Source: Micromonospora sp. Llam0
GTDB lineage: Bacteria; Actinomycetota; Actinomycetes; Mycobacteriales; Micromonosporaceae
NCBI RefSeq assembly: GCF_003751085.1
Contig: NZ_RJJY01000001.1
Location: 4,898,001 to 4,962,000, forward strand
Reading direction: 5' to 3'
Length of the DNA: 64,000 nt
A program made the position numbers and the translations under genes. The notes under the pieces were generated by a model. It did no database searches. It had not been told where the DNA came from and saw only the letters and a list, made by a program, of their open reading frames with translations. This document shows, piece by piece, positions 1 to 64,000 of this stretch (its first letter is position 1; every line of letters starts with the position of its first letter).

Positions 1-1507
1 TGTCCATGGTGGCGTTCACCGCCGGATAGACCGGCTCGCCGTGCTCGTCGGGCGGCCCGGTCTCGGCGGAGAACGACGGCACGATCACGTATCGACCGTC
101 GTCGCCGACCCGGGTGAGGAAGTCCTCGAAGAACTCGGCCGCCTCGACCAGCCAACCGGCCACCTCCCCCAGCGGCTCCCCGGTGACCAGATGGTGCTCC
201 CACAGCGGGTACAGCAGCCAGTGCGCGCCGGGCAGCCAGGCCGGCCAGGGCCACTCGTCGCAGAGGTGGAACAGGTGCCCGTGCTCGCCGTCGGTGCGCC
301 CCGGCGCCAGCAGGCCACGGCCGCCGTACACCGCCCGCGCGTTGCGTCGCCAGTCGTCGACCTGGCCGGCGATCAACCGTCGGTGCGCCGCGGTCACCTC
401 CGGCAGCGCGCCGATGTTCGCCCCGGCCAACTGCAGGTTCAGGTTGGCGTCGGTGGTGAAGTCGCCGGCCCAGGCGGCGTCCCAGGAGGCCAGCCAGAGC
501 CCGGTCAGTCGGGGCGGCAGCACCCCGCTGGAGCTGATCAGCAGGTACCGGCCGGCGTGGAACAGCCGCTCCAGCAGCGCCGGTGACAGTCGCTGGTCGT
601 CGGCGCGCTGGGCGTCGAGCAGCTCACCGACCGGACGGCGCCGGTCGGCCTCGTCGACCCGCAACCGCAGCTCGACCCGCTGGTACATCGGCCGGTGCAG
701 GGCCACGTGCCGGGCCAGCAGTTGCCCGTAGTCGGCGTCGGCCAGCCCGGCGAGCCGGGCGTGCAACGCATCGGTGCCCCAGCCCGGCACGTCGTAACGG
801 TCGAGCACGGTCAGCGCCAACGCGTCCCCGCCGATCAGGATCCGGTCGCCGACGATCTCGGTGTCGCCGGTCACCAGGGTCAGCCCTTCGAAGCCGTACG
901 CCCCGAGGCCGGCCGGATAGCTGCCCCGGACCCGCAGGAACGCATATCCGTCCCGCCGGTAGGCGGTGATGTCGTAGCTGACGTCGGGCGGTCGGCCGGG
1001 CAGGTCGCCGGTGGCGCCGAGCAGGCATTCGCCGGCGGCGAGCCGGATCACGGCGACCCGGTCCGCGCGGGAGACGAAGGCTCGCCGGGTGCGGTCGCCG
1101 GCCCACCGCACGGTGATCTCGCCGGTGGTGAAATCCGTGGTACGCAGGTAGTCGGCGGGCAGCGGTGCCGGCTCGGCGGACCGGCCGGCGATGGTCGGCT
1201 CGTCGACGGTCAGCGCGTAGCCGGGGTGGAACGACTGGGTCCACTCCAGCTGCCGGCCGTCGGCGAGCAGCCGGCCGGCCTCGGCCCGTCGGCCGGCCAG
1301 GATCAAGTCCCGGACCTGTTCGATGACCCCGGCCAGCTCCGGTGGCCGCCGGTCGCGGGTGCCGTTGGGCAGCACGAACCGGTGGTGGTCGAGCACGATC
1401 CGCTCGGCGGTCGGGTCGCCCTGCACCATCAGCCCGTACTCGCCGTTGCCGGTGAGGAAGGCGTCTTCCCAGCGCGTCGCGGGCGCCGTGTCGTCGATCC
1501 GGTGCAT
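1..1507 (-). CDS. GH95-like glycoside hydrolase, 3' end beyond window
   Basis: Open for 502 codons from an ATG at 1507 to the left edge with no stop, so the C-terminus is missing; family members are usually 750-800 residues. The start MHRIDDTAPATRWEDAFLTG followed by NGEYGLMVQG matches the N-terminal sandwich domain of GH95, where a GNGxxGxMVxG motif is typical. Near residue 365 LISSSGVLPPRLTGLW and DFTTDANLNLQ match the start of the (alpha/alpha)6 barrel. GH95 enzymes remove terminal alpha-L-fucose or L-galactose from polysaccharides. A GAGGAGG lies somewhat far upstream (about 18 bases); an AAGG lies nearer. No signal peptide is seen, so it is probably cytoplasmic. The gene is divergent from the DUF3152 gene. 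Family call is fairly sure; the exact sugar is not. Confidence 0.8.
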   Translation of the reverse strand, partial: MHRIDDTAPATRWEDAFLTGNGEYGLMVQGDPTAERIVLDHHRFVLPNGTRDRRPPELAGVIEQVRDLILAGRRAEAGRLLADGRQLEWTQSFHPGYALTVDEPTIAGRSAEPAPLPADYLRTTDFTTGEITVRWAGDRTRRAFVSRADRVAVIRLAAGECLLGATGDLPGRPPDVSYDITAYRRDGYAFLRVRGSYPAGLGAYGFEGLTLVTGDTEIVGDRILIGGDALALTVLDRYDVPGWGTDALHARLAGLADADYGQLLARHVALHRPMYQRVELRLRVDEADRRRPVGELLDAQRADDQRLSPALLERLFHAGRYLLISSSGVLPPRLTGLWLASWDAAWAGDFTTDANLNLQLAGANIGALPEVTAAHRRLIAGQVDDWRRNARAVYGGRGLLAPGRTDGEHGHLFHLCDEWPWPAWLPGAHWLLYPLWEHHLVTGEPLGEVAGWLVEAAEFFEDFLTRVGDDGRYVIVPSFSAETGPPDEHGEPVYPAVNATMD

Positions 1508-1670
1508 CGGATCGACCTTAGCCAACCTCCTCGGCGGACGGCGGTCACGCCGTGACCCGTAGCGGCTGTCCGGCCGCGTGCGACCCGGATCACCACAGGT
1601 CACCTGGGGTGGGACGGACGCCGTCGCTGTGGTTGGGTGGCTTGACGTCGCCGAGGGGAGTTGGCTGAAG

Positions 1671-2558
1671 GTGCGTATCGGGCGATATCCGGTCCCGGCG
1701 GCGCTGCTGACAGCGGTGCTGGCTGCCGGCGTACTGGTCGGTTGTGGCACCGCCCCGGCGCAACCGCAGTGGCTGCCGGCACCGGGTGCGGCCGGCGGAC
1801 AGCCGGCGACGGCCGATCCGACCGGTCCGAGCGCGACGGCGGACGCCGCCGGGTCCAGCCCGACGCCGAGCGCCAGCCCGAGCCCGACACCGAGCCCCAC
1901 ACCGACCGTGCCGCCGGATTCGGCGATTCCCCGCTCGGCCAGTGGCAGCTTCGCCGCCGCCGACGGGGCGGCGGGCCGGATCGGTATCGGTGCCCGGATC
2001 GTCACCTACCGCGTCGAGGTCGAACAGGGCATCGACTGGGGCAGCCTGGAGCCGTGGGCGGTACGGCGGTTCGCCGACCGGGTGGACGGCGTCCTGGCCG
2101 CCTCCCGTGGCTGGACCGAGTCGGGGTTCCACCCGGTGACCGAGCGCAGTGTCGGGTTGAACCGGGCGTCGTGGTCGTTCCGGCGGGTCGGCGGGAACAG
2201 CTACGACGTGCGGATCCGGCTGGCCACCCCGCAGACCGTCGACCGGCTGTGCGGTCAGGTCGGGCTGACCACGGCCGGGGTCTTCTCCTGCCGGTTCGGC
2301 ACCACCATCATGATCAACCTGCGCCGCTGGCTGCAGGGCGCGGACGGCTACCCGGTCACCATCGACGACTACCAGACCAGCGTGATCAACCACGAGATCG
2401 GCCACTACCTGGGCTTCGACCACATGGGCTGCGCCGGCCAGGGCCAGTTGGCCCCGGTGATGGGCCTGCAGACCACCGACCTGGGCGGCTGCCTGCCGAA
2501 CCCGTACCCGTTCGACGAGGACGGCCGGTTCGTCAGCGGCCCGTGGCAGCCGTCCTGA
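1671..2558 (+). CDS. DUF3152 lipoprotein with zincin-like motif
   Basis: A 295-residue lipoprotein. I chose GTG 1671 because GAGGGGAG sits about 10 bases upstream and it places a short charged N-region directly before a hydrophobic segment ending in a lipobox (VLVGC, cysteine near residue 25). A Pro/Thr/Ser-rich linker of about 60 residues follows, then the globular DUF3152 domain. In the domain, NHEIGHYLGFDHMGC has the HExGHxxGxxH arrangement of metzincin-like zinc peptidases, and a pair of cysteines elsewhere may form a disulfide. The protein is expected to be anchored on the outer face of the membrane. Peptidase activity is an inference from the motif; the family has no established function. 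An in-frame ATG at 1578 would spoil the signal peptide. Confidence 0.85.
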   Translation: MRIGRYPVPAALLTAVLAAGVLVGCGTAPAQPQWLPAPGAAGGQPATADPTGPSATADAAGSSPTPSASPSPTPSPTPTVPPDSAIPRSASGSFAAADGAAGRIGIGARIVTYRVEVEQGIDWGSLEPWAVRRFADRVDGVLAASRGWTESGFHPVTERSVGLNRASWSFRRVGGNSYDVRIRLATPQTVDRLCGQVGLTTAGVFSCRFGTTIMINLRRWLQGADGYPVTIDDYQTSVINHEIGHYLGFDHMGCAGQGQLAPVMGLQTTDLGGCLPNPYPFDEDGRFVSGPWQPS

Positions 2559-2596
2559 CCGTCACCGGTGTCCCAACCAGCATGGTGTCCCGACCG

Positions 2597-3607
2597 TCAC
2601 CGGCCGCCGACCCGCAGCGGTTCGGCCCGGTCGGCCGGCCGGTCCGGCTCGCGCAGCTCGGTACGGGCCAGCGCGGGCAGGCCGTGCCGGCGGCGGGCGG
2701 CCATCCAGCCGAACGACCCGGCGACCACGACGGCGGCGAGGGCCACCAGCAGCGGGATGTCCGGCACGCCGAGCAGCTTCATGGCGCTGGCCAGCAGCAC
2801 CAGGGTCAACGCTCGGCGGACCAGGCCGCCGGGTGCCCGCGACGACAGCTGTGCGCCGAGCCACGCCCCGGGCACCGCGCCGAGCAGCAGCGAGGTGGTC
2901 AGGTCGAGGCGGAAGTCGCCGAACAGCAGGTGCCCGACGGCGGCGGCGATCACCAGCGGCACCGCCTGCACCAGGTCGGTGCCGACCAGGAAGGCGGGCC
3001 GCAGCAGCGGGTAGAGCATCAGCAACGCGATGATGATCAGCGAGCCGGAGCCGACGCTGGTCATCCCGACGATCAGACCGCCGACGGCACCGATCAGCAC
3101 GGTCGGCAGCGGCCGGGCCCGCAGCGGCGGCTCGGCCGGTGCGGAGTCGCTGCCGGACAGGCCGGCGGTGCCGGCCCGGCGGCGGGCGGCGTGCTCGGCC
3201 ATCCGGGTGTAGGTGCGGAACACCAGGCCGGCGGCGGCCAGCACCAGCGCCGCCCCGAGCGCCACCTTGATGCCCTGCTGCAGTCGCTCGCCGTCGCCGA
3301 GCGAGCGCAGCAGCAGGACGCCGACGAACGCGCTCGGCACGCTGCCCAGGCAGAGCCAGCCGACCAGCGACCAGTGCACGGTACGCCGCCGGATGTGCAC
3401 CAGCCCGCCGACCGGTTTCATCACCGCGCTGACCACCAGGTCGCTGGAGACGGCGGCGAGCGGCGGTACGCCGAAGAAGATCACCAGCATCGGGGTCATC
3501 AGCGCCCCGCCGCCCATGCCGGTCAGCCCGACGATGATTCCGATGCCGCAACCGGCCAGCACCAATACCCAGTCCACCCTGTCGAGGGTGCCGGACCGGA
3601 CCGGCAA
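2597..3607 (-). CDS. TauE/SafE-family sulfite/anion exporter
   Basis: A 336-residue polytopic membrane protein. The N-terminal VDWVLVLAGCGIGIIVGLTGMGGGALMTP is the first membrane segment with the glycine-rich TGMGGG motif characteristic of TauE/SafE proteins; a second copy, GGLIVGMTSVGSG, opens the C-terminal half near residue 210, showing the usual internal duplication. About eight membrane helices are visible, with a hydrophilic loop of about 45 residues between the halves. Relatives export sulfite, sulfoacetate or other small anions; no neighbour fixes the substrate here. It converges on the DUF3152 gene with 38 bases between the stops. An overlapping longer reading (start near 3683) is in another frame and lacks these motifs. 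Confidence 0.85.
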   Translation of the reverse strand: MPVRSGTLDRVDWVLVLAGCGIGIIVGLTGMGGGALMTPMLVIFFGVPPLAAVSSDLVVSAVMKPVGGLVHIRRRTVHWSLVGWLCLGSVPSAFVGVLLLRSLGDGERLQQGIKVALGAALVLAAAGLVFRTYTRMAEHAARRRAGTAGLSGSDSAPAEPPLRARPLPTVLIGAVGGLIVGMTSVGSGSLIIIALLMLYPLLRPAFLVGTDLVQAVPLVIAAAVGHLLFGDFRLDLTTSLLLGAVPGAWLGAQLSSRAPGGLVRRALTLVLLASAMKLLGVPDIPLLVALAAVVVAGSFGWMAARRRHGLPALARTELREPDRPADRAEPLRVGGR

Positions 3608-3729
3608 TGTCTAGCATGTCGATCGGAATTATCAGGTCGATAGGTGAACCGGATCCGGGCAGTTCGCGGTCAGCGGCCACCACCCGGCGGCGGCGGGGCC
3701 GACCGGCCGCGCCGGGCCGACCGGCCCGG

Positions 3730-5148
3730 TCAGCGGGCGGCCGGCAGCGCGTTCGCGGCCACCACCCGCCGGTACCAGTGCGCGCTCTCCTTCCAGGTAC
3801 GCCGCATCGTCTGCCGGTCGACGTGCACGATGCCGAACGTCTTGCCGTACCCGTGCGCCCACTCGAAGTTGTCCATCAGCGACCACACGAAGTACCCGCG
3901 TACGTCGGCCCCGCCGTCGATCGCCTCGGCCACCGCGGTCAGGTGCCGGTGCAGGTAGTCGACCCGTCGCGGGTCACGGACCCGGCCGTCGTCGTCGAGC
4001 ACGTCGTCGAACGCCGCCCCGTTCTCGGTGATCATCATTGGCAGCCCCGGGTAGTCACGGTGCAGCCGCAGCAGCAGTTCGGTCAGCCCGGTCTCGTCGA
4101 TGTTCCAGCCCATCTGGGTGTACGGGCCGGGCTGGGTGACGAACTCGACGTCGGTGACACCGATCCACGGCGAGGCCGCCCCGTCGGCGTGCCCGTCGGC
4201 GGTCGACCGCGCCGACACCCCGTCCCACTGGCGGACCAGCACCGGGTTGTAGTAGTTCACCCCGAGCAGGTCCAGCGGGGCGTGCGCGGCCGCCTCGTCG
4301 CCGTCGCGCACGAACGACCAGTCGGTCACCGCCGCGGTGTCGTCGATCAGGTCCCGTGGGTACGCCCCGTCCAGCATCGGCCCGAGGAAAGCCCGGTTGG
4401 CCAGCGCGTCGATCCGGCGCACCGCCTCGGCGTCGCCGGGCGACTCGCCCCGCACCTGGTGCAGGTTCAACGTCACGCTGACCCGGGCCGCCGGGTCGAT
4501 GCTCGCCCGCAGCGCGCGTACCGCCAGACCGTGACCGAGGTTGAGGTGGTGCACGGCGGCCAACGCGGCGGCCGGCTCGGTGCGCGCCGGGGCGTGCACC
4601 CCGGAGCCGTAGCCCAGGTACGCCGAGCACCACGGCTCGTTGAGGGTGATCCAGGTGTGCACCCGGTCGCCGAGCACCTCGCCCATCCGGCCGGCGTACT
4701 CGGCGAACCGCTCGGCGGTGTCCCGGTGCGGCCAGCCGCCGGCGTCCTCCAGCTCCTGCGGCAGGTCCCAGTGGTAGAGGGTGGCGACCGGCGCGATCCC
4801 CCGGGCCCGCAGCCCGTCGACCAGCGCCGAGTAGAAGTCCACGCCCCGCTGGTTGAGCTGGCTGCCGGCCCCGGGCAGCACCCGGGACCAGGAGATCGAG
4901 AACCGGTACGCGCCGACGCCGAGCTCGGCGAGGATGTCCAGGTCCTCCTCCAGCCGGTGGTAGTGGTCGCAGGCCACGTCACCGGTGTCGCCGTTGGTGA
5001 CCAGACCGGGGGTGTGCGCGAAGGTGTCCCAGATGGAGGGCGTCCGGCCGTCCACTGCGGCGGCCCCCTCGACCTGGTACGACGCGGTCGCCGTACCCCA
5101 GAGGAAGTTGCCGGGGAAGACGCGGCCAGATAGCGGCGATACGGACAT
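3730..5148 (-). CDS. GH1 family beta-glucosidase
   Basis: A 472-residue cytoplasmic glycoside hydrolase family 1 enzyme, full length for the family. The N-terminus carries [14 protein letters not shown], the acid/base glutamate is E171 in TLNEP, and the nucleophile is E375 in MMITENG; both are intact. Such enzymes hydrolyse beta-glucosides (for example cellobiose or aryl glucosides) taken up by the cell. AAGGAG stands eight bases before the ATG. The gene starts 13 bases after the stop of the LacI-type regulator and is evidently co-transcribed with it, so sugar-responsive control is expected, although that regulator is truncated. No signal peptide. Confidence 0.93.
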
Positions 5149-5161
5149 GTCGGGATTCTCC

Positions 5162-6001
5162 TTACGCGCTGAGCACGATCTCGATCTGGTCGGTGCCCGG
5201 GTCGGCGGTGACCCGGACGCCCGCCTCGGTGACGTCGAGCGGGCCTGGGCTGGACGTATCGGCGGCCGACTCCCCGACGATCAACAGGCTCCAGGATGCC
5301 TGCCGTCCGCTGATGCGGCGGCCCTGCTCGGCGGTCTCGGCCGGGAAGGCGTCGAGGTAGGTCAGGCCGGCGTCGGCGGCGGCCATGGCGAACTCGGCAC
5401 CGGTGCGTACGGTAGGTCCGTAGTGGGCGGCGTAGGCCTCTGCCGGGTGGTTGACGAAGGCGAACCCGCGATGACCGAGCCCGGCCAGATGCGCCACCGC
5501 GTCGCGGGCGGCGGCTTGGAAGTCGATGTCGGCGTGGTCGATCCCGGCCGGGTCCCGGGTCCGGCCGATCATGCTGAACGGCACCCCGGCATCGGTGAGG
5601 AAGTCGACCCGTTCGTCGTCCAGGCGGACCTCCATCAGCAGTACGCCGTCGATGAGTCCGAGGCCGGTCAGGTAGCGCAGCTCCTCGACCGGGTCGGCGT
5701 TCTCGGGCGAGAGCAGCAGGTGGTAGCCGGCGGCACTGGCCGCCTCGGCGGCACTGGTGGCGAACTGCATCTCGGTCAGCCCGAAGCCACGCTCCGGGGC
5801 CGGGTAGAGCAGGGCGAGAATCCGGGTGCGTTTGCTGACCAGCCCGCGGGCGAGCAGGTTGGGCCGGTATCCGAGTTCGGCGGCGGCCGCCTCGATGCGC
5901 GTTCGTGTGTCGGCGGCCACCGGACGGGTGCCGTTGAGCGCGGCCGACACCGTACTGACGGCGACGTTCGCCCGCTTGGCTACGTCGCGTAACGAACTCA
6001 T
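5162..6001 (-). CDS. LacI-family regulator with replaced C-terminus
   Basis: A 279-residue protein; ATG 6001 is chosen because GGAG lies five bases upstream (a GTG at 6007 is possible). Residues 1-50 are a standard LacI helix-turn-helix ([20 protein letters not shown]). A periplasmic-binding-protein-like effector domain follows to about residue 222. There the family sequence stops: the last half of the effector domain, about 110 residues, is missing. Instead the final ~55 residues (ending DQIEIVLSA) look like the tail of an unrelated, perhaps carbohydrate-active, protein. The likely explanation is a deletion that fused two genes in frame. DNA binding may survive; inducer response may be lost. 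A 16-bp palindrome at 6053-6068 is the probable operator, giving autoregulation and control of the GH1 gene. Confidence 0.8.
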
Positions 6002-6052
6002 TCTCACTCCGCTCGGTTGAGCGCTGGCGCACCTTGCGTGGCCGAGGCGCTG

Positions 6053-6068
6053 GTCGAAACGTTTCGAC
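6053..6068. promoter_or_regulatory. LacI-type operator palindrome
   Basis: GTCGAAACGTTTCGAC is a perfect 16-bp palindrome with the central CG typical of LacI-family operators. It lies about 50 bases upstream of the regulator start, so it probably serves the regulator-GH1 operon. Binding by this truncated regulator is inferred, not shown. Confidence 0.7.
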
Positions 6069-6287
6069 GAAGCTAGAGCTGGGAAAGTGCAGATGTCAAT
6101 GGTGTTACGTGAAGAAGTTTTCAGGCACCTCCCCTGTTACAGCACCCCACGGTCGAACACGCATAGTGAGTCATCGACTCGTACGTCGGTCGGCGACAAC
6201 GGACCCGCCACCGTGCGCACCGCCGGCACCCGACAGCGGTACGCCGTGGACGTAGGCCGTCGGCGGTAGATCGCCCCGAACCTGGGT

Positions 6288-6986
6288 ATGCCTTGCGCCG
6301 TGACCCTCGGAGCCCGGCTGGCGCGGGTGCGAGGCGGCCGGCTGCTGCACCCTCGCGGCTGCTCGTTCACCGGCGAGGTCCAGCTCTGGGGGCCGCTCGC
6401 CGACTGGTTCCTGCCCGCGGGACGGTGGCCGGCCGTCATCCGCTTCTCCCGGGGCACCCCGACCCCGCCCGGCTGGCCGGACATCCTCGGCCTGGCGGTC
6501 CGGATCCAGGTCCCGGACCGCCCGGTCGACCTGCTGGTGTCCAGTGCCGGCCGGGCGCCGGTACTGCGCCACCTTCCGCTGCCCCGACGCGACTTCGCCA
6601 CCACGTACGGCAGCATCCTGTCGTTGCGGCACGGCCGGCACCGGATCTATCTGGCCGCGTCTCCGGCCACCCCGGGCCGCCTCGGCGGCGCGGTCGAGCG
6701 GCTCGCTGAGGTCGCCGCCCGTCGCCCGATCGTGTTGCGGCTGGCGGCGGCCACCGCCACCAGCCACTGGCGGACGTTCGGTCGGATCGACGTCGGCGAA
6801 CCGCTGCCGTCCGCCGTCGACGCCGCGCTCGCCTTCGACCCGACCGGACACCCTCCGCTGCGGCTGCGAACGGGTGGGCTGATCCAACGGCTCCGTACCG
6901 TCACCTACGCCGCCTCCCGGCGAGCCCGGGGCGCCAGCACCGACGACAATCCGATTGCCGCCGCCGGCCGGCGACCGCTAGCGTGA
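6288..6986 (+). CDS. Catalase-fold-like protein of unknown function
   Basis: A 232-residue protein. The N-terminal half contains HPRGCSFTGEV, VIRFSRGTPTPPGWPDILGL and, further on, DFATTYGS, a pattern I associate with small actinobacterial proteins related to the catalase fold, often loosely annotated as phosphodiesterase. The heme-ligand and distal residues of true catalases cannot be confirmed, and the protein is less than half the length of a clade catalase, so catalase activity should not be assumed. No good ribosome binding site precedes ATG 6288; a GTG at 6300 is an alternative. The gene is transcribed away from the LacI operon and sits 218 bases before rtcB. Function unknown. Confidence 0.6.
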   Translation: MPCAVTLGARLARVRGGRLLHPRGCSFTGEVQLWGPLADWFLPAGRWPAVIRFSRGTPTPPGWPDILGLAVRIQVPDRPVDLLVSSAGRAPVLRHLPLPRRDFATTYGSILSLRHGRHRIYLAASPATPGRLGGAVERLAEVAARRPIVLRLAAATATSHWRTFGRIDVGEPLPSAVDAALAFDPTGHPPLRLRTGGLIQRLRTVTYAASRRARGASTDDNPIAAAGRRPLA

Positions 6987-7204
6987 ACGGCACCGTGACA
7001 CCCGAGGAGCCACCGATGCGACCGCTGGCGAAACCCGCCGCCGCCCGACGCGGCTGAGCCGCGCCCACCAGCAGTCCCGCTGATCCTCGCCGCTGTCCCG
7101 CTGATCCTCACCGATCCTTCCGGCGATCCACGCCGACCTTTCCCGGTGCCGCAGCCGGCACCGGGTCGCCGTCGCGCTCCCCGTACCGAACCCAGGAGTT
7201 TTCC

Positions 7205-8404
7205 ATGAGTCATACGCTGCTGCCCGGCACCCGGGCCCCGGTCAAGGTCTGGACCGATCCGGCGACCATCGAGCCGCAGGCCAGCCAGCAGTTGCGCAAC
7301 ATCGGCACGCTGCCGTGGGTGCACGGCGTCGCGGTGATGCCCGACGTGCACTACGGCAAGGGTGCCACCGTCGGCTCGGTGATCGCGATGCGCCAGGCGC
7401 TGGCACCGGCCGCGGTCGGCGTCGACATCGGCTGCGGCATGTCGGCGGTGCGGGCCAGCCTGACCGACGCGCAGCTGCCGGACGATCTGGGCGCGCTGCG
7501 TACCGCGATCGAGGCCGCGGTCCCGGTCGGCTTCCAGGCCCGCGACACCCCGGTCGACCCGCGTCGGGTGCACGGCCTGCCCACCGCCGGCTGGGACCGG
7601 TTCTGGTCCGGCTTCGCCGACCTGCACCCCGGGGTCGCCGCGCTGGAGTCCCGGGCGCAGCGTCAACTCGGCACGCTCGGCGGCGGCAACCACTTCATCG
7701 AAGTCTGCGTCGAGCAGGGCGGTCCGGATGCCGGACGGGTCTGGCTCATGCTGCACTCCGGCTCCCGCAACATCGGCAAGGAGCTGGCCGAGCGGCACAT
7801 CGCGGCGGCCCGGAAGCTGCCGCACAACGCGGACCTGCCCGACCGCGACCTGGCGGTCTTCCTCGCCGACACCCCGGAGATGGCGGCGTACCGGCGGGAC
7901 CTGGCCTGGGCGCAGGAGTACGCGGCCCGCAACCGCTCGGTCATGCTGGCGCTGCTCTGCCGGGTGCTGCGCACGGCGGTGCCGGCGGTCCGCTTCGACG
8001 AGCCGATCTCCTGCCACCACAACTACGTGGCCGAGGAGGTCTACGACGGGGTGCCGCTGCTGGTGACCCGCAAGGGGGCGATCCGGGCCGGGCGGGGCGA
8101 GCTGGGCATCATCCCCGGGTCGATGGGGACCGGGTCCTACATCGTGCGGGGTCGGGGCAGCGAGGCGGCGTACTGCTCGGCGTCGCACGGCGCGGGTCGA
8201 CGGATGTCACGGTCGAAGGCGAAGAAGACCTACACCGTCGACGACCTGGCCGAGCAGACCGCCGGGGTGGAGTGCCGCAAGGACGCCGGTGTGGTCGACG
8301 AGATCCCGGCGGCGTACAAGGACCTGGACCAGGTGCTCGCCGAGCAGGCCGACCTGGTCGAGGTGGTGGCGCACCTGCGGCAGGTGGTCTGCGTCAAGGG
8401 TTGA
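7205..8404 (+). CDS. rtcB: RNA-splicing ligase RtcB
   Basis: A 399-residue RtcB ligase, which joins RNA 2',3'-cyclic phosphate or 3'-phosphate ends to 5'-OH ends using GTP and Mn2+. Metal and active-site motifs are all present: VMPDVHYGKG, GVDIGCGM (metal-binding cysteine C77), GGGNHFIEV, MLHSGSRNIGK, SCHHNY, and SASHGAGR, which carries the histidine that becomes guanylylated. Length fits the short actinobacterial form. AGGAG precedes the ATG by eight bases. No archease or RNA cyclase gene is adjacent. A perfect hairpin 31 bases past the stop probably ends the transcript. Confidence 0.95.
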   Translation: MSHTLLPGTRAPVKVWTDPATIEPQASQQLRNIGTLPWVHGVAVMPDVHYGKGATVGSVIAMRQALAPAAVGVDIGCGMSAVRASLTDAQLPDDLGALRTAIEAAVPVGFQARDTPVDPRRVHGLPTAGWDRFWSGFADLHPGVAALESRAQRQLGTLGGGNHFIEVCVEQGGPDAGRVWLMLHSGSRNIGKELAERHIAAARKLPHNADLPDRDLAVFLADTPEMAAYRRDLAWAQEYAARNRSVMLALLCRVLRTAVPAVRFDEPISCHHNYVAEEVYDGVPLLVTRKGAIRAGRGELGIIPGSMGTGSYIVRGRGSEAAYCSASHGAGRRMSRSKAKKTYTVDDLAEQTAGVECRKDAGVVDEIPAAYKDLDQVLAEQADLVEVVAHLRQVVCVKG

Positions 8405-8434
8405 CCACCGGATAGGCGACCGGGGTGCGCACCG

Positions 8435-8470
8435 GGGCGGGTCGACCCTCCCAGCAGGGTCGACCCGCCC
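8435..8470. terminator. Bidirectional hairpin between rtcB and xylanase
   Basis: A perfect 15-bp stem (GGGCGGGTCGACCCT and its complement) with a 6-base loop lies between two convergent genes. There is no T-tract, as is common for actinobacterial terminators. Position and stem strength support termination from both sides. Confidence 0.75.
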
Positions 8471-8516
8471 ACGATGTGCCCTGTCGACAGTGGTTGCTAT
8501 CGACGGTCGGTCGGGG

Positions 8517-10004
<1,488 letters not shown>

Positions 10005-10844
10005 ATGGCCGACCCGTCGTCCGCGATCATCGTCGACTACTACACCTCCCGCCACCGGGAGGCGGACCGGCTGCGGGCCCGTCCGTCCGGCCGGCTGGAG
10101 TGGCTGCGTACTCTCGAACTGCTCGACGACCTGCTGCCGGTACCCCCGGCCCGAATCCTCGACGTCGGCGGGGCCGACGGCGCGTACGCCCGGCACCTCG
10201 CCGCCGCCGGCCACCGGATCCGGCTGCTGGACCTGGTCCCGGCGCACGTCACGCAGGCCCGGTCCGGTCGGCCGACGATCGACGCCGACGTCGCCGACGC
10301 CCGCGCGTTGCCAGAGACCGACGACAGGTACGACGCGACACTGCTGCTCGGGCCGCTCTACCACCTGGTGCACCGCGACGACCGGGTCACCGCGCTGACC
10401 GAGGCGGTCCGGGTGACCCGACCGGGCGGTCTCGTCGTCGCCGCCGCGATCTCCCGCTTCGCCGGCCCGCTCCACTTCGCCGCGACCCGCCGGTGGGCCG
10501 AGTCGATCGCGCGGGAGGCGCGCACGCTGCTCACCGATGGGCGCAACAACCCCGGGATCGGCTTCACCGTGGCCTACTTCCATCGCGTCGACGAGCTGAC
10601 GGACGAGTTCGAGGCGGCGGGCCTGACGCGGGTCGCCGTACAGGGAATCGAAGGTCCGGGATGGACGGCGGCCGAGGCGGCGGCCGACGCACCGGACGCG
10701 GACGTCGTGCTCGACCACGCGCTCGGGATCGCCCGGGTCTACGGCCGGGAGCCGGCGCTGCTCGCCGCGAGCGCGCACCTGCTGGCGTCCGGTGTCGTAC
10801 CGGTGCCGAAGGTGGGACGCGCGCCGGTTGACCGGCCCGACTAG
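10005..10844 (+). CDS. SAM-dependent class I methyltransferase
   Basis: A 279-residue class I methyltransferase. Motif I is seen as RILDVGGADGAYARHLAAAG near residue 50, the acidic end of strand 2 as LLDLVPAHV, and motif IV-like DATLLLGPLYHL further on, followed by RVTRPGGLVV. This is the arrangement of Methyltransf_11/25 proteins that methylate small molecules; the substrate cannot be told. The C-terminal third (helical, with VVLDHALGIARVYG) probably forms a substrate lid. The gene is followed after 33 bases by the ADP-ribosylglycohydrolase gene and may share its transcript. Confidence 0.85.
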   Translation: MADPSSAIIVDYYTSRHREADRLRARPSGRLEWLRTLELLDDLLPVPPARILDVGGADGAYARHLAAAGHRIRLLDLVPAHVTQARSGRPTIDADVADARALPETDDRYDATLLLGPLYHLVHRDDRVTALTEAVRVTRPGGLVVAAAISRFAGPLHFAATRRWAESIAREARTLLTDGRNNPGIGFTVAYFHRVDELTDEFEAAGLTRVAVQGIEGPGWTAAEAAADAPDADVVLDHALGIARVYGREPALLAASAHLLASGVVPVPKVGRAPVDRPD

Positions 10845-10877
10845 CCTGCCGACCGGGACGAGACGGGGGAGGTCGCG

Positions 10878-11900
10878 GTGGATGGTACGGCGGCGGGTGA
10901 TACGGCGGCAGGTGGCCGGGCGTCCGGGTGCCTGTTCGGGCTGGCGTACGGTGACGCCCTCGGCAAGCCGACCGAGTTCCTGACGGTCGCCGAGATCCAC
11001 CACCGGTACGGCCTGGCCGGGCCGCGTGAGCTGGTCGGCGAGCCGGCACTGGTCACCGACGACACCCAGATGACCCTCGCGGTCGGCTGGGCGCTGCACG
11101 ACGCCCCGGCCGCCACCCCGGACGGGCTGGAGCCGCTGCTCCGGGCCCGGTTCCTGGCCTGGGCGGCCAGCCCGGACAACAACCGGGCCCCGGGAATGAC
11201 CTGCCTGCGGGCCTGCGGCGAACTGGCTACCGGAGTCGCCTGGCAGCAGGCCACCGTCGCCGGGTCGAAGGGCTGCGGGGCGAACATGCGGGTCGCCCCG
11301 GTCGGTCTGGTCGACGCCTACGACGACGACACCGTGGCCGGCGTCGCGCAGTTGCAGGCCGGGCTGACCCACGGCCACCCGACCGCGCTGGCCGCGAGCG
11401 AGTTGACCGCCGTCGCGGTCCGGCTGCTGCGCGCGGGTACGCCCCTGCCGGCGCTGCCCGGCCTGCTGCGTGAGCACTGTCGCGGGCAGCGGGAGGTGTA
11501 CCGCGACGACTGGCTCGGCCCGCTGTGGCAGCGGCCGGGAATGGACAGTCCGGCGGGGTTCATCTCGCGAGGCTGGGACGAGTGTCTCGACGTGCTGGAC
11601 CGGCTCGACGCGGCGTTGGCCGCCGGGGACGACGGCGGCGACGCCTGCCGGGTCACCGGGGAGGGCTGGATCGCGGAGGAGTCCCTGGCCACCGGGCTGC
11701 TCTGCGCACTGTGGCACGCCGACGACCCGGTGGGCGGGCTGGCCCGCGGGGCGGCCACCTCCGGTGACTCGGACTCGATCGCGTGTCTGGCCGGGGCGTT
11801 CCTCGGCGCGGCGTACGCAACGGCGGCCTGGCCGACGACGTGGCCGGACCGGATCGAGTACGCCGACCAACTGCACGCCCTCGGTCGGGCCTGGGATTGA
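10878..11900 (+). CDS. ADP-ribosylglycohydrolase family protein
   Basis: A 340-residue DraG-type ADP-ribosylglycohydrolase, which removes ADP-ribose from proteins or other targets. Metal-binding motifs are visible: GLAYGDALGKPTEF near the N-terminus, TDDTQMT, GCGANMRVAPVG, and the C-terminal GDSDSIACLAGAFLGA with the paired aspartates that bind two Mg2+ or Mn2+ ions. The GTG start at 10878 is preceded by GGGGGAGG. No ADP-ribosyltransferase lies nearby, so the substrate is unknown. Similar genes are common as orphans in actinobacteria. Confidence 0.9.
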   Translation: MDGTAAGDTAAGGRASGCLFGLAYGDALGKPTEFLTVAEIHHRYGLAGPRELVGEPALVTDDTQMTLAVGWALHDAPAATPDGLEPLLRARFLAWAASPDNNRAPGMTCLRACGELATGVAWQQATVAGSKGCGANMRVAPVGLVDAYDDDTVAGVAQLQAGLTHGHPTALAASELTAVAVRLLRAGTPLPALPGLLREHCRGQREVYRDDWLGPLWQRPGMDSPAGFISRGWDECLDVLDRLDAALAAGDDGGDACRVTGEGWIAEESLATGLLCALWHADDPVGGLARGAATSGDSDSIACLAGAFLGAAYATAAWPTTWPDRIEYADQLHALGRAWD

Positions 11901-11936
11901 CCGGGCCGACGGCCCTGAACCGACCGAGCCCGCCGG

Positions 11937-12479
11937 TCAGCCCAGCGTGACCTGGGTGACCAGGCCGACCAGCGCGCCGAGGAAGAACGTCGCCCACGCG
12001 GTTCGGTTGGCGCTCGCCAGCTTCGACTCGACACTGGTCACGTTGCGCATGAGCGATTCGAACTCGGTGTTGAGGGCGTCGAGTTTGTCGCTCAACGCGT
12101 CGGCCTGGGCCTGGGCCGTCGGCGAGTCGGTAACAGCCCGCGACGCCTCTGCGTGCCGCAGCGCGGTGTCCAACTCGGTCGACACCGCTTCGAGGCGGGC
12201 GGCAGCAAGATGGTTGACCTGGCCGGGCCCGGTGATGGTGCGATGGACCAACGCCCCGACGCCGGCGGCCAACGCGACGGCGGCCAGCAGTAGCACCGTC
12301 CGCCCCCAGGACTGGACGGTGAACGGTGCGTCACCGCCGAGCGCAGCCGTGATCGCCAGGCCGACCAGCGCCCCACCGACGGCCAGAAGGACCAGTTTCC
12401 GGGTGAATCCCGCTTCGGGTGCCGGCGCAAGCGGCTCGGCGGAGTCGACCACGGTCGTCACGACATCCTCCTGGTTCAT
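11937..12479 (-). CDS. Two- to three-TM membrane protein with coiled coil
   Basis: A 180-residue protein of unknown function. From ATG 12479 (MNQEDVVTTV) there are two close membrane segments (KLVLLAVGGALVGLAITAAL and [18 protein letters not shown]), a 75-residue helical region rich in Ala, Glu and Leu with coiled-coil character, and a short C-terminal hydrophobic segment (TFFLGALVGLVTQVTLG). No Shine-Dalgarno sequence precedes the ATG, so leaderless translation is possible; a longer reading back to 12527 is open. Converges with the ADP-ribosylglycohydrolase gene. Confidence 0.65.
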   Translation of the reverse strand: MNQEDVVTTVVDSAEPLAPAPEAGFTRKLVLLAVGGALVGLAITAALGGDAPFTVQSWGRTVLLLAAVALAAGVGALVHRTITGPGQVNHLAAARLEAVSTELDTALRHAEASRAVTDSPTAQAQADALSDKLDALNTEFESLMRNVTSVESKLASANRTAWATFFLGALVGLVTQVTLG

Positions 12480-12694
12480 ACACACACGGTAGACATCCCG
12501 GGCGACCACTTCAACCTGCACCACCACCAGGTCAGATTCTGCTACCTGTCAATCCGGAGCACGCACGAGCGATGCTCTCATCCTGAGGGAAGGCGGAGAT
12601 GATTTGCCCCGGTTTGACACTGTAACGCTGACCAAGAGCGGACACGAAGCCCGCAAAATCCGAGGCGGCACTCTGGAATAATCGATCCAGTCAC

Positions 12695-12709
12695 GTAGCA
12701 TGGTGCTAC
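12695..12709. promoter_or_regulatory. Inverted repeat GTAGCA-N3-TGCTAC
   Basis: A 6-bp inverted repeat with 3-base spacer sits 30 bases before the XRE start and overlaps a possible -10 element (TAGCAT). It is a likely operator, probably for autoregulation by the XRE protein. Confidence 0.5.
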
Positions 12710-12739
12710 ATCGCAGATTGACTGATCCTAGGAGTGCCG

Positions 12740-13627
12740 ATGAGCACGAACAACGATCCAGAGGTGCAACGGCGGCGCCTGCGGATCACCCTGCGCGACT
12801 TCCGGCAGACCCGGCAGCTCACTCAGAAGGATGTGGCCCGTGAACTGGACTGGTCGACGTCCAAGCTGATCCGCATCGAAACAGGCGAGTCCAGCATCTC
12901 GGTCAGCGACCTGCGCGCACTACTGGCGCACTACGAAATCAACGACGTCACGCAGATCAACGAGCTCATCGAGACGGCAAAGATCGCCAAGCGGCAGACC
13001 TGGGCGTCGTACCGGGACGTGATGAGCCCGGCGCTGCTGCAGTACCTGGGCTACGAGAGCTCCGCATCCCGCATCCGGGGGTTCCAGCCGCTGCTCGTGC
13101 CCGGATTGCTGCAGACCGAGGAGTATGCCCGGGCGATCATTCGTAGCTACGCCTCGGCGTCGTTCTCCGACGACGACGTCGAGCGCCTGGTGCGCGCCCG
13201 GATGGAGCGGCAGGAACTACTCTCCCGAGACGAGCCGCCGGCCTTGTCGTTCATCATGGACGAAGCCGCCGTCCGTCGCGCGGTCGGGCGGCCAGGGGTG
13301 ATGGTTCGGCAGCTCGAGTGGCTCAAGGTGCTGAACGAACGACCGAACATCCACGTCCAGGTGATCAGGTTCGACGCGGGCGAGTACCGCGGAATGATCA
13401 AGCCTTTCACCATCCTGGACTTTCCCAATCCGGCCGACGACGATCTGGTACACACCGAAGGCGGCCGGGACGAGACGGTCAGCGCCCAGGACGAGGTTGC
13501 CAACTATATCGATCTGTTCTTCCAACTTGAGGACCTCGCCACTCCGAAGGCCCGCCTGAACGGCGTCATAGACGAGCTGATCGCACATCTCGGTGGGCCC
13601 TCGAGGTCCAAAGTGACAACAGGCTAG
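12740..13627 (+). CDS. XRE-family regulator with DUF5753
   Basis: A 295-residue actinobacterial transcription factor. ATG 12740 is used because GGAG ends five bases upstream; a GTG two codons earlier is less well placed. Residues 15-75 form the XRE helix-turn-helix (LRDFRQTRQLTQKDVARELDWSTSKLIRIE). The rest is DUF5753, recognisable by FQPLLVPGLLQTEEYARAII, RMERQELL and NIHVQVIRFDAGEY. Such proteins are usually encoded beside a small DUF397 protein; one lies 1 kb downstream. Some family members control development or secondary metabolism in Streptomyces; the target here is unknown. A palindrome at 12695-12709 may be its operator. Confidence 0.9.
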   Translation: MSTNNDPEVQRRRLRITLRDFRQTRQLTQKDVARELDWSTSKLIRIETGESSISVSDLRALLAHYEINDVTQINELIETAKIAKRQTWASYRDVMSPALLQYLGYESSASRIRGFQPLLVPGLLQTEEYARAIIRSYASASFSDDDVERLVRARMERQELLSRDEPPALSFIMDEAAVRRAVGRPGVMVRQLEWLKVLNERPNIHVQVIRFDAGEYRGMIKPFTILDFPNPADDDLVHTEGGRDETVSAQDEVANYIDLFFQLEDLATPKARLNGVIDELIAHLGGPSRSKVTTG

Positions 13628-13668
13628 CTGAGCGGCGCCTGTGCTGTGGTTCGCGAAGGGGACGTGGC

Positions 13669-14151
13669 ATGACATCCTCGCAGACATCAGACGGGCAGCT
13701 GGACCGCCAGTTGCTCTCCGACGCCACCGGACTTGTCGGGACCGGGCACCACGCCGACCCGCCAGCGCGCCGCTGGGGTTCAGTCACAGCTGCTCCCTGG
13801 CGGCGCGTTGCCGTCGTTTCGGTGCCGACGGTGAGTCTGCTGACCGTGGTGGGATACCTGCGTCTCGACCCGCTGCGCTGGCTCGCAGCCTGCGCTGCCA
13901 CGGTCGCCGTCTTGCTAATCGCATGGGCTCAACGACGGCTCGCGACACGGCTACGGCTACTTGACACGCTGGTACGCAAGGGCTGGGCCGCCCGGCGCGG
14001 ATCAGCGCGTCGCGCCCGCCGAGGCCAGCCAGGCGATCACCCGACTGGCCGCCAGTCCGGCGATGGCGACCAGCACGAGGAAGGCGAACAGTCTCGCCGG
14101 CCAGATCAACGCATCGTCGATCGCCCCGGCGACTGCACCGACGACCGCTGA
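13669..14151 (+). CDS. Small membrane protein, C-terminus doubtful
   Basis: A 160-codon reading frame 41 bases after the XRE gene, with AAGGGGA upstream of the ATG. Residues 1-50 are polar, 48-85 contain two hydrophobic stretches (VAVVSVPTVSLLTVVGYL and WLAACAATVAVLLIAWA). Residues after about 110 are low-complexity and lie opposite the well-formed minus-strand membrane gene ending at 14002, so either the two genes overlap tail to tail or one is not real. Unknown function; medium to low confidence. Confidence 0.4.
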   Translation: MTSSQTSDGQLDRQLLSDATGLVGTGHHADPPARRWGSVTAAPWRRVAVVSVPTVSLLTVVGYLRLDPLRWLAACAATVAVLLIAWAQRRLATRLRLLDTLVRKGWAARRGSARRARRGQPGDHPTGRQSGDGDQHEEGEQSRRPDQRIVDRPGDCTDDR

Positions 14152-14277
14152 CAGTCCCACGACGATCGGCCCGGCCACGACCGCGTACAGCAGCGTCTGC
14201 ATCGGACGCGCCGACGATGCCTTCCGGCCTGAACCTGGGGCCTGCGACACCATGACCTGCGAGCCCTTCCCCATCAT
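14002..14277 (-). CDS. Small two-TM membrane protein
   Basis: A 91-residue protein with two membrane segments (LLYAVVAGPIVVGLSAVVGAVAGA and LFAFLVLVAIAGLAASRVIAWL). ATG 14277 is preferred over an upstream GTG at 14310 because GGAGGGGG precedes it by about eight bases. No family recognised. Its 3' end overlaps the opposing reading frame ending at 14151. Confidence 0.5.
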   Translation of the reverse strand: MMGKGSQVMVSQAPGSGRKASSARPMQTLLYAVVAGPIVVGLSAVVGAVAGAIDDALIWPARLFAFLVLVAIAGLAASRVIAWLASAGATR

Positions 14278-14456
14278 CGAGCCGCCCCCTCCATTGGATG
14301 CGCCGCTCACCGATGAACCGGATGCCCCCTGGCTGATTAGGGGAGTCCGGCGGAGCCATCTGCCGATGCCCTGAGTCTAGCACTTCGGCGACGACAAATC
14401 GGACATGCCGTGCAGATCCGCCAGCTGTCCGCCCAGGGCGCGCACCCCGCGTGGGT

Positions 14457-14484
14457 TTGATACGCATATGCGTCCGCCTATACT
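14457..14484 (+). promoter_or_regulatory. Promoter with palindrome in its spacer
   Basis: TTGATA (14457-14462) and TATACT (14479-14484) are separated by 16 bases, close to the vegetative consensus. The spacer contains the perfect palindrome ACGCATATGCGT (14462-14473), and a second inverted repeat GCTCGA-TG-TCGAGC lies at 14491-14504, around the expected transcription start. It probably drives the DUF397 gene under a repressor, possibly the neighbouring XRE protein. Confidence 0.65.
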
Positions 14485-14589
14485 TTGGATGCTCGATGTC
14501 GAGCGGTTTTCAGATCGGCGAGGCGACTCCCGCTGACCAACGGATCCGCACGGCGGCGGGTGTGTCTTCGCAGAGCGAGGGGAGGACCC

Positions 14590-14763
14590 GTGCCGCAGTC
14601 ACCACCACCGCCCAGTTGGCACAAGAGCAGTCGCAGCGCTGGCGGAGAGTGTGTCGAGGTAGCCCGAACCGAAACCCGCGTTCACGTCCGGGACTCGAAG
14701 ACCCGTGATCACAGTCTCCAATTCGATCACGAACGATGGAGAGCCTTCCTCTCCTCATTGTGA
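14590..14763 (+). CDS. DUF397 small protein
   Basis: A 57-residue DUF397 protein. The family signature is nearly complete: WHKSSRSAGGECVEVA, then VHVRDSKTRDHSLQF and the terminal WRAFLSSL. I chose GTG 14590, with GGGGAGGA a few bases upstream; a longer frame reaching back to 14485 shows no homology. DUF397 proteins are encoded beside DUF5753 XRE regulators throughout actinobacteria and are thought to modulate them, although a toxin-antitoxin-like role has also been suggested. Here the pair is split by two small membrane genes, and DUF397 has its own strong promoter at 14457-14484. Confidence 0.88.
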   Translation: MPQSPPPPSWHKSSRSAGGECVEVARTETRVHVRDSKTRDHSLQFDHERWRAFLSSL

Positions 14764-15305
14764 TCATTCGCACCAGCGCGGTTCGAGGGCCGCGTTGGCG
14801 ATGCTGATGTGTCGGTGACAAGACAGTCAGCGAGCAACAGACACTATCGACGGTCTGTACGCCCGCCGCGGCCCATGCACGGTCCGGCTGCCAGTCGGGT
14901 GAGGCCGGTGGCCAGCGCCCGCCCGTCCCCGTGGTGGGCATCTTCGGGCGCGCCCGAACCGCAGCTGGCGGCGACCAGCAGAAGGCCTGTTAGCGAAAAC
15001 ATCTGCCTCACCCAGGTCAGCCCGTCCACCGCCCGGCCACCCTCTATGGACGCCGGCGAGCACCCGCGCCACTCGGCGACCATCGATGGATTGCTGATGT
15101 TATCGATAACAGCTATCCTCGGTCGCGGGAGCGAAGGGCACGCTTCGACGCACCGTAGCAGGTGGCACGGACGCGTCGACAGCATCGCTCCATGGCGTCC
15201 GGGCACCCTCGCATCTTGACCAGGTGATTGTCCCGACTAGCCGGCATCGTCCGCCGGCGGTCGGCCTGGCCGATCTCCGCGCACCCGGTACGACGAGGAG
15301 TCACC
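14764..15305. other. Intergenic region before GH43 gene
   Basis: About 540 bases with no secure gene. On the minus strand, 15002-14844 could encode a 52-residue peptide with a lipobox-like start (MFSLTGLLLVAASCGSG), but what follows is Arg/Gly-rich and looks non-coding; it may be a remnant. The perfect palindrome at 15098-15111 is the clearest regulatory element. Confidence 0.4.
15098..15111. promoter_or_regulatory. Operator palindrome TGTTATCGATAACA
   Basis: A perfect 14-bp palindrome with central CG, about 195 bases upstream of the GH43 start. The form fits LacI- or GntR-family sugar regulators. No such regulator is adjacent, so it probably responds to one encoded elsewhere. Confidence 0.6.
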
Positions 15306-17102
15306 TTGACCAGAACGAGACGCAACCGCGCCATCGGTTTCGTCGCGAGCCTGCTGTGCGTGGCGACGTTCCTCGTCGCCGCCCCAGCCCGGGCCGACAA
15401 TCCGATCGTGCAACACATCTACACCGCCGATCCGGCACCGATGGTCCACGACGGACGGGTGTACCTGTACACCAGCCACGACGAGGACGGCTCCACGTAC
15501 TTCACAATGAACGACTGGCACCTGTTCTCCTCCGCCGACATGGTCAACTGGACACACCACGGCTCACCATTGAGCCTGACCACGTTCAGCTGGGCCAGCG
15601 CCGACGCCTGGGCCGGCCACGTCATCGAACGCAACGGCAAGTTCTACTGGTACGTACCGGTGAAGGCCACGGCGACCAACTCGATGGCGATCGGAGTCGC
15701 GGTGGCCGACAGCCCGACCGGCCCGTTCCGCGACGCGCTCGGCCACCCGCTGGTGGCCAACGGCGAGATCGACCCGCACGCGTTCATCGACGACGACGGA
15801 CAGGCCTACCTGTACTGGGGCAACCCCAACCTGTGGTACATCCGGCTCAACCCCGACATGGTCTCGTACTCGGGGAGCCCGACCCGGATCCCACTCACCA
15901 CCGCCGGGTTCGGCACCCGCACCGGCGATCCGGACCGGCCCACGCTGTACGAAGAGGGGCCCTGGGTCTACCAGCGCAACGGGATCTACTACAACGTCTT
16001 CGCCGCCGAATGCTGCTCCGAGTTCATCGGCTACTCGACGGCTCCCGGACCGACCGGCCCGTGGACCTACCGGGGTACGGTGATGCCGCGACAGGGCGGC
16101 AGCTTCACCAACCACCCCGGCGTCATCGACTTCGCCGGTGGCTCGTACTTCTTCTACCACAACGGCGCGCTGCCCGACGGCGGTGGATTCACCCGGTCCG
16201 TCGCGGTGGAGAAGTTCAGCTACCGCGCCGACGGCACGATCCCGACGATGAACATGACCACGGCGGGCGCGCCGCAGATCGGCACCCTGAACCCGTACGT
16301 CCGTCAGGAGGCCGAGACGGTCGCCTGGTCGGTCGGGATCGAAACAGAGCCGTCCAGCGAGGGCACCATGAACGTCGGCTGGATCGAGAACGGCGACTAC
16401 ATCAAGGTGAAGGGCGTTGCCTTCGGCGCCGGGGCGGCCTCGTTCACGGCGCGGGTGGCCGCTGACTCCAGTGGCGGAAACATCGAGCTGCGACTCGGTG
16501 GCCCGACCGGCACCCGGGTCGGCACCTGCGCCGTGCCCGGCACCGGCGGCTGGCAGAGCTGGACCGGTGTCTCCTGCCCGGTCACCGGCGCCTCCGGCAC
16601 CCATGACCTGTACCTGGTGTTCACCGGTGGCAGCGGCTACCTGCTCAACGTCGACTGGTGGCAGTTCTCCACCGGCACCACCCCGCCACCGACCAGCCCG
16701 CCGCCCACGACGCCACCACCCACGACGGCGCCGCCGACCACCGCGCCGCCCACCACCGCACCGCCGACCACGACGCCACCGCCGACCACACCCGGGTCGT
16801 CCTGCACGGCCACCGTTTCGGCACCAGCGTCCTGGCCGGGCGGCTACGAGGGGCGGCTGACGGTCACCAACAGCACCTCCACCGCCATCGACGGCTGGCG
16901 GGTGACCTTCACCCTGCCCGCCGGGCAGACCGTGGCACAGGGCTGGAGCGGCACGTTCAGCCAGCAGGGCAGCCAGGTGACGGTGACCAACGCCAGCTAC
17001 AACGGCCGACTTTCCGCCGGATCGTCGACCACCGCCGGCTTCATCGCGTCGACAAGCGGGAGTAGTCAGCCACCCGGCAGCATCACCTGCACGGCGAGCT
17101 GA
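15306..17102 (+). CDS. Secreted GH43 enzyme with CBM6 and CBM2
   Basis: A 598-residue secreted enzyme for hemicellulose side chains, probably arabinofuranosidase or xylosidase. The TTG at 15306 follows GAGGAG by five bases and opens directly into a signal peptide (RTRRNRAIGF..VAAPARA). Residues ~35-330 are a GH43 five-bladed propeller: the general base lies in YTADPAPMVHDGRVY, the pKa-modulating aspartate in EIDPHAFIDDDG, and the acid glutamate in LYEEGPW. A CBM6 follows (RQEAETVAWS to VDWWQF), then a Thr/Pro linker and a terminal CBM2 (SCTATVSAPASWPGGYEG to ITCTAS) with its cysteine pair. No neighbour is co-transcribed. The exact substrate is open. Confidence 0.92.
   Translation: MTRTRRNRAIGFVASLLCVATFLVAAPARADNPIVQHIYTADPAPMVHDGRVYLYTSHDEDGSTYFTMNDWHLFSSADMVNWTHHGSPLSLTTFSWASADAWAGHVIERNGKFYWYVPVKATATNSMAIGVAVADSPTGPFRDALGHPLVANGEIDPHAFIDDDGQAYLYWGNPNLWYIRLNPDMVSYSGSPTRIPLTTAGFGTRTGDPDRPTLYEEGPWVYQRNGIYYNVFAAECCSEFIGYSTAPGPTGPWTYRGTVMPRQGGSFTNHPGVIDFAGGSYFFYHNGALPDGGGFTRSVAVEKFSYRADGTIPTMNMTTAGAPQIGTLNPYVRQEAETVAWSVGIETEPSSEGTMNVGWIENGDYIKVKGVAFGAGAASFTARVAADSSGGNIELRLGGPTGTRVGTCAVPGTGGWQSWTGVSCPVTGASGTHDLYLVFTGGSGYLLNVDWWQFSTGTTPPPTSPPPTTPPPTTAPPTTAPPTTAPPTTTPPPTTPGSSCTATVSAPASWPGGYEGRLTVTNSTSTAIDGWRVTFTLPAGQTVAQGWSGTFSQQGSQVTVTNASYNGRLSAGSSTTAGFIASTSGSSQPPGSITCTAS
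16678..16796 (+). repeat. Thr/Pro linker repeat
   Basis: A tandem array of short units encoding APPTT/PPPTT joins the CBM6 and CBM2 modules of the GH43 protein. It is a low-complexity linker that is likely glycosylated and length-variable. Confidence 0.8.
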
Positions 17103-17111
17103 CCGCGAGCC

Positions 17112-17172
17112 AGCGGAGTTCCCGGGCCCGGGCAGTCGACGCCGACGGCTGTCCGGGCCCGGGGACTCCGCT
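17112..17172. terminator. Large hairpin between GH43 and giant-protein gene
   Basis: Two 20-base arms (17112-17131 and 17153-17172) pair with one mismatch around a 21-base loop. It lies between convergent genes, 10 bases past the GH43 stop, and probably terminates both transcripts. Confidence 0.75.
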
Positions 17173-17225
17173 CCTACCGCCAGCACCGGCCCAACACCGG
17201 CCCAACACCGCCCCGGCGGCCGGCG

Positions 17226-20200
17226 TCACGGTACGCAGCAGTCGCGGTCGACGGCGGACAGTGGCGACGTCCGCAGGATCCGGACCTGACCCAGGTCGCC
17301 GCCGAGCGGGTCGGCGAAGCCTCCGTTCGGCTCCGGCAGCACCTCGACGACGAGCACGCTGACCGGTAGTCCGGGCGGCAACCCGGCCGCCTCCAACGCC
17401 GCCCGCACCTCCGCCCCCGACCAGGTCGTCTCCCCCTCCAGCGGCAACGGCACCGAACGCGGACCGGGCTGTCGTCGAGGTATCCACAACGGACGCAGGC
17501 CGACCTGCACGTTGCGCCGGGTGCTCGCGTCTGCCTGCATCACCCGGGCGTAGAGCACCGCCCACAGCTGGGTGTTCGGCGGGTCCGACAACACCCGGCG
17601 CAGCCCGAGGTACGGGATGGCGTACGGAGCCCGGACCCGCACCGCACCGTCCGGTTCGGCGAGCACCGAGGCGGCCAGCTCCGGAGCCGGATGCGCCACC
17701 CCGTCCAACGTCAGCGGCTCGCCGTACCGGCCCTGGGCAGTGGACCATAGTGGATCGTCGGCCGGCCCACGGTCGTGGCCGACCCGGATCTCGTAGGTGT
17801 AGAACGAGAACAGCTCCGGCGAGCCGGGGTCGGTGTTGGGCGGCAGCGGCACCAGGAAGTGCCGGTCGCTGTCGGCTGCCGGTTCGAGGCGCTGCATGGT
17901 GGCGTACCCGGCCAGGTCCTGCGCCTGGCCCGGGGTGATCACCCGGACCGGTTCCGGGTCCAACGGCAGGGTCGGCACGGTGGCCGGGTCGGCGACCGGT
18001 TCGGTGCCGGGCAGCAGCATCGGGTCCGGGGTGACGGTCAACGGCCGGACGAAGTACGCGTCACGCGGGTCGGCCAACGGCTCGGCGAACTCCAGCCACA
18101 GCCGCCGGATCCGGGGCGTGGTCGCCGCGTACGACGCGTCGGTGCCGTACGGGGTGAGCGCGATGCCGGCGGCGACCACCCGGGGCACCTGCCTCGGCGG
18201 CGTGACGATCGGCAGCGTCGACGAGATCACCTGCCGCACCACGTCGCCGGTTTCGAGGCGGAACTCCAGGTCGTAGTCGACCTGTGGCTCGTACGGCAGC
18301 CCGTCGGGACCCAGCGGTGCCGCCACCACGTCGAGGAAGATCATCCGGACGAAGCCGCGCTCGGTGTCGCCGGTGCCGGCCTGCACGTTGACCGAGTCGA
18401 CCAGTTCGATCACGCCGACGTCGGTGACGGTCTGCGGGGCACCGGGGGCGTCCGGCAGCCGTACGGTGCGCCGCAGCGTCAGCGTCGGCGAGCCGGCGCC
18501 GCGCCACGTCCAGTCCCGATCCACCACCGCCTGTACGGCGTGCAGCCACCGCCCGGCGAGTTCGGTCGGATCGGTGAACTCGACACTGCCGCCGTCCGGG
18601 GCGAGGTGGTGGCCGAGCCCGGCGCAGCCGAACACCACCCGCTCCCCCGGTACGCCGAGCAGGGTCGGGCCGTCGGCGACCAGGTCGAGCGCGCCGGCCA
18701 GCCGGCCGAGCAGCGCCGGGGTGGGTGCGGTCTGGGCGGCGACCGCCGCCACGGCCGGCGGCGCGCCGGCCGGGTCCGGCCGCAGGAACACCGACCGCAG
18801 GCTGTCGGCCGGCGGCAACGGGCGCAGCAGGTCGGCTTCGCTCGCCGGATCGGCCGTCCCGTGCAGGTCGATGATCTCGGCCGGGCCACGCCGGGCGGCG
18901 TCGCTGCCGAAGTAGCCAAGATCGTCGCGGCCCATCGCCCGGACCTCCAGCCGCAGGTCCCGCCCGGTGACCATGGTGACCGGGCCGCTGACCAGCCCGT
19001 CCGGGCCGAGCTGATCGGCGACGTCGACCGACCGGTAGTCACCGGCGTCGACCCAGGTCAGGTCGAGGTCGAGCACGCCGGTGGCGGCGTCGGGGAACAG
19101 CCGGGTGGTGGTGTACCACTCGACGTACCCGTCGGCGTCGGCGGCCGGATCGAACGCCGGGGCCTTCAGCAGCACCCGGACCTGCAGCAGTACGGCGTCC
19201 GGGTCGGCGACGCCCGGCGCGGTCGCCGCTTCCGGCGGCCCGGCGTCGTTGGCGGCGATCTGGGCGAGCAGGTCGGTGCGGGCGGCCGGGCCGGCGGCGT
19301 ACACCGCTTCCGGGTAGCCCAGGCGCGGCCGGTGCAGCCGCAACGCCGCCACGGTGCCGTCCGGTTCCGGGGTGAACGGGTCCAGCCCGACCCGGGCCGG
19401 CGGCCGGTGTCGACGCAGGTGCAGCAGCGCGACCGGCGCCTCGCCGACTTGGCCCGGTGCGGCGTCGACCGGCGCGGCGTCAACCGGTGGGCCGCCGCCG
19501 GTGGGGTCGGCGAGCCGGACCCGGAACTCGTACGACTGGCCGTAGCGGGGCAGCACCGTGTCGGCGTCGACCGGCACCGCCTGCTCCGGTGGGCCGGGCG
19601 GCACCTCCATCAGCCGTTGCTCGTCGTCGGTGTCGACGACGAGTGACCCGCCGCGCCAGCGGACGAACCAGGCGGGTAGCCAGAGCTGGCCGCTGTGTTC
19701 GGCCGGGGCGACCTCGGTCCACCGTTCCTCGCGGGCCGTACCCAGGTCGACGCCGACCGCCAGCGGGGCGTCCACCAGGGACAGCGAGGTCCACTCGGTG
19801 CCGCCGGCCGGGCGCACGTCGACCCGGTAGCCGAGCACGCCGCGCGGGGCGAGCACCGGATCCGCACCGTCGGGTGGGGCGCCGAGCGCCCGGTTCTGCC
19901 CTTCGAGGATGTCCTCGTCGTCCCAGCCGAGCTGGACACCTTCGTCGCGGGCGATCGGCGCGCCGTCGCCGGTCTCGTCGAGCAGGTCGGCACTGACCGG
20001 CTGCCGGGCGTGCACGATCTTGGCGAAGCCGTCGTCGAAGCGCAGCGTCTCGGCGAAGACCTTGTCGTAGTTGCCGAGGGTGCCGGCTTCGGCGGCGTCG
20101 GCGCTGACCGGGAACGCCACCGGCGTGAAGACCGGCCGGGTGTCGGCGGCGGGCAGCGGCGGCACCCGGGTGGCGAAGGCACGGACCAGCCCGGGGTCGG

Positions 20201-20882
20201 CGCCGACGACGTCGGCGTAGTCGCTGTGGGCGGCCAGGTCGACCCAGAGCCAGCCGCCGGCGGCCAGCCGCGGGTCGGCGTCGACCGGCACGTCGAGGGT
20301 GACGACCAGGCCGAGGGCTTCGGCGAGGCGGGGACGGCGCAGCGCGTACGCGATCGCCTCGCCCCAGCCGATCACCGTCGGCGGCACCGGCGGCGCCGGG
20401 TCCGGCGGGCAGGTCATCAGGCAGTGGTAGCTGGCGTCGGTGACGGCCAGCGAGGTACGCGGGCGGACGAACCCGAACGACCGGCGGTAGCTGCCCGGCA
20501 GGTACTTGCGCAGCTGCCGGGTGGTGTCGCGGTCCTGCGGGGCGAATGTGTCGCCGGCCGGGCCGGGCGGGATCTCCAGTGCCTCGCCGATCGCGGTGAA
20601 GATGCTCCGGGTGTGTGGGGCGTGCAGTGTCGCCGGAGCGGCGGGCAACGCGATGGTCTGGTCGACCCGGTCGCGCCGCGGCAGCGCCGCGACGGCGTCC
20701 GAGATGGACACCGCGAACGCGAGGTGGGCGTCGGCGAAGGCCGGCACGCCGGCCGGGGCGGCGAGCAGTGGTGCGAGCGGGTCGGTGGCCGGGGCGACCA
20801 GCAGCCGTACGGTCAGCGTCCGCCCGGTGTGGTCCCACCGCTGCAGGTACGGCACCAGGGTGAGTTTGTGCGAGGTTGCCAT
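17226..20882 (-). CDS. Giant uncharacterised protein (1218 aa), partner B
   Basis: A 1218-residue protein that I cannot assign to a family. It has no signal peptide or membrane helix and is rich in short beta-type segments separated by Pro/Asp/Gly turns. Possible landmarks: FTAIGEALEIPPG (~95), YLPGSYRRSFGFVRPRTSLAVTD (~130), VIGWGEAIAYALRRP (~170), several fibronectin-like strands after ~430, and a C-terminus with LRRVLSDPPNTQLWAVLY, VSVLVVEVLPEP and a final CC pair. ATG 20882 follows GAAGG. The gene starts 28 bases after the stop of partner A and is surely co-transcribed. The two proteins likely act together; intracellular assembly or release by a non-Sec route are both possible. Coding evidence (codon bias, length) is strong; function is unknown. 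Confidence 0.85.
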   Translation of the reverse strand: MATSHKLTLVPYLQRWDHTGRTLTVRLLVAPATDPLAPLLAAPAGVPAFADAHLAFAVSISDAVAALPRRDRVDQTIALPAAPATLHAPHTRSIFTAIGEALEIPPGPAGDTFAPQDRDTTRQLRKYLPGSYRRSFGFVRPRTSLAVTDASYHCLMTCPPDPAPPVPPTVIGWGEAIAYALRRPRLAEALGLVVTLDVPVDADPRLAAGGWLWVDLAAHSDYADVVGADPGLVRAFATRVPPLPAADTRPVFTPVAFPVSADAAEAGTLGNYDKVFAETLRFDDGFAKIVHARQPVSADLLDETGDGAPIARDEGVQLGWDDEDILEGQNRALGAPPDGADPVLAPRGVLGYRVDVRPAGGTEWTSLSLVDAPLAVGVDLGTAREERWTEVAPAEHSGQLWLPAWFVRWRGGSLVVDTDDEQRLMEVPPGPPEQAVPVDADTVLPRYGQSYEFRVRLADPTGGGPPVDAAPVDAAPGQVGEAPVALLHLRRHRPPARVGLDPFTPEPDGTVAALRLHRPRLGYPEAVYAAGPAARTDLLAQIAANDAGPPEAATAPGVADPDAVLLQVRVLLKAPAFDPAADADGYVEWYTTTRLFPDAATGVLDLDLTWVDAGDYRSVDVADQLGPDGLVSGPVTMVTGRDLRLEVRAMGRDDLGYFGSDAARRGPAEIIDLHGTADPASEADLLRPLPPADSLRSVFLRPDPAGAPPAVAAVAAQTAPTPALLGRLAGALDLVADGPTLLGVPGERVVFGCAGLGHHLAPDGGSVEFTDPTELAGRWLHAVQAVVDRDWTWRGAGSPTLTLRRTVRLPDAPGAPQTVTDVGVIELVDSVNVQAGTGDTERGFVRMIFLDVVAAPLGPDGLPYEPQVDYDLEFRLETGDVVRQVISSTLPIVTPPRQVPRVVAAGIALTPYGTDASYAATTPRIRRLWLEFAEPLADPRDAYFVRPLTVTPDPMLLPGTEPVADPATVPTLPLDPEPVRVITPGQAQDLAGYATMQRLEPAADSDRHFLVPLPPNTDPGSPELFSFYTYEIRVGHDRGPADDPLWSTAQGRYGEPLTLDGVAHPAPELAASVLAEPDGAVRVRAPYAIPYLGLRRVLSDPPNTQLWAVLYARVMQADASTRRNVQVGLRPLWIPRRQPGPRSVPLPLEGETTWSGAEVRAALEAAGLPPGLPVSVLVVEVLPEPNGGFADPLGGDLGQVRILRTSPLSAVDRDCCVP

Positions 20883-20910
20883 CTGTCCGCCTTCTTCGCC
20901 GCCCTGGTCG

Positions 20911-23900
20911 TCACAGGGCGGCGGTCTCGGTGACCTGGTAGGACGCGCTGATCGAAAGGATCAAGAAGAGATCGACCTGGATCTTGACCGATCCGGAGTA
21001 GTCGCACTTGGTGGTGCCGGCGTCGTCGTACACCAGGCCTCTCAGCTCGGCCCGGATCTTGACCTTGACGACCTTGAGGTCCACCCCGGCTTCCAGCGCG
21101 ACCAGTCCGCCGTACTTGGTCTTGCCGGCGATCGCGTCGTAGACCAGCACGAAGCCGATGCCCAGGAACGCGTACGCCTTGAACGGGCCGATCTGGCCCT
21201 GCACCCCGACGCCGGCGAACGCGACCAGTTCCAGCTTTTCGCTGGTGACCGTGCCGGAGATGAGGGCGATGGAGAAGGTGACGCTGCCGGAGACGATGAC
21301 GAAGACCTTCGCGACGCCGACCGACAGCACCGGGATCTTGCCTTCGAGGGCGATCCCGAGGCTGGCCGACCCCTTGGCCTTGCCGTCGGTGAGGCTCACC
21401 CCGGCGCTGACCGCCACCGCCAGGCTCAGCTTGAAGTAGTCGCCGAGCGGCACGATGGTGTCCGGCAGGTCGAACTTCAGCTTCGTCTCGAACTTCAGCT
21501 CGTGCTTGGCGTTGGCCGCCGCCAGGTCGATCGGGCCCTGCACGCCCCGGTCGCCGACGAACGGCAGGTACTGCAGGATCTGCTCGATCTCGGCGAGCAG
21601 CAACGACCGCAGCTGGGCCACCTGCGGCCGCTGGTCGGTGCCGCCGACGATGTGCAGCTCGGACCCGGTCAGCTCGGCCAGGCCGGCCACGTCGGTCCAG
21701 ACCCGCAGTCCGGCGAAGTCGGCCGACCAGCGGTCCTCGGTGACCTCCAGGCGCAGCGTCGCGGTGTCGTAGCGCAGCGCCGACCCGTGCCCGGGGGTGC
21801 CGCCCAGCTGCAGCGCGGTCGGCGGGTTGGTGAACGTCACCGGGGCGCTGAACGCCAACGCCCCTCCCGCCCCGACGTCCAGGTGCAGCGCGCCGGGCGC
21901 GGTCTCCAGGGTGTTCGGCGGCGGCGGGAACGCCCCTTTGGACATCGACCGGGCCAGGACGTCGGCCAGCGCGGGCCGGTGCCGCGACTCGATACGCGCA
22001 ACGCCGGGTGCCGGCACCACCGGCCGGGGGAACAGGAACGCGTGGGTCGCGGTGGTCTGCACGAAGGCGTACTCGGTCGCCGGGTCGGTCGGGCGCAGCA
22101 GGTCGGCGGGGTCGGCGAACCGGTACTCCCCCGGTGTGCCGGCCAGCGGCGGCTCGCCGATCGGCAGCTCGTTGGCCGGGTAGCCGACCGGGTAGCGGCG
22201 GATCAGCGGCGTACCACGGGTGTCGGCGACGGCGGTCGCCTCGCCGCCGCCGGCCGGGGCGCCGACCGGGCGCACCACCATGGACCAGGAGCCGGTGCGG
22301 GGCAGCTGCGGGGTGCCGCGCACGGTCGCCACGAACACCGGGGTGCCGGCATCGTCGGCGAGGCCGACCTCGATCCGTTGGGCACGCATCGGCAGGCCGC
22401 TGCCGCCGACGTCGACGACGGTGTCGATCGGCCCGCCGACCGGCCCCTGCGCCTCGATCAGTGCCCGCAGCGCGGCTGGGGCGGCCGGTACACCGCTCGG
22501 CTCGACCTGCAGCCAGCCGAGCACCCCGGCCGCCGGTGTCGTCCCGGCGGCGCCGTCGAGGGCGAGGTCGGCGTCGAAGTGGTACGGCACCAGCCGCGCG
22601 CCACCGTGGCCGAACTCCGCGCCCGGCGCCGGCCGGATGTTGCGCACGTCGAACAGGCCCCGGAAGATCCCGGCGTCGAAGATGTACGGAGCGACGGTGA
22701 TCGCCCCCGCGTCGCGGTAGCGGTAGTCGAACAGGCCGGGGGTGAACGGCTGCCAGCCGCTGTCGCGGCGGATCACCCCGCCGCCGGGGCGGCGTTCCAC
22801 GGTGACCGAGCGGGTCACCCGGATGCCCCACGGGTGCAGCACGCTGTTGACCTTGACGACCTCCAGCGCGGTCCGGCCGATCATCACCCGGAACTGCACC
22901 TTGGCCGCCTCGGCGAACGCGGCGAACGGGTTGTTCCAGTCGCTGAAGTTGGAGCCGCCGTAGCCGGACAGGTCGATCCGGGTGACCGGCACCCGGGGGT
23001 CGGTGGCCATGTCGGTGTTGAAGACGGTCTCCACACTGCCGCTCGGGTCGGCGGTGGAGCCGAGCACCGACAGCCCGAGCGGGGCCCCGCTGGCCAGGTC
23101 CACCCCGTTGATCAGTTGCCGCATCCGGCCGGCGAAGGTGGCCGACACGCCGCCGTCGTCGGGCCGGCCGCCTTCGGCCTGCGCGGTGATCTGGATGCCG
23201 CCCCGGGTGTCACCGAACTCGGGGCGGGTCAGCCCGAGCAGGTCCGCCGGGCGCGGCCCGTCGTCGTACGGCTGGACCAGCACCGCCGCGATCAGGCCGA
23301 ACGGGAACGTGGTGCGCACCCCGACCGGGGTGCCGTCGCCGAACGCGTCGAGGGTGCCGGCCACGGCGTCGGCGGGCGCCACCGGGACGAGCCGCTGGGA
23401 CCGGGCACCGAGTGAGGTGGCGCCGCCGTCGGTGGCCGAGGCGAGCGGGGTGGGAAACCAGCCGAGGGTGATGATGTCCTGGTCGGTGTCGAGGGTGCGC
23501 ACCGGTTCCCACTGCACCTGCGGCAGCGCCGTCACCCGCAGCGCGCCGACCTCGGCCCGGGTGGCCAGCCCGGCAACGGCGTACTCGGTGTCCGGGTGGT
23601 TCGGGCCGATGCCGAGCCCGACGCCGAGCAGGTCCTGGTTGGTGGAGACGTCCAGCAGCAGCAGGTTCGGCGGCCGGCCGACCACCTCGGACAGGTAGCC
23701 GTCGACCATCGAGGTGGACGTGGCGTCGGACCGGGCGGCGGCCTGGATCCGCTGGCCGCGCAGTTCCAGCTCCAGCCGACGGGCGGAGTCCCACTGCGCG
23801 TCGGTTTTCTTGTCCAGCCCGAGGCGGCCCTGTTCGACCTGGCTGAACCCGATGTCGGGTCCGGACGACTTCGGCGGCGGCTGCGGCGTGCCCGGTGACG

Positions 23901-25572
23901 CCGGACGGCCGGTGACCGCCACCGCCGGCCCGAGCTGGCCGTCGAACTCGACCCGCACGTCGGCCGGCGCGGTCCAGACGATCCGGCAGACCAGCGCCGC
24001 CGGTGGCGGTTCCCGGCCGATTCGGGGCCGGTCGAGGGCGCCGTTGGACACGTACGGGTCGGGCAGTGTCGGCGCCCAGGCGTGCAGTCCGAACGCCAGT
24101 TGGGCGGTGCCGTTGTCGACCAGTAGCGGGCCGTCGGCGGTCGGCCCGGCCGGCCCGGCGAGGGTGCCCTGGACGTAGACGAACGCCGGGACGGTGGTCC
24201 ACAGCAGCGCATTGCGTAGCGCGAACTGGTGGTGACTGCGGGCGTCGGCCGGGACCGCCGCGCCGAGCAGCACGGTGATCTCGCCGTCGCGGCGGTGCAG
24301 CAGCAGGGTGCCGGCACCACCCGGGGTGGGCACCGGCTGCCCGGCGGTGGTCACCGGCCGGTCGACGGCCACCTCGCTGCGGCCGGTGACCATCAGGTGC
24401 TCACCCTCGACGGCGTGGCACCGGTGCAACACCCGCAACGGTACGTCGTAAATCTGCCGCCAGGGCAGCCGGTGCCCGCCGCCGCCGGCGATCGCCCATA
24501 ACTGGATGTCATGGGCGACCGGCGGCGCCAGCGGGGTGACCGGGTCGGCGAGTACCGTCGCGGCGGACGCGCCGATCACCATCCACGCGCTGTCCAGCGG
24601 GTGTTCCCGCGGGTCCGGGGCGTACCAGCGGGCGGCCAGGCCGGTGACCCGCAGCAGCCAGGTCGCTGCGGTGGACGCCTCGCCGAGGAACGCCGGGTCG
24701 GTGACGACGACCACCGGCAGGCCGAGCCCGGCGTCGCGGACGGTGCCGGTGCCGCTGAAGCCGACCAACGGGTTGCCGGCCGGGTCGGCGCCGACCGGGG
24801 TGGCGTCCACCGTGGCCGGCTCGATGGTGTAGCCGAGCACCAGCGTCCAGAGCTGTTCGACGAACGTCCGGTCCCCGGTGGCCGGGCCGAACCGGAACTG
24901 CTGCCCCCAGGCCGTGGCCGCGCCGGGGTCGCCGACGATCTCGACCGCGCCGGACTTGAACCGGAAGGTCACCGACGCGGGCAGGGTGGTGGCGGTCCCG
25001 GCGCTGTGGCAGCCGCCGACACCGCCGGCCGGCGGCGGGTCGGGTGCCGGGTCGAGTCGCAGTACGGCGCTCAGCGGCGCGGGCACCTCGACGACGTCGC
25101 CGTGCACCGTCGTCGCGCTGCCCAGCGTCAGCGTCCCGCCGGTGACCAGTAGGCCGGCGTACGCGTCGGCGGGCAGACCGCCGAACAGGTCGCCGCGGAT
25201 CCAGACGGTGCCGGCTTCGATGTCGACGACGGTGCCGGTACGTTGCACGGCCGGCGGCCGGGCCTGGGTGACCACGAACGCGGGTGCGGCGGCACCGGCC
25301 TCGCGGACCTGGAGCCGGCGGGCGGCGACGAACGTCTCGTACCAGACGTCGACCCCGCCGGGGGTGCGGAACGGGCCGACTCGGCGGTCCGGCGTCAGCC
25401 CGGTGCGGCTGTCGACGAACCGGCCGGCGAGGAGTTCCTCGCGTTCGTCACGGCGGTGCACCAGCCGAGCGTCGCGGGGCAGTTCGGCAGCGACACGCGC
25501 CGCGGCCGACGCGGCGAGACTGGTCAGTACGGTACGGACGGCGGGGAGATCTCCACGGACTGGCTCTGACAC
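20911..25572 (-). CDS. Giant uncharacterised protein (1553 aa), partner A
   Basis: A 1553-residue protein of unknown family. GTG 25572 is preferred because GAGGAGGAGC lies just upstream; a longer frame to 25635 reads through that ribosome site. Residues ~1-100 are polar and helical. A long middle part is built of beta segments, including EVVKVNSVLHPWGIRVTRSVTVERR and a likely repeated jelly-roll or sandwich pattern. The last ~250 residues are different: alternating strands rich in Gly, Val and Lys (VFVIVSGSVTFSIALISG, LELVAFAGVGVQGQIGPFKA, YGGLVALEAGVDLKVVKVKI) resembling an extended barrel or a membrane-interacting beta domain. No Sec signal. Upstream within 150 bases is a 14-bp palindrome. 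Function unknown; see findings. Confidence 0.85.
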   Translation of the reverse strand: MSEPVRGDLPAVRTVLTSLAASAAARVAAELPRDARLVHRRDEREELLAGRFVDSRTGLTPDRRVGPFRTPGGVDVWYETFVAARRLQVREAGAAAPAFVVTQARPPAVQRTGTVVDIEAGTVWIRGDLFGGLPADAYAGLLVTGGTLTLGSATTVHGDVVEVPAPLSAVLRLDPAPDPPPAGGVGGCHSAGTATTLPASVTFRFKSGAVEIVGDPGAATAWGQQFRFGPATGDRTFVEQLWTLVLGYTIEPATVDATPVGADPAGNPLVGFSGTGTVRDAGLGLPVVVVTDPAFLGEASTAATWLLRVTGLAARWYAPDPREHPLDSAWMVIGASAATVLADPVTPLAPPVAHDIQLWAIAGGGGHRLPWRQIYDVPLRVLHRCHAVEGEHLMVTGRSEVAVDRPVTTAGQPVPTPGGAGTLLLHRRDGEITVLLGAAVPADARSHHQFALRNALLWTTVPAFVYVQGTLAGPAGPTADGPLLVDNGTAQLAFGLHAWAPTLPDPYVSNGALDRPRIGREPPPAALVCRIVWTAPADVRVEFDGQLGPAVAVTGRPASPGTPQPPPKSSGPDIGFSQVEQGRLGLDKKTDAQWDSARRLELELRGQRIQAAARSDATSTSMVDGYLSEVVGRPPNLLLLDVSTNQDLLGVGLGIGPNHPDTEYAVAGLATRAEVGALRVTALPQVQWEPVRTLDTDQDIITLGWFPTPLASATDGGATSLGARSQRLVPVAPADAVAGTLDAFGDGTPVGVRTTFPFGLIAAVLVQPYDDGPRPADLLGLTRPEFGDTRGGIQITAQAEGGRPDDGGVSATFAGRMRQLINGVDLASGAPLGLSVLGSTADPSGSVETVFNTDMATDPRVPVTRIDLSGYGGSNFSDWNNPFAAFAEAAKVQFRVMIGRTALEVVKVNSVLHPWGIRVTRSVTVERRPGGGVIRRDSGWQPFTPGLFDYRYRDAGAITVAPYIFDAGIFRGLFDVRNIRPAPGAEFGHGGARLVPYHFDADLALDGAAGTTPAAGVLGWLQVEPSGVPAAPAALRALIEAQGPVGGPIDTVVDVGGSGLPMRAQRIEVGLADDAGTPVFVATVRGTPQLPRTGSWSMVVRPVGAPAGGGEATAVADTRGTPLIRRYPVGYPANELPIGEPPLAGTPGEYRFADPADLLRPTDPATEYAFVQTTATHAFLFPRPVVPAPGVARIESRHRPALADVLARSMSKGAFPPPPNTLETAPGALHLDVGAGGALAFSAPVTFTNPPTALQLGGTPGHGSALRYDTATLRLEVTEDRWSADFAGLRVWTDVAGLAELTGSELHIVGGTDQRPQVAQLRSLLLAEIEQILQYLPFVGDRGVQGPIDLAAANAKHELKFETKLKFDLPDTIVPLGDYFKLSLAVAVSAGVSLTDGKAKGSASLGIALEGKIPVLSVGVAKVFVIVSGSVTFSIALISGTVTSEKLELVAFAGVGVQGQIGPFKAYAFLGIGFVLVYDAIAGKTKYGGLVALEAGVDLKVVKVKIRAELRGLVYDDAGTTKCDYSGSVKIQVDLFLILSISASYQVTETAAL

Positions 25573-25678
25573 GCGCTCCTCCTCGGAGGCTGCTGCAGCC
25601 GGACTCGGACCGGTCTGCAGCGTGCGCCACGTCACACTCCGTGTTCAATCAGATCTTGGATAGTTACCGACCTTCGGA

Positions 25679-25692
25679 GGTCAGCGCTGACC
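25679..25692. promoter_or_regulatory. Palindrome GGTCAGCGCTGACC
   Basis: A perfect 14-bp palindrome between the ThuA stop and the giant-protein start. It could be an operator of the giant-protein pair or a short terminator stem for the ThuA transcript. No T-tract follows, so an operator is slightly favoured. Confidence 0.5.
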
Positions 25693-25718
25693 GTCCGGAT
25701 GAGCCCGGGGCCCGGCCG

Positions 25719-26564
25719 TCACCCTGTGGCGTCCCGGTCAGCGTCGTCGGCCGACCGGCCCTCGTCGACGTCGGCGGCGGGCGACCGACCTGCGGCCCAG
25801 CGGATCGCGCCGAGCAGGTGGGTGCGGAACGCCGGTTCGGCGTACGCCTCGACGGTGTGGCCGCCGCCGGTGTAGAAGGTGCGGCCGCCGGCGTACGTCC
25901 GGCACCAGGCGTGCGGGTGCGGCTGCCCCATCTGCCCGCCGGTGTAGCTGGTCTCGTCGAGCACCGCGAGGATCCGGGCGTCGGTCGGCCGGGTCTGGTA
26001 GTCGTACCACTCGTCGGTACGCGCCCAGCGGGTCGGCAGATGCGCGGTGGCCGGGTGGGTCCGGTCGACGACCTCGACGGTGGCCGGCTGCACCGGCGGG
26101 TGCTGGGCGAAGTACGCGCCGACAAGTTCGCCGTAGAACGGCCAGTTGTGCTCGGTGTCGGCGGCCGCGTGCACGCCGACGAATCCGCCGCCGTCGTTGA
26201 TGTAGCCCTCGAACGCGGCCCGGCCGGCGTCGTCGAGCACGTCGCCGGTGGTGTTGAGGAAGACGACGGCGGCGTACCGGCTCAGGTCCTCCGGGGTGAA
26301 GACGGCCGGGTCCTCGGTGGCGTCGACGGCGAAGCCGTGCTCCGCGCCGAGTTCACCGACGGCCGCGACGCCGGCCGGGATGGAATCGTGCCGGAACCCG
26401 GTGGTGCGGCTGTAGACCAGCACCCGGTACCCGATCTCGGCGCTCGACTCGGTACTCGACTCGGTACAGCCGGTGGTCGCCAGCGTCACGATGCCGCCGA
26501 GCAGGCCGGCGCCGACCGCCCGTCGGGTGAGGCCGGCACCGGGCCGGACCGGCACGCCGGTCAC
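25719..26564 (-). CDS. ThuA-domain lipoprotein
   Basis: A 281-residue lipoprotein. The N-terminus has a twin-arginine-like LTRRAVGAGLLGG followed by a lipobox (TLATTGC). The ThuA domain, a class I glutamine-amidotransferase-like fold, runs from RVLVYSRTTGFRHDSIPAG to about residue 255 with VVFLNTTGDVLDDAGRAAFEGYI, GGGFVGVHAAADT and HPHAWCRTYAGGRTFYTGGGHT. ThuA proteins are associated with trehalose and other sugar utilisation, but the reaction is not settled. It begins inside the stop of the upstream regulator (GTGA overlap) and so is translationally coupled to it. The giant-protein genes follow 146 bases downstream on the same strand. Confidence 0.88.
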   Translation of the reverse strand: MTGVPVRPGAGLTRRAVGAGLLGGIVTLATTGCTESSTESSAEIGYRVLVYSRTTGFRHDSIPAGVAAVGELGAEHGFAVDATEDPAVFTPEDLSRYAAVVFLNTTGDVLDDAGRAAFEGYINDGGGFVGVHAAADTEHNWPFYGELVGAYFAQHPPVQPATVEVVDRTHPATAHLPTRWARTDEWYDYQTRPTDARILAVLDETSYTGGQMGQPHPHAWCRTYAGGRTFYTGGGHTVEAYAEPAFRTHLLGAIRWAAGRSPAADVDEGRSADDADRDATG

Positions 26565-27379
26565 CGGACCGGCTCCGCGACGGTGGTGGGCGGGTCAGCG
26601 GCGACCGGCCCGTCGACGTCGATGGGCCCACCGACATCGGCGGCGGCACCGGGGTCCGGTTGCGGCGGTAGACCACGGGTGGACAGGAACGCCTGCCACT
26701 CGGCGGTGATCCGCTCGACGTCCCGGCAGACCAGCCCGAAGAACTCGCCCATCAGCTGCAGCCGGTCCCCGGCGGGTGTGTCCGGCCCGAGTACGGCGGC
26801 GCCGTGGGTCGCCGCGTCCGCCCAGGTCCGGAAGACGTGCACCCGCAGCGACCAGGCCCGGTACCACAGGCCGTCGTCGACGGCGTACCGGTCGCGCCGC
26901 TGCCCCGGCTCGCGTCGCCGGCTGACGAAGCCGATCCGCTCCAGGAAGGCGATCGACTTCGAAATCGACGCCGGACTGACCCGCAGCCGGTCGACCAACT
27001 CGGCGGCGGTGAGTGAACCGCCGTCGCTGACGAAGAGGCTGACCAGCACCCGGGCGGTCATCCGGGGAAAGCCGGACTGGATCATCAGAGCGGCGAACTG
27101 CTGCTCGAAGGCCTGCACGGCGGCCGCGTCCCGGCCGTACCCGGTGCTCTGGTTGGCCGCTGGCCGGGTGACCGGTCCGGTACGGCGGGCCCGGTGCGCG
27201 GTGGCCCGGTGCGCGGCGGCGGCCCGGTAGCCGCCCGGCCCACCGTTGCGCCCCACCTCCCGGCTGATCGTGGAGGTCGGGCGGTCGAGCCGGCGGGCGA
27301 TCTCGGCGTAGCCGGCACCGTCGGCGAGCGCCTGCTCGATGCGCTGCCGGTCCTGATAGGTCAACCGTCCGCCGGGCAT
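26561..27379 (-). CDS. MarR/GbsR-type regulator with IS30-like HTH
   Basis: A 272-residue regulator with two DNA-binding modules. ATG 27379 is preceded by GAGGGTGAAGGG. Residues 1-50 ([37 protein letters not shown]) are a helix-turn-helix of the HTH_38 type seen at the start of IS30 transposases. After a basic linker, residues 90-240 are a winged helix of the GbsR/MarR group ([44 protein letters not shown]). It is divergent from an ABC exporter whose promoter carries GCAAC repeats, so exporter control is likely, as known for similar pairs. The gene overlaps the ThuA gene by GTGA. Confidence 0.85.
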
Positions 27380-27414
27380 CCGCCCTTCACCCTCCGCTGC
27401 ATTCAGCCTCAATT

Positions 27415-27467
27415 CATTGCAACACATCCTGGCCGATCGTTGCGTTAACCGCAAGTGCCATTGCAAC
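27415..27467. promoter_or_regulatory. Repeated CATTGCAAC sites, probable operator
   Basis: CATTGCAAC occurs at 27415-27423 and 27459-27467, 44 bp apart (about four helical turns). Between them TTGCG-N5-CGCAA forms an inverted repeat (near 27440-27454), and another GCAACG lies in the exporter promoter spacer. They are likely binding sites of the divergent GbsR-type regulator. Confidence 0.5.
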
Positions 27468-27492
27468 GCTGAACCCTTCTGTACGGGATCAC

Positions 27493-27513
27493 GCCCGCTG
27501 GTGGCGGGCTTTT
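27493..27513 (+). terminator. Intrinsic terminator or attenuator before exporter
   Basis: GCCCGC, a five-base loop, GCGGGC and then TTTTC form a classic rho-independent terminator reading rightwards, unusual for this genome because it has a T-run. It sits three bases before the exporter -35 box, so it could insulate the promoter from upstream transcription or attenuate a longer leader. Confidence 0.55.
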
Positions 27514-27515
27514 CA

Positions 27516-27544
27516 TTGACCGTCGTGCGAACGCAACGTAGCTT
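27516..27544 (+). promoter_or_regulatory. Leaderless promoter of ABC exporter
   Basis: TTGACC (27516-27521) and TAGCTT (27539-27544) are separated by 17 bases, and the ATG at 27552 is seven bases past the -10 box. With no Shine-Dalgarno sequence, transcription probably starts at the A of the ATG. Confidence 0.65.
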
Positions 27545-27551
27545 TCTAGAT

Positions 27552-28472
27552 ATGGAAACAACGATCCAGGTCCGGGGCCTAACCAAGCGGTACGGCCGCA
27601 GCACCGCGCTGGACGGGCTCGACCTGACCGTGGCGGCCGGCGAGGTGCACGGCTTCCTCGGCCCCAACGGTGCCGGCAAGACCAGCACCATCCGGGTACT
27701 GCTCGGCCTGCTGCGGCCCGACGGCGGACAGGTGTCGCTGCTCGGTGGTGACCCGTGGCGGGACGCGGTCGCCCTGCACCGGCGCCTCGCGTACGTGCCG
27801 GGCGACGTCAGCCTCTGGCCGAACCTGACCGGCGGCGAGGTGATCGACCTGCTCGGTCGACTGCGCGGCGGCCTCGACCGGCGTCGCCGCGCCGACCTGC
27901 TGGAGCGCTTCGCGCTGGACCCGACGAAGAAGTGCCGCAGCTACTCCAAGGGCAACCGGCAGAAGGTGGCGCTGATCGCCGCCCTCGCCGCCGACGTGGA
28001 GCTGCTGCTGCTCGACGAGCCCACCTCCGGGCTGGACCCGCTGATGGAGGCGGTGTTCCACGACCGGGTCGCCGACGCCGCCCGGCAGGGCCGGACCGTC
28101 CTGCTGTCCAGCCACATCCTCGCCGAGGTCGAGGCGCTGTGCGAGCGGGTCACCATCGTCCGCGACGGACGGACCGTGGAAAGCGGCACCCTGGCCGAGC
28201 TTCGGCAGCTGACCCGTACCACCATCGTCGCCGACCTGCCCGAGGTGGCCGACCTGGCCGATTTGCCCGAGGTGGCCGACCTGGCCGACCTGGCCGGGGT
28301 GCACGGGCTCAGCGTCGACGGGACCCGGCTGCGCTGCGAGGTCGAGCCGGCCGCGCTGCCCGAGGTGCTGCGCCGGCTGGCCGAGGCCGGCGTACGCGGG
28401 CTGGTCAGCCAGCCGCCGACGCTGGAGGAACTGTTCCTGCGGCACTACCGCGGCACCGGAGCACGGCGGTGA
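27552..28472 (+). CDS. ABC exporter ATP-binding protein
   Basis: A 306-residue ABC ATPase of the drug/antibiotic-exporter type. Walker A is [10 protein letters not shown], the signature is [15 protein letters not shown] (a variant in which LSGGQ is replaced by YSKGN, common in this subfamily), Walker B is [13 protein letters not shown], and the H-loop is SSHILAEVE. The C-terminal ~80 residues contain a 27-base tandem duplication. ATG 27552 is preferred because an excellent promoter lies seven bases upstream; an in-frame start at 27417 would read through that promoter. The permease gene starts inside its stop codon. Confidence 0.9.
28233..28286 (+). repeat. 27-bp tandem duplication inside ATPase gene
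   Basis: Two copies of a 27-base unit encoding DLPEVADLA lie head to tail (28233-28259 and 28260-28286) with two mismatches, and a third partial copy follows. It extends the C-terminal domain in frame and looks recent. Confidence 0.8.
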
Positions 28473-30076
28473 ACCCGCTGGCCGGCACCGGGCACCTGGT
28501 CCGGTTGATCCTGCGCCGCGACCGGCTGGTCATGCCGCTGTGGATCATCTGGCTGTCGGTGATGCCGGCGAACTTCGCGGCCGCCTTCCCCGCCCTCTAC
28601 CCCACCGCCGCCGAACGGTCGGCGTTCGCGCAGACCAGCAACGCCAACGCCGCGCTGGTCGCGTTGTACGGCCCGGTGCACACCGCCGACCTCGGCGGCC
28701 TGGTCGCCTGGCGGATCAGCATCGTCACGGTCATCGTGGCGCTGATCAGCCTGCTCACCGTCGTCCGGCACACCCGTACCGAGGAGGAGGCCGGCCGGCG
28801 GGAGCTGCTCGGCGCCGCCCCGATCGGCCGGTACGCCGGCCCGACCGCCGTCCTCGTCGTCGTCTTCGCCGCCAACCTGCTGCTCGCCACGGCGGTCGCC
28901 GCCGGGCTGGCCGGCCAGGGGCTGCCGGTCGCCGGGTCGGTCGCGCTGGGCGCGCAGTTCACCGCGGCCGGCTGGCTGTTCGCCGCCGTCGGGGCGGTCG
29001 CCGCCCAGCTCGCCACCACCGCCGCAGCGGCCCGGGGAATCGCCGCCGTCGTGCTCGGCGCCGCCGTGACCGGCCGGGTCGTCGGCGACCTCAGCGCCCA
29101 CACCGGCGGGCCGCTGGGCTGGCTGAGCGGGGGGTCGCCGTTCGGCTGGGTGATGCGGCTGCGTCCGTACGCCGACGACGCCTGGTGGGTGCTCGGACCG
29201 CTCGCCGCCGTGACCGCCGGGCTGGTCGCCGTCGCGGCCGGGCTGCACGGCCGCCGGGACCTGGGGTCCGGGCTGCTGGCGGCCGGCACCGGGCCGGCTA
29301 CCGGCGGACCCCGGCTGGCCGGCCCGGTCGCGTTGTCCTGGCGGCTGCACCGGGGGTCGCTGGCCGGTTGGACGGCCGGGTTCGCCCTCACCGGTGCGCT
29401 GCTGGGCGGGGTGGCCGGCGGTGTCGGCGACATGCTGACCGACAATCCCACGCTGCGCGACCTGTTCGCCCGGCTCGGCGGGGCCGCCGGCCTGGTTGAT
29501 CTGTTCCTGGCCGCGATGCTCGGCCTGTTCGCTGTCGGGGCCGCCGGGTACGCGATCGCCGCCGTGGGCCGGCTACGGGTCGAGGAGACCAGCGGTCGGG
29601 TCGAGCCGGTGCTCGCCGCACCGGTGTCCCGGTCCCGTTGGGCGGCAAGTCACCTGCTGTTCGCCCTGGTCGGCCCGGTCGTGCTGATGGCCGGTGCCGG
29701 GTCGACGATGGGCGCGGCGTACGGGTTGTCCGGCGGTGACGTCGGCCCGACGACGGTCCGGGTGCTGGTCGGTGCACTCGCGACGCTGCCGGCGGTGTGG
29801 CTGCTCGCGGCGGTCGCGCTCGCCCTGGTCGGGCTGGCGCCCCGGCTGGCGATGGCCGGGTGGGCGGTGCTGGCGGCGGCGGTGGGGCTCGACCTGTTCG
29901 GTGCGCTGCTGCAACTGCCGCAGCCGCTGCGCGATCTCTCCCCGTTCACGCATCTGCCGAGCCTGCCGGGCGGGCAGGTGTCGGCCGTACCGCTGGTCGT
30001 CCTGGCGCTGCTGGCCGCCGGCTCCGCCACCGCCGGAATGATCGGGCTGCGGCGGCGGGACCTGCCGGTCGGCTGA
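28469..30076 (+). CDS. ABC-2 type exporter permease
   Basis: A 535-residue membrane protein with about twelve hydrophobic segments in two similar halves, each beginning with an amphipathic region followed by a long external stretch (for example [31 protein letters not shown]). This matches the fused permease subunits of actinobacterial antibiotic exporters (polyketide-antibiotic transporter type). It starts with GTG overlapping the ATPase stop (GTGA), so the two subunits are translationally coupled and form one exporter. The substrate is unknown; the pair may confer self-resistance or drug export. Expression is probably controlled by the divergent GbsR-type regulator. Confidence 0.88.
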
Positions 30077-30126
30077 CCGGCCGGAAAGGGCGCACCGGAG
30101 GTTGACCAGCGGCCCGGCGTGCCGGG

Positions 30127-31233
30127 TCAACCGGCGGCGGGCAGGTGGACGAGGAACCGGCAGCCGGGGCCGGCGTTGGCCACCTCGACCCGACCGCCGT
30201 GCGCTTCGACCAGGCCGCGCACGATCGCCAGGCCGAGCCCGCCGCCGGCCGGCGGCGGCTCGGGACGGCCCGGTCCGGCCCAGGCGGGCAGGTACGCCGG
30301 CCCGACCCGCGCCTGCGCTCGGGGCGGGCCGGCGGGAGCGGGGCTGCGCGCCGTTTCGCCCCGGAACGCCACGTCGAACACCCTCGGCAGGTCCGCCTCG
30401 GGGATGCCGCCGCAGGTGTCGTGCACCGCCAGCCAGGCGGCGGCGCCGTCGCGGCCCGCGCTGACCTGCACCACCCCGTCGTACGGGGTGAACCGGATCG
30501 CGTTGCGTAGCAGGTTGCCGATGATCCGGGCCAGTTCCGGCTCGCTGGCGGTGACCAACGGCCAGCCGCGTTCGGCGGCGACCAACCGGATGCCCCGCGC
30601 CCGGGCCAGTGGCTCGGCCGACGCAAGGGCGTCGGAGACCACCTCGGCGAGGGGCACCCGGCGCAGCGACAGCCGCAACGCGCCGGCGTTGATCCGGGAC
30701 AGTTCGAACAGGTCGTCGACGAGTTGGGTCATCCGGTCGGTCTCGGCCCGGATCCGCCGATGGTAGTCGGCGACGGTGGCCCGGTCGGCGACGACGCCGT
30801 CCTCCAGCGCCTCGGCCATGGCCCGCAGCCCCGCCAACGGCGTCCGCAGGTCGTGCGACACCCAGGCGACCAGTTCCCGCCGGTTCGCCTCGGCCTGACG
30901 TTCCCGCTGACGCAGCTGGTCGGCCCAGACCGCCTGCCGGGCCAGCCGGGCACCCAGCCACCAGCCGACGGCCAAACTGACCGCTCCGGACGCGGCGAGC
31001 ACCAGCAGCACCACGTCCCGGTCGTGGACGGACAGGAACATCGCCTGGGCCGCGCCGACGACGCCGGCGAGGACCGCCAGTACGGTGACGGTGAGCAGGA
31101 CGGTCAGGTGCACGACGATGCTGTGCCGGCGCAGCATCCGCAGCGCGACCGCGCCCGGCACACCGATCAGCAGCGACGCGCCCAGCCCGATGGCGAGCAC
31201 GGCGAGGACGTCGCCGGTGGGCAGGTCAGGCAT
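30127..31233 (-). CDS. Two-component sensor histidine kinase
   Basis: A 368-residue membrane kinase. It has three to four N-terminal membrane helices in the first ~110 residues without a large external domain, then a short linker with coiled-coil features. The HisKA box VAWVSHDLRTPLAGLRAMAEAL holds the phosphorylated histidine. The catalytic domain shows the N box NLLRNAIRFTP, the G1 box DTCGGIPE, and the G2 box GGGLGLAIVRGLVEAHGG. A Pro-rich insertion of about 35 residues lies just before G2. The start overlaps the response-regulator stop by eight bases. The stimulus is unknown, but the upstream DM13 gene suggests a redox or envelope signal. Confidence 0.92.
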   Translation of the reverse strand: MPDLPTGDVLAVLAIGLGASLLIGVPGAVALRMLRRHSIVVHLTVLLTVTVLAVLAGVVGAAQAMFLSVHDRDVVLLVLAASGAVSLAVGWWLGARLARQAVWADQLRQRERQAEANRRELVAWVSHDLRTPLAGLRAMAEALEDGVVADRATVADYHRRIRAETDRMTQLVDDLFELSRINAGALRLSLRRVPLAEVVSDALASAEPLARARGIRLVAAERGWPLVTASEPELARIIGNLLRNAIRFTPYDGVVQVSAGRDGAAAWLAVHDTCGGIPEADLPRVFDVAFRGETARSPAPAGPPRAQARVGPAYLPAWAGPGRPEPPPAGGGLGLAIVRGLVEAHGGRVEVANAGPGCRFLVHLPAAG

Positions 31234-31957
31234 TGCCGGCCGCCGGTTCGTAGCGGTAGCCGACGCCCCAGACGGTGACGATCCGCCGGGGTCGGGCCGG
31301 ATCTCGCTCGACCTTCTCCCGTAGTCGTCGCACGTGAACGGTTACGGTGGACTGGTCACCGAAGTTCCAGCCCCACACCTGGGCGAGCAGTTCCTCCCGG
31401 CGGAACGCCTTCGCCGGGTGGCGGACCAGGTGCAGCAGCAGGTCGAACTCACGGGTGGTGAGCGCGAGCTCGGTGTCGCCGAGCCGGGCCGACCGCCGGC
31501 CGGTGTCCAGGGCGAGCTCGCCGTCGCGGACCACCGGAGGTTCACCGCCGACCGGTCCGGGGGGCGGCCCGGAGCGGCGGAGCACCGACTGCACCCGCAG
31601 CACCAGCTCCCGGGGCGAGAACGGCTTGGTGACGTAGTCGTCGGCACCGAGCTGCAGGCCGATCACCCGGTCGGCCTCCTCACCGAGTGCGGTCAGCATG
31701 ATCACGGGTACGCCGCTGGCCTGCCGCTGCAGCCGGCGGCACACCTCCAGCCCGTCCAACCCGGGCAGCATCAGGTCCAGAACCACCAGGTCGGGCCGGC
31801 ACTGGTCGACCGCAGCCAGCGCGGCGACCCCGTCGGCGGCCCGGGTGACCTGGTAGCCGGCCCGTTCCAGGTAACGGCGGACCACATCGGACACCGTGGG
31901 GTCGTCGTCGACGACGAGCACCCGTAGGGACGGTCCGCCGGTGGTGGGCGCGGCCAT
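31226..31957 (-). CDS. OmpR/PhoB-type response regulator
   Basis: A 243-residue regulator. ATG 31957 gives MAAPTTGGPSLRVLVVDDDP. The receiver domain has the acidic pair DDD, the phospho-acceptor aspartate in VVLDLMLPGLDG, the conserved threonine in MLTALG, and the lysine in YVTKPFSPREL. The C-terminal winged helix (ARLGDTELALTTREFDLLLHLVRHPAKAFRREELL to TVTVHVRRLREKVE) is OmpR-type. It lies between the DM13 gene (five bases upstream) and the kinase gene (eight-base overlap), forming a three-gene operon. It probably controls this operon and envelope genes. Confidence 0.93.
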   Translation of the reverse strand: MAAPTTGGPSLRVLVVDDDPTVSDVVRRYLERAGYQVTRAADGVAALAAVDQCRPDLVVLDLMLPGLDGLEVCRRLQRQASGVPVIMLTALGEEADRVIGLQLGADDYVTKPFSPRELVLRVQSVLRRSGPPPGPVGGEPPVVRDGELALDTGRRSARLGDTELALTTREFDLLLHLVRHPAKAFRREELLAQVWGWNFGDQSTVTVHVRRLREKVERDPARPRRIVTVWGVGYRYEPAAGNA

Positions 31958-31962
31958 GGCTG

Positions 31963-32562
31963 TCAGGCGGCCAACTCGGCTGCCCCGAACGACACCGAGA
32001 AGCGTTTGCACCAGATGGACACGCTGGTCAGGCTGGTCAGGTCGACGTCGGCAGGAATCTCGTACACCTGGTCACCCCGGTTGCCCTTGAGCCGGTCCAG
32101 CTCGGCCCACTGCCCGTCGTCGAAGACGAACCAGCCGTCGCGGCCGTCCAGCACCGGCTGGTCGGAAAGCCAGACCCGCAGGTCCGGGCCGTTGGAGGTG
32201 GCGAAGTCGCGGAACACGAGCTGACGGCGGCCGTCGGCCAACTGGACGACCTCGGCGGTGCCGCTGGTCTCGTGCTCGTGGGTGACGAACTCGCCGGAGG
32301 CCAGCAGTTGGTTGCCGGCCGGTGACGGGCTGGCCGGTGCGGACCCGGAGGCGGTGGACCCGGGTGAGTCGGTCCCGGGCGCGGCGGGGTCCGGTGCCGG
32401 GGTGCCGGTCGCCGCGGTCTGCACCTGCGGCAGCGCCTCGTCGACCACGTCGTCGGTGAACAGTTTCCACGGCTGGAACCAGTAGCCGCCGAACGCGAGT
32501 CCGGCGGCTACGACGACGGCGAGCAGCCAGCTCAACGGGTTGGCAAGGAGTCGTTTCCACAC
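31963..32562 (-). CDS. DM13-domain membrane-anchored protein
   Basis: A 199-residue protein with an N-terminal membrane anchor (PLSWLLAVVVAAGLAFGGYWF) and a ~60-residue Ala/Pro/Ser-rich stalk. The extracellular DM13 domain follows (GEFVTHEHETSGTAEVVQLADG, LRVWLSDQP) and ends with the family's conserved cysteine motif VSIWCKRFSVSFGAAEL. DM13 domains are thought to act in electron transfer or redox sensing. I chose GTG 32562 because it precedes the anchor by seven residues; the site before it is weak. It is the first gene of the operon with the response regulator and kinase, hinting that it supplies or modifies the sensed signal. Confidence 0.8.
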   Translation of the reverse strand: MWKRLLANPLSWLLAVVVAAGLAFGGYWFQPWKLFTDDVVDEALPQVQTAATGTPAPDPAAPGTDSPGSTASGSAPASPSPAGNQLLASGEFVTHEHETSGTAEVVQLADGRRQLVFRDFATSNGPDLRVWLSDQPVLDGRDGWFVFDDGQWAELDRLKGNRGDQVYEIPADVDLTSLTSVSIWCKRFSVSFGAAELAA

Positions 32563-32590
32563 GCGGATCAGCCTACGGCGGTAGCGCCCG

Positions 32591-32631
32591 GCCGACCGTA
32601 GTTGATCTCTTGCAAAAGTCTTACGGTCGGC
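32591..32631 (-). terminator. Hairpin after small membrane gene
   Basis: GCCGACCGTA and its complement pair perfectly over 10 bp around a 21-base loop, 12 bases past the stop of the minus-strand gene at 32643. It probably separates that gene from the DM13 operon. Confidence 0.55.
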
Positions 32632-32642
32632 GTACCGGCAGG

Positions 32643-33041
32643 TCAGCTGGTTGCGACGGCGTACGCGAGGAGCAGCAGCGCGACGGTGAGCTGCCCCGCG
32701 CCGAGCACGGTCAGGGTGTTGCCGACCGACCACTGTCCGGGGCGGCCGATCCCGGCGTGCAGGAAGAAGCCGCCGGACTGGCTGATCGTGCCGGCGGCCA
32801 GCAGCGCGCCGACCACCCAGGTGTACGGGTCGGACAGTCCGGCCCGGGCGGCGATGCTCAGCGCGGTCAGGGTCAGCACCAGCAGCACGCCGGCGTGGGC
32901 GTGGCCGGCCCGGAACAGCGACAGCTGGAAGTCGGTCAGTTTGCGGGCGGCGGCCAGCCGCATCAACGAGTAGCCGCCGAACATCACCGTCGGGACGCTG
33001 ACCAGCGCGATCACGGTCAGCCATCGGTCCGCCGTACTCAT
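32643..33041 (-). CDS. Four-TM small membrane protein under TetR control
   Basis: A 132-residue protein with four membrane helices (ALVSVPTVMFGGYSLM, AGVLLVLTLTALSIAA, TWVVGALLAAGTISQSG, LTVLGAGQLTVALLLLAYAV). Between helices 1 and 2 lies FQLSLFRAGHAHAGVLLVL with two histidines that could bind metal or heme. ATG 33041 has AGGAG eight bases upstream. It is divergent from a TetR gene and shares an intergenic region with two identical operator half-site pairs. No function is known; its regulation suggests a role in a stress or efflux response. Confidence 0.82.
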   Translation of the reverse strand: MSTADRWLTVIALVSVPTVMFGGYSLMRLAAARKLTDFQLSLFRAGHAHAGVLLVLTLTALSIAARAGLSDPYTWVVGALLAAGTISQSGGFFLHAGIGRPGQWSVGNTLTVLGAGQLTVALLLLAYAVATS

Positions 33042-33080
33042 CAGGGGTGCTCCTCGGGCTCGGCGCTGCACGCGGCCGTC

Positions 33081-33099
33081 ATCTTGGCAATGACAAGAT
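33081..33099. promoter_or_regulatory. TetR operator copy 1 (ATCTTG-N7-CAAGAT)
   Basis: A perfect 6-bp inverted repeat with a 7-base spacer, 40 bases upstream of the small membrane gene start. It is the same as the site at 33116-33134. Confidence 0.75.
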
Positions 33100-33115
33100 A
33101 ACCGCTCCGGGTAAC

Positions 33116-33134
33116 ATCTTGTCAACGCCAAGAT
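33116..33134. promoter_or_regulatory. TetR operator copy 2 (ATCTTG-N7-CAAGAT)
   Basis: The same inverted repeat as 33081-33099, placed 35 bp away. It ends 14 bases before the TetR start codon and covers the likely transcript start or leader, consistent with autoregulation. Confidence 0.75.
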
Positions 33135-33147
33135 GATGGGAGACGCG

Positions 33148-33729
33148 ATGCGGCAACAGCCGTACCACCACGGCGACCTGCGGCGAGCCCTGCTGACCGC
33201 CGCCACCGAGGCGATCGCCGAATCCGGGGCGGCGGCACTGAGCCTGCGCGACCTGGCCCGACGGGTGGGGGTCTCGCACGCCGCCCCGACACACCACTTC
33301 GGCGACAAGACCGGCCTGCTCACCGCGATCGCCACCGAGGGTCTCGACCTGCTGGCGACCCGACTGGAGGCCGCCGGCGACGACATCCTCGCCGCGGGCC
33401 GGGCGTACGTGCGGTTCGCCGCGACCCACCGGGCGCACTTCGAGGTGATGTTCCAACCGAGCCTGCTGCACTTCGACGCGCCAGAGCTGGCCGCCGCCCG
33501 ACAACGAGCCGGCGGGGCGCTGCGGGCCAGCCTGGGCGACGCCCGGGTGCCGGCCGGCGACCGGGACAACGCCCGCCTGGCGGCCTGGTCGATCGTGCAC
33601 GGCTTCGCGACCTTGTGGCTGTCCGGGGCGCTGCCGCACGAGCCGGACGACGACCCGGCGGCGCTCGCCGGCCCAGTGATCCGCCTACTCTTCGAGCCCG
33701 CGTCCGGACCCGCGAACTTGACAGACTGA
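33148..33729 (+). CDS. TetR-family transcriptional regulator
   Basis: A 193-residue TetR regulator. ATG 33148 with GGGAG five bases upstream gives MRQQPYHHGDLRRALL, a start typical of one TetR subgroup; two upstream ATGs (33133, 33136) are covered by the operator. The helix-turn-helix is LSLRDLARRVGVSHAAPTHHFGDKTGLL. The C-terminal ligand domain (residues 60-190) has the TetR_C_33/WHG-like pattern with FAATHRAHFEVMFQPSLL. It should repress itself and the divergent membrane gene through the paired operators. Confidence 0.92.
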   Translation: MRQQPYHHGDLRRALLTAATEAIAESGAAALSLRDLARRVGVSHAAPTHHFGDKTGLLTAIATEGLDLLATRLEAAGDDILAAGRAYVRFAATHRAHFEVMFQPSLLHFDAPELAAARQRAGGALRASLGDARVPAGDRDNARLAAWSIVHGFATLWLSGALPHEPDDDPAALAGPVIRLLFEPASGPANLTD

Positions 33730-33763
33730 GCACTTACCGTAAAGTTTGTCGCGACTGTCAAGT
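33716..33763 (+). promoter_or_regulatory. Promoter flanked by inverted repeat, SDR operon
   Basis: ACTTGACAG (33716-33724) and CTGTCAAGT (33755-33763) form a perfect 9-bp inverted repeat. Inside, TTGACA (33718-33723) and TAAAGT (33740-33745) are 16 bases apart and give a good promoter for the SDR-TetR-SDR operon. The TetR-family protein encoded in the operon is the probable ligand. Confidence 0.6.
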
Positions 33764-33789
33764 AGGCGACGGAGAAACGAGGGTTCAGC

Positions 33790-34734
33790 GTGGCTGAATG
33801 GTCGTTCGATGACATTCCCGACCAGACCGGCCGGGTCGCGGTGGTGACCGGGGCGAACACCGGCATCGGCTTCGATACCGCCCGGATGCTCGCCGCCAAG
33901 GGCGCGCACGTGGTGCTGACGTACCGGGACAAGGGCAAGGGCGAAGCGGCGCTGGACCGGATCCGGGCCGGCCAGCCGCCCGGTACGGTGACCGGGGCCG
34001 AGCTGGACCTGGCCGACCTCGACTCGGTCACCGCGTTCGCCGACGCCTACCGCGCCGCACACGACCGGCTCGACCTGCTGATCAACAACGCCGGCGTGAT
34101 GGCACCGCCGCTGGAACGCACCCGGCAGGGCTTCGAACTGCAGATCGGCACCAACCATCTGGGACACTTCGCGCTCACCGGCGAGCTGCTGCCGCTGCTC
34201 GACGCGGCACCGGCGGCCCGGGTGGTGACCGTCTCCAGCCTGGCCCACTGGACCGGCGGCATCGACCTCGACGACCTCAACTGGCGGCAGCGTCGCTACC
34301 GGCCGTGGGCCGCGTACGGGCAGAGCAAACTCGCCAACCTGCTGTTCACCCTGGAACTGCAACGCCGGCTGACCGAGGCCGGGTCGACCGTGCGGGCCGT
34401 AGCCGCCCATCCCGGCCTGACCTCGACCGAGATCGGCCGCCACCAGGGCCGGTCCACCGGCGAGAACCGGTCGCGGATCGACCGGATGATCCGGATGCAG
34501 CCATCGGCCGGAGCGCTGCCCAGCTTGCGCGCCGCCACCGATCCGCAGGCCGTCGCCGGCAGCTACTGGGGGCCGGCCCGCCGGATCGGCACCTCCGGGC
34601 CACCCGCGTCGGCCCGCAGCTCTGCGCGGGCCAAGGACACCGTCATGGCCAGCCGACTGTGGTCCGAGAGCGAGCAGTTGACCGGGGTCAGCTACCCGTT
34701 CGCGACTCTGAGACGCGCGGAGGGCCCGGCGTGA
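33790..34734 (+). CDS. Short-chain dehydrogenase/reductase (copy 1)
   Basis: A 314-residue SDR of the WW-oxidoreductase/retinol-dehydrogenase-like type. The NADP-binding motif is TGANTGIG (residues ~20-27), LINNAGV lies near residue 97, and the catalytic pair is Y..K in AAYGQSKLAN, with the serine in VTVSSLAHW. The C-terminal ~60 residues are an extension usual in this subgroup. GTG 33790 follows GAGGG. The same protein family appears again two genes downstream (35315-36241) with very high similarity, so the operon holds a duplicated reductase. Substrate unknown; probably a carbonyl or alcohol compound sensed by the TetR protein. Confidence 0.9.
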   Translation: MAEWSFDDIPDQTGRVAVVTGANTGIGFDTARMLAAKGAHVVLTYRDKGKGEAALDRIRAGQPPGTVTGAELDLADLDSVTAFADAYRAAHDRLDLLINNAGVMAPPLERTRQGFELQIGTNHLGHFALTGELLPLLDAAPAARVVTVSSLAHWTGGIDLDDLNWRQRRYRPWAAYGQSKLANLLFTLELQRRLTEAGSTVRAVAAHPGLTSTEIGRHQGRSTGENRSRIDRMIRMQPSAGALPSLRAATDPQAVAGSYWGPARRIGTSGPPASARSSARAKDTVMASRLWSESEQLTGVSYPFATLRRAEGPA

Positions 34735-35318
34735 CCCCGGGCAGCGCGCGCCGCGACGCGATCGCCGACGCCGCCGTCGACGTATTCATCCGTTACGGGT
34801 TCAAAAAAACCTCGATGGACGACCTGGCCAAGGCGGCGAACATCTCACGTCAAGGGCTCTACCTGCACTTCAGGACCAAGGAGGCGCTGTTCGTCGCCGC
34901 CGTGGAGCGGCTGGTGGCCGCAGTGTGCACGGCCACCCAGGCCGCCTTCGACCGCACCGACCTCGACGCGCGGCAACGGCTCCTCGGCGCCTTTGAAGCC
35001 TGCCAGACGCCGGGGGTGGGGGCCGCCGTGCACGGCAACTTCGAAGAGTTGCTGAGCGCCGCCGCGACCTTGAACTGCCCGCTGGCCGGCCGGATCGAGA
35101 AAGGGCTGGTCGACGGGATCGAGCGGGTGCTGGTCGACAGCGGGGCGGCCGACCGGTGGCGCCCGGCCGGGCTCTCCGCCCGGGACCTGGCCGAGCATCT
35201 GCACGCGGCGTCGTTCGGCCTCAAACACAAGGTGTCGTCGATCGACGAATACCGCAACGGAATGCACACCGCCGTGACCATCGTCCTCGATGGTGACTCG
35301 ACGCTGGAAGGGCAGTGA
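34731..35318 (+). CDS. TetR-family regulator within SDR operon
   Basis: A 195-residue TetR regulator. It begins with GTG overlapping the SDR stop (GTGA) and ends overlapping the next SDR start in the same way. The helix-turn-helix is TSMDDLAKAANISRQGLYLHFRTKEALF. The C-terminal domain has helical segments with NFEELLSAAATLNCPLAGRIEKGL. It is expected to control the operon promoter at 33716-33763, responding to a substrate or product of the two reductases. Confidence 0.9.
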   Translation: MTPGSARRDAIADAAVDVFIRYGFKKTSMDDLAKAANISRQGLYLHFRTKEALFVAAVERLVAAVCTATQAAFDRTDLDARQRLLGAFEACQTPGVGAAVHGNFEELLSAAATLNCPLAGRIEKGLVDGIERVLVDSGAADRWRPAGLSARDLAEHLHAASFGLKHKVSSIDEYRNGMHTAVTIVLDGDSTLEGQ

Positions 35319-36241
35319 CCGTGGCAGGGTGGACCTTTGACGACATCCCGGACCAGCGCGGCCGGACCGCGGTCGTCACCGGGGCGAACTCCGGCATCGG
35401 CTTCGAGACCGCCCGGATGCTCGCCGCCAGAGGTGCCCACGTGGTGCTCGCCTGCCGGGACGCCGGACGGGCCGACACCGCAGCCGACCGGATCCGCGCC
35501 GAACGGCCGGCCGGCACGGTGAGCTGCGCCCGGCTCGACCTGGCCGACCTCGACTCGGTGACCGAGTTCGCCGAGGCGTACCGCGCCGACCACGACCGGC
35601 TCGACCTGCTGATCAACAACGCCGGGGTGATGCTGACCCCGTTGCGGCGCACCCGGCAGGGCTTCGAGCTGCAGATCGGCACCAACCACCTGGGGCACTT
35701 CGCGCTCACCGGCCGGCTGCTGCCGCTGCTGCTGTCCGCTGGCACCGGTGCCCGGGTGGTCGCCGTCGCCAGCAATGCGCACCGCGCCGGCCGGATCGAC
35801 CTCGCCGACCTGAACTGGCAACGGCGTCGTTACCGGCGGTGGGCCGCGTACGGGCAGAGCAAACTCGCCAACCTGCTGTTCACCCTGGAACTGCAACGCC
35901 GGCTGGCCGGGGCCGGGTCACCCGTACTGGCGACCGCCGCCCATCCCGGGTGGACCGCCACCGACCTGGCCCGGCACACCGGCGGTTTCGTCCCCGCCGT
36001 CAGCCGGCTGATCGCGATGACGCCGCACGACGGCGCGTTGCCGACGCTGCGCGCCGCCACCGACCCGGCAGTCGACGGTGGCAGCTACTGGGGTCCGGGC
36101 CGGCTGTTCGACATGGTCGGCCCGCCGGTCGCCGCGCGACGCAGCCCGGCGGCCGACGACGCCGCCACCGCTGGCCGGCTGTGGGCGGAGAGCGAAAAGC
36201 TGACCGGGGTCGAGTTCGTCGGGTTCCCAGCCGCCGGATAG
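35315..36241 (+). CDS. Short-chain dehydrogenase/reductase (copy 2)
   Basis: A 308-residue SDR highly similar to the protein at 33790-34734: both begin WxFDDIPDQxGRxAVVTGAN, both have LLINNAGVM, RTRQGFELQIGTNHLGHFALTG and WAAYGQSKLANLLFTLELQRRL. The cofactor motif is TGANSGIG; the active-site serine position reads VAVASNAHRAG, where serine is followed by asparagine. GTG 35315 overlaps the regulator stop; a second GTG at 35321 is also possible. A tandem duplication with the regulator caught in between is the simplest origin. Confidence 0.9.
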   Translation: MTVAGWTFDDIPDQRGRTAVVTGANSGIGFETARMLAARGAHVVLACRDAGRADTAADRIRAERPAGTVSCARLDLADLDSVTEFAEAYRADHDRLDLLINNAGVMLTPLRRTRQGFELQIGTNHLGHFALTGRLLPLLLSAGTGARVVAVASNAHRAGRIDLADLNWQRRRYRRWAAYGQSKLANLLFTLELQRRLAGAGSPVLATAAHPGWTATDLARHTGGFVPAVSRLIAMTPHDGALPTLRAATDPAVDGGSYWGPGRLFDMVGPPVAARRSPAADDAATAGRLWAESEKLTGVEFVGFPAAG

Positions 36242-36326
36242 GCATACCCGCTTTGCGGCCGGACGGTCGGGCAGCGCACGGCTGGTCCACTGGTCGGCGG
36301 TGGACGCCGCCTGCGAACCTGACCCC

Positions 36327-39026
36327 ATGAGTCGTGAGGCGGTGGAGCAGCCGCCAATGGTCAGCAAGCCGCCAATGGTGGGCCGGCAGGCCGAGTTGCG
36401 GGCGGTCCGGGCCGCGCTGAGCGGCCCGCCGGCCCGCCGGCGCGGCGTACTGATCGCCGGATCGGCCGGTGTCGGCAAGACCCGGCTCTCCCAGGAGGTC
36501 GCAGCCGGTCTGGCCGTCGCCGGCTGGCGGCTGTTGCGGGCCCACACCTCGGGTTCAGGCACCGGCCTGCCCCTGGCCGCGCTCGCCGGCCTGATCCCAC
36601 CGTTGACGTCGGCCACCCCGCTGTCGCCCGCCACACCGCCGCCGGCCGCGCCGCTGCAGGGTGCACTGGCCGGGCTCCGGGCAGCGGTCGGCGGAACCCG
36701 CAGTGTCCTGGTCATCGACGACGCGCACCTGCTCGACGAGGTCTCCGCCGCGGTCGTGCATCAACTGGTGGCCGACGGTACGGTGCCGGTGCTGGTCGCG
36801 GTACGCACCGACGAGCCCGTGCCGGAGGCGGTGACAGCACTGTGGAAGGACGCGGGCGTACACCGAATCGATCTCGCGCCGCTGAGCCCGCCGCAGACCG
36901 AGGCTCTGGTGGTGGCCTTGCTGGGCGGGCCGGTGGAAGGCCGGACGCTGCGCAGGCTCAGGGACGCGGCCGCCGGCAATCCACTGCTGTTGCGTGAGTT
37001 GATCGCCTCGGCCCGGGAGGCCGGGCTGATCGACCGTCCGGCCGGCATCTGGCGGCTGGCCGGGCCCCTGGACGCCGCCCCACGCCTCACCGAGCTGCTG
37101 GGCAACCGGCTGACGGCCGCCGACCCGGCCGAACGTGACGCCCTGGAACTACTCGCCCTCGGTCAGCACCTGCCGCTGCCGGCTGCTGTCGCCGCAGCCG
37201 GGTCGGCGACGCTGGAAGCGCTGGAGCGGCGTGGCCTGGTCACCGTCGTCACCGTAGATGGGCAACAGGCCATCCAGCTCAGCCACCCGCTGTACGCCGA
37301 GATGCTGCGGGCGGGCACGCCGGAGCTGGCCCGGCTGCGGCACAGCCGCCGACTCGCCGACACGCTCGAAGCTGCCGGGCAATTGCGTGGCGCAGACGTC
37401 ATGCGGGTGGCGTTGTGGCGTCTCGACGGCGGCGGTGACATCGACGTCGGCTTGATGTTGGCCGCCGCGCGGGAGGCGGCGTACCTGCGGGAGTACGAGC
37501 TGGCCGCGCGACTCGGGCAACGGGCGTACGAGGTCGGCGGTGCGGTGGCCGCCGGGCTGGCGGCGGTACGCGCGTTGTTTCAGCTGGGCCGGCTCGACGA
37601 GGCGGTACGCCGCTGCGCCGAACTGAGCAGGTCGGCGGCCACCGGGCCGGGGCACGGCGACGCCGAACGAACTCAGATCGCCATCCAACTGGCGGTGATC
37701 CTGGTGCACGGTGCCGACGACGTGGCGGCCGGGCGCGCCGCTCTGGAAGCCGTCGCGGCGACGGAACCGGGCTGTCGGGAGCAGCTCGACGCGGTCCGGC
37801 TGTACCTGCGGGCGTACCAGCTCGACTGCTCCGTCGTAGCGCCGGCGCTGGCGTTGTTCCACACCGCCGGGTCGGTCGATCTGCGGTTGGCCGCGGCCGG
37901 CGCGGCCAGCTGCGGGCTGCTGCTCGCCGGGCGGTTCGCCGAAGCCGAGAAGCTGCTGGCGGATGTGGTCCCGGTGGCGCACCGGCACATCGGACCCGGC
38001 CAGGTGCAGTCGGACGGCTTCCCGGCGGCCGTGGCGTCGCTGCTGGTCGATCTGCCGGACGTGGCGGGCGCGCTGGCCGCCGCCGAGTCGACGTACCAGG
38101 CCAGTCTGCAACCGCCGGACCGGGTCGGACAGGCGCTCGCCGCGTTCTTTCTCGCCAAGATCGCGCTGCTGCGGGGCCGGCCGACAATCGCGCTTCGCTG
38201 GGCCAACGAGGCGTACCTGATCGCCGACGACGTCCAGTTGCGCGGGGTACGCCGGTGGGCGGCCGGGCTGCGGCTGCAGTCCGCCGCCCAGCTCGGCGAC
38301 CTGACCACCGCCGGGCAGGCGGCCGCCGACCTGGACCGGCATCCCGGCGGGCCGCACGCGGTACGACTGTTCGACATCGAGGTCGCCCGAGGTCGGGCCT
38401 GGCTGGCAACGCTGACCGGAGACACCGACCACGGGCTGCGCCTGCTGGAGCAGGAAGTGGTCCGGCACGGGACGACCGGGGCCGTCGGAGCCGGTACCCT
38501 CGGGGTCCTGGACCTGATCCGGCTGGGCGGCGCCACCGTCGCCGTCCGGCTCCTCACCGACCATTCGCCACCGGCCGGGTGGGCCCTGGGGCGGGTCGTG
38601 GTCGACTACGCCACCGCAGCCGCCGACCGGGACGCCGTGGGTCTGTTGCGGGTCGCGCGGGACTTTTCCGGGTACGGCATGCCACTGCACGCGGCGGAGG
38701 CGGCGACGCTCGCGACGGCCGCCACCACGTCCGGTGCCGGGGACGGGCGGGCGGCGGCCACGGCCCGCCTGCTCGCCGACCGGGAGCTGGCCCGGTGCGA
38801 ACAGCCGACGACGCCGGCCCTACGGCGGGGTCGTCGACCGACCGCCGGGCTGACCGGCCGGGAGCGGGAGGTGGCGCTCGCGGCCGCCGAGGGCGAGTCC
38901 ACCAGGGAGATCGCCGCCCGGCTGCACCTGTCGGCCAGGACCGTGGAGAACCACCTGCACCGTGCGTACACCAAGCTGGGCGTCACCGGTCGGGCCGAGT
39001 TGCGGGCGGCGTTGATCTCGCGCTGA
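36327..39026 (+). CDS. LuxR-family regulator of the LAL class
   Basis: An 899-residue large ATP-binding LuxR regulator. ATG 36327 is a reasonable start, although no clear ribosome site precedes it; an in-frame GTG at 36300 is possible. Near residue 20 a VGRQAELRAV motif opens the AAA-type domain; Walker A is GSAGVGKTRL and Walker B is SVLVIDDAHLLDE. The long middle region is helical, TPR-like. The last ~65 residues are the LuxR helix-turn-helix: LTGREREVALAAAEGESTREIAARLHLSARTVENHLHRAYTKLGV. LAL proteins often activate sugar-use or secondary-metabolite genes; no target is obvious here. Confidence 0.93.
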   Translation: MSREAVEQPPMVSKPPMVGRQAELRAVRAALSGPPARRRGVLIAGSAGVGKTRLSQEVAAGLAVAGWRLLRAHTSGSGTGLPLAALAGLIPPLTSATPLSPATPPPAAPLQGALAGLRAAVGGTRSVLVIDDAHLLDEVSAAVVHQLVADGTVPVLVAVRTDEPVPEAVTALWKDAGVHRIDLAPLSPPQTEALVVALLGGPVEGRTLRRLRDAAAGNPLLLRELIASAREAGLIDRPAGIWRLAGPLDAAPRLTELLGNRLTAADPAERDALELLALGQHLPLPAAVAAAGSATLEALERRGLVTVVTVDGQQAIQLSHPLYAEMLRAGTPELARLRHSRRLADTLEAAGQLRGADVMRVALWRLDGGGDIDVGLMLAAAREAAYLREYELAARLGQRAYEVGGAVAAGLAAVRALFQLGRLDEAVRRCAELSRSAATGPGHGDAERTQIAIQLAVILVHGADDVAAGRAALEAVAATEPGCREQLDAVRLYLRAYQLDCSVVAPALALFHTAGSVDLRLAAAGAASCGLLLAGRFAEAEKLLADVVPVAHRHIGPGQVQSDGFPAAVASLLVDLPDVAGALAAAESTYQASLQPPDRVGQALAAFFLAKIALLRGRPTIALRWANEAYLIADDVQLRGVRRWAAGLRLQSAAQLGDLTTAGQAAADLDRHPGGPHAVRLFDIEVARGRAWLATLTGDTDHGLRLLEQEVVRHGTTGAVGAGTLGVLDLIRLGGATVAVRLLTDHSPPAGWALGRVVVDYATAAADRDAVGLLRVARDFSGYGMPLHAAEAATLATAATTSGAGDGRAAATARLLADRELARCEQPTTPALRRGRRPTAGLTGREREVALAAAEGESTREIAARLHLSARTVENHLHRAYTKLGVTGRAELRAALISR

Positions 39027-39216
39027 ACCGGCGCACCGGATGCCCGTGCCGGGTACCACGCTGAGTGTCCCGCGCGCCGAAATTGAGTAGGCCACCGCTC
39101 ACGCCGGATCGGTCTGTGTCGTGCTGGACTATGCCCGCTCTGCTCGATCAACATCGCCGCCCTGGCTGCCGTCGTGGCCGCTGTCTCGGTGGCTCTCTGG
39201 AAGAGGTAGTCCTGCC

Positions 39217-40065
39217 ATGCGTGTACGCCAGCTGATCCGCCGGCTGACCGGCGTCGCGGGTGCCATCTCAGTGGCCGCCGCCGGGCTCGTGCTCGGGGTC
39301 GGCGCACCGGCAGCGGCCGCCCCACCGACCCTGGCGGTGGAGATGCTCTGCGGCGCGCTGGACGTACGGTGGACCTCCGACTCGCTGGACGACAGCGTGG
39401 AGCCGGTCGGCACCGTGGTGCTGCGCAACGACGTCGTGGTGGAGGAGTTCACCATGGCCGGCAGCGGATTCCGCCGGTACGGTGCGGCCGACGGCGACCT
39501 GTTCGTGATCCGGCGCGCGGGCGAACGGGACACCCCGCCGGTGCCGTTCCGGGCACCGGACGGCTGCACCGGCACCCCGGTCCTCGAGGTGAGTGCCGAC
39601 AACGGCTGCACCGGGCTGGAGTTGACGCTGACCAACCGGGGCACCGCGGCCGTCGACGGTCTGCTGCTGGTCACGGCCGACACGTTCCCGGCCGGGGAGA
39701 CACTGGCGCCGGTCCCGCCCGGCACCACCGAGCTTGCTTTCGCGCTGCCCGACGGCACCGCGTACCAGTTGATCACCGGGCCGTTCGCCCTCGACGCCCC
39801 GACCTGGATGACCGGAACTTACGCCCCACCGGCGGATTGTGAAGCGCCGAGCCCGACCCCGACGCCCGGGGCGACCATGCCGGGCATGCCGACCGTGGCT
39901 GCGACGCCGGGCGGCGGCGGGAGCGCGGGCGGCGAACTGCCGGTGACCGGGGCGGCCGGTGTCGCGTACGCGGTCGGCGGCATCGTCTTGGTCGCCGCCG
40001 GCCTGGCCCTGCTCGCCGGGGTACGTCGGCGGCGCATCCGGTTCGTCAGTGGAGGTGACCGATGA
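39217..40065 (+). CDS. LPVTG-anchored surface protein
   Basis: A 282-residue secreted protein. ATG 39217 follows GGAAGAGG and begins a signal peptide (RQLIRRLTGVAGAISVAAAG..GAPAAAA). The mature part has beta-type sequence with paired cysteines, then a Pro/Thr/Gly stalk. The C-terminus carries a sortase signal LPVTG, a hydrophobic segment (VAYAVGGIVLVAAGLALLAG) and a basic tail VRRRRIRF, so it should be attached to peptidoglycan by a sortase. The stop overlaps the next gene's start (ATGA). No domain is recognised in the exposed part. Confidence 0.85.
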   Translation: MRVRQLIRRLTGVAGAISVAAAGLVLGVGAPAAAAPPTLAVEMLCGALDVRWTSDSLDDSVEPVGTVVLRNDVVVEEFTMAGSGFRRYGAADGDLFVIRRAGERDTPPVPFRAPDGCTGTPVLEVSADNGCTGLELTLTNRGTAAVDGLLLVTADTFPAGETLAPVPPGTTELAFALPDGTAYQLITGPFALDAPTWMTGTYAPPADCEAPSPTPTPGATMPGMPTVAATPGGGGSAGGELPVTGAAGVAYAVGGIVLVAAGLALLAGVRRRRIRFVSGGDR

Positions 40066-40664
40066 CTCCGACGGCTTTGAACCGCGTGTCCGGTGCCGGT
40101 CTGCTCGTGGCCATGCTCGCGGCGTGCGGCGGCGACCCGGCCGGCCCGGGAGCCGGTGGGGCGGGCGGGCCGGCCGGCCGTGACGCACCGCCGGCGGCAA
40201 CCAGCCCTGCCGGGGACGCGACGCCCGGCGCGGGCACCGCAGCCGACGGCCCCGACTTCAGCGAACCGTGTGCCCTGCTGACCCGCCCGGAGCTGGCCAC
40301 CGTCTTCGACGAGGTCCCGGAGCCGACCGGCACCGGTTACGGGGTGGGCTTCGGCGAATGCGTGTGGCAGGACCCGGCCGGGCAGCTCGTCCGGTTGAGT
40401 GTGGTGCCGCCGGAGAACCTGCAGGCCGACTACATCGACCAGCTCACCGCCCGCGACGGCGTGACCGGGCTGGGTGCCGGCTCGGTGACCTTCTTGGGAA
40501 CGGTCGGTATCGGTGTAGCCAAGCGCGGCGGCGTCACGGCCGCGTTCACCGCCGCCGACACCGGGCTGCTGCTCGCGGTGAAGACCGGCGACGGTACGGA
40601 CGAGACCGCTGATCTGATCCATGTGACGCTACTCGGGCAGCGCATCCTGTCCCGCAGTCGCTGA
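40062..40664 (+). CDS. DUF3558-like lipoprotein
   Basis: A 200-residue lipoprotein with a lipobox (LVAMLAAC, cysteine near residue 22), an Ala/Gly/Pro-rich spacer and a globular domain resembling DUF3558: PCALLTRPELATVF, a glycine-rich ECVWQDPAG and a C-terminal helix. The start ATG overlaps the surface-protein stop, so the two are translationally coupled and probably act together on the cell surface. The 3' end overlaps the opposing SDR gene by 36 bases. Function unknown. Confidence 0.78.
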   Translation: MTPTALNRVSGAGLLVAMLAACGGDPAGPGAGGAGGPAGRDAPPAATSPAGDATPGAGTAADGPDFSEPCALLTRPELATVFDEVPEPTGTGYGVGFGECVWQDPAGQLVRLSVVPPENLQADYIDQLTARDGVTGLGAGSVTFLGTVGIGVAKRGGVTAAFTAADTGLLLAVKTGDGTDETADLIHVTLLGQRILSRSR

Positions 40665-41534
40665 CCGGCTGTCGGTGCGGGTGGAGGCGCAGGTCGCCTG
40701 GCTGAGCGCGGTGACAGTCTGGATGACCGTCGGGTCGGTGGCCCGCGCCTCCGGGCGCGCCGGTGTGCCCTTCGGGCCGAGCACCGTACCGCTGGGCAAG
40801 CCGCCGGTGGCGGCGGCGATGGAGCTGCGGGCGGCGTCGGTCGCGCTGGTCCGGAACAGGTTGAGGTAGATCAGCGGGAAGGCCAGCCGGGCTGGCATCG
40901 GGAACAGGTCCGCACGCATCGACCGGCCCATCCCGGTGGCGCTGGCCCCCGGGTCGGCGGCGAGCACCGTGACGCCGGTGCCGGCGAGTCGGTCGGCCAG
41001 ACCCATCGTGTACGCGAGGTTGGCCAGCTTGGCCCGCCCGTACGCGGGAAAGCCGTAGTAGCGCCCGGCCACCTCGACTCGGTCCAGCGGGGTGCGGTCG
41101 GCGAGCCGGATCGCGCCCGAGGTGAGGTTGACGATCCGCCCCCGGCCGGCGGCGACCATGTCGTCCACCAGCAGCTCGGTGAGCAGATAGCCGGAGAGGT
41201 GGCTCATGGCGAAGGTCGCCTCGATGCCGTCGACGGTGTGCGTGTGCCGCCGGTAGACCCCGCCGACGTTGTTGACCAGCAGGTCGAGCGGGCCGGCGGC
41301 ACGGGTGTCGTCGGCCAGGGCACGGACGGCGGACAGTGCGGAGAGGTCGGCCCGGATGAACCGGGCGGGAGCCGGACCGGCGGCGCTCACCTGGTCGCGG
41401 GCGGCTTCGCCCCGCTGCTGGTCGCGCCCGACGATGGTGACGGCGTAGCCGTGGCCGGCCAGGGCACGGGCGGTGGCCAGGCCGATCCCGCCGGTGCCAC
41501 CGGTGACCAGGGCCCGCTTCGTTGACTCAGTCAT
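40629..41534 (-). CDS. Short-chain dehydrogenase/reductase
   Basis: A 301-residue SDR. The cofactor motif TGGTGGIG is at residues 11-18, then LLVNNVGGVY near 86 (the usual NNAG reads NNVG), INLTS serine and Y..K in FPAYGRAKLAN. It resembles reductases divergent from HxlR or MarR regulators that respond to electrophiles or quinones. It is divergent from the HxlR gene with a 62-base gap holding a candidate operator. The 3' end overlaps the DUF3558-like gene by 36 bases tail to tail. The last ~40 residues are polar and poorly conserved. Confidence 0.88.
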   Translation of the reverse strand: MTESTKRALVTGGTGGIGLATARALAGHGYAVTIVGRDQQRGEAARDQVSAAGPAPARFIRADLSALSAVRALADDTRAAGPLDLLVNNVGGVYRRHTHTVDGIEATFAMSHLSGYLLTELLVDDMVAAGRGRIVNLTSGAIRLADRTPLDRVEVAGRYYGFPAYGRAKLANLAYTMGLADRLAGTGVTVLAADPGASATGMGRSMRADLFPMPARLAFPLIYLNLFRTSATDAARSSIAAATGGLPSGTVLGPKGTPARPEARATDPTVIQTVTALSQATCASTRTDSRSATAGQDALPE

Positions 41535-41546
41535 GACTAAAAAAAT

Positions 41547-41559
41547 AGTACTAGCTACT
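41547..41559. promoter_or_regulatory. Candidate HxlR operator AGTA-N5-TACT
   Basis: A short inverted repeat (AGTACTAGCTACT) in the A/T-rich 62-base gap between the divergent SDR and HxlR genes. GTAC-rich repeats are usual for HxlR sites. TACAGT at 41585-41590, six bases before the GTG at 41597, suggests a leaderless HxlR transcript. Confidence 0.5.
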
Positions 41560-41596
41560 GAGCTTTAACAAGTGTGCCGCTGGATACAGTGGCGAC

Positions 41597-42226
41597 GTGC
41601 AGGTCGAGCAGGGCGTACTGCTGGCCGCCGTGGGTCGGCTGCGGGGGCGCTGGACGCTGCACATCGTGCACGCGCTGCTCGACGGACCGGCCGGCTTCAA
41701 CGACCTGCGCCGGGCGGTCCCGGCGGTCGGGCCGAGCACTCTCGCCCGCCGGCTCGGCGAGCTGGAGGCGGCCGGCGTTGTCAGCCGTACGGTGATCGAC
41801 ACCACCCCACCGGGCACCCGCTACGCGTTGACGTCGGCCGGCACCGGACTGCGCCCGGTGCTCGCCGAAATGGCGGCCTGGGCCGGCGACACCGCCGATC
41901 CCGACACCCGCCACCACCAGCTCGACGACCTGCTGGCGTTGATGCAGGAACGCTGGATGCTGGAGCTGCACTGCGCACTGCTGGTCGGGCCGCGCCGCTT
42001 CACCGACCTGGCCCGCGACACCGGCGTCAACCAGGTCACCCTCACCCAGCGCCTCGCCGACCTGGAGCAGCGCGGGCTGATCCAGCGGCTCGCCGACGGC
42101 AGCTACGCCTTCAGCGCCGCGGGCGAGGGCTTCCACCGGGTCGGCGAAGCCCTCGCCCGCTGGGCGGCAGCCACCACGGGCACCGCCGCCGACCAGCGGG
42201 TCAGGGCGCCAGGCCCCGGAAGTTGA
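41597..42226 (+). CDS. Tandem HxlR-family regulator
   Basis: A 209-residue regulator with two HxlR winged-helix domains. Domain 1 is residues ~5-90 (LRGRWTLHIVHALLDGPAGFNDLRRAVPAVGPSTLARRLGELEAAGVV), domain 2 ~105-190 (MQERWMLELHCALLVGPRRFTDLARDTGVNQVTLTQRLADLEQRGLI). Most HxlR proteins have one such domain and dimerise; this fused form may act as a pseudo-dimer. There is no Shine-Dalgarno sequence; a -10 box six bases upstream suggests leaderless translation from GTG 41597. It probably controls the divergent SDR gene. The C-terminus overlaps a decayed gene end on the other strand. Confidence 0.88.
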   Translation: MQVEQGVLLAAVGRLRGRWTLHIVHALLDGPAGFNDLRRAVPAVGPSTLARRLGELEAAGVVSRTVIDTTPPGTRYALTSAGTGLRPVLAEMAAWAGDTADPDTRHHQLDDLLALMQERWMLELHCALLVGPRRFTDLARDTGVNQVTLTQRLADLEQRGLIQRLADGSYAFSAAGEGFHRVGEALARWAAATTGTAADQRVRAPGPGS

Positions 42227-42370
42227 CCATCAGCTGGGTGGGACCCTGCCGGGACCAGTCGAAGACGTACGGCCGCTCCGGCAGCAGCGAGGCATCCGGA
42301 TGCCGACGGCGACCCCGGCGGTCGGGTCGATGCCGTGCACTGGCCGCCACGCGCCGTTGACATGGCCGCG
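42201..42370 (-). pseudogene. Remnant of a C-terminal protein end (ABC operon)
   Basis: Downstream of the sugar permease gene, the minus strand encodes NGAWRPVHGIDPTAGVAVGI in one frame and then, after a frame change near 42300, LLPERPYVFDWSRQGPTQLM..NFRGLAP followed by a stop at 42201. Both pieces read like one coherent protein end of about 60 residues, but no start or upstream domain is present. It looks like the surviving tail of an enzyme gene once belonging to the sugar-uptake operon. I cannot name the family. Confidence 0.5.
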
Positions 42371-42384
42371 ACACGGGGAACTGG

Positions 42385-43233
42385 TCAGCCCTTGAACGCC
42401 CCTTCCATGATCCCCTGCACCAGGCGCCGGCCGACGAAGACGAACAACACCAGCACGGGCAAGGTGGCCAGGAACGAGCCGGACATGGCCAGGCCCAGGT
42501 CGATGTCCCGGTTGTTCTGCAGTGCCTTGATGGCGATCTGGACGGTGTACCGCTCCGGGGACTTCAGCACGATGAACGGCCACAGGAAGTCGTTCCAGGC
42601 GTTGACGAAGCCGAACAGGCCCAGGATCAACGCCGCCGGGCGGACCACCGGGAAGGCGATCCGCCAGAAGATCTGCCAGGTCGTCGCGCCGTCCACCCGG
42701 GCGGCGTTCATCAGCTCGTCGTTGACCACGTTGCCGATGTGCTGCCGCATCCAGAAGATGCCGAACGCGCTCACCAGCCCGGGGACGATCAACGCCTGGA
42801 GGGTGTCCACCCAGTTGAAGCGCGACATGATCAGGTACTGCGGCACGACGGCGAGCTGGGTCGGCACCGTCATCGTCAGCACGACGATGAGGAACAACGT
42901 GTTGCGGCCCCGGAAGGACAGCTTGGCGAAGGCGAACCCGGCCAGCGCGCAGAGGAACGCCTGGCCCACGCCGATCGAGGTGGCCACGACCAGGCTGTTC
43001 ATCAGCGCCTGCACGAACGGCACGATCTCGAAGACCAGGCTGGCCAGGTGAAAGAAGTTGCCGCCGGGCAGCACGTGCGGCGGCAGGCTGTACGCGGTGG
43101 CCGAGTCGGTGGTGGCCACCACGAACATCCAGTAGAGCGGAAAAGCGCTGAAGAACACCATGCCGCCGAGCGCGAAGTACACGGCCGGGTGGATCCGGTT
43201 GGCGCTGCGTCGCCGGTGCGGTGCGGGATTCAT
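42385..43233 (-). CDS. Sugar ABC transporter permease (MalG-like)
   Basis: A 282-residue inner-membrane permease with six helices. The conserved cytoplasmic EAA loop reads ELMNAARVDGATTWQIFWRIAFPVVRPAALI, where EAA is NAA. ATG 43233 overlaps the MalF-like stop (ATGA), so the two permeases are translationally coupled. Together with the lipoprotein 44260-45546 they form a CUT1 importer for a di- or oligosaccharide. No ATPase gene is present; a shared MsiK-type ATPase encoded elsewhere is usual in actinobacteria. Confidence 0.92.
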   Translation of the reverse strand: MNPAPHRRRSANRIHPAVYFALGGMVFFSAFPLYWMFVVATTDSATAYSLPPHVLPGGNFFHLASLVFEIVPFVQALMNSLVVATSIGVGQAFLCALAGFAFAKLSFRGRNTLFLIVVLTMTVPTQLAVVPQYLIMSRFNWVDTLQALIVPGLVSAFGIFWMRQHIGNVVNDELMNAARVDGATTWQIFWRIAFPVVRPAALILGLFGFVNAWNDFLWPFIVLKSPERYTVQIAIKALQNNRDIDLGLAMSGSFLATLPVLVLFVFVGRRLVQGIMEGAFKG

Positions 43234-44192
43234 GGGCGCTCCGAGCGGATCCGGGTGACCAGGAGGTAGTTGATCGCGGAGATGATCACGACCAGCACGA
43301 AGAGCGCGACGCCGATGGCCGCGCCGTAGCCGAAGTGGAACCGGCCGAAGGCCTGCTCGTAGAGGAACAGGGTGAGGGTCTGACACTGCCGCGCCGCGCC
43401 GCAGGTGAGTCCACCCACCGGGTTGGCCAGCAGCGGCTCGGTGAAGATCTGCAGTCCGCCGATCGTCGAGGTGATGACGGTGAACACGATGATCGGCCGC
43501 AGCGAGGGTACGGTGATGTGCCGGAACTGCTTCCAGCCGTTGGCGCCGTCCACGGCGGCGGCCTCGTACAGGTCGCGGGGAACCGCCTGAAGTGAGGCGA
43601 GGTACAGCAGGGTGTTGTAGCCGGTCCACCGCCAGGCGACCATCACCGCGATCATGAGGTGGCTGCCCCACAGCGACGCGGTGAAGTCGATGTGCTCGAA
43701 TCCCAGCAGCCCGAGAAGCCAGTTGAGCATGCCGTAGTCGCGGTCGAACAGTTGGGCGAAGACGATCGTCGTCGCGGCCACGGAGGTGACGTAGGGAACC
43801 AGCATCGACATCCGAAACAGGGTGGCCGCCCGCAGCCGTACGTGGTTGAGCACGTGTGCCATGCCGAGCGCGATCAGCAGCTGCGGAACCGTCGACAGCA
43901 CCCAGATGCTGAACGTGTTGCGCAGTGCACCCCAGAACCGGGGGTCGTCGACGAGATCGGAGAAGTTCTTCAGCCCCACGTAGCTGCGTTCACCGATCGG
44001 GTTCCAGTCGAAAAGGGCGATGTAGAACGTGAACAGCAGCGGGAAGAGCCCGAAGATGAAGAAAAGCAGAAAGAACGGCGCGATGTACGCGTACGGGGCC
44101 AGTCGTTCCCGTACGCCCTGCTGGATCTGATGGGACCGGGCCGGTCGGCCGGCGGTCCTGCGGTCCGTGGCCGGGCTGAGCATGGTGGTCAC
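43230..44192 (-). CDS. Sugar ABC transporter permease (MalF-like)
   Basis: A 320-residue permease with six helices beginning AYIAPFFLLFFIFGLFPLLFTFYIALF. The EAA loop is DLYEAAAVDGANGWKQFRHITVPSLRPI. I use GTG 44192 (GGAAAG about eight bases upstream); an in-frame GTG at 44213 is the other choice. Two cysteines in LTCGAARQCQ lie in an external loop. It follows the solute-binding-protein gene after 67 bases. Confidence 0.9.
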   Translation of the reverse strand: MTTMLSPATDRRTAGRPARSHQIQQGVRERLAPYAYIAPFFLLFFIFGLFPLLFTFYIALFDWNPIGERSYVGLKNFSDLVDDPRFWGALRNTFSIWVLSTVPQLLIALGMAHVLNHVRLRAATLFRMSMLVPYVTSVAATTIVFAQLFDRDYGMLNWLLGLLGFEHIDFTASLWGSHLMIAVMVAWRWTGYNTLLYLASLQAVPRDLYEAAAVDGANGWKQFRHITVPSLRPIIVFTVITSTIGGLQIFTEPLLANPVGGLTCGAARQCQTLTLFLYEQAFGRFHFGYGAAIGVALFVLVVIISAINYLLVTRIRSERP

Positions 44193-44259
44193 AGCGCTCA
44201 CTTTCCGTGACACGCGGCGGCCGGCCGGAGGCTCCGGCCGCCGCAGGTCAGTCGTCTGC

Positions 44260-45546
44260 TCAGCCGCGCAGGGCGTTCCTGACGTTGGTCAATGCGGTGT
44301 CCCAGGCTTCGTCGGGCTCGACCTGGCCCTGCTCCACGCTGGTGAGCGTGTTGAGCAGCTCGCTGCCGATGGTGGCGTCGTCGGGGCCGATGTAGAACGG
44401 CTCGATGTTCACCACGGATTCGGTGTAGATCTGGCCGATCGGCGCGTCGGAGAAGAACGGGTCGGTCTTCGCGAGCAGCTGCGGGTCGGTGTAGACCGAC
44501 GGCGTGGTCGGCAGCGCCCCGTGCTCCAGGAAGTGCGCGAGCTGGCCCTCGGGCGACTGCATCGTGGCGATGTAGTCCCAGGCCGCCGCCGGGTTCTCCG
44601 CCCGCGCCGGGATGGCGAGGTAGCTGCCGCCCCAGTTCCCGGAACCACCGGGAATGGTGGCGACGTCCCACTTGCCGGCGCTGTCCGGGGCATTGGTCTT
44701 GATCGCGTTGAGCATCCAGGACGGTGCCGACATCACCGCGAAGTCGCCCTTGCTCATGCCGGCGGTCCACCCCGGCGTCCAGGAGGCGATCCGGCCGGAG
44801 ATGCCCGCCTCGTACATCCGCAACGTCAGGTCGAACGCCTCTTTGACCTGCGGATTCTTGTCGTACGACAGCTCACGGTTCTCGTCGTAGTAGCGTTCCG
44901 AGCCCTGGTTGACCGCCTGGAAGAAGATGCTCGTCGGGGTGTTGTCCAGGAACGGCTTGCCGGTCCCCGCGACGTACTGCTTGCCAACCTCCAGGAACGC
45001 GTCCCAGGTCGGCCACAGCTCGGAGACCTCGTCCCGGTCGGTGGGCAGCCCGGCGGCGGCGAACAGGTCGGTCCGGTACGCGATCGCCATGCCGCCGACA
45101 TCCGTCGGTATTCCGATGACCCTGCCGTCCTCGGTGGTCGACTGCGAGATCACCCAGTCGAGGTAGTCACCGGTCATCTGGTCGGCGCCGAGCGTGGTCA
45201 GGTCGACGAAATTCTCCGGGGCCTGCATGAACTTCGGCATGTCGTCGCCCTGGATCAGCACCAGGTCGGGCACCTTGCCGCCGGCCAGTGCCGCCGTGAG
45301 CGCCTGGGCCGTCTCGCTGGTGTCGCCCACCTCGGTGAGCTTGACCTCGATGTCCGGTCGGTCCCTGGTGTACGCATCGACGGACGCCTGCTGGTTGATC
45401 CCGGTGAACGACCAGAACTCGAAGGTGTTCGGGTCGGACGATCCGGACCCGCCCGAACCTGGCGTACAGCCGGCGGTCAGGATCATGGCCGCCGCCGCAG
45501 CGACGGCGGTGGCGGTGGTGACGACGCGCTTCAAGCGGCCCTCCAT
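44260..45546 (-). CDS. Sugar ABC transporter substrate-binding lipoprotein
   Basis: A 428-residue binding protein of the extracellular family 1 type. ATG 45546 (MEGRLKRVV) opens a signal peptide with lipobox ILTAGC; a longer frame to 45699 passes through the promoter. The mature protein shows NTFEFWSFTGINQQ, KVPDLVLIQGDD, IGIPTDVGGMAIAYRTDLF and the late AWDYIATMQSPEGQ typical of these binders. It is the first gene of the importer operon. TTGACT and a -10-like sequence lie upstream, overlapping the palindrome ATGTTAACAT (45615-45624). Confidence 0.92.
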   Translation of the reverse strand: MEGRLKRVVTTATAVAAAAAMILTAGCTPGSGGSGSSDPNTFEFWSFTGINQQASVDAYTRDRPDIEVKLTEVGDTSETAQALTAALAGGKVPDLVLIQGDDMPKFMQAPENFVDLTTLGADQMTGDYLDWVISQSTTEDGRVIGIPTDVGGMAIAYRTDLFAAAGLPTDRDEVSELWPTWDAFLEVGKQYVAGTGKPFLDNTPTSIFFQAVNQGSERYYDENRELSYDKNPQVKEAFDLTLRMYEAGISGRIASWTPGWTAGMSKGDFAVMSAPSWMLNAIKTNAPDSAGKWDVATIPGGSGNWGGSYLAIPARAENPAAAWDYIATMQSPEGQLAHFLEHGALPTTPSVYTDPQLLAKTDPFFSDAPIGQIYTESVVNIEPFYIGPDDATIGSELLNTLTSVEQGQVEPDEAWDTALTNVRNALRG

Positions 45547-45614
45547 ACGGTGGTCGTCGACTGCCGCGGCTTCAGCGATTGTCAGGATCACCCCTACGCG
45601 CAAGACATTGACGA

Positions 45615-45624
45615 ATGTTAACAT
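45615..45624. promoter_or_regulatory. Palindrome ATGTTAACAT in sugar-ABC promoter
   Basis: A perfect 10-bp palindrome about 70 bases upstream of the binding-protein start, next to a candidate TTGACT -35 element (minus strand). It is a possible ROK or LacI operator; no regulator gene is adjacent. Confidence 0.5.
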
Positions 45625-45692
45625 CTGTGGACTGGGAGTGACGGTAGTCAATGCAATGGGTGCCGTCAACCGGATGAGGGCGCCAAAACTGG

Positions 45693-45722
45693 TTGTCACC
45701 GGATCCGGCGGGTCGGCATAGT
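45693..45722 (+). promoter_or_regulatory. Leaderless promoter of LysE-type gene
   Basis: TTGTCA (45693-45698) and CATAGT (45717-45722) are 18 bases apart, and GTG 45729 is six bases past the -10 box with no ribosome binding site, the usual leaderless geometry. Confidence 0.55.
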
Positions 45723-45728
45723 CCTGCC

Positions 45729-46373
45729 GTGACCGATGCGCTGACCTCCGGACTGCTCGCCGGCTACGGCATCGCGATCCCGGTCGGCGCGATCGGCGTC
45801 CTGATAGTCACCCTTGCCGCACAGGTGTCGCTGCGCCACGGCGCGGCGGCCGGGCTCGGCGTCGCCACCGCCGACGGGCTGTACGCGCTCGCCGCGGTCG
45901 TCGGCGGCGTGACCATCGCCAGGCTGGTCAGCCCGGCCATCGCCGTCCTGCAGGCGGCCGCCGCCGTGGTGCTCGCCGCGATCGCCGTACGCGGGATCGT
46001 CGTCGCGGTCCGGGCCCGCCGCGCGCCGGCCGACGCGACCCGGTCGGCACCGGCCGGGTCCCTGATCCGGACGTACGCCACCTTCGTCGGGCTGGCCCTG
46101 CTCAACCCGACGACGATCGTCTACTTCGCCGCGCTCGTGGTCGGCCACCAGGATGGTTCGACGGAGTCCGCCAGCGGTGCGCTGCTCGTCGGCACGGTGT
46201 TCGTCGGGGCAGCGTTTCTCGCCTCGGCCAGCTGGCAGCAGCTGCTCGCGGCCGGCGGCGCGATCGTCGGCCGCGGGCTGGCCAGCCCGCGCGGCCGGCT
46301 GATCACCGCGCTTGTCGGCAACGGCATCATCGGCCTGCTCGCCATCCGCCTCGCCTGGCAGGCAGTCAGCTGA
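45729..46373 (+). CDS. LysE/RhtB-family exporter
   Basis: A 214-residue membrane protein with six helices. The N-terminal GLLAGYGIAIPVGAIGVLIVTLA matches the proline/glycine-rich first helix of LysE exporters, and LLNPTTIVYFAALVVG is the conserved NPxxxxYF motif of the second half. Family members export amino acids or related compounds. The stop is seven bases from the opposing stop of the 393-residue gene. GTG 45729 is chosen because a -10 box lies six bases upstream. Confidence 0.88.
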   Translation: MTDALTSGLLAGYGIAIPVGAIGVLIVTLAAQVSLRHGAAAGLGVATADGLYALAAVVGGVTIARLVSPAIAVLQAAAAVVLAAIAVRGIVVAVRARRAPADATRSAPAGSLIRTYATFVGLALLNPTTIVYFAALVVGHQDGSTESASGALLVGTVFVGAAFLASASWQQLLAAGGAIVGRGLASPRGRLITALVGNGIIGLLAIRLAWQAVS

Positions 46374-46380
46374 CCGACGG

Positions 46381-47562
46381 TCAGGGCTCGACGAGATCGG
46401 TCAGAACCTGGAATGCGGTCGGATTCCTCAGGTGGAGCCGGGTGGCACGTCGGACCAGATCGCCCCGCACCGAGACCGACAACATCTCACGATGCGCGCG
46501 GACAGCTTGGTCATAGTCGGCCTGCGGCAGGTTCACCCAGAATCGCCGCAGCCGGTCCTCACCCTCGATCACGCCGGCGATACTGACCTCCCCTGAGCCG
46601 GTCTCCTCACGGTGCAGGCGAACGACGTTGCCGACGATGAGGACACCCTCCTCGGGGATCCGCTCCCGAAGCCCTTGGGCAGCGGCGACGAGAACTGGCA
46701 GGTGGTCGTGGCGGAACCTGATCGGTGGCAGCTGCCGGGTCCGCAGCGGCCGCCCCGGCGCCAGCCGCAATGCCAGCTCGAAGGGGTGGCCGGATTCGCC
46801 CCCGAGCCCAGCGAGGGCCTCACACAGGTTCGCGCTGACTCCGTCACGCACAGCGGTGGTGAAAGCGTCCAGCCCTGCCGGGCCGACGAGAGCCTCGTTC
46901 GCAGCGTCGTACGCGGCGCGGACCGCGTCGTAGATCTTCAGCGAGACCTGCCGCTCGAACGGTTCCGCCGGCTCCATCGCCTGAGGTAGGTCCTCGTCGA
47001 ACAGCGAGGCTTGACCGGATGCGAGACGGGGCGGGACGGGGGTGAAGACCGAGAGCACGAAGCTTCCCTCCGAGCCGGGGCCAAAGCGGACCTCCCGGAG
47101 AAACTTGAGCACCTCGGCTGGCTTGCGGGCAGGCTGCACCGCTCGTGCTTGATCTGGCCTGACCGAGTACGCCGCTGCGGCAACCACGTTGCGTAGGCTC
47201 TCGAAGGCTTGAACACCGTCGTCAAGACCAATAGTTCCGGGCACATTGCCTGCCGGGAAGGCCCGAACGGTGTGCACATCCATGGAGACGTTGGAGATGT
47301 CAGCAAGGATGTCGAGCTGCGACCGGCCCTCCACGACGGCGAGCACCTGAAGGATGTCTCGTACGCGAGCCGGGTAGTCACGTAGCGTCGACTCCAGCGG
47401 CTGCAGCGCTTCAAACTCAGCGCCATCTACGACCTTGATCCACTGGGCGCTGGTTCCCGACTTGCTCTGCCTGGTCCAGTCCTGCGAGCGGAGGTACATC
47501 GCGAGCTCCAACGGTGACCGCGCGGCCAGCGCGGCGTGATCGGTGACCTCTGCCTGGATCAT
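46381..47562 (-). CDS. Uncharacterised 393-residue protein
   Basis: An orphan protein I do not recognise. ATG 47562 has GGAGG five bases upstream. It has no signal peptide or membrane helix. An N-terminal helical part (residues ~1-120) includes HAALAARSPLELAMYLRSQDW, the middle is alpha/beta (SEGSFVLSVFTPVPP), a helical KIYDAVRAAYDAANEAL lies near 220, and the C-terminal ~100 residues look like beta strands of an OB- or SH3-like domain (GVLIVGNVVRLHREETGSGEVSIAGVI). Codon bias supports a real gene. It stands at the left border of the accessory region and has no partner on its strand within 230 bases. Confidence 0.72.
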   Translation of the reverse strand: MIQAEVTDHAALAARSPLELAMYLRSQDWTRQSKSGTSAQWIKVVDGAEFEALQPLESTLRDYPARVRDILQVLAVVEGRSQLDILADISNVSMDVHTVRAFPAGNVPGTIGLDDGVQAFESLRNVVAAAAYSVRPDQARAVQPARKPAEVLKFLREVRFGPGSEGSFVLSVFTPVPPRLASGQASLFDEDLPQAMEPAEPFERQVSLKIYDAVRAAYDAANEALVGPAGLDAFTTAVRDGVSANLCEALAGLGGESGHPFELALRLAPGRPLRTRQLPPIRFRHDHLPVLVAAAQGLRERIPEEGVLIVGNVVRLHREETGSGEVSIAGVIEGEDRLRRFWVNLPQADYDQAVRAHREMLSVSVRGDLVRRATRLHLRNPTAFQVLTDLVEP

Positions 47563-47707
47563 TTGGCCTCCCCGACACCCGCTCAAAGAAACTCGCTGCA
47601 CCCGCAGTCACCGTCTTCGGTCTTCACCGAGCAGGTGCGGGTGATGATCGAGACATCGTGCACGCATGCGGTACGGCGGGCTGCAGTACCTGGGAAATCA
47701 CATGCGG

Positions 47708-47764
47708 CGATGTGAGGCTGAGATACCGAATGATTGCGGCGTAGGGTATCTCAGCCTCACATCG
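47708..47764. repeat. Perfect 20-bp inverted repeat, hairpin
   Basis: Arms 47708-47727 and 47745-47764 are perfectly complementary over 20 bp around a 17-base loop. It lies 30 bases past the stop of the 736-residue gene and 145 bases before the 393-residue gene, both minus strand. It is probably a strong terminator; lack of a T-tract leaves a regulatory or mobile-element role open. Confidence 0.75.
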
Positions 47765-47793
47765 ACGCGGGCTGCTGCCGGCGGTGTGGATCG

Positions 47794-50004
47794 TCAGTTG
47801 GAGGGCGGGTGCAGGCGCAGGGCGACGACGGCGGCGGGCAGGTCAGCGGCGGTGGCGACCCGCCGGGTGGTCTCGGGACCTTCGCGTACGTGCACCTCGC
47901 AGCGGGACGCGGCGAGCGAGACGATCACCGTCTCGCCGGCGTAGTACCCCGCGAGCAACGACAGCAACGGCACCAGGTTGGCAGGCGCCGCCCAGTCGCC
48001 GGGGTCGCCGTCGGCTGCCGGCGTCGGCACATCCTGCGGTACGGATTGCGGCACGTTCTGCGGTACGGCGATCGCGGTCGACGGATCGGCCGGCACCGCC
48101 GAGCGGGTGGCGCCGCACACGTACTCGACGGCTTGGGCAAGCGCGTGCCCGAGGGTGGGCCGGTGCGGGTAGGCCCGCAGGCCGATCGCGGTGCCGGGCG
48201 CGGCGAGGTACGCGCCCCACGACACCCCCTGCATGCGGTACGGCGTACCGGCGTTGTTGCGATGGTCGGCGACGGTGACGATCAGGGCCAGCCCCAGCCC
48301 GTACGCCAACGCGAGCACCCGCGCCAGCGGTGGCGCGTCCGGCTCGGCGGCGTGCAGCAGCACCCGGCCGCCGGGGTGCCCGTTGGCGACGTTCGCCAGG
48401 TACGCGGTCAGCGGGTCCTGCCCAGGGTGGTCGAGGGTGACATAGCCGTACCAAAGTTCCTGCACCAGCAGGATCTCGTACTCGTCGAGCGGCGCGAGCT
48501 GGTCCGGGCCGATCGGCTGGCCGCGTACCGTCAGGTCGCCGAGGTGGAACGGGAGCCGGAACTGCTGCGGCACCTGGTGGATGGGTTTGCCGCCCGGCTG
48601 GCTGCCGATCCGCGGCACCACGGCGGTGGCTTCGTCGGGAAGTGCCCAGTTGAGGTGGCGGGCCCAGTGCTGTCCGTCGGTGACGGTGACGACGGCACCG
48701 TGCCGGATGCGCAGCGTGTCGCCGCAGCTGAAGCAGCGGCTGAGGCCGGCGGCGTACCGGCCGCTGCGCCCGGCACCGCCGCAGTAGCGGCACTCCGGGT
48801 CGGCGGCGGGCGCGCCGACGGTGCAGACGCAGCGGCGCAACCCCTGCTCCGGTACGCAGTACGGGCAGGGGTCGGACGGGATCGCCGGCCCCTGCCAGCT
48901 GGGCGGCGGCGGTTGCCACGCTCGGGCGAGCTTGTCGACCGTACGCCGGGAGATCTGTCCGGTGGTGCGTTCGGTGAGTTCCTCGACGACGGCGACCACC
49001 CGCAGGCTGGTGTGCCACCAGCGGCCGTCGCGCCAGATGGCCTGGGCGCCGGGGGTGGCCTCGCCGGTGCCGAGTGAGGTGCAGTCGGCGATCATGCGGC
49101 GTTCGAGCTGGTCCAGGTCGAGTTTCGGCGGCCCGATCGGCGGGCCGGGTCGGCCGGGGCGCAGGTAGTGGGCGGGTACGTCGACACCACGGTCGCCGAT
49201 CCCGGTGGCGAGGCGGGTGGCGTCAGCGGCGACGATCGCCGCGTCGAGGCTGTCGTAGCTGCCGACGCCGCTGGCGAACGCGTCGCCGACTCCGGTGTCG
49301 GGCAGTTCGAGGCGCAGCTGCCAGCCGTAGCGGTCGTCGCCGTACGGATCGGGCCGGGTTTCGACGACCAGGTCGAGGCAGAGCAGTTCGGCGAGGGCGC
49401 AGAGTTGGCCGAGGTGACGGGCCGGGTCGGGGCGGTCCGGCGGGGCAGTGCGGCCGAGCCAGAGCTGCCACGGGTGGTACGTGTAGTTGGCGATCGCCGC
49501 CGCTTCCAGGGCGTGCCGCCGTGCCTGCGGCAGGTCGGGTCGCCAGTCGCGGGGCAGCACCAGCCCGCCGACGAGAAGATTCCGCTCGGGGGTGTCCGGG
49601 TCGTACAGGTGGTCGGCGCCGACCCAGCCGGCCAGTTCGGTGACGACGGCGTCGAGGTCGAGCCACCAGCGGCCGGCGCGGTGCACCGGGTCGAGCGCGC
49701 CGGGCACGATGTTGACGGAGGCGACGGCGGCGGTGTCGGCGTTGGCGACGGTGTAGACGAGCTGGGCGCGGCGGCGGCCGAGCCCGGCGCAGCGGTCGCA
49801 GGTCGCGCAGTTCGTGCCGGTGCCGAGACAGATTTGACAGTCGCGGTACGCCGTACCGCCCGGGTTGCCGGCGGTCAACTGGTCGTCGTCGACGATGAGC
49901 TGGTCGCCGTACCAGGTGCAGCTGCACCGGTGGGAGGTGACGCCACCGCCGTCGCAGGTGGTGCAGTCGACGACGGTGACGCCGGGGTTGTCGGGCTCGG
50001 TCAC
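47794..50004 (-). CDS. Cysteine-rich 736-residue protein, zinc-knuckle-like
   Basis: A 736-residue protein of unknown family. GTG 50004 overlaps the DivIVA-like stop (GTGA). The N-terminus has two cysteine clusters, CTTCDGGGVTSHRCSC and CQICLGTGTNCATCDRC, resembling DnaJ-type CxxCxGxG zinc knuckles. A second group lies near residue 410-475: CPYCVPEQGLRRCVC, CRYCGGAG and CFSCGD. Between them are mixed alpha/beta regions; the C-terminal 260 residues have none. Zinc binding is likely. A long frame extending to 50778 contains no start of comparable quality. The gene ends an operon of three and is followed by the 20-bp hairpin. Possible roles include nucleic-acid binding or protein assembly; function unknown. 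Confidence 0.8.
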   Translation of the reverse strand: MTEPDNPGVTVVDCTTCDGGGVTSHRCSCTWYGDQLIVDDDQLTAGNPGGTAYRDCQICLGTGTNCATCDRCAGLGRRRAQLVYTVANADTAAVASVNIVPGALDPVHRAGRWWLDLDAVVTELAGWVGADHLYDPDTPERNLLVGGLVLPRDWRPDLPQARRHALEAAAIANYTYHPWQLWLGRTAPPDRPDPARHLGQLCALAELLCLDLVVETRPDPYGDDRYGWQLRLELPDTGVGDAFASGVGSYDSLDAAIVAADATRLATGIGDRGVDVPAHYLRPGRPGPPIGPPKLDLDQLERRMIADCTSLGTGEATPGAQAIWRDGRWWHTSLRVVAVVEELTERTTGQISRRTVDKLARAWQPPPPSWQGPAIPSDPCPYCVPEQGLRRCVCTVGAPAADPECRYCGGAGRSGRYAAGLSRCFSCGDTLRIRHGAVVTVTDGQHWARHLNWALPDEATAVVPRIGSQPGGKPIHQVPQQFRLPFHLGDLTVRGQPIGPDQLAPLDEYEILLVQELWYGYVTLDHPGQDPLTAYLANVANGHPGGRVLLHAAEPDAPPLARVLALAYGLGLALIVTVADHRNNAGTPYRMQGVSWGAYLAAPGTAIGLRAYPHRPTLGHALAQAVEYVCGATRSAVPADPSTAIAVPQNVPQSVPQDVPTPAADGDPGDWAAPANLVPLLSLLAGYYAGETVIVSLAASRCEVHVREGPETTRRVATAADLPAAVVALRLHPPSN

Positions 50005-50399
50005 CGGACGGCGGCCTGGTTGATCGCGGCCTGGTTGATCGCGGACTGGTTGATCGCGGACTGGGTGGACTGCCAGCGGCGCAGCGCGTCCTTGATCCGG
50101 TTGTTCTGCTCCCAGGTGCGGTCGAGTTCGGCGTAGAGGACGCCGAGGTCGTAGGCGACGCGGTCGAGGAACGCGCCGACTTCGACCGGGTCGAGGCCGC
50201 GGGCCGTGACGCCGACCGGCCGGAACCGTTGGTTGCGCACCTGCCAGGGCCGGATCGGCCGGTACGCCGCCGAGCGCATGTTGGTGCTGGGCACCCGGTG
50301 GACGCCGCGGTCGCCGCCGGCCGGCCAGCGGCTGGGCGGGGTGGACGCCATCCGTCGGCGTCCCCAGCGGACCCGCATCCGTTGCCACATCCTTCGCAT
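50001..50399 (-). CDS. DivIVA-domain-like small protein
   Basis: A 132-residue protein. ATG 50399 has GGGGAGGAG eight bases upstream. A basic N-terminal ~55 residues is followed by FRPVGVTARGLDPVEVGAFLDRVAYDLGVL, which matches the start of DivIVA-type polar-targeting domains, then a coiled coil (ELDRTWEQNNRIKDALRRWQ). The tail is four near-identical five-residue units (QSAIN/QAAIN) encoded by 15-bp repeats. DivIVA domains recognise curved membranes or act as coiled-coil scaffolds. It is coupled to the 736-residue gene by GTGA and probably works with it. Confidence 0.78.
   Translation of the reverse strand: MRRMWQRMRVRWGRRRMASTPPSRWPAGGDRGVHRVPSTNMRSAAYRPIRPWQVRNQRFRPVGVTARGLDPVEVGAFLDRVAYDLGVLYAELDRTWEQNNRIKDALRRWQSTQSAINQSAINQAAINQAAVR
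50011..50070 (-). repeat. 15-bp tandem repeats at DivIVA-like C-terminus
   Basis: Three and a half copies of gcggcctggttgatc and close variants (50011-50070). They encode the repeated pentapeptide tail of the DivIVA-like protein; copy number could vary. Confidence 0.85.
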
Positions 50400-50455
50400 G
50401 ATCAGTGCTCCTCCCCTGTGTCGTGCCGTTGTTGTTGGTGGTGTGCGTGGTGGAT

Positions 50456-50498
50456 GGGGGTGGCCCTGCCCCTTGCCGACTCGGGCGGGGCCACCCCC
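50456..50498. promoter_or_regulatory. Long hairpin between operon genes
   Basis: GGGGGTGGCCCTGCCC pairs with GGGCGGGGCCACCCCC over 16 bp (one T.G pair) around an 11-base loop. It lies in the leader between the small upstream gene and the DivIVA-like gene, so it may attenuate or protect the downstream message. Confidence 0.55.
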
Positions 50499-50581
50499 GG
50501 CCCCGATCACCGCAGCCCTCCTTGGCGGTACAGCGACCGAGGCAGACCTTGATTCCGCCGCGTGAGCTGCGAAAATCTGGG

Positions 50582-50791
50582 TCAGGCGCAGTCGCCGAGG
50601 TCGGGGTGCGCGCTGCCCGGCCCGGTCGCGCTCCGAGCAGCGGTACGGGGCCGGACGTCGGCGTCACCGCGCCGGGCGTCGGGCACGAGCACCGGCGGCG
50701 GTACGTCGACCGGCACCTGCCGGGGGCCGGTTCCCGGGTCGTCCCAGTCCGACCCACACGACCGCCACCGGTCGTCATCCATCTGCGTCAT
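50582..50791 (-). CDS. Small hypothetical protein, first gene of operon
   Basis: A 69-residue protein (MTQMDDDRWRSCGSDWDDPG at the start). ATG 50791 has GGAGGG eight bases upstream, which is the main evidence for a gene. The rest is polar, Pro/Asp/Arg-rich and likely disordered, with two cysteines. It precedes the DivIVA-like gene by 182 bases that include a hairpin. No family recognised; function unknown. Confidence 0.5.
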   Translation of the reverse strand: MTQMDDDRWRSCGSDWDDPGTGPRQVPVDVPPPVLVPDARRGDADVRPRTAARSATGPGSAHPDLGDCA

Positions 50792-50876
50792 GATCGATTT
50801 CCCTCCAATCAGTTGGCGGTTCTCGTTCGTGGATTCAGCGTAGAATTCGATGTTCGTCTAGGCAGATGCAAGGGCC

Positions 50877-50905
50877 GTCAAGTTGACGGGGTTGACACTC
50901 GTCAA
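50877..50905. promoter_or_regulatory. TTGAC/GTCAA repeat cluster
   Basis: Four TTGAC/GTCAA elements: GTCAA 50877-50881, TTGAC 50883-50887, TTGAC 50892-50896, GTCAA 50901-50905. They make two inverted pairs just upstream of the small HTH gene and are probably operator half-sites between the divergent genes. TAGCTT follows near the ATG. Confidence 0.5.
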
Positions 50906-50922
50906 GTCCTTAGCTTCTCCGC

Positions 50923-51111
50923 ATGCGGTTGGCTGGGATGACAGAAATTCAGCAGATGCTCGGCGGCATTTCCCGCCAACGAGCCTCCGAGATCGTCAAG
51001 AGGTCCACCTTCCCCGCACCTCTGGACTCCTTGAACGCAGGGCGCATCTGGTCCCGCGAGGCAGTCGCCGAGTGGATCAAGGAGCACCGCCCTTCCCAAC
51101 TCGACGATTGA
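50923..51111 (+). CDS. AlpA-like small helix-turn-helix protein
   Basis: A 62-residue DNA-binding protein. MTEIQQMLGGISRQRASEIVKRSTFPAPLDSL and GRIWSREAVAEWIKEH match the winged HTH of AlpA/excisionase-type (HTH_17) proteins. ATG 50923 and ATG 50938 are both possible; no strong ribosome site favours either. Such proteins often regulate prophage or integrative-element genes or assist excision. It is divergent from the small-protein/DivIVA operon across a cluster of TTGAC repeats. Confidence 0.78.
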   Translation: MRLAGMTEIQQMLGGISRQRASEIVKRSTFPAPLDSLNAGRIWSREAVAEWIKEHRPSQLDD

Positions 51112-51191
51112 CCTTCGCTCTTGCGGTTGTCTAGCGCTCGCTTGCCGTCGTCGACTAAACCAGCTGAGTGCCGCAGAGGACAGAACACATT

Positions 51192-51213
51192 GGTTAACTT
51201 CCCCTTGTTAACC
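51192..51213. promoter_or_regulatory. Inverted repeat GGTTAAC-N8-GTTAACC
   Basis: A perfect 7-bp inverted repeat with an 8-base spacer, about 60 bases upstream of the XRE-TPR start. The spacing suits a dimeric helix-turn-helix protein. Confidence 0.6.
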
Positions 51214-51269
51214 TCTGCCGATCCCAGTCCAGGTAGGGCATCATGAGTATGACCCGGACGGAGGCGGGC

Positions 51270-52409
51270 ATGAACGCTCTGAAAGCAGCACGGGAGTCAC
51301 GCGGATGGTCGCAGGCGAGACTCGTTCACGAAATCGCTCGACGACGTGCTGCCGCTGGCGCGGCTACCGCCACTCGGGCAAGTCTCAAGGTCTACGTCTC
51401 CGAGTGGGAGAACGGTCGGCGGTCAGTAAACGGCGAGTACCGCGCTGTCCTGCGGGCGATCTTCGGACTGACCGACGCCGAACTGTTCGGGGCAGCGACA
51501 ACGGAAGGCGAGACACTCGACAGCGCGTACGCCGAGTTGGCCAAGCGCATCGAGGCGTCCAAGTCGGTCGACGTCGGGTTGGTCGGCGTGCTGACGCAGC
51601 AGACCGAACTCTTCCGCTCCATCGACCGGCAGGCGGGCGCTCCCGCGCTGGGCGACCAGATGCGCGCCCACGTCGAGACGTTGGAGAATGCCCTCGCATA
51701 CTCCGTACTCCCGTCCGCACGCCGGCCGGTTGCGCGGGCGCTCGCCGGTGCCGCGACGCTGGCCGGCTGGCAGGCGCTCGACGTCGGCGCGGTCGACCGA
51801 GCCTGGCGCTGCTACGAGTTGGCGCGACGAGCAGCGGTCGAGGCGGCAAGTCCGGCCCTGGTCGCACACGCCATGGGCGAACAGGCGTACGTCCTGGTCG
51901 ATGCCGGCAAGCCGGAGCTTGCCCGCATGCTGATCCTGGAAGCGGTTTCGCTGGCCGAGCGGAAGGCCCCTGCCCGGTTGCTGGCGTGGCTGCACGCGGC
52001 TCACGCCGAGTTCGCCGCCACTCTGTCGGACGCGTCGGCAGCCCACGCCGCGCTGGACCAGGCCGCCGCGACGCTGCCAGCCGGATCGGAGATGCGAGAC
52101 GAGGAGGTGGCCGGAATCTTCCTCAACGAAGCCCACCTGACGCGCTGGCGCGGCAACGCGCATGCCCTGCTGGGCGAGCGCTCGGCGGTCGATGAGCTAC
52201 ATGCCGCTCTGGCTGGGATGGACGGCACGTTCACCCGTGCCGAGGCTGGCCTGCGGATCGGCCTCGCACATGCGCACCTTGCCGGCGGCGACCTGCGCGA
52301 GGCCGAGCAGGAGGCACGACGTGCTCGGGCTCTGGCCAGCCGGACGGGATCGCTCAGGAATCAGCGACGCTTCAATCAGTTATTGGCCCGAATCGCGGCA
52401 AATATCTAG
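51270..52409 (+). CDS. XRE-family regulator with TPR-like domain
   Basis: A 379-residue regulator. ATG 51270 is preferred because GGAGG lies five bases upstream; an in-frame ATG at 51243 adds nine residues. The N-terminal XRE domain (ARESRGWSQARLVHEIARR, ASLKVYVSEWENGRRSV) is followed by about 280 residues of helical TPR-like repeats (for example LAHAHLAGGDLREAEQEARRARALA). It is convergent with a NUDIX gene, the stops overlapping by four bases; this XRE-TPR/NUDIX pairing recurs in actinobacteria. It may bind the GGTTAAC repeat upstream. Confidence 0.9.
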   Translation: MNALKAARESRGWSQARLVHEIARRRAAAGAATATRASLKVYVSEWENGRRSVNGEYRAVLRAIFGLTDAELFGAATTEGETLDSAYAELAKRIEASKSVDVGLVGVLTQQTELFRSIDRQAGAPALGDQMRAHVETLENALAYSVLPSARRPVARALAGAATLAGWQALDVGAVDRAWRCYELARRAAVEAASPALVAHAMGEQAYVLVDAGKPELARMLILEAVSLAERKAPARLLAWLHAAHAEFAATLSDASAAHAALDQAAATLPAGSEMRDEEVAGIFLNEAHLTRWRGNAHALLGERSAVDELHAALAGMDGTFTRAEAGLRIGLAHAHLAGGDLREAEQEARRARALASRTGSLRNQRRFNQLLARIAANI

Positions 52410-53023
52410 TCCACCGGCACGCCGAACGCCAGCACGTGCAGCAGTCCGACGATCGATCCGGAACCCAGGATCTCGTTCCGGTCGAGTAGCTGCCGAATGC
52501 TGGTAAGTGGCACCCACGCAACCTCGCCGGCTTCGTCGGACACGGCTGGCCGGCCGACGAACGTCGCCTCCCTGGCGTAGTAGACGTCGTGCGGCGAGTC
52601 GACCATGCCAACCATCGGCTGGTACGAGAACAGACGCCGCATCCCGTACGGGCGCCAGCCGGTTTCCTCTTCGACCTCCCGCGCCACGGCTACTGCCGGG
52701 CTCTCGCCGTCGTCGACGATCCCGCCGGGAAGCTCCCACCCCCACTGGTCCGACACGAACCGGTGTCGCCACAGCATTAGCACCTGGTCCCGATCGTCGA
52801 TGACGACACCGATGGCGGCACGAAACAGCCGTACGACGTGGTGCTCGAACCGCTCGCCACCGGGAGGCTGGACGTCGACCAGGTCGAGACTGACCCACGG
52901 CCGCCGCTCGTACACTGTCCGCTTCCCGAACACGTGCCAGCGATGAGCATCGGCTTGCTCAGGGCCAGGCCCGTCGTCGAGCCGGCCCCGCAGCCGTTCG
53001 TCTCCGCCCGTCGCGTCACCCAT
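52406..53023 (-). CDS. NUDIX hydrolase
   Basis: A 205-residue NUDIX hydrolase. The NUDIX box reads GGIVDDGESPAVAVAREVEEETGW, close to GX5EX7REUXEEXGU with all catalytic glutamates. An N-terminal extension of ~65 residues (YERRPWVSLDLVDVQPPGGERFEHHVVRL) resembles the ADP-ribose/nucleotide-sugar pyrophosphatase group. ATG 53023 is 10 bases after a small upstream reading frame. Substrate unknown. The stop overlaps the stop of the XRE-TPR gene. Confidence 0.92.
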   Translation of the reverse strand: MGDATGGDERLRGRLDDGPGPEQADAHRWHVFGKRTVYERRPWVSLDLVDVQPPGGERFEHHVVRLFRAAIGVVIDDRDQVLMLWRHRFVSDQWGWELPGGIVDDGESPAVAVAREVEEETGWRPYGMRRLFSYQPMVGMVDSPHDVYYAREATFVGRPAVSDEAGEVAWVPLTSIRQLLDRNEILGSGSIVGLLHVLAFGVPVD

Positions 53024-53033
53024 GCAGGCCAGA

Positions 53034-53189
53034 CTATCGACGCAGCCGTTCGTACCAGCCCTGCACCCAATCCGCAGACAAGGGCCGCGAATCCCCGCCA
53101 CCGAACTCCTCGGCCTCGCCGCCTGACGCAGGCACCTGGAGCTGCCCAGCCGCTCCGGCGGCGACCCAGGCAACCACCTGGGCTGTCAC
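53034..53189 (-). CDS. Small 51-residue reading frame before NUDIX
   Basis: GTG 53189 to the stop at 53034 reads MTAQVVAWVAAGAAGQLQVP.. and ends ..ADWVQGWYERLRR. The end looks like real protein and the gene stops 10 bases before the NUDIX start, but there is no clear ribosome site, and part (53097-53144) is a repeat also found at 54107-54154. It could be the preserved 3' end of an older gene. Confidence 0.35.
   Translation of the reverse strand: MTAQVVAWVAAGAAGQLQVPASGGEAEEFGGGDSRPLSADWVQGWYERLRR
53097..53144. repeat. 48-bp imperfect repeat, copy 1
   Basis: Matches 54107-54154 in 42 of 48 positions, same orientation, about 1 kb apart. Both copies adjoin gene fragments on the minus strand and frame the MazEF-like module. 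Confidence 0.7.
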
Positions 53190-53281
53190 CGGCCGCTCAG
53201 GTCGCCGGGCGCTGGCATGCCGTCGTACGCGATCACGGTCGCTCGGTGACCACTCGCCGTGCTTGAGCCATAGTGGACGTT

Positions 53282-53551
53282 ATGGCTACTACGACGATGC
53301 AGCTCGACAGCGGTCTCCGAGACGAACTGGCGGAGATCGCCAGACGCGACTTCGCAGGCGTTCCCCTTGCCGAGGCGCTTCGGCGGCTCATCAGGGAACA
53401 CCAGGTCAACAAGATCATGACGCGGTACGCCGAGCTACAGTCCGACCAGCAAGAATGGGCCAGGTACCGGGCCGAGACGTCGTTGACCGACAACACCGCC
53501 GGTGACGGCATGCCACCCAGGCGCGACGAGTACCCGGAGTACAACGAGTGA
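53282..53551 (+). CDS. Antitoxin-like protein of MazEF-type module
   Basis: An 89-residue protein. ATG 53282 gives MATTTMQLDSGLRDELAEIARRDFAGVPLAEALRRLI, a ribbon-helix-helix-like N-terminus followed by a polar, Glu/Asp-rich C-terminus typical of antitoxins that wrap a MazF-type toxin. A GTGA overlap couples it to the downstream frameshifted toxin. No clear ribosome site precedes it. In its normal form the pair would be an mRNA-cleaving toxin and its repressor-antitoxin. Confidence 0.78.
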   Translation: MATTTMQLDSGLRDELAEIARRDFAGVPLAEALRRLIREHQVNKIMTRYAELQSDQQEWARYRAETSLTDNTAGDGMPPRRDEYPEYNE

Positions 53552-53906
53552 GCCACGCCAAACTCGCACCGTGGCAGGTGTGGCTGGTGGACTTCGGTAA
53601 CCCGGTCGGGCACGAAGAGGGTGGCGTACGTCCGGCCGTCATCGTCGGCTCCACCACCCACTGCCGGTTCCCATCGGTATGGCAATCGTGGTGCCGCTGA
53701 CCACGCGGGACCGCGGCTTGGACCACCATGTGCGGATCGACTCCCCCGAGTCCGGGCTGACCCGCCCCAGCTGGGCGCGCACCGAGGACATAACGGCGGT
53801 TTCCACGCAACGGTTCCGCCGCACACAGCCCCTGGGAACCGCCTCAGCCAGCGAAGTCGCGCGGCTGTCCGAATGGCTTCGGGAAATGGTCGCCTTCACG
53901 CCCTGA
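53548..53906 (+). pseudogene. MazF-like toxin, frameshifted
   Basis: Starting with GTG at 53548, the first frame reads PWQVWLVDFGNPVGHEEGG..RPAVIVGSTTHCRF, the MazF/PemK N-terminus, then runs to a premature stop near 53700. The rest continues in another frame: GMAIVVPLTTRDRGLDHHVRI..SWARTEDITAVSTQRF to the stop at 53906. One extra base in the C-run at 53670-53672 would restore a complete protein of about 119 residues. It may be an inactivated toxin or a sequencing error. Confidence 0.8.
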
Positions 53907-53968
53907 CTGCGACACAGCAGCAACATCATACGTAGCAGATGAGAGCGACATAGAGCGTAGCGGCACTC

Positions 53969-54110
53969 TCAGGGCCGCCCCGCAGGGACGATCAGGTGTA
54001 CGCGCACGATGTCGTCGATGCCCGATCTTCTCTTTCTTGCGCACCGAGTCCCGCAGCGGTAGGACGTAGCCGACGTCCTTGGGGAACAACGAGGTTCACC
54101 ACCCGCGCCA
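53969..54110 (-). pseudogene. DUF1905-like remnant with two frameshifts
   Basis: Reading the minus strand in three successive frames gives RVVNLVVP, then KDVGYVLPLRDSVRKKEKIG, then IDDIVRVHLIVPAGRP and a stop at 53969. Joined, this matches the C-terminal part of DUF1905 proteins (LFPKdGgYvLPvK..VR...gl..gD.V.V.L). The frame changes are at the G-run 54081-54084 and the C-run 54021-54023. The N-terminal half is absent. Either decay or indel errors are possible. Confidence 0.6.
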
Positions 54111-54154
54111 CCGAGCTCCTCGGCCTCGCCGCCTGAGGAAAGCGCCTGAAGCTG
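54107..54154. repeat. 48-bp imperfect repeat, copy 2
   Basis: The partner of 53097-53144 (42 of 48 positions identical). It lies directly upstream, in minus-strand terms, of the DUF1905 remnant. Confidence 0.7.
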
Positions 54155-54238
54155 TACCAGCGGGCCTCGCCTACAGCCAGACCCGTTGTGGCGAGCGCTC
54201 GCCGGTTGGGTGCCACGGCAGGTAGGGCCTGGCGTCAC

Positions 54239-55024
54239 TCAGTCGAACCTGGCGCGCCCTTCACCGCCTGCCGCGCTGCCGGACTTGGAGTCATCGTCCC
54301 CTTCGGGGTTGCCGCGTTGATCCGAAGCGATCTCCCATGTCTTGTTGTCCACGAGCCGGGTTATGGCGTACTGGGAAACTCCGAAAACGACACTCCACGC
54401 GAGGATCTGTGCTCCCGTGTCAAGCTGGGTGAGACCTGGAACGAATTCACCGCGGATGAAGGTAACTCCCACGAAGGCAGAGAGAGCGCCGGCGGGCAGC
54501 TTCAGCGCAGCCGAAGCAAGGCGCAGGTCGTACGGCACCGCCGACCTGTGCAGCCTGGCCAGAGCAGGGATCCCGGACAACACTGCCCCGATGAACCCGA
54601 ACACCAGGACCAGCGTCACGTCGACCCGATCGGGCTCGGCTTGCCGGTCCCTGTCCTCGGCAGTGGGCTGCATGCCCTGGTCCTTTGTCAGCGGATCATG
54701 CGGACACACCAGAGTGCCGGGGTCCGTCCCAAAACATAGACTCAGCACGTCGGGAGACTCGTATCCCCAGATACCGAGACAGAGAACCAATGCCAGGGTG
54801 AGCATCGTCACGGAAATCAAGATGTTCCGCACGCCGCGCACCCGAGAATACCAACTATTTATCGCGGTGCAGCTTCCGACCAAGGCAGCCATCATGGCAT
54901 AGCGAAGTTCACTCACCTCGGCACATTTTGCCTTACCTGTGAAGACCTGACGCCAACCGCCCGCCGCCCTGCGCTCACGGCTCCCGATGCCGTCTCGTCC
55001 GCACAGCTCACGGATCTTTACCAA
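54239..55024 (-). CDS. C-terminal membrane half of a split protein
   Basis: A reading frame of up to 261 codons. GTG 54916 (MSELRYAMMAALVGSC) is the best start if it is a separate gene; the frame is open from TTG 55024. It has membrane helices at ILISVTMLTLALVLCLGIWG, VTLVLVFGFIGAVLSGIPAL, LKLPAGALSAFVGVTFI and ILAWSVVFGVSQYAITRLV, with a cysteine-containing loop (LCFGTDPGTLVCPHD). I recall actinobacterial proteins of about 380 residues in which this part follows directly on the sequence encoded by 55032-55421, so the two probably are one gene broken by a frameshift near 55030. Function of that family is unknown. Confidence 0.6.
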   Translation of the reverse strand: MVKIRELCGRDGIGSRERRAAGGWRQVFTGKAKCAEVSELRYAMMAALVGSCTAINSWYSRVRGVRNILISVTMLTLALVLCLGIWGYESPDVLSLCFGTDPGTLVCPHDPLTKDQGMQPTAEDRDRQAEPDRVDVTLVLVFGFIGAVLSGIPALARLHRSAVPYDLRLASAALKLPAGALSAFVGVTFIRGEFVPGLTQLDTGAQILAWSVVFGVSQYAITRLVDNKTWEIASDQRGNPEGDDDSKSGSAAGGEGRARFD

Positions 55025-55031
55025 TCTGCAG

Positions 55032-55421
55032 TCATTCTCGTGGGAGCTTCTTGGCCAACTCCAGCACGGATGACGACCAGCCCTTCAGCCTCTCCTCATC
55101 GGCAACCTTGAGCAGCACGAGCTCAGCCGCATGAATGTGCGACCAGGTCCGCTCAAGTGACCCCCTGAACGGCCAGACGTTCCTTGCAGCTTGGCGCGCA
55201 AGGGCGACATCGGCGCTGACAAACTGACAGGCTTCCCGCAAACGAGGATCATCTTTTTCTGAATAGAGGAGCCGACTTTGATGCTCAAGGTAAAGAGCTC
55301 GGGCGAGCGCATGCTGCCGCCAAGCTCCCCCGAAACTCCACGCACTCCAGGCAGCCCCTGCCTCCGATGCCGTGCCGGCACCGGAATCACTGCCCTTCCT
55401 GCTTCGCTCCTTCTCCCCCAT
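55032..55421 (-). CDS. N-terminal soluble half of a split membrane protein
   Basis: A 129-residue reading frame. AWRQHALARALYLEHQSRLLYSEKDDPRLREACQFVSADVALARQAARNVWPFRGSLERTWSHIHAAELVLL is helical and well formed. It ends at a stop eight bases before the next frame opens. In related proteins this segment continues into a transmembrane region like that at 54239-54916; here the join is interrupted by a probable one-base loss. No ribosome site stands out before ATG 55421. Confidence 0.6.
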   Translation of the reverse strand: MGEKERSRKGSDSGAGTASEAGAAWSAWSFGGAWRQHALARALYLEHQSRLLYSEKDDPRLREACQFVSADVALARQAARNVWPFRGSLERTWSHIHAAELVLLKVADEERLKGWSSSVLELAKKLPRE

Positions 55422-55559
55422 ACCCGAACCATAGGCATCGCCTACCTACCCAGGATCACTTCTACCTGAAGATGTGATCGCAGAGCAGGCTGGTGCAGTA
55501 GTTGTGACCGTGGCGTCGGATCTGGCGAGTTCTCGCCTTCGTGTGCTGCACTGGCCGGC

Positions 55560-56201
55560 ATGAGACATCGCTCGGCCTGGATGCTCAGCTCGCTCGTTCT
55601 GGTGCTCGCTCTGGCAGGCGGCTTCGCCGGGTGGCGGTGGTGGCACCATCGGTCGCCGTACGAGCCGGAGGTGTTGAAGGCGACCGCGACGCTGCGGCTG
55701 GTCGACCAGGCAACTGCGGACGCCGCCTTCGACGGTCAACAGCTGGTAGTTCCCTCCGACGGCGCCCAGGTCTTCCTCGGCCAGGTCAGGTGGACGCCGC
55801 CACCGCAGGCGAAACCCGGCGCGATGCTGATCATCGCGGTGCTCGACAAACGGACCCGCACCCTGCCCGGGTTCATCTCCACCACGTCGAATCGACCGGA
55901 CCGGGTCGGATCAGGCTCGGACGGCGTCCTCAACGCCGTTGAACAGCGCTACCCCTGGCTGCAGGGCATCGGTGACCGCGAGGTCAACGGTGGCTTCTAC
56001 TCCTCCGGCGACGTCGTCATCGTCGCGTCGGTCGACGCCACCCCCGTCACGTACTCCTTCGTCCTACACCCGGCACATCCGGAGACACCACCGGGGTTCG
56101 CGATCGCGTCCGCTCCCGCCGCCGTCGACGACCTGATGGTCGCCCTGATCAGCGTCGGCCCCGACCGGCAGATCTACTGGGCCGAGCGGCTACTGAACTG
56201 A
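55560..56201 (+). CDS. Membrane-anchored or secreted hypothetical protein
   Basis: A 213-residue protein with an N-terminal hydrophobic segment (WMLSSLVLVLALAGGFAGW) that is a signal anchor, then a beta-rich external domain (LKATATLRLVDQATADAAFDGQQLVVPSDGAQVFLGQVRWTPPP, GFYSSGDVVIVASVDATPVTYSFVLHP). No catalytic motif or family is recognised. It is separated by 126 bases from the DUF6244-like cluster and is transcribed in the same direction, so co-function is possible but not shown. Confidence 0.7.
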   Translation: MRHRSAWMLSSLVLVLALAGGFAGWRWWHHRSPYEPEVLKATATLRLVDQATADAAFDGQQLVVPSDGAQVFLGQVRWTPPPQAKPGAMLIIAVLDKRTRTLPGFISTTSNRPDRVGSGSDGVLNAVEQRYPWLQGIGDREVNGGFYSSGDVVIVASVDATPVTYSFVLHPAHPETPPGFAIASAPAAVDDLMVALISVGPDRQIYWAERLLN

Positions 56202-56326
56202 CCAGCCGCCCGAAGTGCCATCACCTTCCGTAGCCTGACGTTGACGCACTCCGATAGGCTCCGACCATGTAGGAGAGTGACCGCCGTAGCCGGGCTCGTC
56301 GCAGGACCGACGTCGGGGAGGAACTG

Positions 56327-56590
56327 GTGGCCAGCATCCAGGAAGTCAAGGCCGGTCTCGCCCAAGCCGCAGAGCACGGCAACACGAGCCGGCAGCAGCT
56401 CATGGCGGCGGTGAGGACCCTGGACAACATGCTCAGCCAGCTCCACGCTGTTTCGGCCGGCACCGGGCACCACTTGGTGAGCGAGGCGATCGGCCGCTGC
56501 GAGCAGGCCAAGCGGCAGTTGGAGGAGTCCGCCGGCCTCATCCACCAAGCGGGCGAGTCGACCCGCCGGTACGCCGGTATCCTCGGGTAG
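56327..56590 (+). CDS. DUF6244-like helical protein 1
   Basis: An 87-residue all-helical protein (MASIQEVKAGLAQAAEHGNT). GTG 56327 follows GGGGAGGA. The sequence has a hairpin-like pattern of two long amphipathic helices resembling DUF6244 and, more distantly, WXG100 (EsxA-type) proteins, but without a WXG motif. It is the first of four tightly packed genes; the second begins six bases after its stop. A role as an exported or scaffold partner of a larger protein is inferred from context. Confidence 0.75.
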   Translation: MASIQEVKAGLAQAAEHGNTSRQQLMAAVRTLDNMLSQLHAVSAGTGHHLVSEAIGRCEQAKRQLEESAGLIHQAGESTRRYAGILG

Positions 56591-56595
56591 CGGCG

Positions 56596-56856
56596 ATGAG
56601 CGTCGACGAGGTCAAGAGCCGGCTACGCGAGGGGACCGAGGCGTTGCGGTCGGCAGCTGACACCATCCATTCGGTACGGGAGACCGTCCGGTCCTGTCAT
56701 GTCGCCGCCGTAGCGGTCCTCACTGACAGCCAGCACCCGCACGTCACCGCCGCGCTCAGCCGGCTACGCAGCGCCGACGACGAGAACGAGCTGGTGCTCC
56801 GCCGAATCGACGGCGGCGCAGACAGCGCCGAGGAGTACGCGAAGGCTCTCGGGTGA
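56596..56856 (+). CDS. DUF6244-like helical protein 2
   Basis: An 86-residue helical protein (MSVDEVKSRLREGTEALRSAADTIHSV) with the same two-helix layout as its neighbour and a closing EEYAKALG like the neighbour's TRRYAGILG, so the two are paralogues. Its stop overlaps the next start (GTGA), indicating translational coupling. Unknown function. Confidence 0.75.
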   Translation: MSVDEVKSRLREGTEALRSAADTIHSVRETVRSCHVAAVAVLTDSQHPHVTAALSRLRSADDENELVLRRIDGGADSAEEYAKALG

Positions 56857-57497
56857 GCAGCGGCAGCGTCGGCGACGTCATTGCGGTGCTGCGGCAGATC
56901 CTCGACGACCTCGATAGCGCGGCAGTCGCGGCAACGACCGCACAGAAGTCGGCCGCGGCCGGTACGCGGCACTACCAGACCGCGACCGAGGGCGCTGACA
57001 GCTCTCACGCCACCGCAGCGCGCACGCAGGCCAGCGAGGCCGCTGCGAAGTCCGGCAAGATCGCCCGGCTCATCGCCGAAGCAGCAGCCGAGATCTCCCA
57101 CTACGCCAACCACATCGCCCCCGGCTCCGTCCCGACCCGTACCTCCGCCACCGGAGGCATGCCGTCTGGCGAGGCGTTGGCCAAACCTGGCCACAAGAAG
57201 GGTTCCCTGGCGGCCAAGGCACTCGGCCGCGTCGGCCAGGTGCGCAGCTCGGACGACGGGTTGCAGCACTTCGGCAAGTTGGGGGGCATTCTCCAGGACG
57301 CTGCAAAGGGCTCCGGCGGGACAGCGGTCAGCAAGACGCCGAATTTTTCTTTCCAGCCGACCCACCAGCCGAGTGCGTCCGCTGGTGATGCGCTGCTCGC
57401 CGCGCTGGCGGTGGCCGTCGTCGGGGCGAAGGGCGTAGAGCTGATGTCTCGTATGCGCAGGCGGACAAGAAACGACGACACCAAGGAAAAAGGATAG
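56853..57497 (+). CDS. Helical protein with C-terminal TM segment
   Basis: A 214-residue protein. The N-terminal ~90 residues are helical like the two preceding proteins (SVGDVIAVLRQILDDLDSAAVAATTAQKS). A Gly/Ser/Lys-rich middle follows, then a hydrophobic segment (ALLAALAVAVVGAKGVELM) and a basic tail RMRRRTRNDDTKEKG. This could be a membrane-anchored or secreted effector whose N-terminal part is the shared helical module. It is followed after three bases by a 148-residue acidic protein. Confidence 0.72.
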   Translation: MSSGSVGDVIAVLRQILDDLDSAAVAATTAQKSAAAGTRHYQTATEGADSSHATAARTQASEAAAKSGKIARLIAEAAAEISHYANHIAPGSVPTRTSATGGMPSGEALAKPGHKKGSLAAKALGRVGQVRSSDDGLQHFGKLGGILQDAAKGSGGTAVSKTPNFSFQPTHQPSASAGDALLAALAVAVVGAKGVELMSRMRRRTRNDDTKEKG

Positions 57498-57500
57498 AAA

Positions 57501-57947
57501 ATGGAAGAGGAAACCAAGTTCCTTCGCGCCCTGCTTCGTCAGGACTGGGAAACCTACGACTCGTTCACCGAAAAGTTCCAGAGCGAGGGCAAGGGCACGC
57601 CTGTTGCCATCATCGGTTACAGCTTCTTCGTCGCCGTTCAGCGACGATTCGCCGAGAACAAAGATGCCCGCGAGATTATCCGATTCGTAGCGGATGCGCG
57701 AGCCCGACTGCTAGAAGGACGAGAGCTTCCCGCCAAGGAGGGTGAAGCCCTGATCTGCGCCATGCTGGACATGGACATTCCCGGCGTCGAGGAGATCGTC
57801 GAAAACCTCGACGTCGGAGTGATGGCCGAGATTCAGGGGCAGCTCCTGTTCCGGCTGGTCGAGGATGCGGAGCTGACGGACGAGCAACTGGACGAACTTC
57901 TCCTCGAAGCCGAGGCGCTACTCCACGAGAACCACCCTGTCGAGTAG
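57501..57947 (+). CDS. Acidic helical protein, possible immunity partner
   Basis: A 148-residue acidic protein (MEEETKFLRALLRQDWETYDSF.. and C-terminal ..ELTDEQLDELLLEAEALLHENHPVE), made mainly of helices without a signal peptide. Its acidic charge, cytoplasmic nature and position immediately after a helical, possibly exported protein resemble immunity proteins of polymorphic toxins. That role is inferred from context only. The base composition begins to fall here. Confidence 0.7.
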   Translation: MEEETKFLRALLRQDWETYDSFTEKFQSEGKGTPVAIIGYSFFVAVQRRFAENKDAREIIRFVADARARLLEGRELPAKEGEALICAMLDMDIPGVEEIVENLDVGVMAEIQGQLLFRLVEDAELTDEQLDELLLEAEALLHENHPVE

Positions 57948-57996
57948 CCATCGAACGGATGCTACAGTAGCCACATACGAGAACCCATCTATAACG

Positions 57997-58614
57997 TCAA
58001 TGCCGAAAGGTTGCAGCGATCTCGTCATTGTCAAGCGACTCCAGAACCCGGTTCCACATCTTTAGGTTTTCATGCGCCCAGTACCCGTACTCCACTTCTG
58101 CACTCTTGGAGTAAAAATAGATACCTTTTTCCATGAGCGGACCCTGTTCGTGCACAATTTTGTGAGCCAAATCGCGTAGAGACACTCCGGTTTCATTAAG
58201 GAAGCTAACCGTCATCAGTGGAGTGGTTGGAAGGACTTTGAAGGCCGTGTCACCATCACTCAGCGCCTGAGCCTCCAATGAAATCCCCGAATGTCGGCGG
58301 CTGGTTCTGGCTTCAGCAATTATAACTTCGACCTTATCTGCAAGAACTTCATCAAGTTCAGCCTTCTTGATCATTTTGGAACGTAAGTTGCGAGCCGCAC
58401 TCTCGTCGCCATTGTTGGATGTGAGATAGTTGAAATCATGTAGCAGCGCGGCGGCAGTCACCAAGGATATGTTTGCCTTCAGTTCGACCGCGTATTCCGC
58501 CGCCTTACTGGCAACAAATCTGACATGATTCCAGCCGTGGTACGGAACATCCTTATCGCTCGCTTGATAAAGGTCGCGAACGATAACTCGAAGGTTTGTC
58601 AATTTTTGAAGCAT
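57997..58614 (-). CDS. HD-domain phosphohydrolase-like protein
   Basis: A 205-residue protein, last gene of a low-GC operon. The HD motif is seen as H26 and H30 in YHGWNH and H59-D60 in AALLHDFNYL, with the later acidic residues expected of metal-dependent phosphohydrolases. HD enzymes hydrolyse nucleotides or cyclic dinucleotides. AGGA is a few bases before ATG 58614. Codon use has many A/T-ending codons, unlike the surrounding genes. It is 30 bases downstream of the cupin-like gene, so co-transcription is likely. Confidence 0.8.
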   Translation of the reverse strand: MLQKLTNLRVIVRDLYQASDKDVPYHGWNHVRFVASKAAEYAVELKANISLVTAAALLHDFNYLTSNNGDESAARNLRSKMIKKAELDEVLADKVEVIIAEARTSRRHSGISLEAQALSDGDTAFKVLPTTPLMTVSFLNETGVSLRDLAHKIVHEQGPLMEKGIYFYSKSAEVEYGYWAHENLKMWNRVLESLDNDEIAATFRH

Positions 58615-58643
58615 CGGATCCTGTCTCCGTAACCAGAAGTCAT

Positions 58644-59285
58644 CTAACCAAGGAGAGAATTAAGCAAGCCCAGATCTTGACTTGCCTTGCGCTGGTTCAC
58701 AGTGACTGCGCCCGTGGACATCGGCGCGATCAGTCTAGACGACGGATCGTCAACCGACTCGGTCGCTACGAGCGTTACCGACCATCTGTCACGAAGACCA
58801 GTAGTGACGTGATAGCTCCAAGAGGGGATTAGATATGGAGACGTACTGGCTGTCCGCAGTTCCCTGCCGGTCAAATGCGCCTCAACACTCCCTTGCATCA
58901 ACTGAAGCCGGCTCACCATTGATTTGTAGTCCGTCACTACTGAGTATAACCCGAAACGCTGGCCATTGCTTGCAGCAACACGAAATGAACACTCCTCGAC
59001 TTCTCCACACATCACCGCACTCCAAATGCGCCACCCATGTGCATGCACCTGCTGATTTAAGGTCTTGTTCTGCCGAAGGCGGTAATTTTGAATTTCATGC
59101 GGAGGCCACATGTGAATTCGGATATTCCACCCGGGAAGGATATTGTTGATAATTCGAATCGCCGTGAATCCGTACGGATGTTCATAGCTGTCGACTCGCT
59201 CGCCTTTGACGATCGATGCCACGGTTCCTGGCGACTGCACTGAAAGCCACTTTACAACGCCCGAATCTCCTACCCGATTAGTCAT
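58644..59285 (-). CDS. Cupin-like protein
   Basis: A 213-residue protein with a cupin-like pattern: HAHGWRIWSAVMCGEVEECSFRV (H81 and H83) and YLIPSWSYHVTTGLRDRWSVTLV (H159) suggest three histidines holding a metal, as in cysteine-dioxygenase-like cupins. The N-terminal ~45 residues are not recognisable. Its ATG overlaps the stop of the 2TM gene by eight bases (59278-59285), so translation is coupled. Low GC like its neighbours. An enzyme or a small-molecule-binding sensor are both possible. Confidence 0.7.
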   Translation of the reverse strand: MTNRVGDSGVVKWLSVQSPGTVASIVKGERVDSYEHPYGFTAIRIINNILPGWNIRIHMWPPHEIQNYRLRQNKTLNQQVHAHGWRIWSAVMCGEVEECSFRVAASNGQRFGLYSVVTDYKSMVSRLQLMQGSVEAHLTGRELRTASTSPYLIPSWSYHVTTGLRDRWSVTLVATESVDDPSSRLIAPMSTGAVTVNQRKASQDLGLLNSLLG

Positions 59286-60258
59286 AGTCTGTTCTCCTTC
59301 CCAAGGTTCGAACTATTTCGAGCAGGTCCTCGTCGGGGGTTTGATTAATTTGCAACTTTTCGAAGAATGATCGAAGCTCCGCCAGGTCTTCAGTGGTTAG
59401 TAAGTTTGGGTCAGAAGGAATGTCGCGATTGATCACAGGACGAACCTTCCGAGCAACCGCCCAACTCGCATCAAAGTCGTCGCAGTAGGACCTATAAAAC
59501 GACGATGAGTTCCGAAAGATGAGTGCATCCTCACCCTTGTTCTGACCGGTTACAAGTGCCGCGATGTCCGATAGGTCCAAGCTCATAACCCATACGTATG
59601 GGGCTAACCCAAAAGTGACTTCAACACGTGGCGCCTTTCGTACTTGTAGTGCCGCACGAAGAAGTGATGCCATGACCTCAAACCTAGCCCGACGAACCGA
59701 CCAAGCGCCCACGCGCGACTTAGTATTGCTCATCGAATGAGAGTAGGCCGCCAGCAAGTCAGTCCTGTCAGGATCAATGACTAAGATACGAACGCTCACG
59801 GCACGTCCGTTACTCAAAGCCGAGTTGGCTATCTCTCGTAAAGTAATGGTGGTGAAGTAGTTGGCGCTCCGTGAGCGCACAGCCCAATTTCGTGTAGGTC
59901 GCGTTTGTTCAGCCAAGGCGCCTGCGATGTCAACGCTTCTTACCACCTCGTGTGGCACCTCATTCTCGAGTGGGTACAAGTAGACATAGGCGCCACCAAC
60001 AATTAGCGAGGTGAGAGTAGCGGCCAGCATGTTGTCGGCGATATTGGCAGAGCTCTGCCAGATTCCCGCATTTGCCCGATTGCCACCTAGAATTGTGAGT
60101 CGAGCAAGCGCAAGTGCGATAAATCCCAGAGCAAGGGTAATGAAATACCATCGACGAAGTACGGCCGATCTCGAGAACCCCACCCGAGCCCCTCCCCCGG
60201 CGCTGCCGACTGCTATTCGGTTGAGCATTCGCCGCGCCTGGTCCCAGAACTTGAACAC
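59278..60258 (-). CDS. 2TM protein with PLD-like cytoplasmic domain
   Basis: A 326-residue protein. Two membrane helices lie at ~37-57 (WYFITLALGFIALALARLTIL) and ~75-95 (NMLAATLTSLIVGGAYVYLY), leaving a large cytoplasmic part. From ~140 it reads TTITLREIANSAL, VSVRILVIDPDRTDLLAAYSHSM, VEVTFGLAPYVWVMSLDLSDIAAL and FYRSYCDDFDASWAVARKV, a pattern I associate with PLD-fold signalling domains (DUF5919-like) that lack the HKD catalytic motif. GTG 60258 is the start used; the ribosome site is weak. It heads the low-GC operon, behind a 16-bp palindrome. The layout recalls membrane effectors of nucleotide-signal defence systems. Confidence 0.75.
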   Translation of the reverse strand: MFKFWDQARRMLNRIAVGSAGGGARVGFSRSAVLRRWYFITLALGFIALALARLTILGGNRANAGIWQSSANIADNMLAATLTSLIVGGAYVYLYPLENEVPHEVVRSVDIAGALAEQTRPTRNWAVRSRSANYFTTITLREIANSALSNGRAVSVRILVIDPDRTDLLAAYSHSMSNTKSRVGAWSVRRARFEVMASLLRAALQVRKAPRVEVTFGLAPYVWVMSLDLSDIAALVTGQNKGEDALIFRNSSSFYRSYCDDFDASWAVARKVRPVINRDIPSDPNLLTTEDLAELRSFFEKLQINQTPDEDLLEIVRTLGRRTDYD

Positions 60259-60305
60259 TTGGCGGAAGCGAGTTCATCCCCCACCCCAAGCGGGTGTACA
60301 ACTCT

Positions 60306-60321
60306 ATCGGGTATACCCGAT
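60306..60321. promoter_or_regulatory. 16-bp palindrome upstream of low-GC operon
   Basis: ATCGGGTATACCCGAT is a perfect 16-bp palindrome, about 50 bases upstream of the 2TM gene start, in an AT-richer stretch with several TATA-like -10 candidates. It is probably an operator of the operon. Confidence 0.65.
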
Positions 60322-60490
60322 GTGTATATAGATTGTCGGGAAGCCGACACGCAAGACCTTTCTCGGCGGACACCAATCCGCCGACCTAAACCTTGGTGGT
60401 GCGGTCGTTTGTCGCCGATGGCGCCGGTCTCATACTGCTCGCTAGTTATGTCCGCAACGCCGAGAAAGCACCTAATACACCCTGATTTGA

Positions 60491-61654
60491 TCAGGGTAGC
60501 ATTTGCCCGCTGCGGTGCAATTCGCTGAGGGTCATCAGCTCTTTGTCCACGATGGCGCGGCCAGCGGCGTCGATCTCTCCGACGTACGTTACGCCGTCCA
60601 CGTTGGCCACCGCACGAACGTGTTCCAGCTTCACGTATTCGTTGTCCAGCAACTCAGAACTCTGGCTGGTGACGATCACCTGGGTGCGCTGCGCGGCGTC
60701 GTCCAACGCCTCGTACATCGCCCCCACCCCGGCCGGGTGCAACGCGGTCTCCGGCTCCTCGATGCCGATCAACGGGATCCGTCCGGCGAACGCCGCCGGC
60801 TGGAACAACGCCGTCAGCACCCCGGCTGCGAGCAGCGTCCCCTCGGACAGCGACTCCCGCAGGAACACCTCCTCGCCGTCACCGGCCGCCCCGGCCCGGA
60901 AGCGAACCTGCACCGTCGAGTAGCGCCCCTCGACCCGCTCGTCGACCCCGAGCGCGTTCGGCACCAGCGCCCCGAGGTAACTGTCCAGCCGTTCCTTACC
61001 GACTGGGTCCTCCCGACCCAGCTCACCCAGCACCGAACCGAGGAAGTGGCCGGTCCTGCCGAGCTGCCCACCGGGCGCCAGCTGTTTGTCCAAGGCCCGC
61101 AACGCGGTCGAGTCCAGTTCGTAGAAGGCCATCGCCCGGAGCCGAGTCTCCAGCACCCCTTGCGGATCGCCCTCGCGAATCACCGACGCCGGCAGCCGCA
61201 ACCGCATGGTGCGGTCCGTCCCCGGGTCCAGCGGCAACCGCAGCTCGCCGTCCGCAAGCCTGATCGTCGCTGCCTCACCCCGCACGAGCAGGGGCAGCTC
61301 ACCCAACGGGTCCTGCGCGACCTCGAAGCCGTACGTCGCCGGGATCGGCGCCTGCCCGGCCTGCCGGGGCGGCAACGCCAGGTCGAGCCGGATCTCGAAC
61401 GACTCCATGGCGCCGCCCGGTCCCCGGTGCAGCAGCGCGCCGAGCCCGCCCCGGTCGGCCACCGCCTGCGGCACCGAGCCGGTCAATGCATCCGCCACGA
61501 AGCGCAGTACGTCGAGGAAGTTCGACTTCCCGGAAGCGTTGAACCCCAGCAGTACGGTCAGCGGCCCGAGCGCCACCTCACAGCCGGCGATCGACCGGAA
61601 GCCCCGCACCCGTACCCGACGGACGAACGGCACTGTCAGGTCAGGCCCGTTCAT
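60491..61654 (-). CDS. AAA family ATPase (RecF/OLD-like)
   Basis: A 387-residue ATPase of the AAA_21 group. ATG 61654 has GGAGGGGG six bases upstream. VRVRGFRSIAGCEVALGPLTVLLGFNASGKSNFLDVLRFV contains the Walker A motif (GFNASGKSN). RESLSEGTLLAAGVLTALF is a signature-like segment, and IPLIGIEEPETALHP is Walker B; VTSQSSELLD follows as the His/Ser switch region. No TOPRIM nuclease domain is attached, so it is not a full OLD protein. It has high GC and sits next to the low-GC operon in the same orientation, but 230 bases separate them. Similar ATPases occur in defence islands. Confidence 0.88.
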   Translation of the reverse strand: MNGPDLTVPFVRRVRVRGFRSIAGCEVALGPLTVLLGFNASGKSNFLDVLRFVADALTGSVPQAVADRGGLGALLHRGPGGAMESFEIRLDLALPPRQAGQAPIPATYGFEVAQDPLGELPLLVRGEAATIRLADGELRLPLDPGTDRTMRLRLPASVIREGDPQGVLETRLRAMAFYELDSTALRALDKQLAPGGQLGRTGHFLGSVLGELGREDPVGKERLDSYLGALVPNALGVDERVEGRYSTVQVRFRAGAAGDGEEVFLRESLSEGTLLAAGVLTALFQPAAFAGRIPLIGIEEPETALHPAGVGAMYEALDDAAQRTQVIVTSQSSELLDNEYVKLEHVRAVANVDGVTYVGEIDAAGRAIVDKELMTLSELHRSGQMLP

Positions 61655-62018
61655 CAGCGGCCCCCTCCGTCGCTCCGTCGCCAGCCCAAACCGCAGGAGA
61701 GTGTCGTTGCCAACCGCCCCGCGCCCGACCCTACCAGTGCGCCGTTTGGCAACATGAGAGCAATCACCCGGGCAGTCGCCTTTCCGATCCTGTGAACAGT
61801 CCCTGGCCACGCCCCCGCATTTGCATACTTCGTTAAGGTCTCAAATAACCTGGCATTGGCGAACACCGACACCCGTACTCTCGTTGCAGCAGACAGGGCT
61901 CGAGCGCTCTGTCCGGCAACTGTCGTTCTGCTAAACCGGCTCCGCGCTGTTTCGACCGGCACTACTCCACGAGAGCCATCCTGTGGAGTAGTAGTCCTCG
62001 GTCGCCGGCAGGGGCTCC
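61655..62018. other. Intergenic region with ATPase promoter and hairpin
   Basis: About 360 bases, with no convincing gene on either strand. It must hold the ATPase promoter (minus strand). The right end contains the hairpin 61961-61992 that follows the epimerase-like gene. Nothing else stands out. Confidence 0.5.
61961..61992 (-). terminator. Hairpin after epimerase-like gene
   Basis: ACTACTCCAC and GTGGAGTAGT form a perfect 10-bp stem with a 12-base loop, 27 bases past the stop at 62019. It is a likely terminator for that transcript. Confidence 0.65.
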
Positions 62019-63035
62019 TCAGCGTCGGATCAGGCTGTTCGCCATGTCGATGACGGCTTCCTCAGCCGGCCGGGGCTGCCAGCCCAACATCCGACGAGCC
62101 TTCTCGCTCGACGCCTCGCGTACCGCCCCGAGCTCAGGCAGCACGAACGCGATCCGCGGGCTGAACCTGGCGGCGAGACGCACCGCCCAGTCCGGCAGCA
62201 CCCGCGTCGACACCCGGTCAGCCTCGTCACCGAGCCGGGTACGCAGCAACACCGCGATGTCCCGCATCGACATGGTGCCGGCGCTGGCCAGGAACCGTTC
62301 CCCGGCCGCCGCCGGATCGGTCATCGCCCGTACGTGCAGGTCTGCGACGTCCCGTACGTCGACCACACCGATGTGGATCCGGGCCAGGACCGGCTGACGG
62401 CCGGTCAGCATCCGGTCGATCTGGTCTGACCACAGGGACCGGTCCGGACCGAGGGCCGGACCGAAGATGCCGACCGGGTTCACCACCGCCAACTCCATGC
62501 CTTCGCCGTCCTTGCGCACGAAGTCCCAGGCGGCGCGTTCGGCGAGCAGCTTCGACTTCGCGTACGCGGAGACCTGCCCCCGTTCCGGATCGGTCCAGTC
62601 CTGTTCGGTGAACAGCCGCTTGTCTGCCGGGTGACCGTACTTCACCGTCACGATCGACGACGTCAGCACCGTACGTCTGACCCCGGCCGTACGTGCCGCG
62701 CCCAGTACCCGCAGCACCCCATCGCGTGCCGGCCCGATGAGTTCGTTCTCGTCGCGGGGCTCGGCCAGCGGCACTGGAGAGGCGACGTGGAGTACGTAGT
62801 CGCATCCGGCCACCGCCTCGGCCCAGCCGTCGTCGGCAGTCAGGTCGGCAACGGCGAAGCTGAGCGCGTCACCCGGTTCCGTTCCCCCCGCCTGCAGCAT
62901 CGTGCGTACGTCGGCGGCACGACCCGCCGAACGCACCGTGGTACGCACCCGATACCCCTGCAGCAGCAGCCGTACGACACAGTGCGCCCCGACGAAGCCG
63001 GAGCCTCCTGTCACCAGCACCTGCTCGCCACTCAT
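62019..63035 (-). CDS. NAD-dependent epimerase/dihydroflavonol reductase-like protein
   Basis: A 338-residue extended SDR. ATG 63035 gives MSGEQVLVTGGSGFVGAHCV, with the Rossmann motif TGGSGFVG. DYVLHVASPVPL matches the dihydroflavonol-4-reductase/cinnamoyl-CoA reductase group, and the active site is Y..K in SAYAKSKLLAE with the serine in TVLTSSIV. The substrate is probably a carbonyl or alcohol compound. No ribosome site is striking. An intergenic gap of about 150 bases precedes it, and a hairpin follows. Confidence 0.9.
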   Translation of the reverse strand: MSGEQVLVTGGSGFVGAHCVVRLLLQGYRVRTTVRSAGRAADVRTMLQAGGTEPGDALSFAVADLTADDGWAEAVAGCDYVLHVASPVPLAEPRDENELIGPARDGVLRVLGAARTAGVRRTVLTSSIVTVKYGHPADKRLFTEQDWTDPERGQVSAYAKSKLLAERAAWDFVRKDGEGMELAVVNPVGIFGPALGPDRSLWSDQIDRMLTGRQPVLARIHIGVVDVRDVADLHVRAMTDPAAAGERFLASAGTMSMRDIAVLLRTRLGDEADRVSTRVLPDWAVRLAARFSPRIAFVLPELGAVREASSEKARRMLGWQPRPAEEAVIDMANSLIRR

Positions 63036-63189
63036 TGCCGACTCCCGACACCGCTCGCACTGTGAACGGGCAACGCACCCCCGCCCCGGACTGCGCCGAA
63101 AGTACCGGTGACACCTATGTCTGCGACCGGGCTGGGCCGATGTTCCCGGACTTGCGACAGCACCGGTGGTCGCAGGATCGACAAATGAT

Positions 63190-64000
63190 CTATCCTGCTG
63201 GCCCTTCCCGGGCGAGGAGCAAGACAACGCCGGTGGCCAGGCAGACGGCGGACGCTGCGGGAGGCAGCAGCCACCACGCCGGTGACCCGATGTCCAACAA
63301 CGACCCGCTGAAGCCGCCGAGCCTACCCGGCCCGGACATCACCCGGATGCTCGCGAGGAAGGCGGCGATCACGGCGGCGAGTACGACTGTCCGCCGTCGG
63401 ATCACCGGGTCGATCCGGGCGATCGCGGCGACGAGCAGCCCGATCACGACAGCGTACGTCCCGGCCGCGAGCAGGTTCAGAAGGCGATCGTCGACGGTGA
63501 CGTCCTCGCCCTGCTGAGTCCACAACAGTGGCTCGACGGCCGAACCGCCGACACCGGCCAGCCCGGCCACCGCTATCAGCACCATCCCGCGTCTGCCCAG
63601 GAGGGTCACCGCCCGGCGACGTGGCGCTGGCATCGACACCGCCGTGGCGGCGATCAGCACCAGGATCACCGCCGACACCTCCTCGGGCGACTTCGCCAGG
63701 CCGCTGGGTTCGTTCGCGGAGGCCGCCGCGACCTCGGCGAGCACGCCACCCCAGCCACCGATGACCGCGATCAGGCGCCAGCCGGCGACCGCCGCGATGA
63801 CCACCAGCGCCCAGATGACGATTCGCGGGCCGGTGCCGGCGAACGCGTTCGGAGCGGAAGACGACTCCGGGAAGCGCAGTGACCAAGCCGCGTCGGTGAC
63901 GGGCGGACGGGCGTACCTGGCGGTCAGCAGGACCGCGCTGACCAGTCCGACCGTCGCCGCCGCATCGGTCCACCACCGCCCAGGCCGGCACGGGACATGC
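63190..64000 (-). CDS. Integral membrane protein, 5' end beyond window
   Basis: Open from the right edge to a TAG at 63190 (270 codons). Six or so hydrophobic helices are visible, beginning with TVGLVSAVLLTARYA and IVIWALVVIAAVAGWRLIAVIGG, then VSAVILVLIAATAVSM, GMVLIAVAGLAGVGG, LNLLAAGTYAVVIGLLVAAIA, TVVLAAVIAAFLASI and a last helix WWLLPPAASAVCLATGVVLLLA. No family is recognised. The gene starts outside the window, so its length and operon cannot be judged. A start at 63804 seen inside the frame is probably internal. Confidence 0.65.
   Translation of the reverse strand, partial: HVPCRPGRWWTDAAATVGLVSAVLLTARYARPPVTDAAWSLRFPESSSAPNAFAGTGPRIVIWALVVIAAVAGWRLIAVIGGWGGVLAEVAAASANEPSGLAKSPEEVSAVILVLIAATAVSMPAPRRRAVTLLGRRGMVLIAVAGLAGVGGSAVEPLLWTQQGEDVTVDDRLLNLLAAGTYAVVIGLLVAAIARIDPVIRRRTVVLAAVIAAFLASIRVMSGPGRLGGFSGSLLDIGSPAWWLLPPAASAVCLATGVVLLLAREGPAG

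Follow-up and report, generated by a model that had tools for sequence, protein, structure and literature searches.

Background

The described systems closest to the locus presented here are the NLR-like (NACHT) conflict systems of bacteria that use TIR effectors, the CBASS and SLATT-type systems of nucleotide signalling, and HEC-01, a PADLOC candidate system consisting of an AAA ATPase and a DUF4276 protein. At the level of single proteins the nucleases and lipases of the PLD superfamily can be added, as well as the TrmB-family regulators, which have a PLD-like sugar-binding domain, a DNA-binding part and no known HKD motif. The operon studied here lies in a 64-kb stretch of the Micromonospora sp. 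Llam0 genome (the window, i.e. the whole stretch of DNA that was analysed) and encodes three proteins, namely a 2TM protein carrying a PLD-fold domain, a cupin and an HD-domain protein. Many of its relatives with an IMPase gene are found near TIR-NA-iREase-WD40 genes, as in the NLR-like systems, but the window is without a TIR homologue and PADLOC gave no match for the 2TM-cupin-phosphohydrolase part. With CBASS and SLATT-type signalling it has in common a 2TM membrane protein and small-molecule enzymes, which is a kinship of kind only; the 2TM protein of the cassette differs by its PLD-fold domain and the lack of a PADLOC match. That protein shares its fold with the PLD superfamily enzymes, but its family lacks their HKD motif, and it differs from the TrmB-family regulators by its membrane anchor. 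Finally, the second gene of HEC-01 sits at the place of the operon in one congener (G004), but unlike HEC-01 the operon proteins give no HEC-01 match in PADLOC.

PADLOC found nothing in the operon proteins, nor in three IMPase-type and three HD-type relatives, and a CD-NTase as in CBASS was matched neither by Pfam among eight proteins of the operon and its surroundings nor by PADLOC among the three proteins of the operon. For a Thoeris-type TIR protein beside an effector, no homologue of the relatives' TIR domain was present in the window (phmmer, 1e-5), and gene 1 gave no SLATT or S-2TM match in Pfam or PADLOC, which may not hold every SLATT family. In PMC7159879, 2TM SLATT proteins are mentioned beside TIR and other nucleotide-related effectors, and full-text searches, with this paper and PMC3710099 among those consulted, showed no description of the module, which may still be found in papers outside the collection searched. 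The 2TM-cupin-phosphohydrolase module is thus apparently undescribed.

Results and discussion

A low-GC operon of three genes

The three genes of the operon (Table 1) have an overlap of 8 nt between genes 1 and 2 and a gap of 29 nt between genes 2 and 3, and translation of gene 1 could alternatively begin at the ATG of codon 11. The GC content of the operon (57997-60258) is 0.519 versus 0.704 for the window, and the window minimum over stretches of 2262 bp (0.514) is found at the operon, the lowest value outside it being 0.630. GC3 of the operon genes is 0.53-0.56 versus 0.88 for the adjoining AAA ATPase gene. The preliminary description of a minus-strand, low-GC operon of three genes with overlapping or nearly touching ends is therefore borne out by coordinates, GC and GC3. 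Other stretches of lower GC content (approximately 0.61-0.71), milder than the operon, are located at 12001-16500, 42500-48000 and 53000-57000 of the window.

Table 1. Positions in the window of the operon genes, the possible operator and the neighbouring ATPase gene
Feature	Position	Strand	Remarks
Gene 1, 2TM protein with PLD-fold domain (approximately residues 100-276), HKD motif absent	59278-60258	-	326 aa, start GTG
Gene 2, cupin	58644-59285	-	213 aa
Gene 3, HD-domain phosphohydrolase-like protein (predicted)	57997-58614	-	205 aa
Perfect 16-bp palindrome, possible operator	60306-60321	.	47 bp upstream of the gene 1 GTG
AAA ATPase, HEC-01A type; neighbour outside the cassette	60494-61654	-	PADLOC HEC-01A, 6.4e-116

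The palindrome upstream of the operon, previously read as an operator, is indeed exact. It occurs a single time in the genome, where one further site differs from it by 2 mismatches. Since the 64 kb contain eight perfect palindromes of at least 16 bp, one of them inside gene 1 (60045-60060), the operator role is plausible only, and the palindrome may be there by chance. Repeat scans and promoter and terminator scans gave nothing useful.

The operon at the site of a HEC-01B-like gene of congeners

Horizontal acquisition, which had been proposed from the base composition, is supported by the distribution of the genes. Among 101 relatives, the own genome being counted, 2 had the cupin gene, which none of the six congeners possessed, and the search with the gene 1 protein (P0001) likewise found it absent from all six. 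The AAA ATPase gene is 92-93% identical in three of the congeners (G002, G004 and G006), and in G004 the interval matching window positions 57914-60494 measures approximately 690 bp and holds a different gene. This gene immediately follows that of the ATPase and encodes a DUF4276 protein, which is HEC-01B according to PADLOC (1.7e-74; L154 9246-9833). There is a similar reading at this place in G006, and in G002 the reading there is broken by a frame change. With a HEC-01B-like gene at its place in a congener, the operon occupies the site of the partner gene of a defence candidate. The ATPase gene has the same orientation as the operon, as first reported; it was said to follow the operon, which is true in coordinates, but with respect to transcription it lies ahead of the operon. 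As a component of the system it was rejected, because congeners carry the ATPase gene without the operon. The HEC-01A-type ATPase gene of the window has no adjoining HEC-01B (DUF4276) gene, unlike that of G004.

Folds and conserved residues of the three proteins

The proteins of genes 1 and 2 had no match in Pfam, NCBIfam or PADLOC, and when the PDB was searched by sequence, neither the 2TM nor the cupin family had a significant relative there. The AlphaFold model of gene 1 (45 sequences) has a mean pLDDT of 82.6, with the membrane part poorly modelled (48-76), and both the model and its fold matches assign a PLD fold to the C-terminal part, in agreement with the 2TM protein with a PLD-like domain that had been proposed. 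The fold matches include SauUSI, NucT, phosphatidylserine synthase and the TrmB sugar-binding domain (2f5t), and a BFVD search gave general PLD matches. The catalytic motif HxKx4D/E was found in none of 95 family entries, some of which are repeated. The PLD-fold domain has lost the HKD motif and probably serves in ligand binding and signalling to the membrane, the role of ligand binder being proposed by analogy with the matched TrmB domain, which binds sugars according to the title of 2f5t.

For gene 2 the model (35 sequences, mean pLDDT 81.3) and the fold matches, of which the leading cupin matches are tied, indicate a cupin barrel. Invariant in the family are HP-x-GF, H58, H81-x-H83 and H159, with the putative metal ligands H81, H83 and H159 kept in 35/35 aligned rows, while H105, H107 and H161 are present in 7/7 aligned cupins of the HD type. 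The model, the fold matches and the conserved histidines uphold the cupin-like identity first given to this protein, which had a weak PHROG match (0.024). Gene 3 likewise is of the HD type as described, with a Pfam HD match above the cut-off (9.7e-6, 26.3 bits, cut-off 22) and the metal residues H26, H30, H59-D60, D120 and D122, as well as E114, in all 8 rows (P0003, the gene 3 protein, and 7 of its 11 relatives). Its nearest solved relatives 3djb, 2pq7 and 3b57 (0.0012-0.023) are named without a specific function, and gene 3 is an HD-domain phosphohydrolase-like protein by predicted activity only.

A 2TM-cupin core with HD, IMPase, NUDIX or no third partner

Judged from sequence comparisons, the locus is one form of a 2TM-cupin core which carries a predicted HD, IMPase or NUDIX protein, i.e. 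one of three unrelated phosphohydrolases, or none. A scan of genome_contigs with the cupin alignment gave 181 relatives, and the best 80 loci (L035-L114), from actinomycetes, were kept as ranked by similarity to the IMPase-type cupin, so that the IMPase type is over-represented among them. Of these best 80 of 181, 77 have a 2TM homologue, in 76 cases adjoining the cupin by coordinates and in L095 approximately 2 kb from it; an IMPase gene is present in 75 and a CitMHS/ArsB-like permease gene in 67, and none has an HD gene. The 2TM and cupin proteins of the window matched the IMPase-type pair of G066 at 4e-15 and 2e-9. Counting named genera, the pair is found in 12 among the best 80 of 181 loci, plus plasmids of Methylobacterium and Rhodococcus. 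The preliminary description had considered a common system unlikely if homologues occurred separately; the homologues have a common neighbourhood across genomes, and two families without a Pfam or PADLOC match thereby become a recurring genetic unit. The cupin is without a 2TM homologue in L081, L099 and L107, where cupin, permease and TIR genes are present. In two of these loci (L081 5583-5873, L107 5563-5871) a small gene is oriented divergently to the cupin gene and encodes approximately 100 aa, of which the first are hydrophobic. In Planotetraspora a divergent 2TM homologue adjoins the permease gene (L095 8703-9710; L098 9420-10421, a second one in L098).

The HD protein was found in 12 of 150 genomes in a P0003 search of the order (own genome included). 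The 11 others, from other families of the order, have HD proteins 42-46% identical to P0003, and all 11 have the gene order 2TM-like, cupin, HD. Profiles of 7 of these 11 matched first-group profiles widened by L170, plasmid and other members with E 4e-8 (95%) for the 2TM protein and E 1.7e-5 (78%) for the cupin, as against 0.1-0.17 in reversed and crossed control comparisons. Earlier comparisons of HD-type with IMPase-type profiles had given weak scores, with E values of 0.0035 and 2.5e-4 at probabilities of 9% and 43%, as had those with the window proteins alone (0.17-0.18); single window proteins compared with profiles of the 7 HD-type members gave 0.19 for P0001 and 0.0085 for P0002, the gene 2 protein. 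The earlier family profiles gave weak matches in 8 of the 11 HD-type loci and found neither gene of L134, L137 and L138. By the widened profiles, homology of the HD-type and IMPase-type 2TM and cupin families is supported, the link being remote. One HD-type member (L132) has one clear hydrophobic segment, not two, and the HD-type loci are at repeated chromosomal places, unlike typical defence islands.

A P0001 family search was positive in 16 of 200 genomes (own included), with the closest protein in G1044 (35% identical). At this one locus (L170) a NUDIX domain (1.1e-11) is fused to a cupin 34% identical to P0002, and there was no HD or IMPase match within 13 kb. The plasmids of Methylobacterium and Rhodococcus have the bare 2TM-cupin pair with overlapping genes, then a recombinase gene. 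The plasmid collection gave a third match, in a Nonomuraea record of 11.9 Mb, and this one belongs to the IMPase type. Beside the pair on the Methylobacterium plasmid (L019 1-6458) there are CHAT-domain, metallophosphoesterase, Dam methyltransferase and other genes, with the look of a defence cluster.

Linkage to TIR and NLR-like genes

A TIR gene was first spotted via scripted gene calls in 20 chosen loci, and TIR genes were then counted by phmmer in all 80 (1e-5). Among the best 80 of 181 loci, 66 encode a TIR protein (58 of the 67 that are at least 12 kb long), with TIR genes in 62/64 loci outside Micromonospora versus 4/16 within. The 14 loci without TIR are 12 of the 16 from Micromonospora, L051 from Plantactinospora, and L095. 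In separate retrievals, TIR was present in 4 of 13 IMPase-type loci, mostly of the Micromonospora family (L018, L021-L032), and in 2 of the 11 from Micromonospora itself (L027 and L030 of L022-L032), the strains being partly those of the 80 loci. With the relatives' TIR domain as phmmer query (1e-5), no homologue was found in 14 control loci of 10-18 kb, of which 11 are of the HD type and 3 come from congeners, in two plasmid loci or in the window. On these homology counts the IMPase form is linked to predicted TIR genes outside Micromonospora; the link is not essential, as TIR is lacking in the window and in all 11 HD-type and both plasmid loci.

Full reading of the L157 and L171 TIR genes gave TIR_2, NA-iREase3 and WD40 matches, and the metallophosphoesterase-like, NTPase (NACHT) and pentapeptide parts and the P-loop come from reading of the sequence; NACHT was not among the best 25 listed of 64, 63 and 54 families in the NLR-like proteins of relatives. 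In L171 the TIR gene is divergent and adjoins the 2TM gene. At one locus (L174 5884-12094) the 2TM PLD-fold gene is directly followed by a same-strand gene for a NACHT-like WD40 protein without TIR, and neither a cupin nor an IMPase was matched within 13 kb, so that by its domain reading the 2TM protein looks as if it replaced the TIR part. TIR genes (e.g. L036 8928-12650; L157 1495-7302) are often beside a convergent CitMHS/ArsB-like permease gene.

Possible function and alternative explanations

We give an even chance to the operon being a horizontally acquired, apparently undescribed modular cassette for stress signalling or defence, of which the function is the part we infer from sequences and models. 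In such a cassette the membrane-anchored 2TM protein would bind a ligand through its PLD-fold domain and pass the signal to the membrane, where its membrane part would transmit or execute it. The cupin is a predicted three-His metal cupin and the third part an exchangeable phosphohydrolase (HD here, IMPase or NUDIX elsewhere), and together they might make, change or remove a phosphorylated small molecule, perhaps nucleotide- or NAD-derived, that is sensed by the membrane protein. That three phosphohydrolases without homology to one another fill the same role hints at a small phosphorylated molecule as the key, and this could be their common substrate. The guess of an NAD-derived signal comes from the chemistry of TIR domains, which are able to produce such signals, and of NUDIX enzymes, which act on ADP-ribose-like molecules by cleavage; the TIR-less copy of the window by itself gives it no support. 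The earlier idea of nucleotide signalling and defence is thus suggested, and not beyond that, by the phosphohydrolase swaps, the TIR genes near many IMPase-type relatives and the HEC-01B-like position. More specifically, the operon could, tentatively, belong to a new immune-signalling module, in which a membrane receptor or effector with a dead PLD domain would sense a phosphorylated metabolite derived from NAD or a nucleotide, which the cupin would shape and the HD, IMPase or NUDIX enzyme would switch off. In many actinomycetes this module would be wired to a TIR-NACHT-WD40 receptor, and it might replace the TIR effector (L174). NLR-like genes are often found close by, which would tie the cassette to bacterial immunity.

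The same components could also be read as a metabolic or metabolite-repair cassette, in which the cupin would act as sugar (phosphate) isomerase or thiol dioxygenase, the phosphohydrolase as sugar or inositol phosphatase and the 2TM protein as TrmB-like, membrane-bound nutrient sensor, with the CitMHS/ArsB permease of related loci moving the product. We regard this as rather unlikely, as it leaves the TIR linkage (66/80, best 80 of 181 loci), the cupin-less 2TM-NACHT pair of L174 and the bare plasmid pair unexplained, and the tied cupin fold matches give no substrate. On plasmids the pair is a unit of two overlapping genes with recombinase genes after it, and this and the 8-nt overlap in the window would suit a toxin-antitoxin-like pair, with the 2TM protein as membrane toxin, the product of the overlapping cupin gene as antidote and the phosphohydrolase as accessory. 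This is improbable, given the three histidines kept in 35/35 cupin rows, and the cupin also occurs without a 2TM homologue (L081, L099, L107) and the 2TM protein without a cupin (L174). That a low-GC fragment simply carries three unrelated genes in chance linkage might be read from the few relatives in single-sequence searches, but this is contradicted by the same order and partners in independent genomes, and we find it hardly credible.

Distribution in further sequence collections

None of 18 pattern matches to P0002 in genome_contigs was confirmed. Neither plasmids nor phages contained P0002; P0001 was absent from phages and present in one plasmid record, plasmids gave no match to P0003 or to the HD-type cupin, and no match was confirmed in viral_contigs with A4, A6 and A5. 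The genome samples of order, class, phylum and family were drawn from larger groups, with the own genome included and the best candidates scored. Under this scheme the L170 2TM protein was found in 11 of 200 and A2 in 13 of 298 genomes of the order, P0003 in 2 of 345 genomes of the class, and P0004 and A4 in 2/396 and 2/296 genomes of the phylum, where the match in the second genome (G381) extends over only approximately 50 residues. In one further locus (L185 in G626, family f15), a short frame close to the contig start matches the 2TM protein in part.
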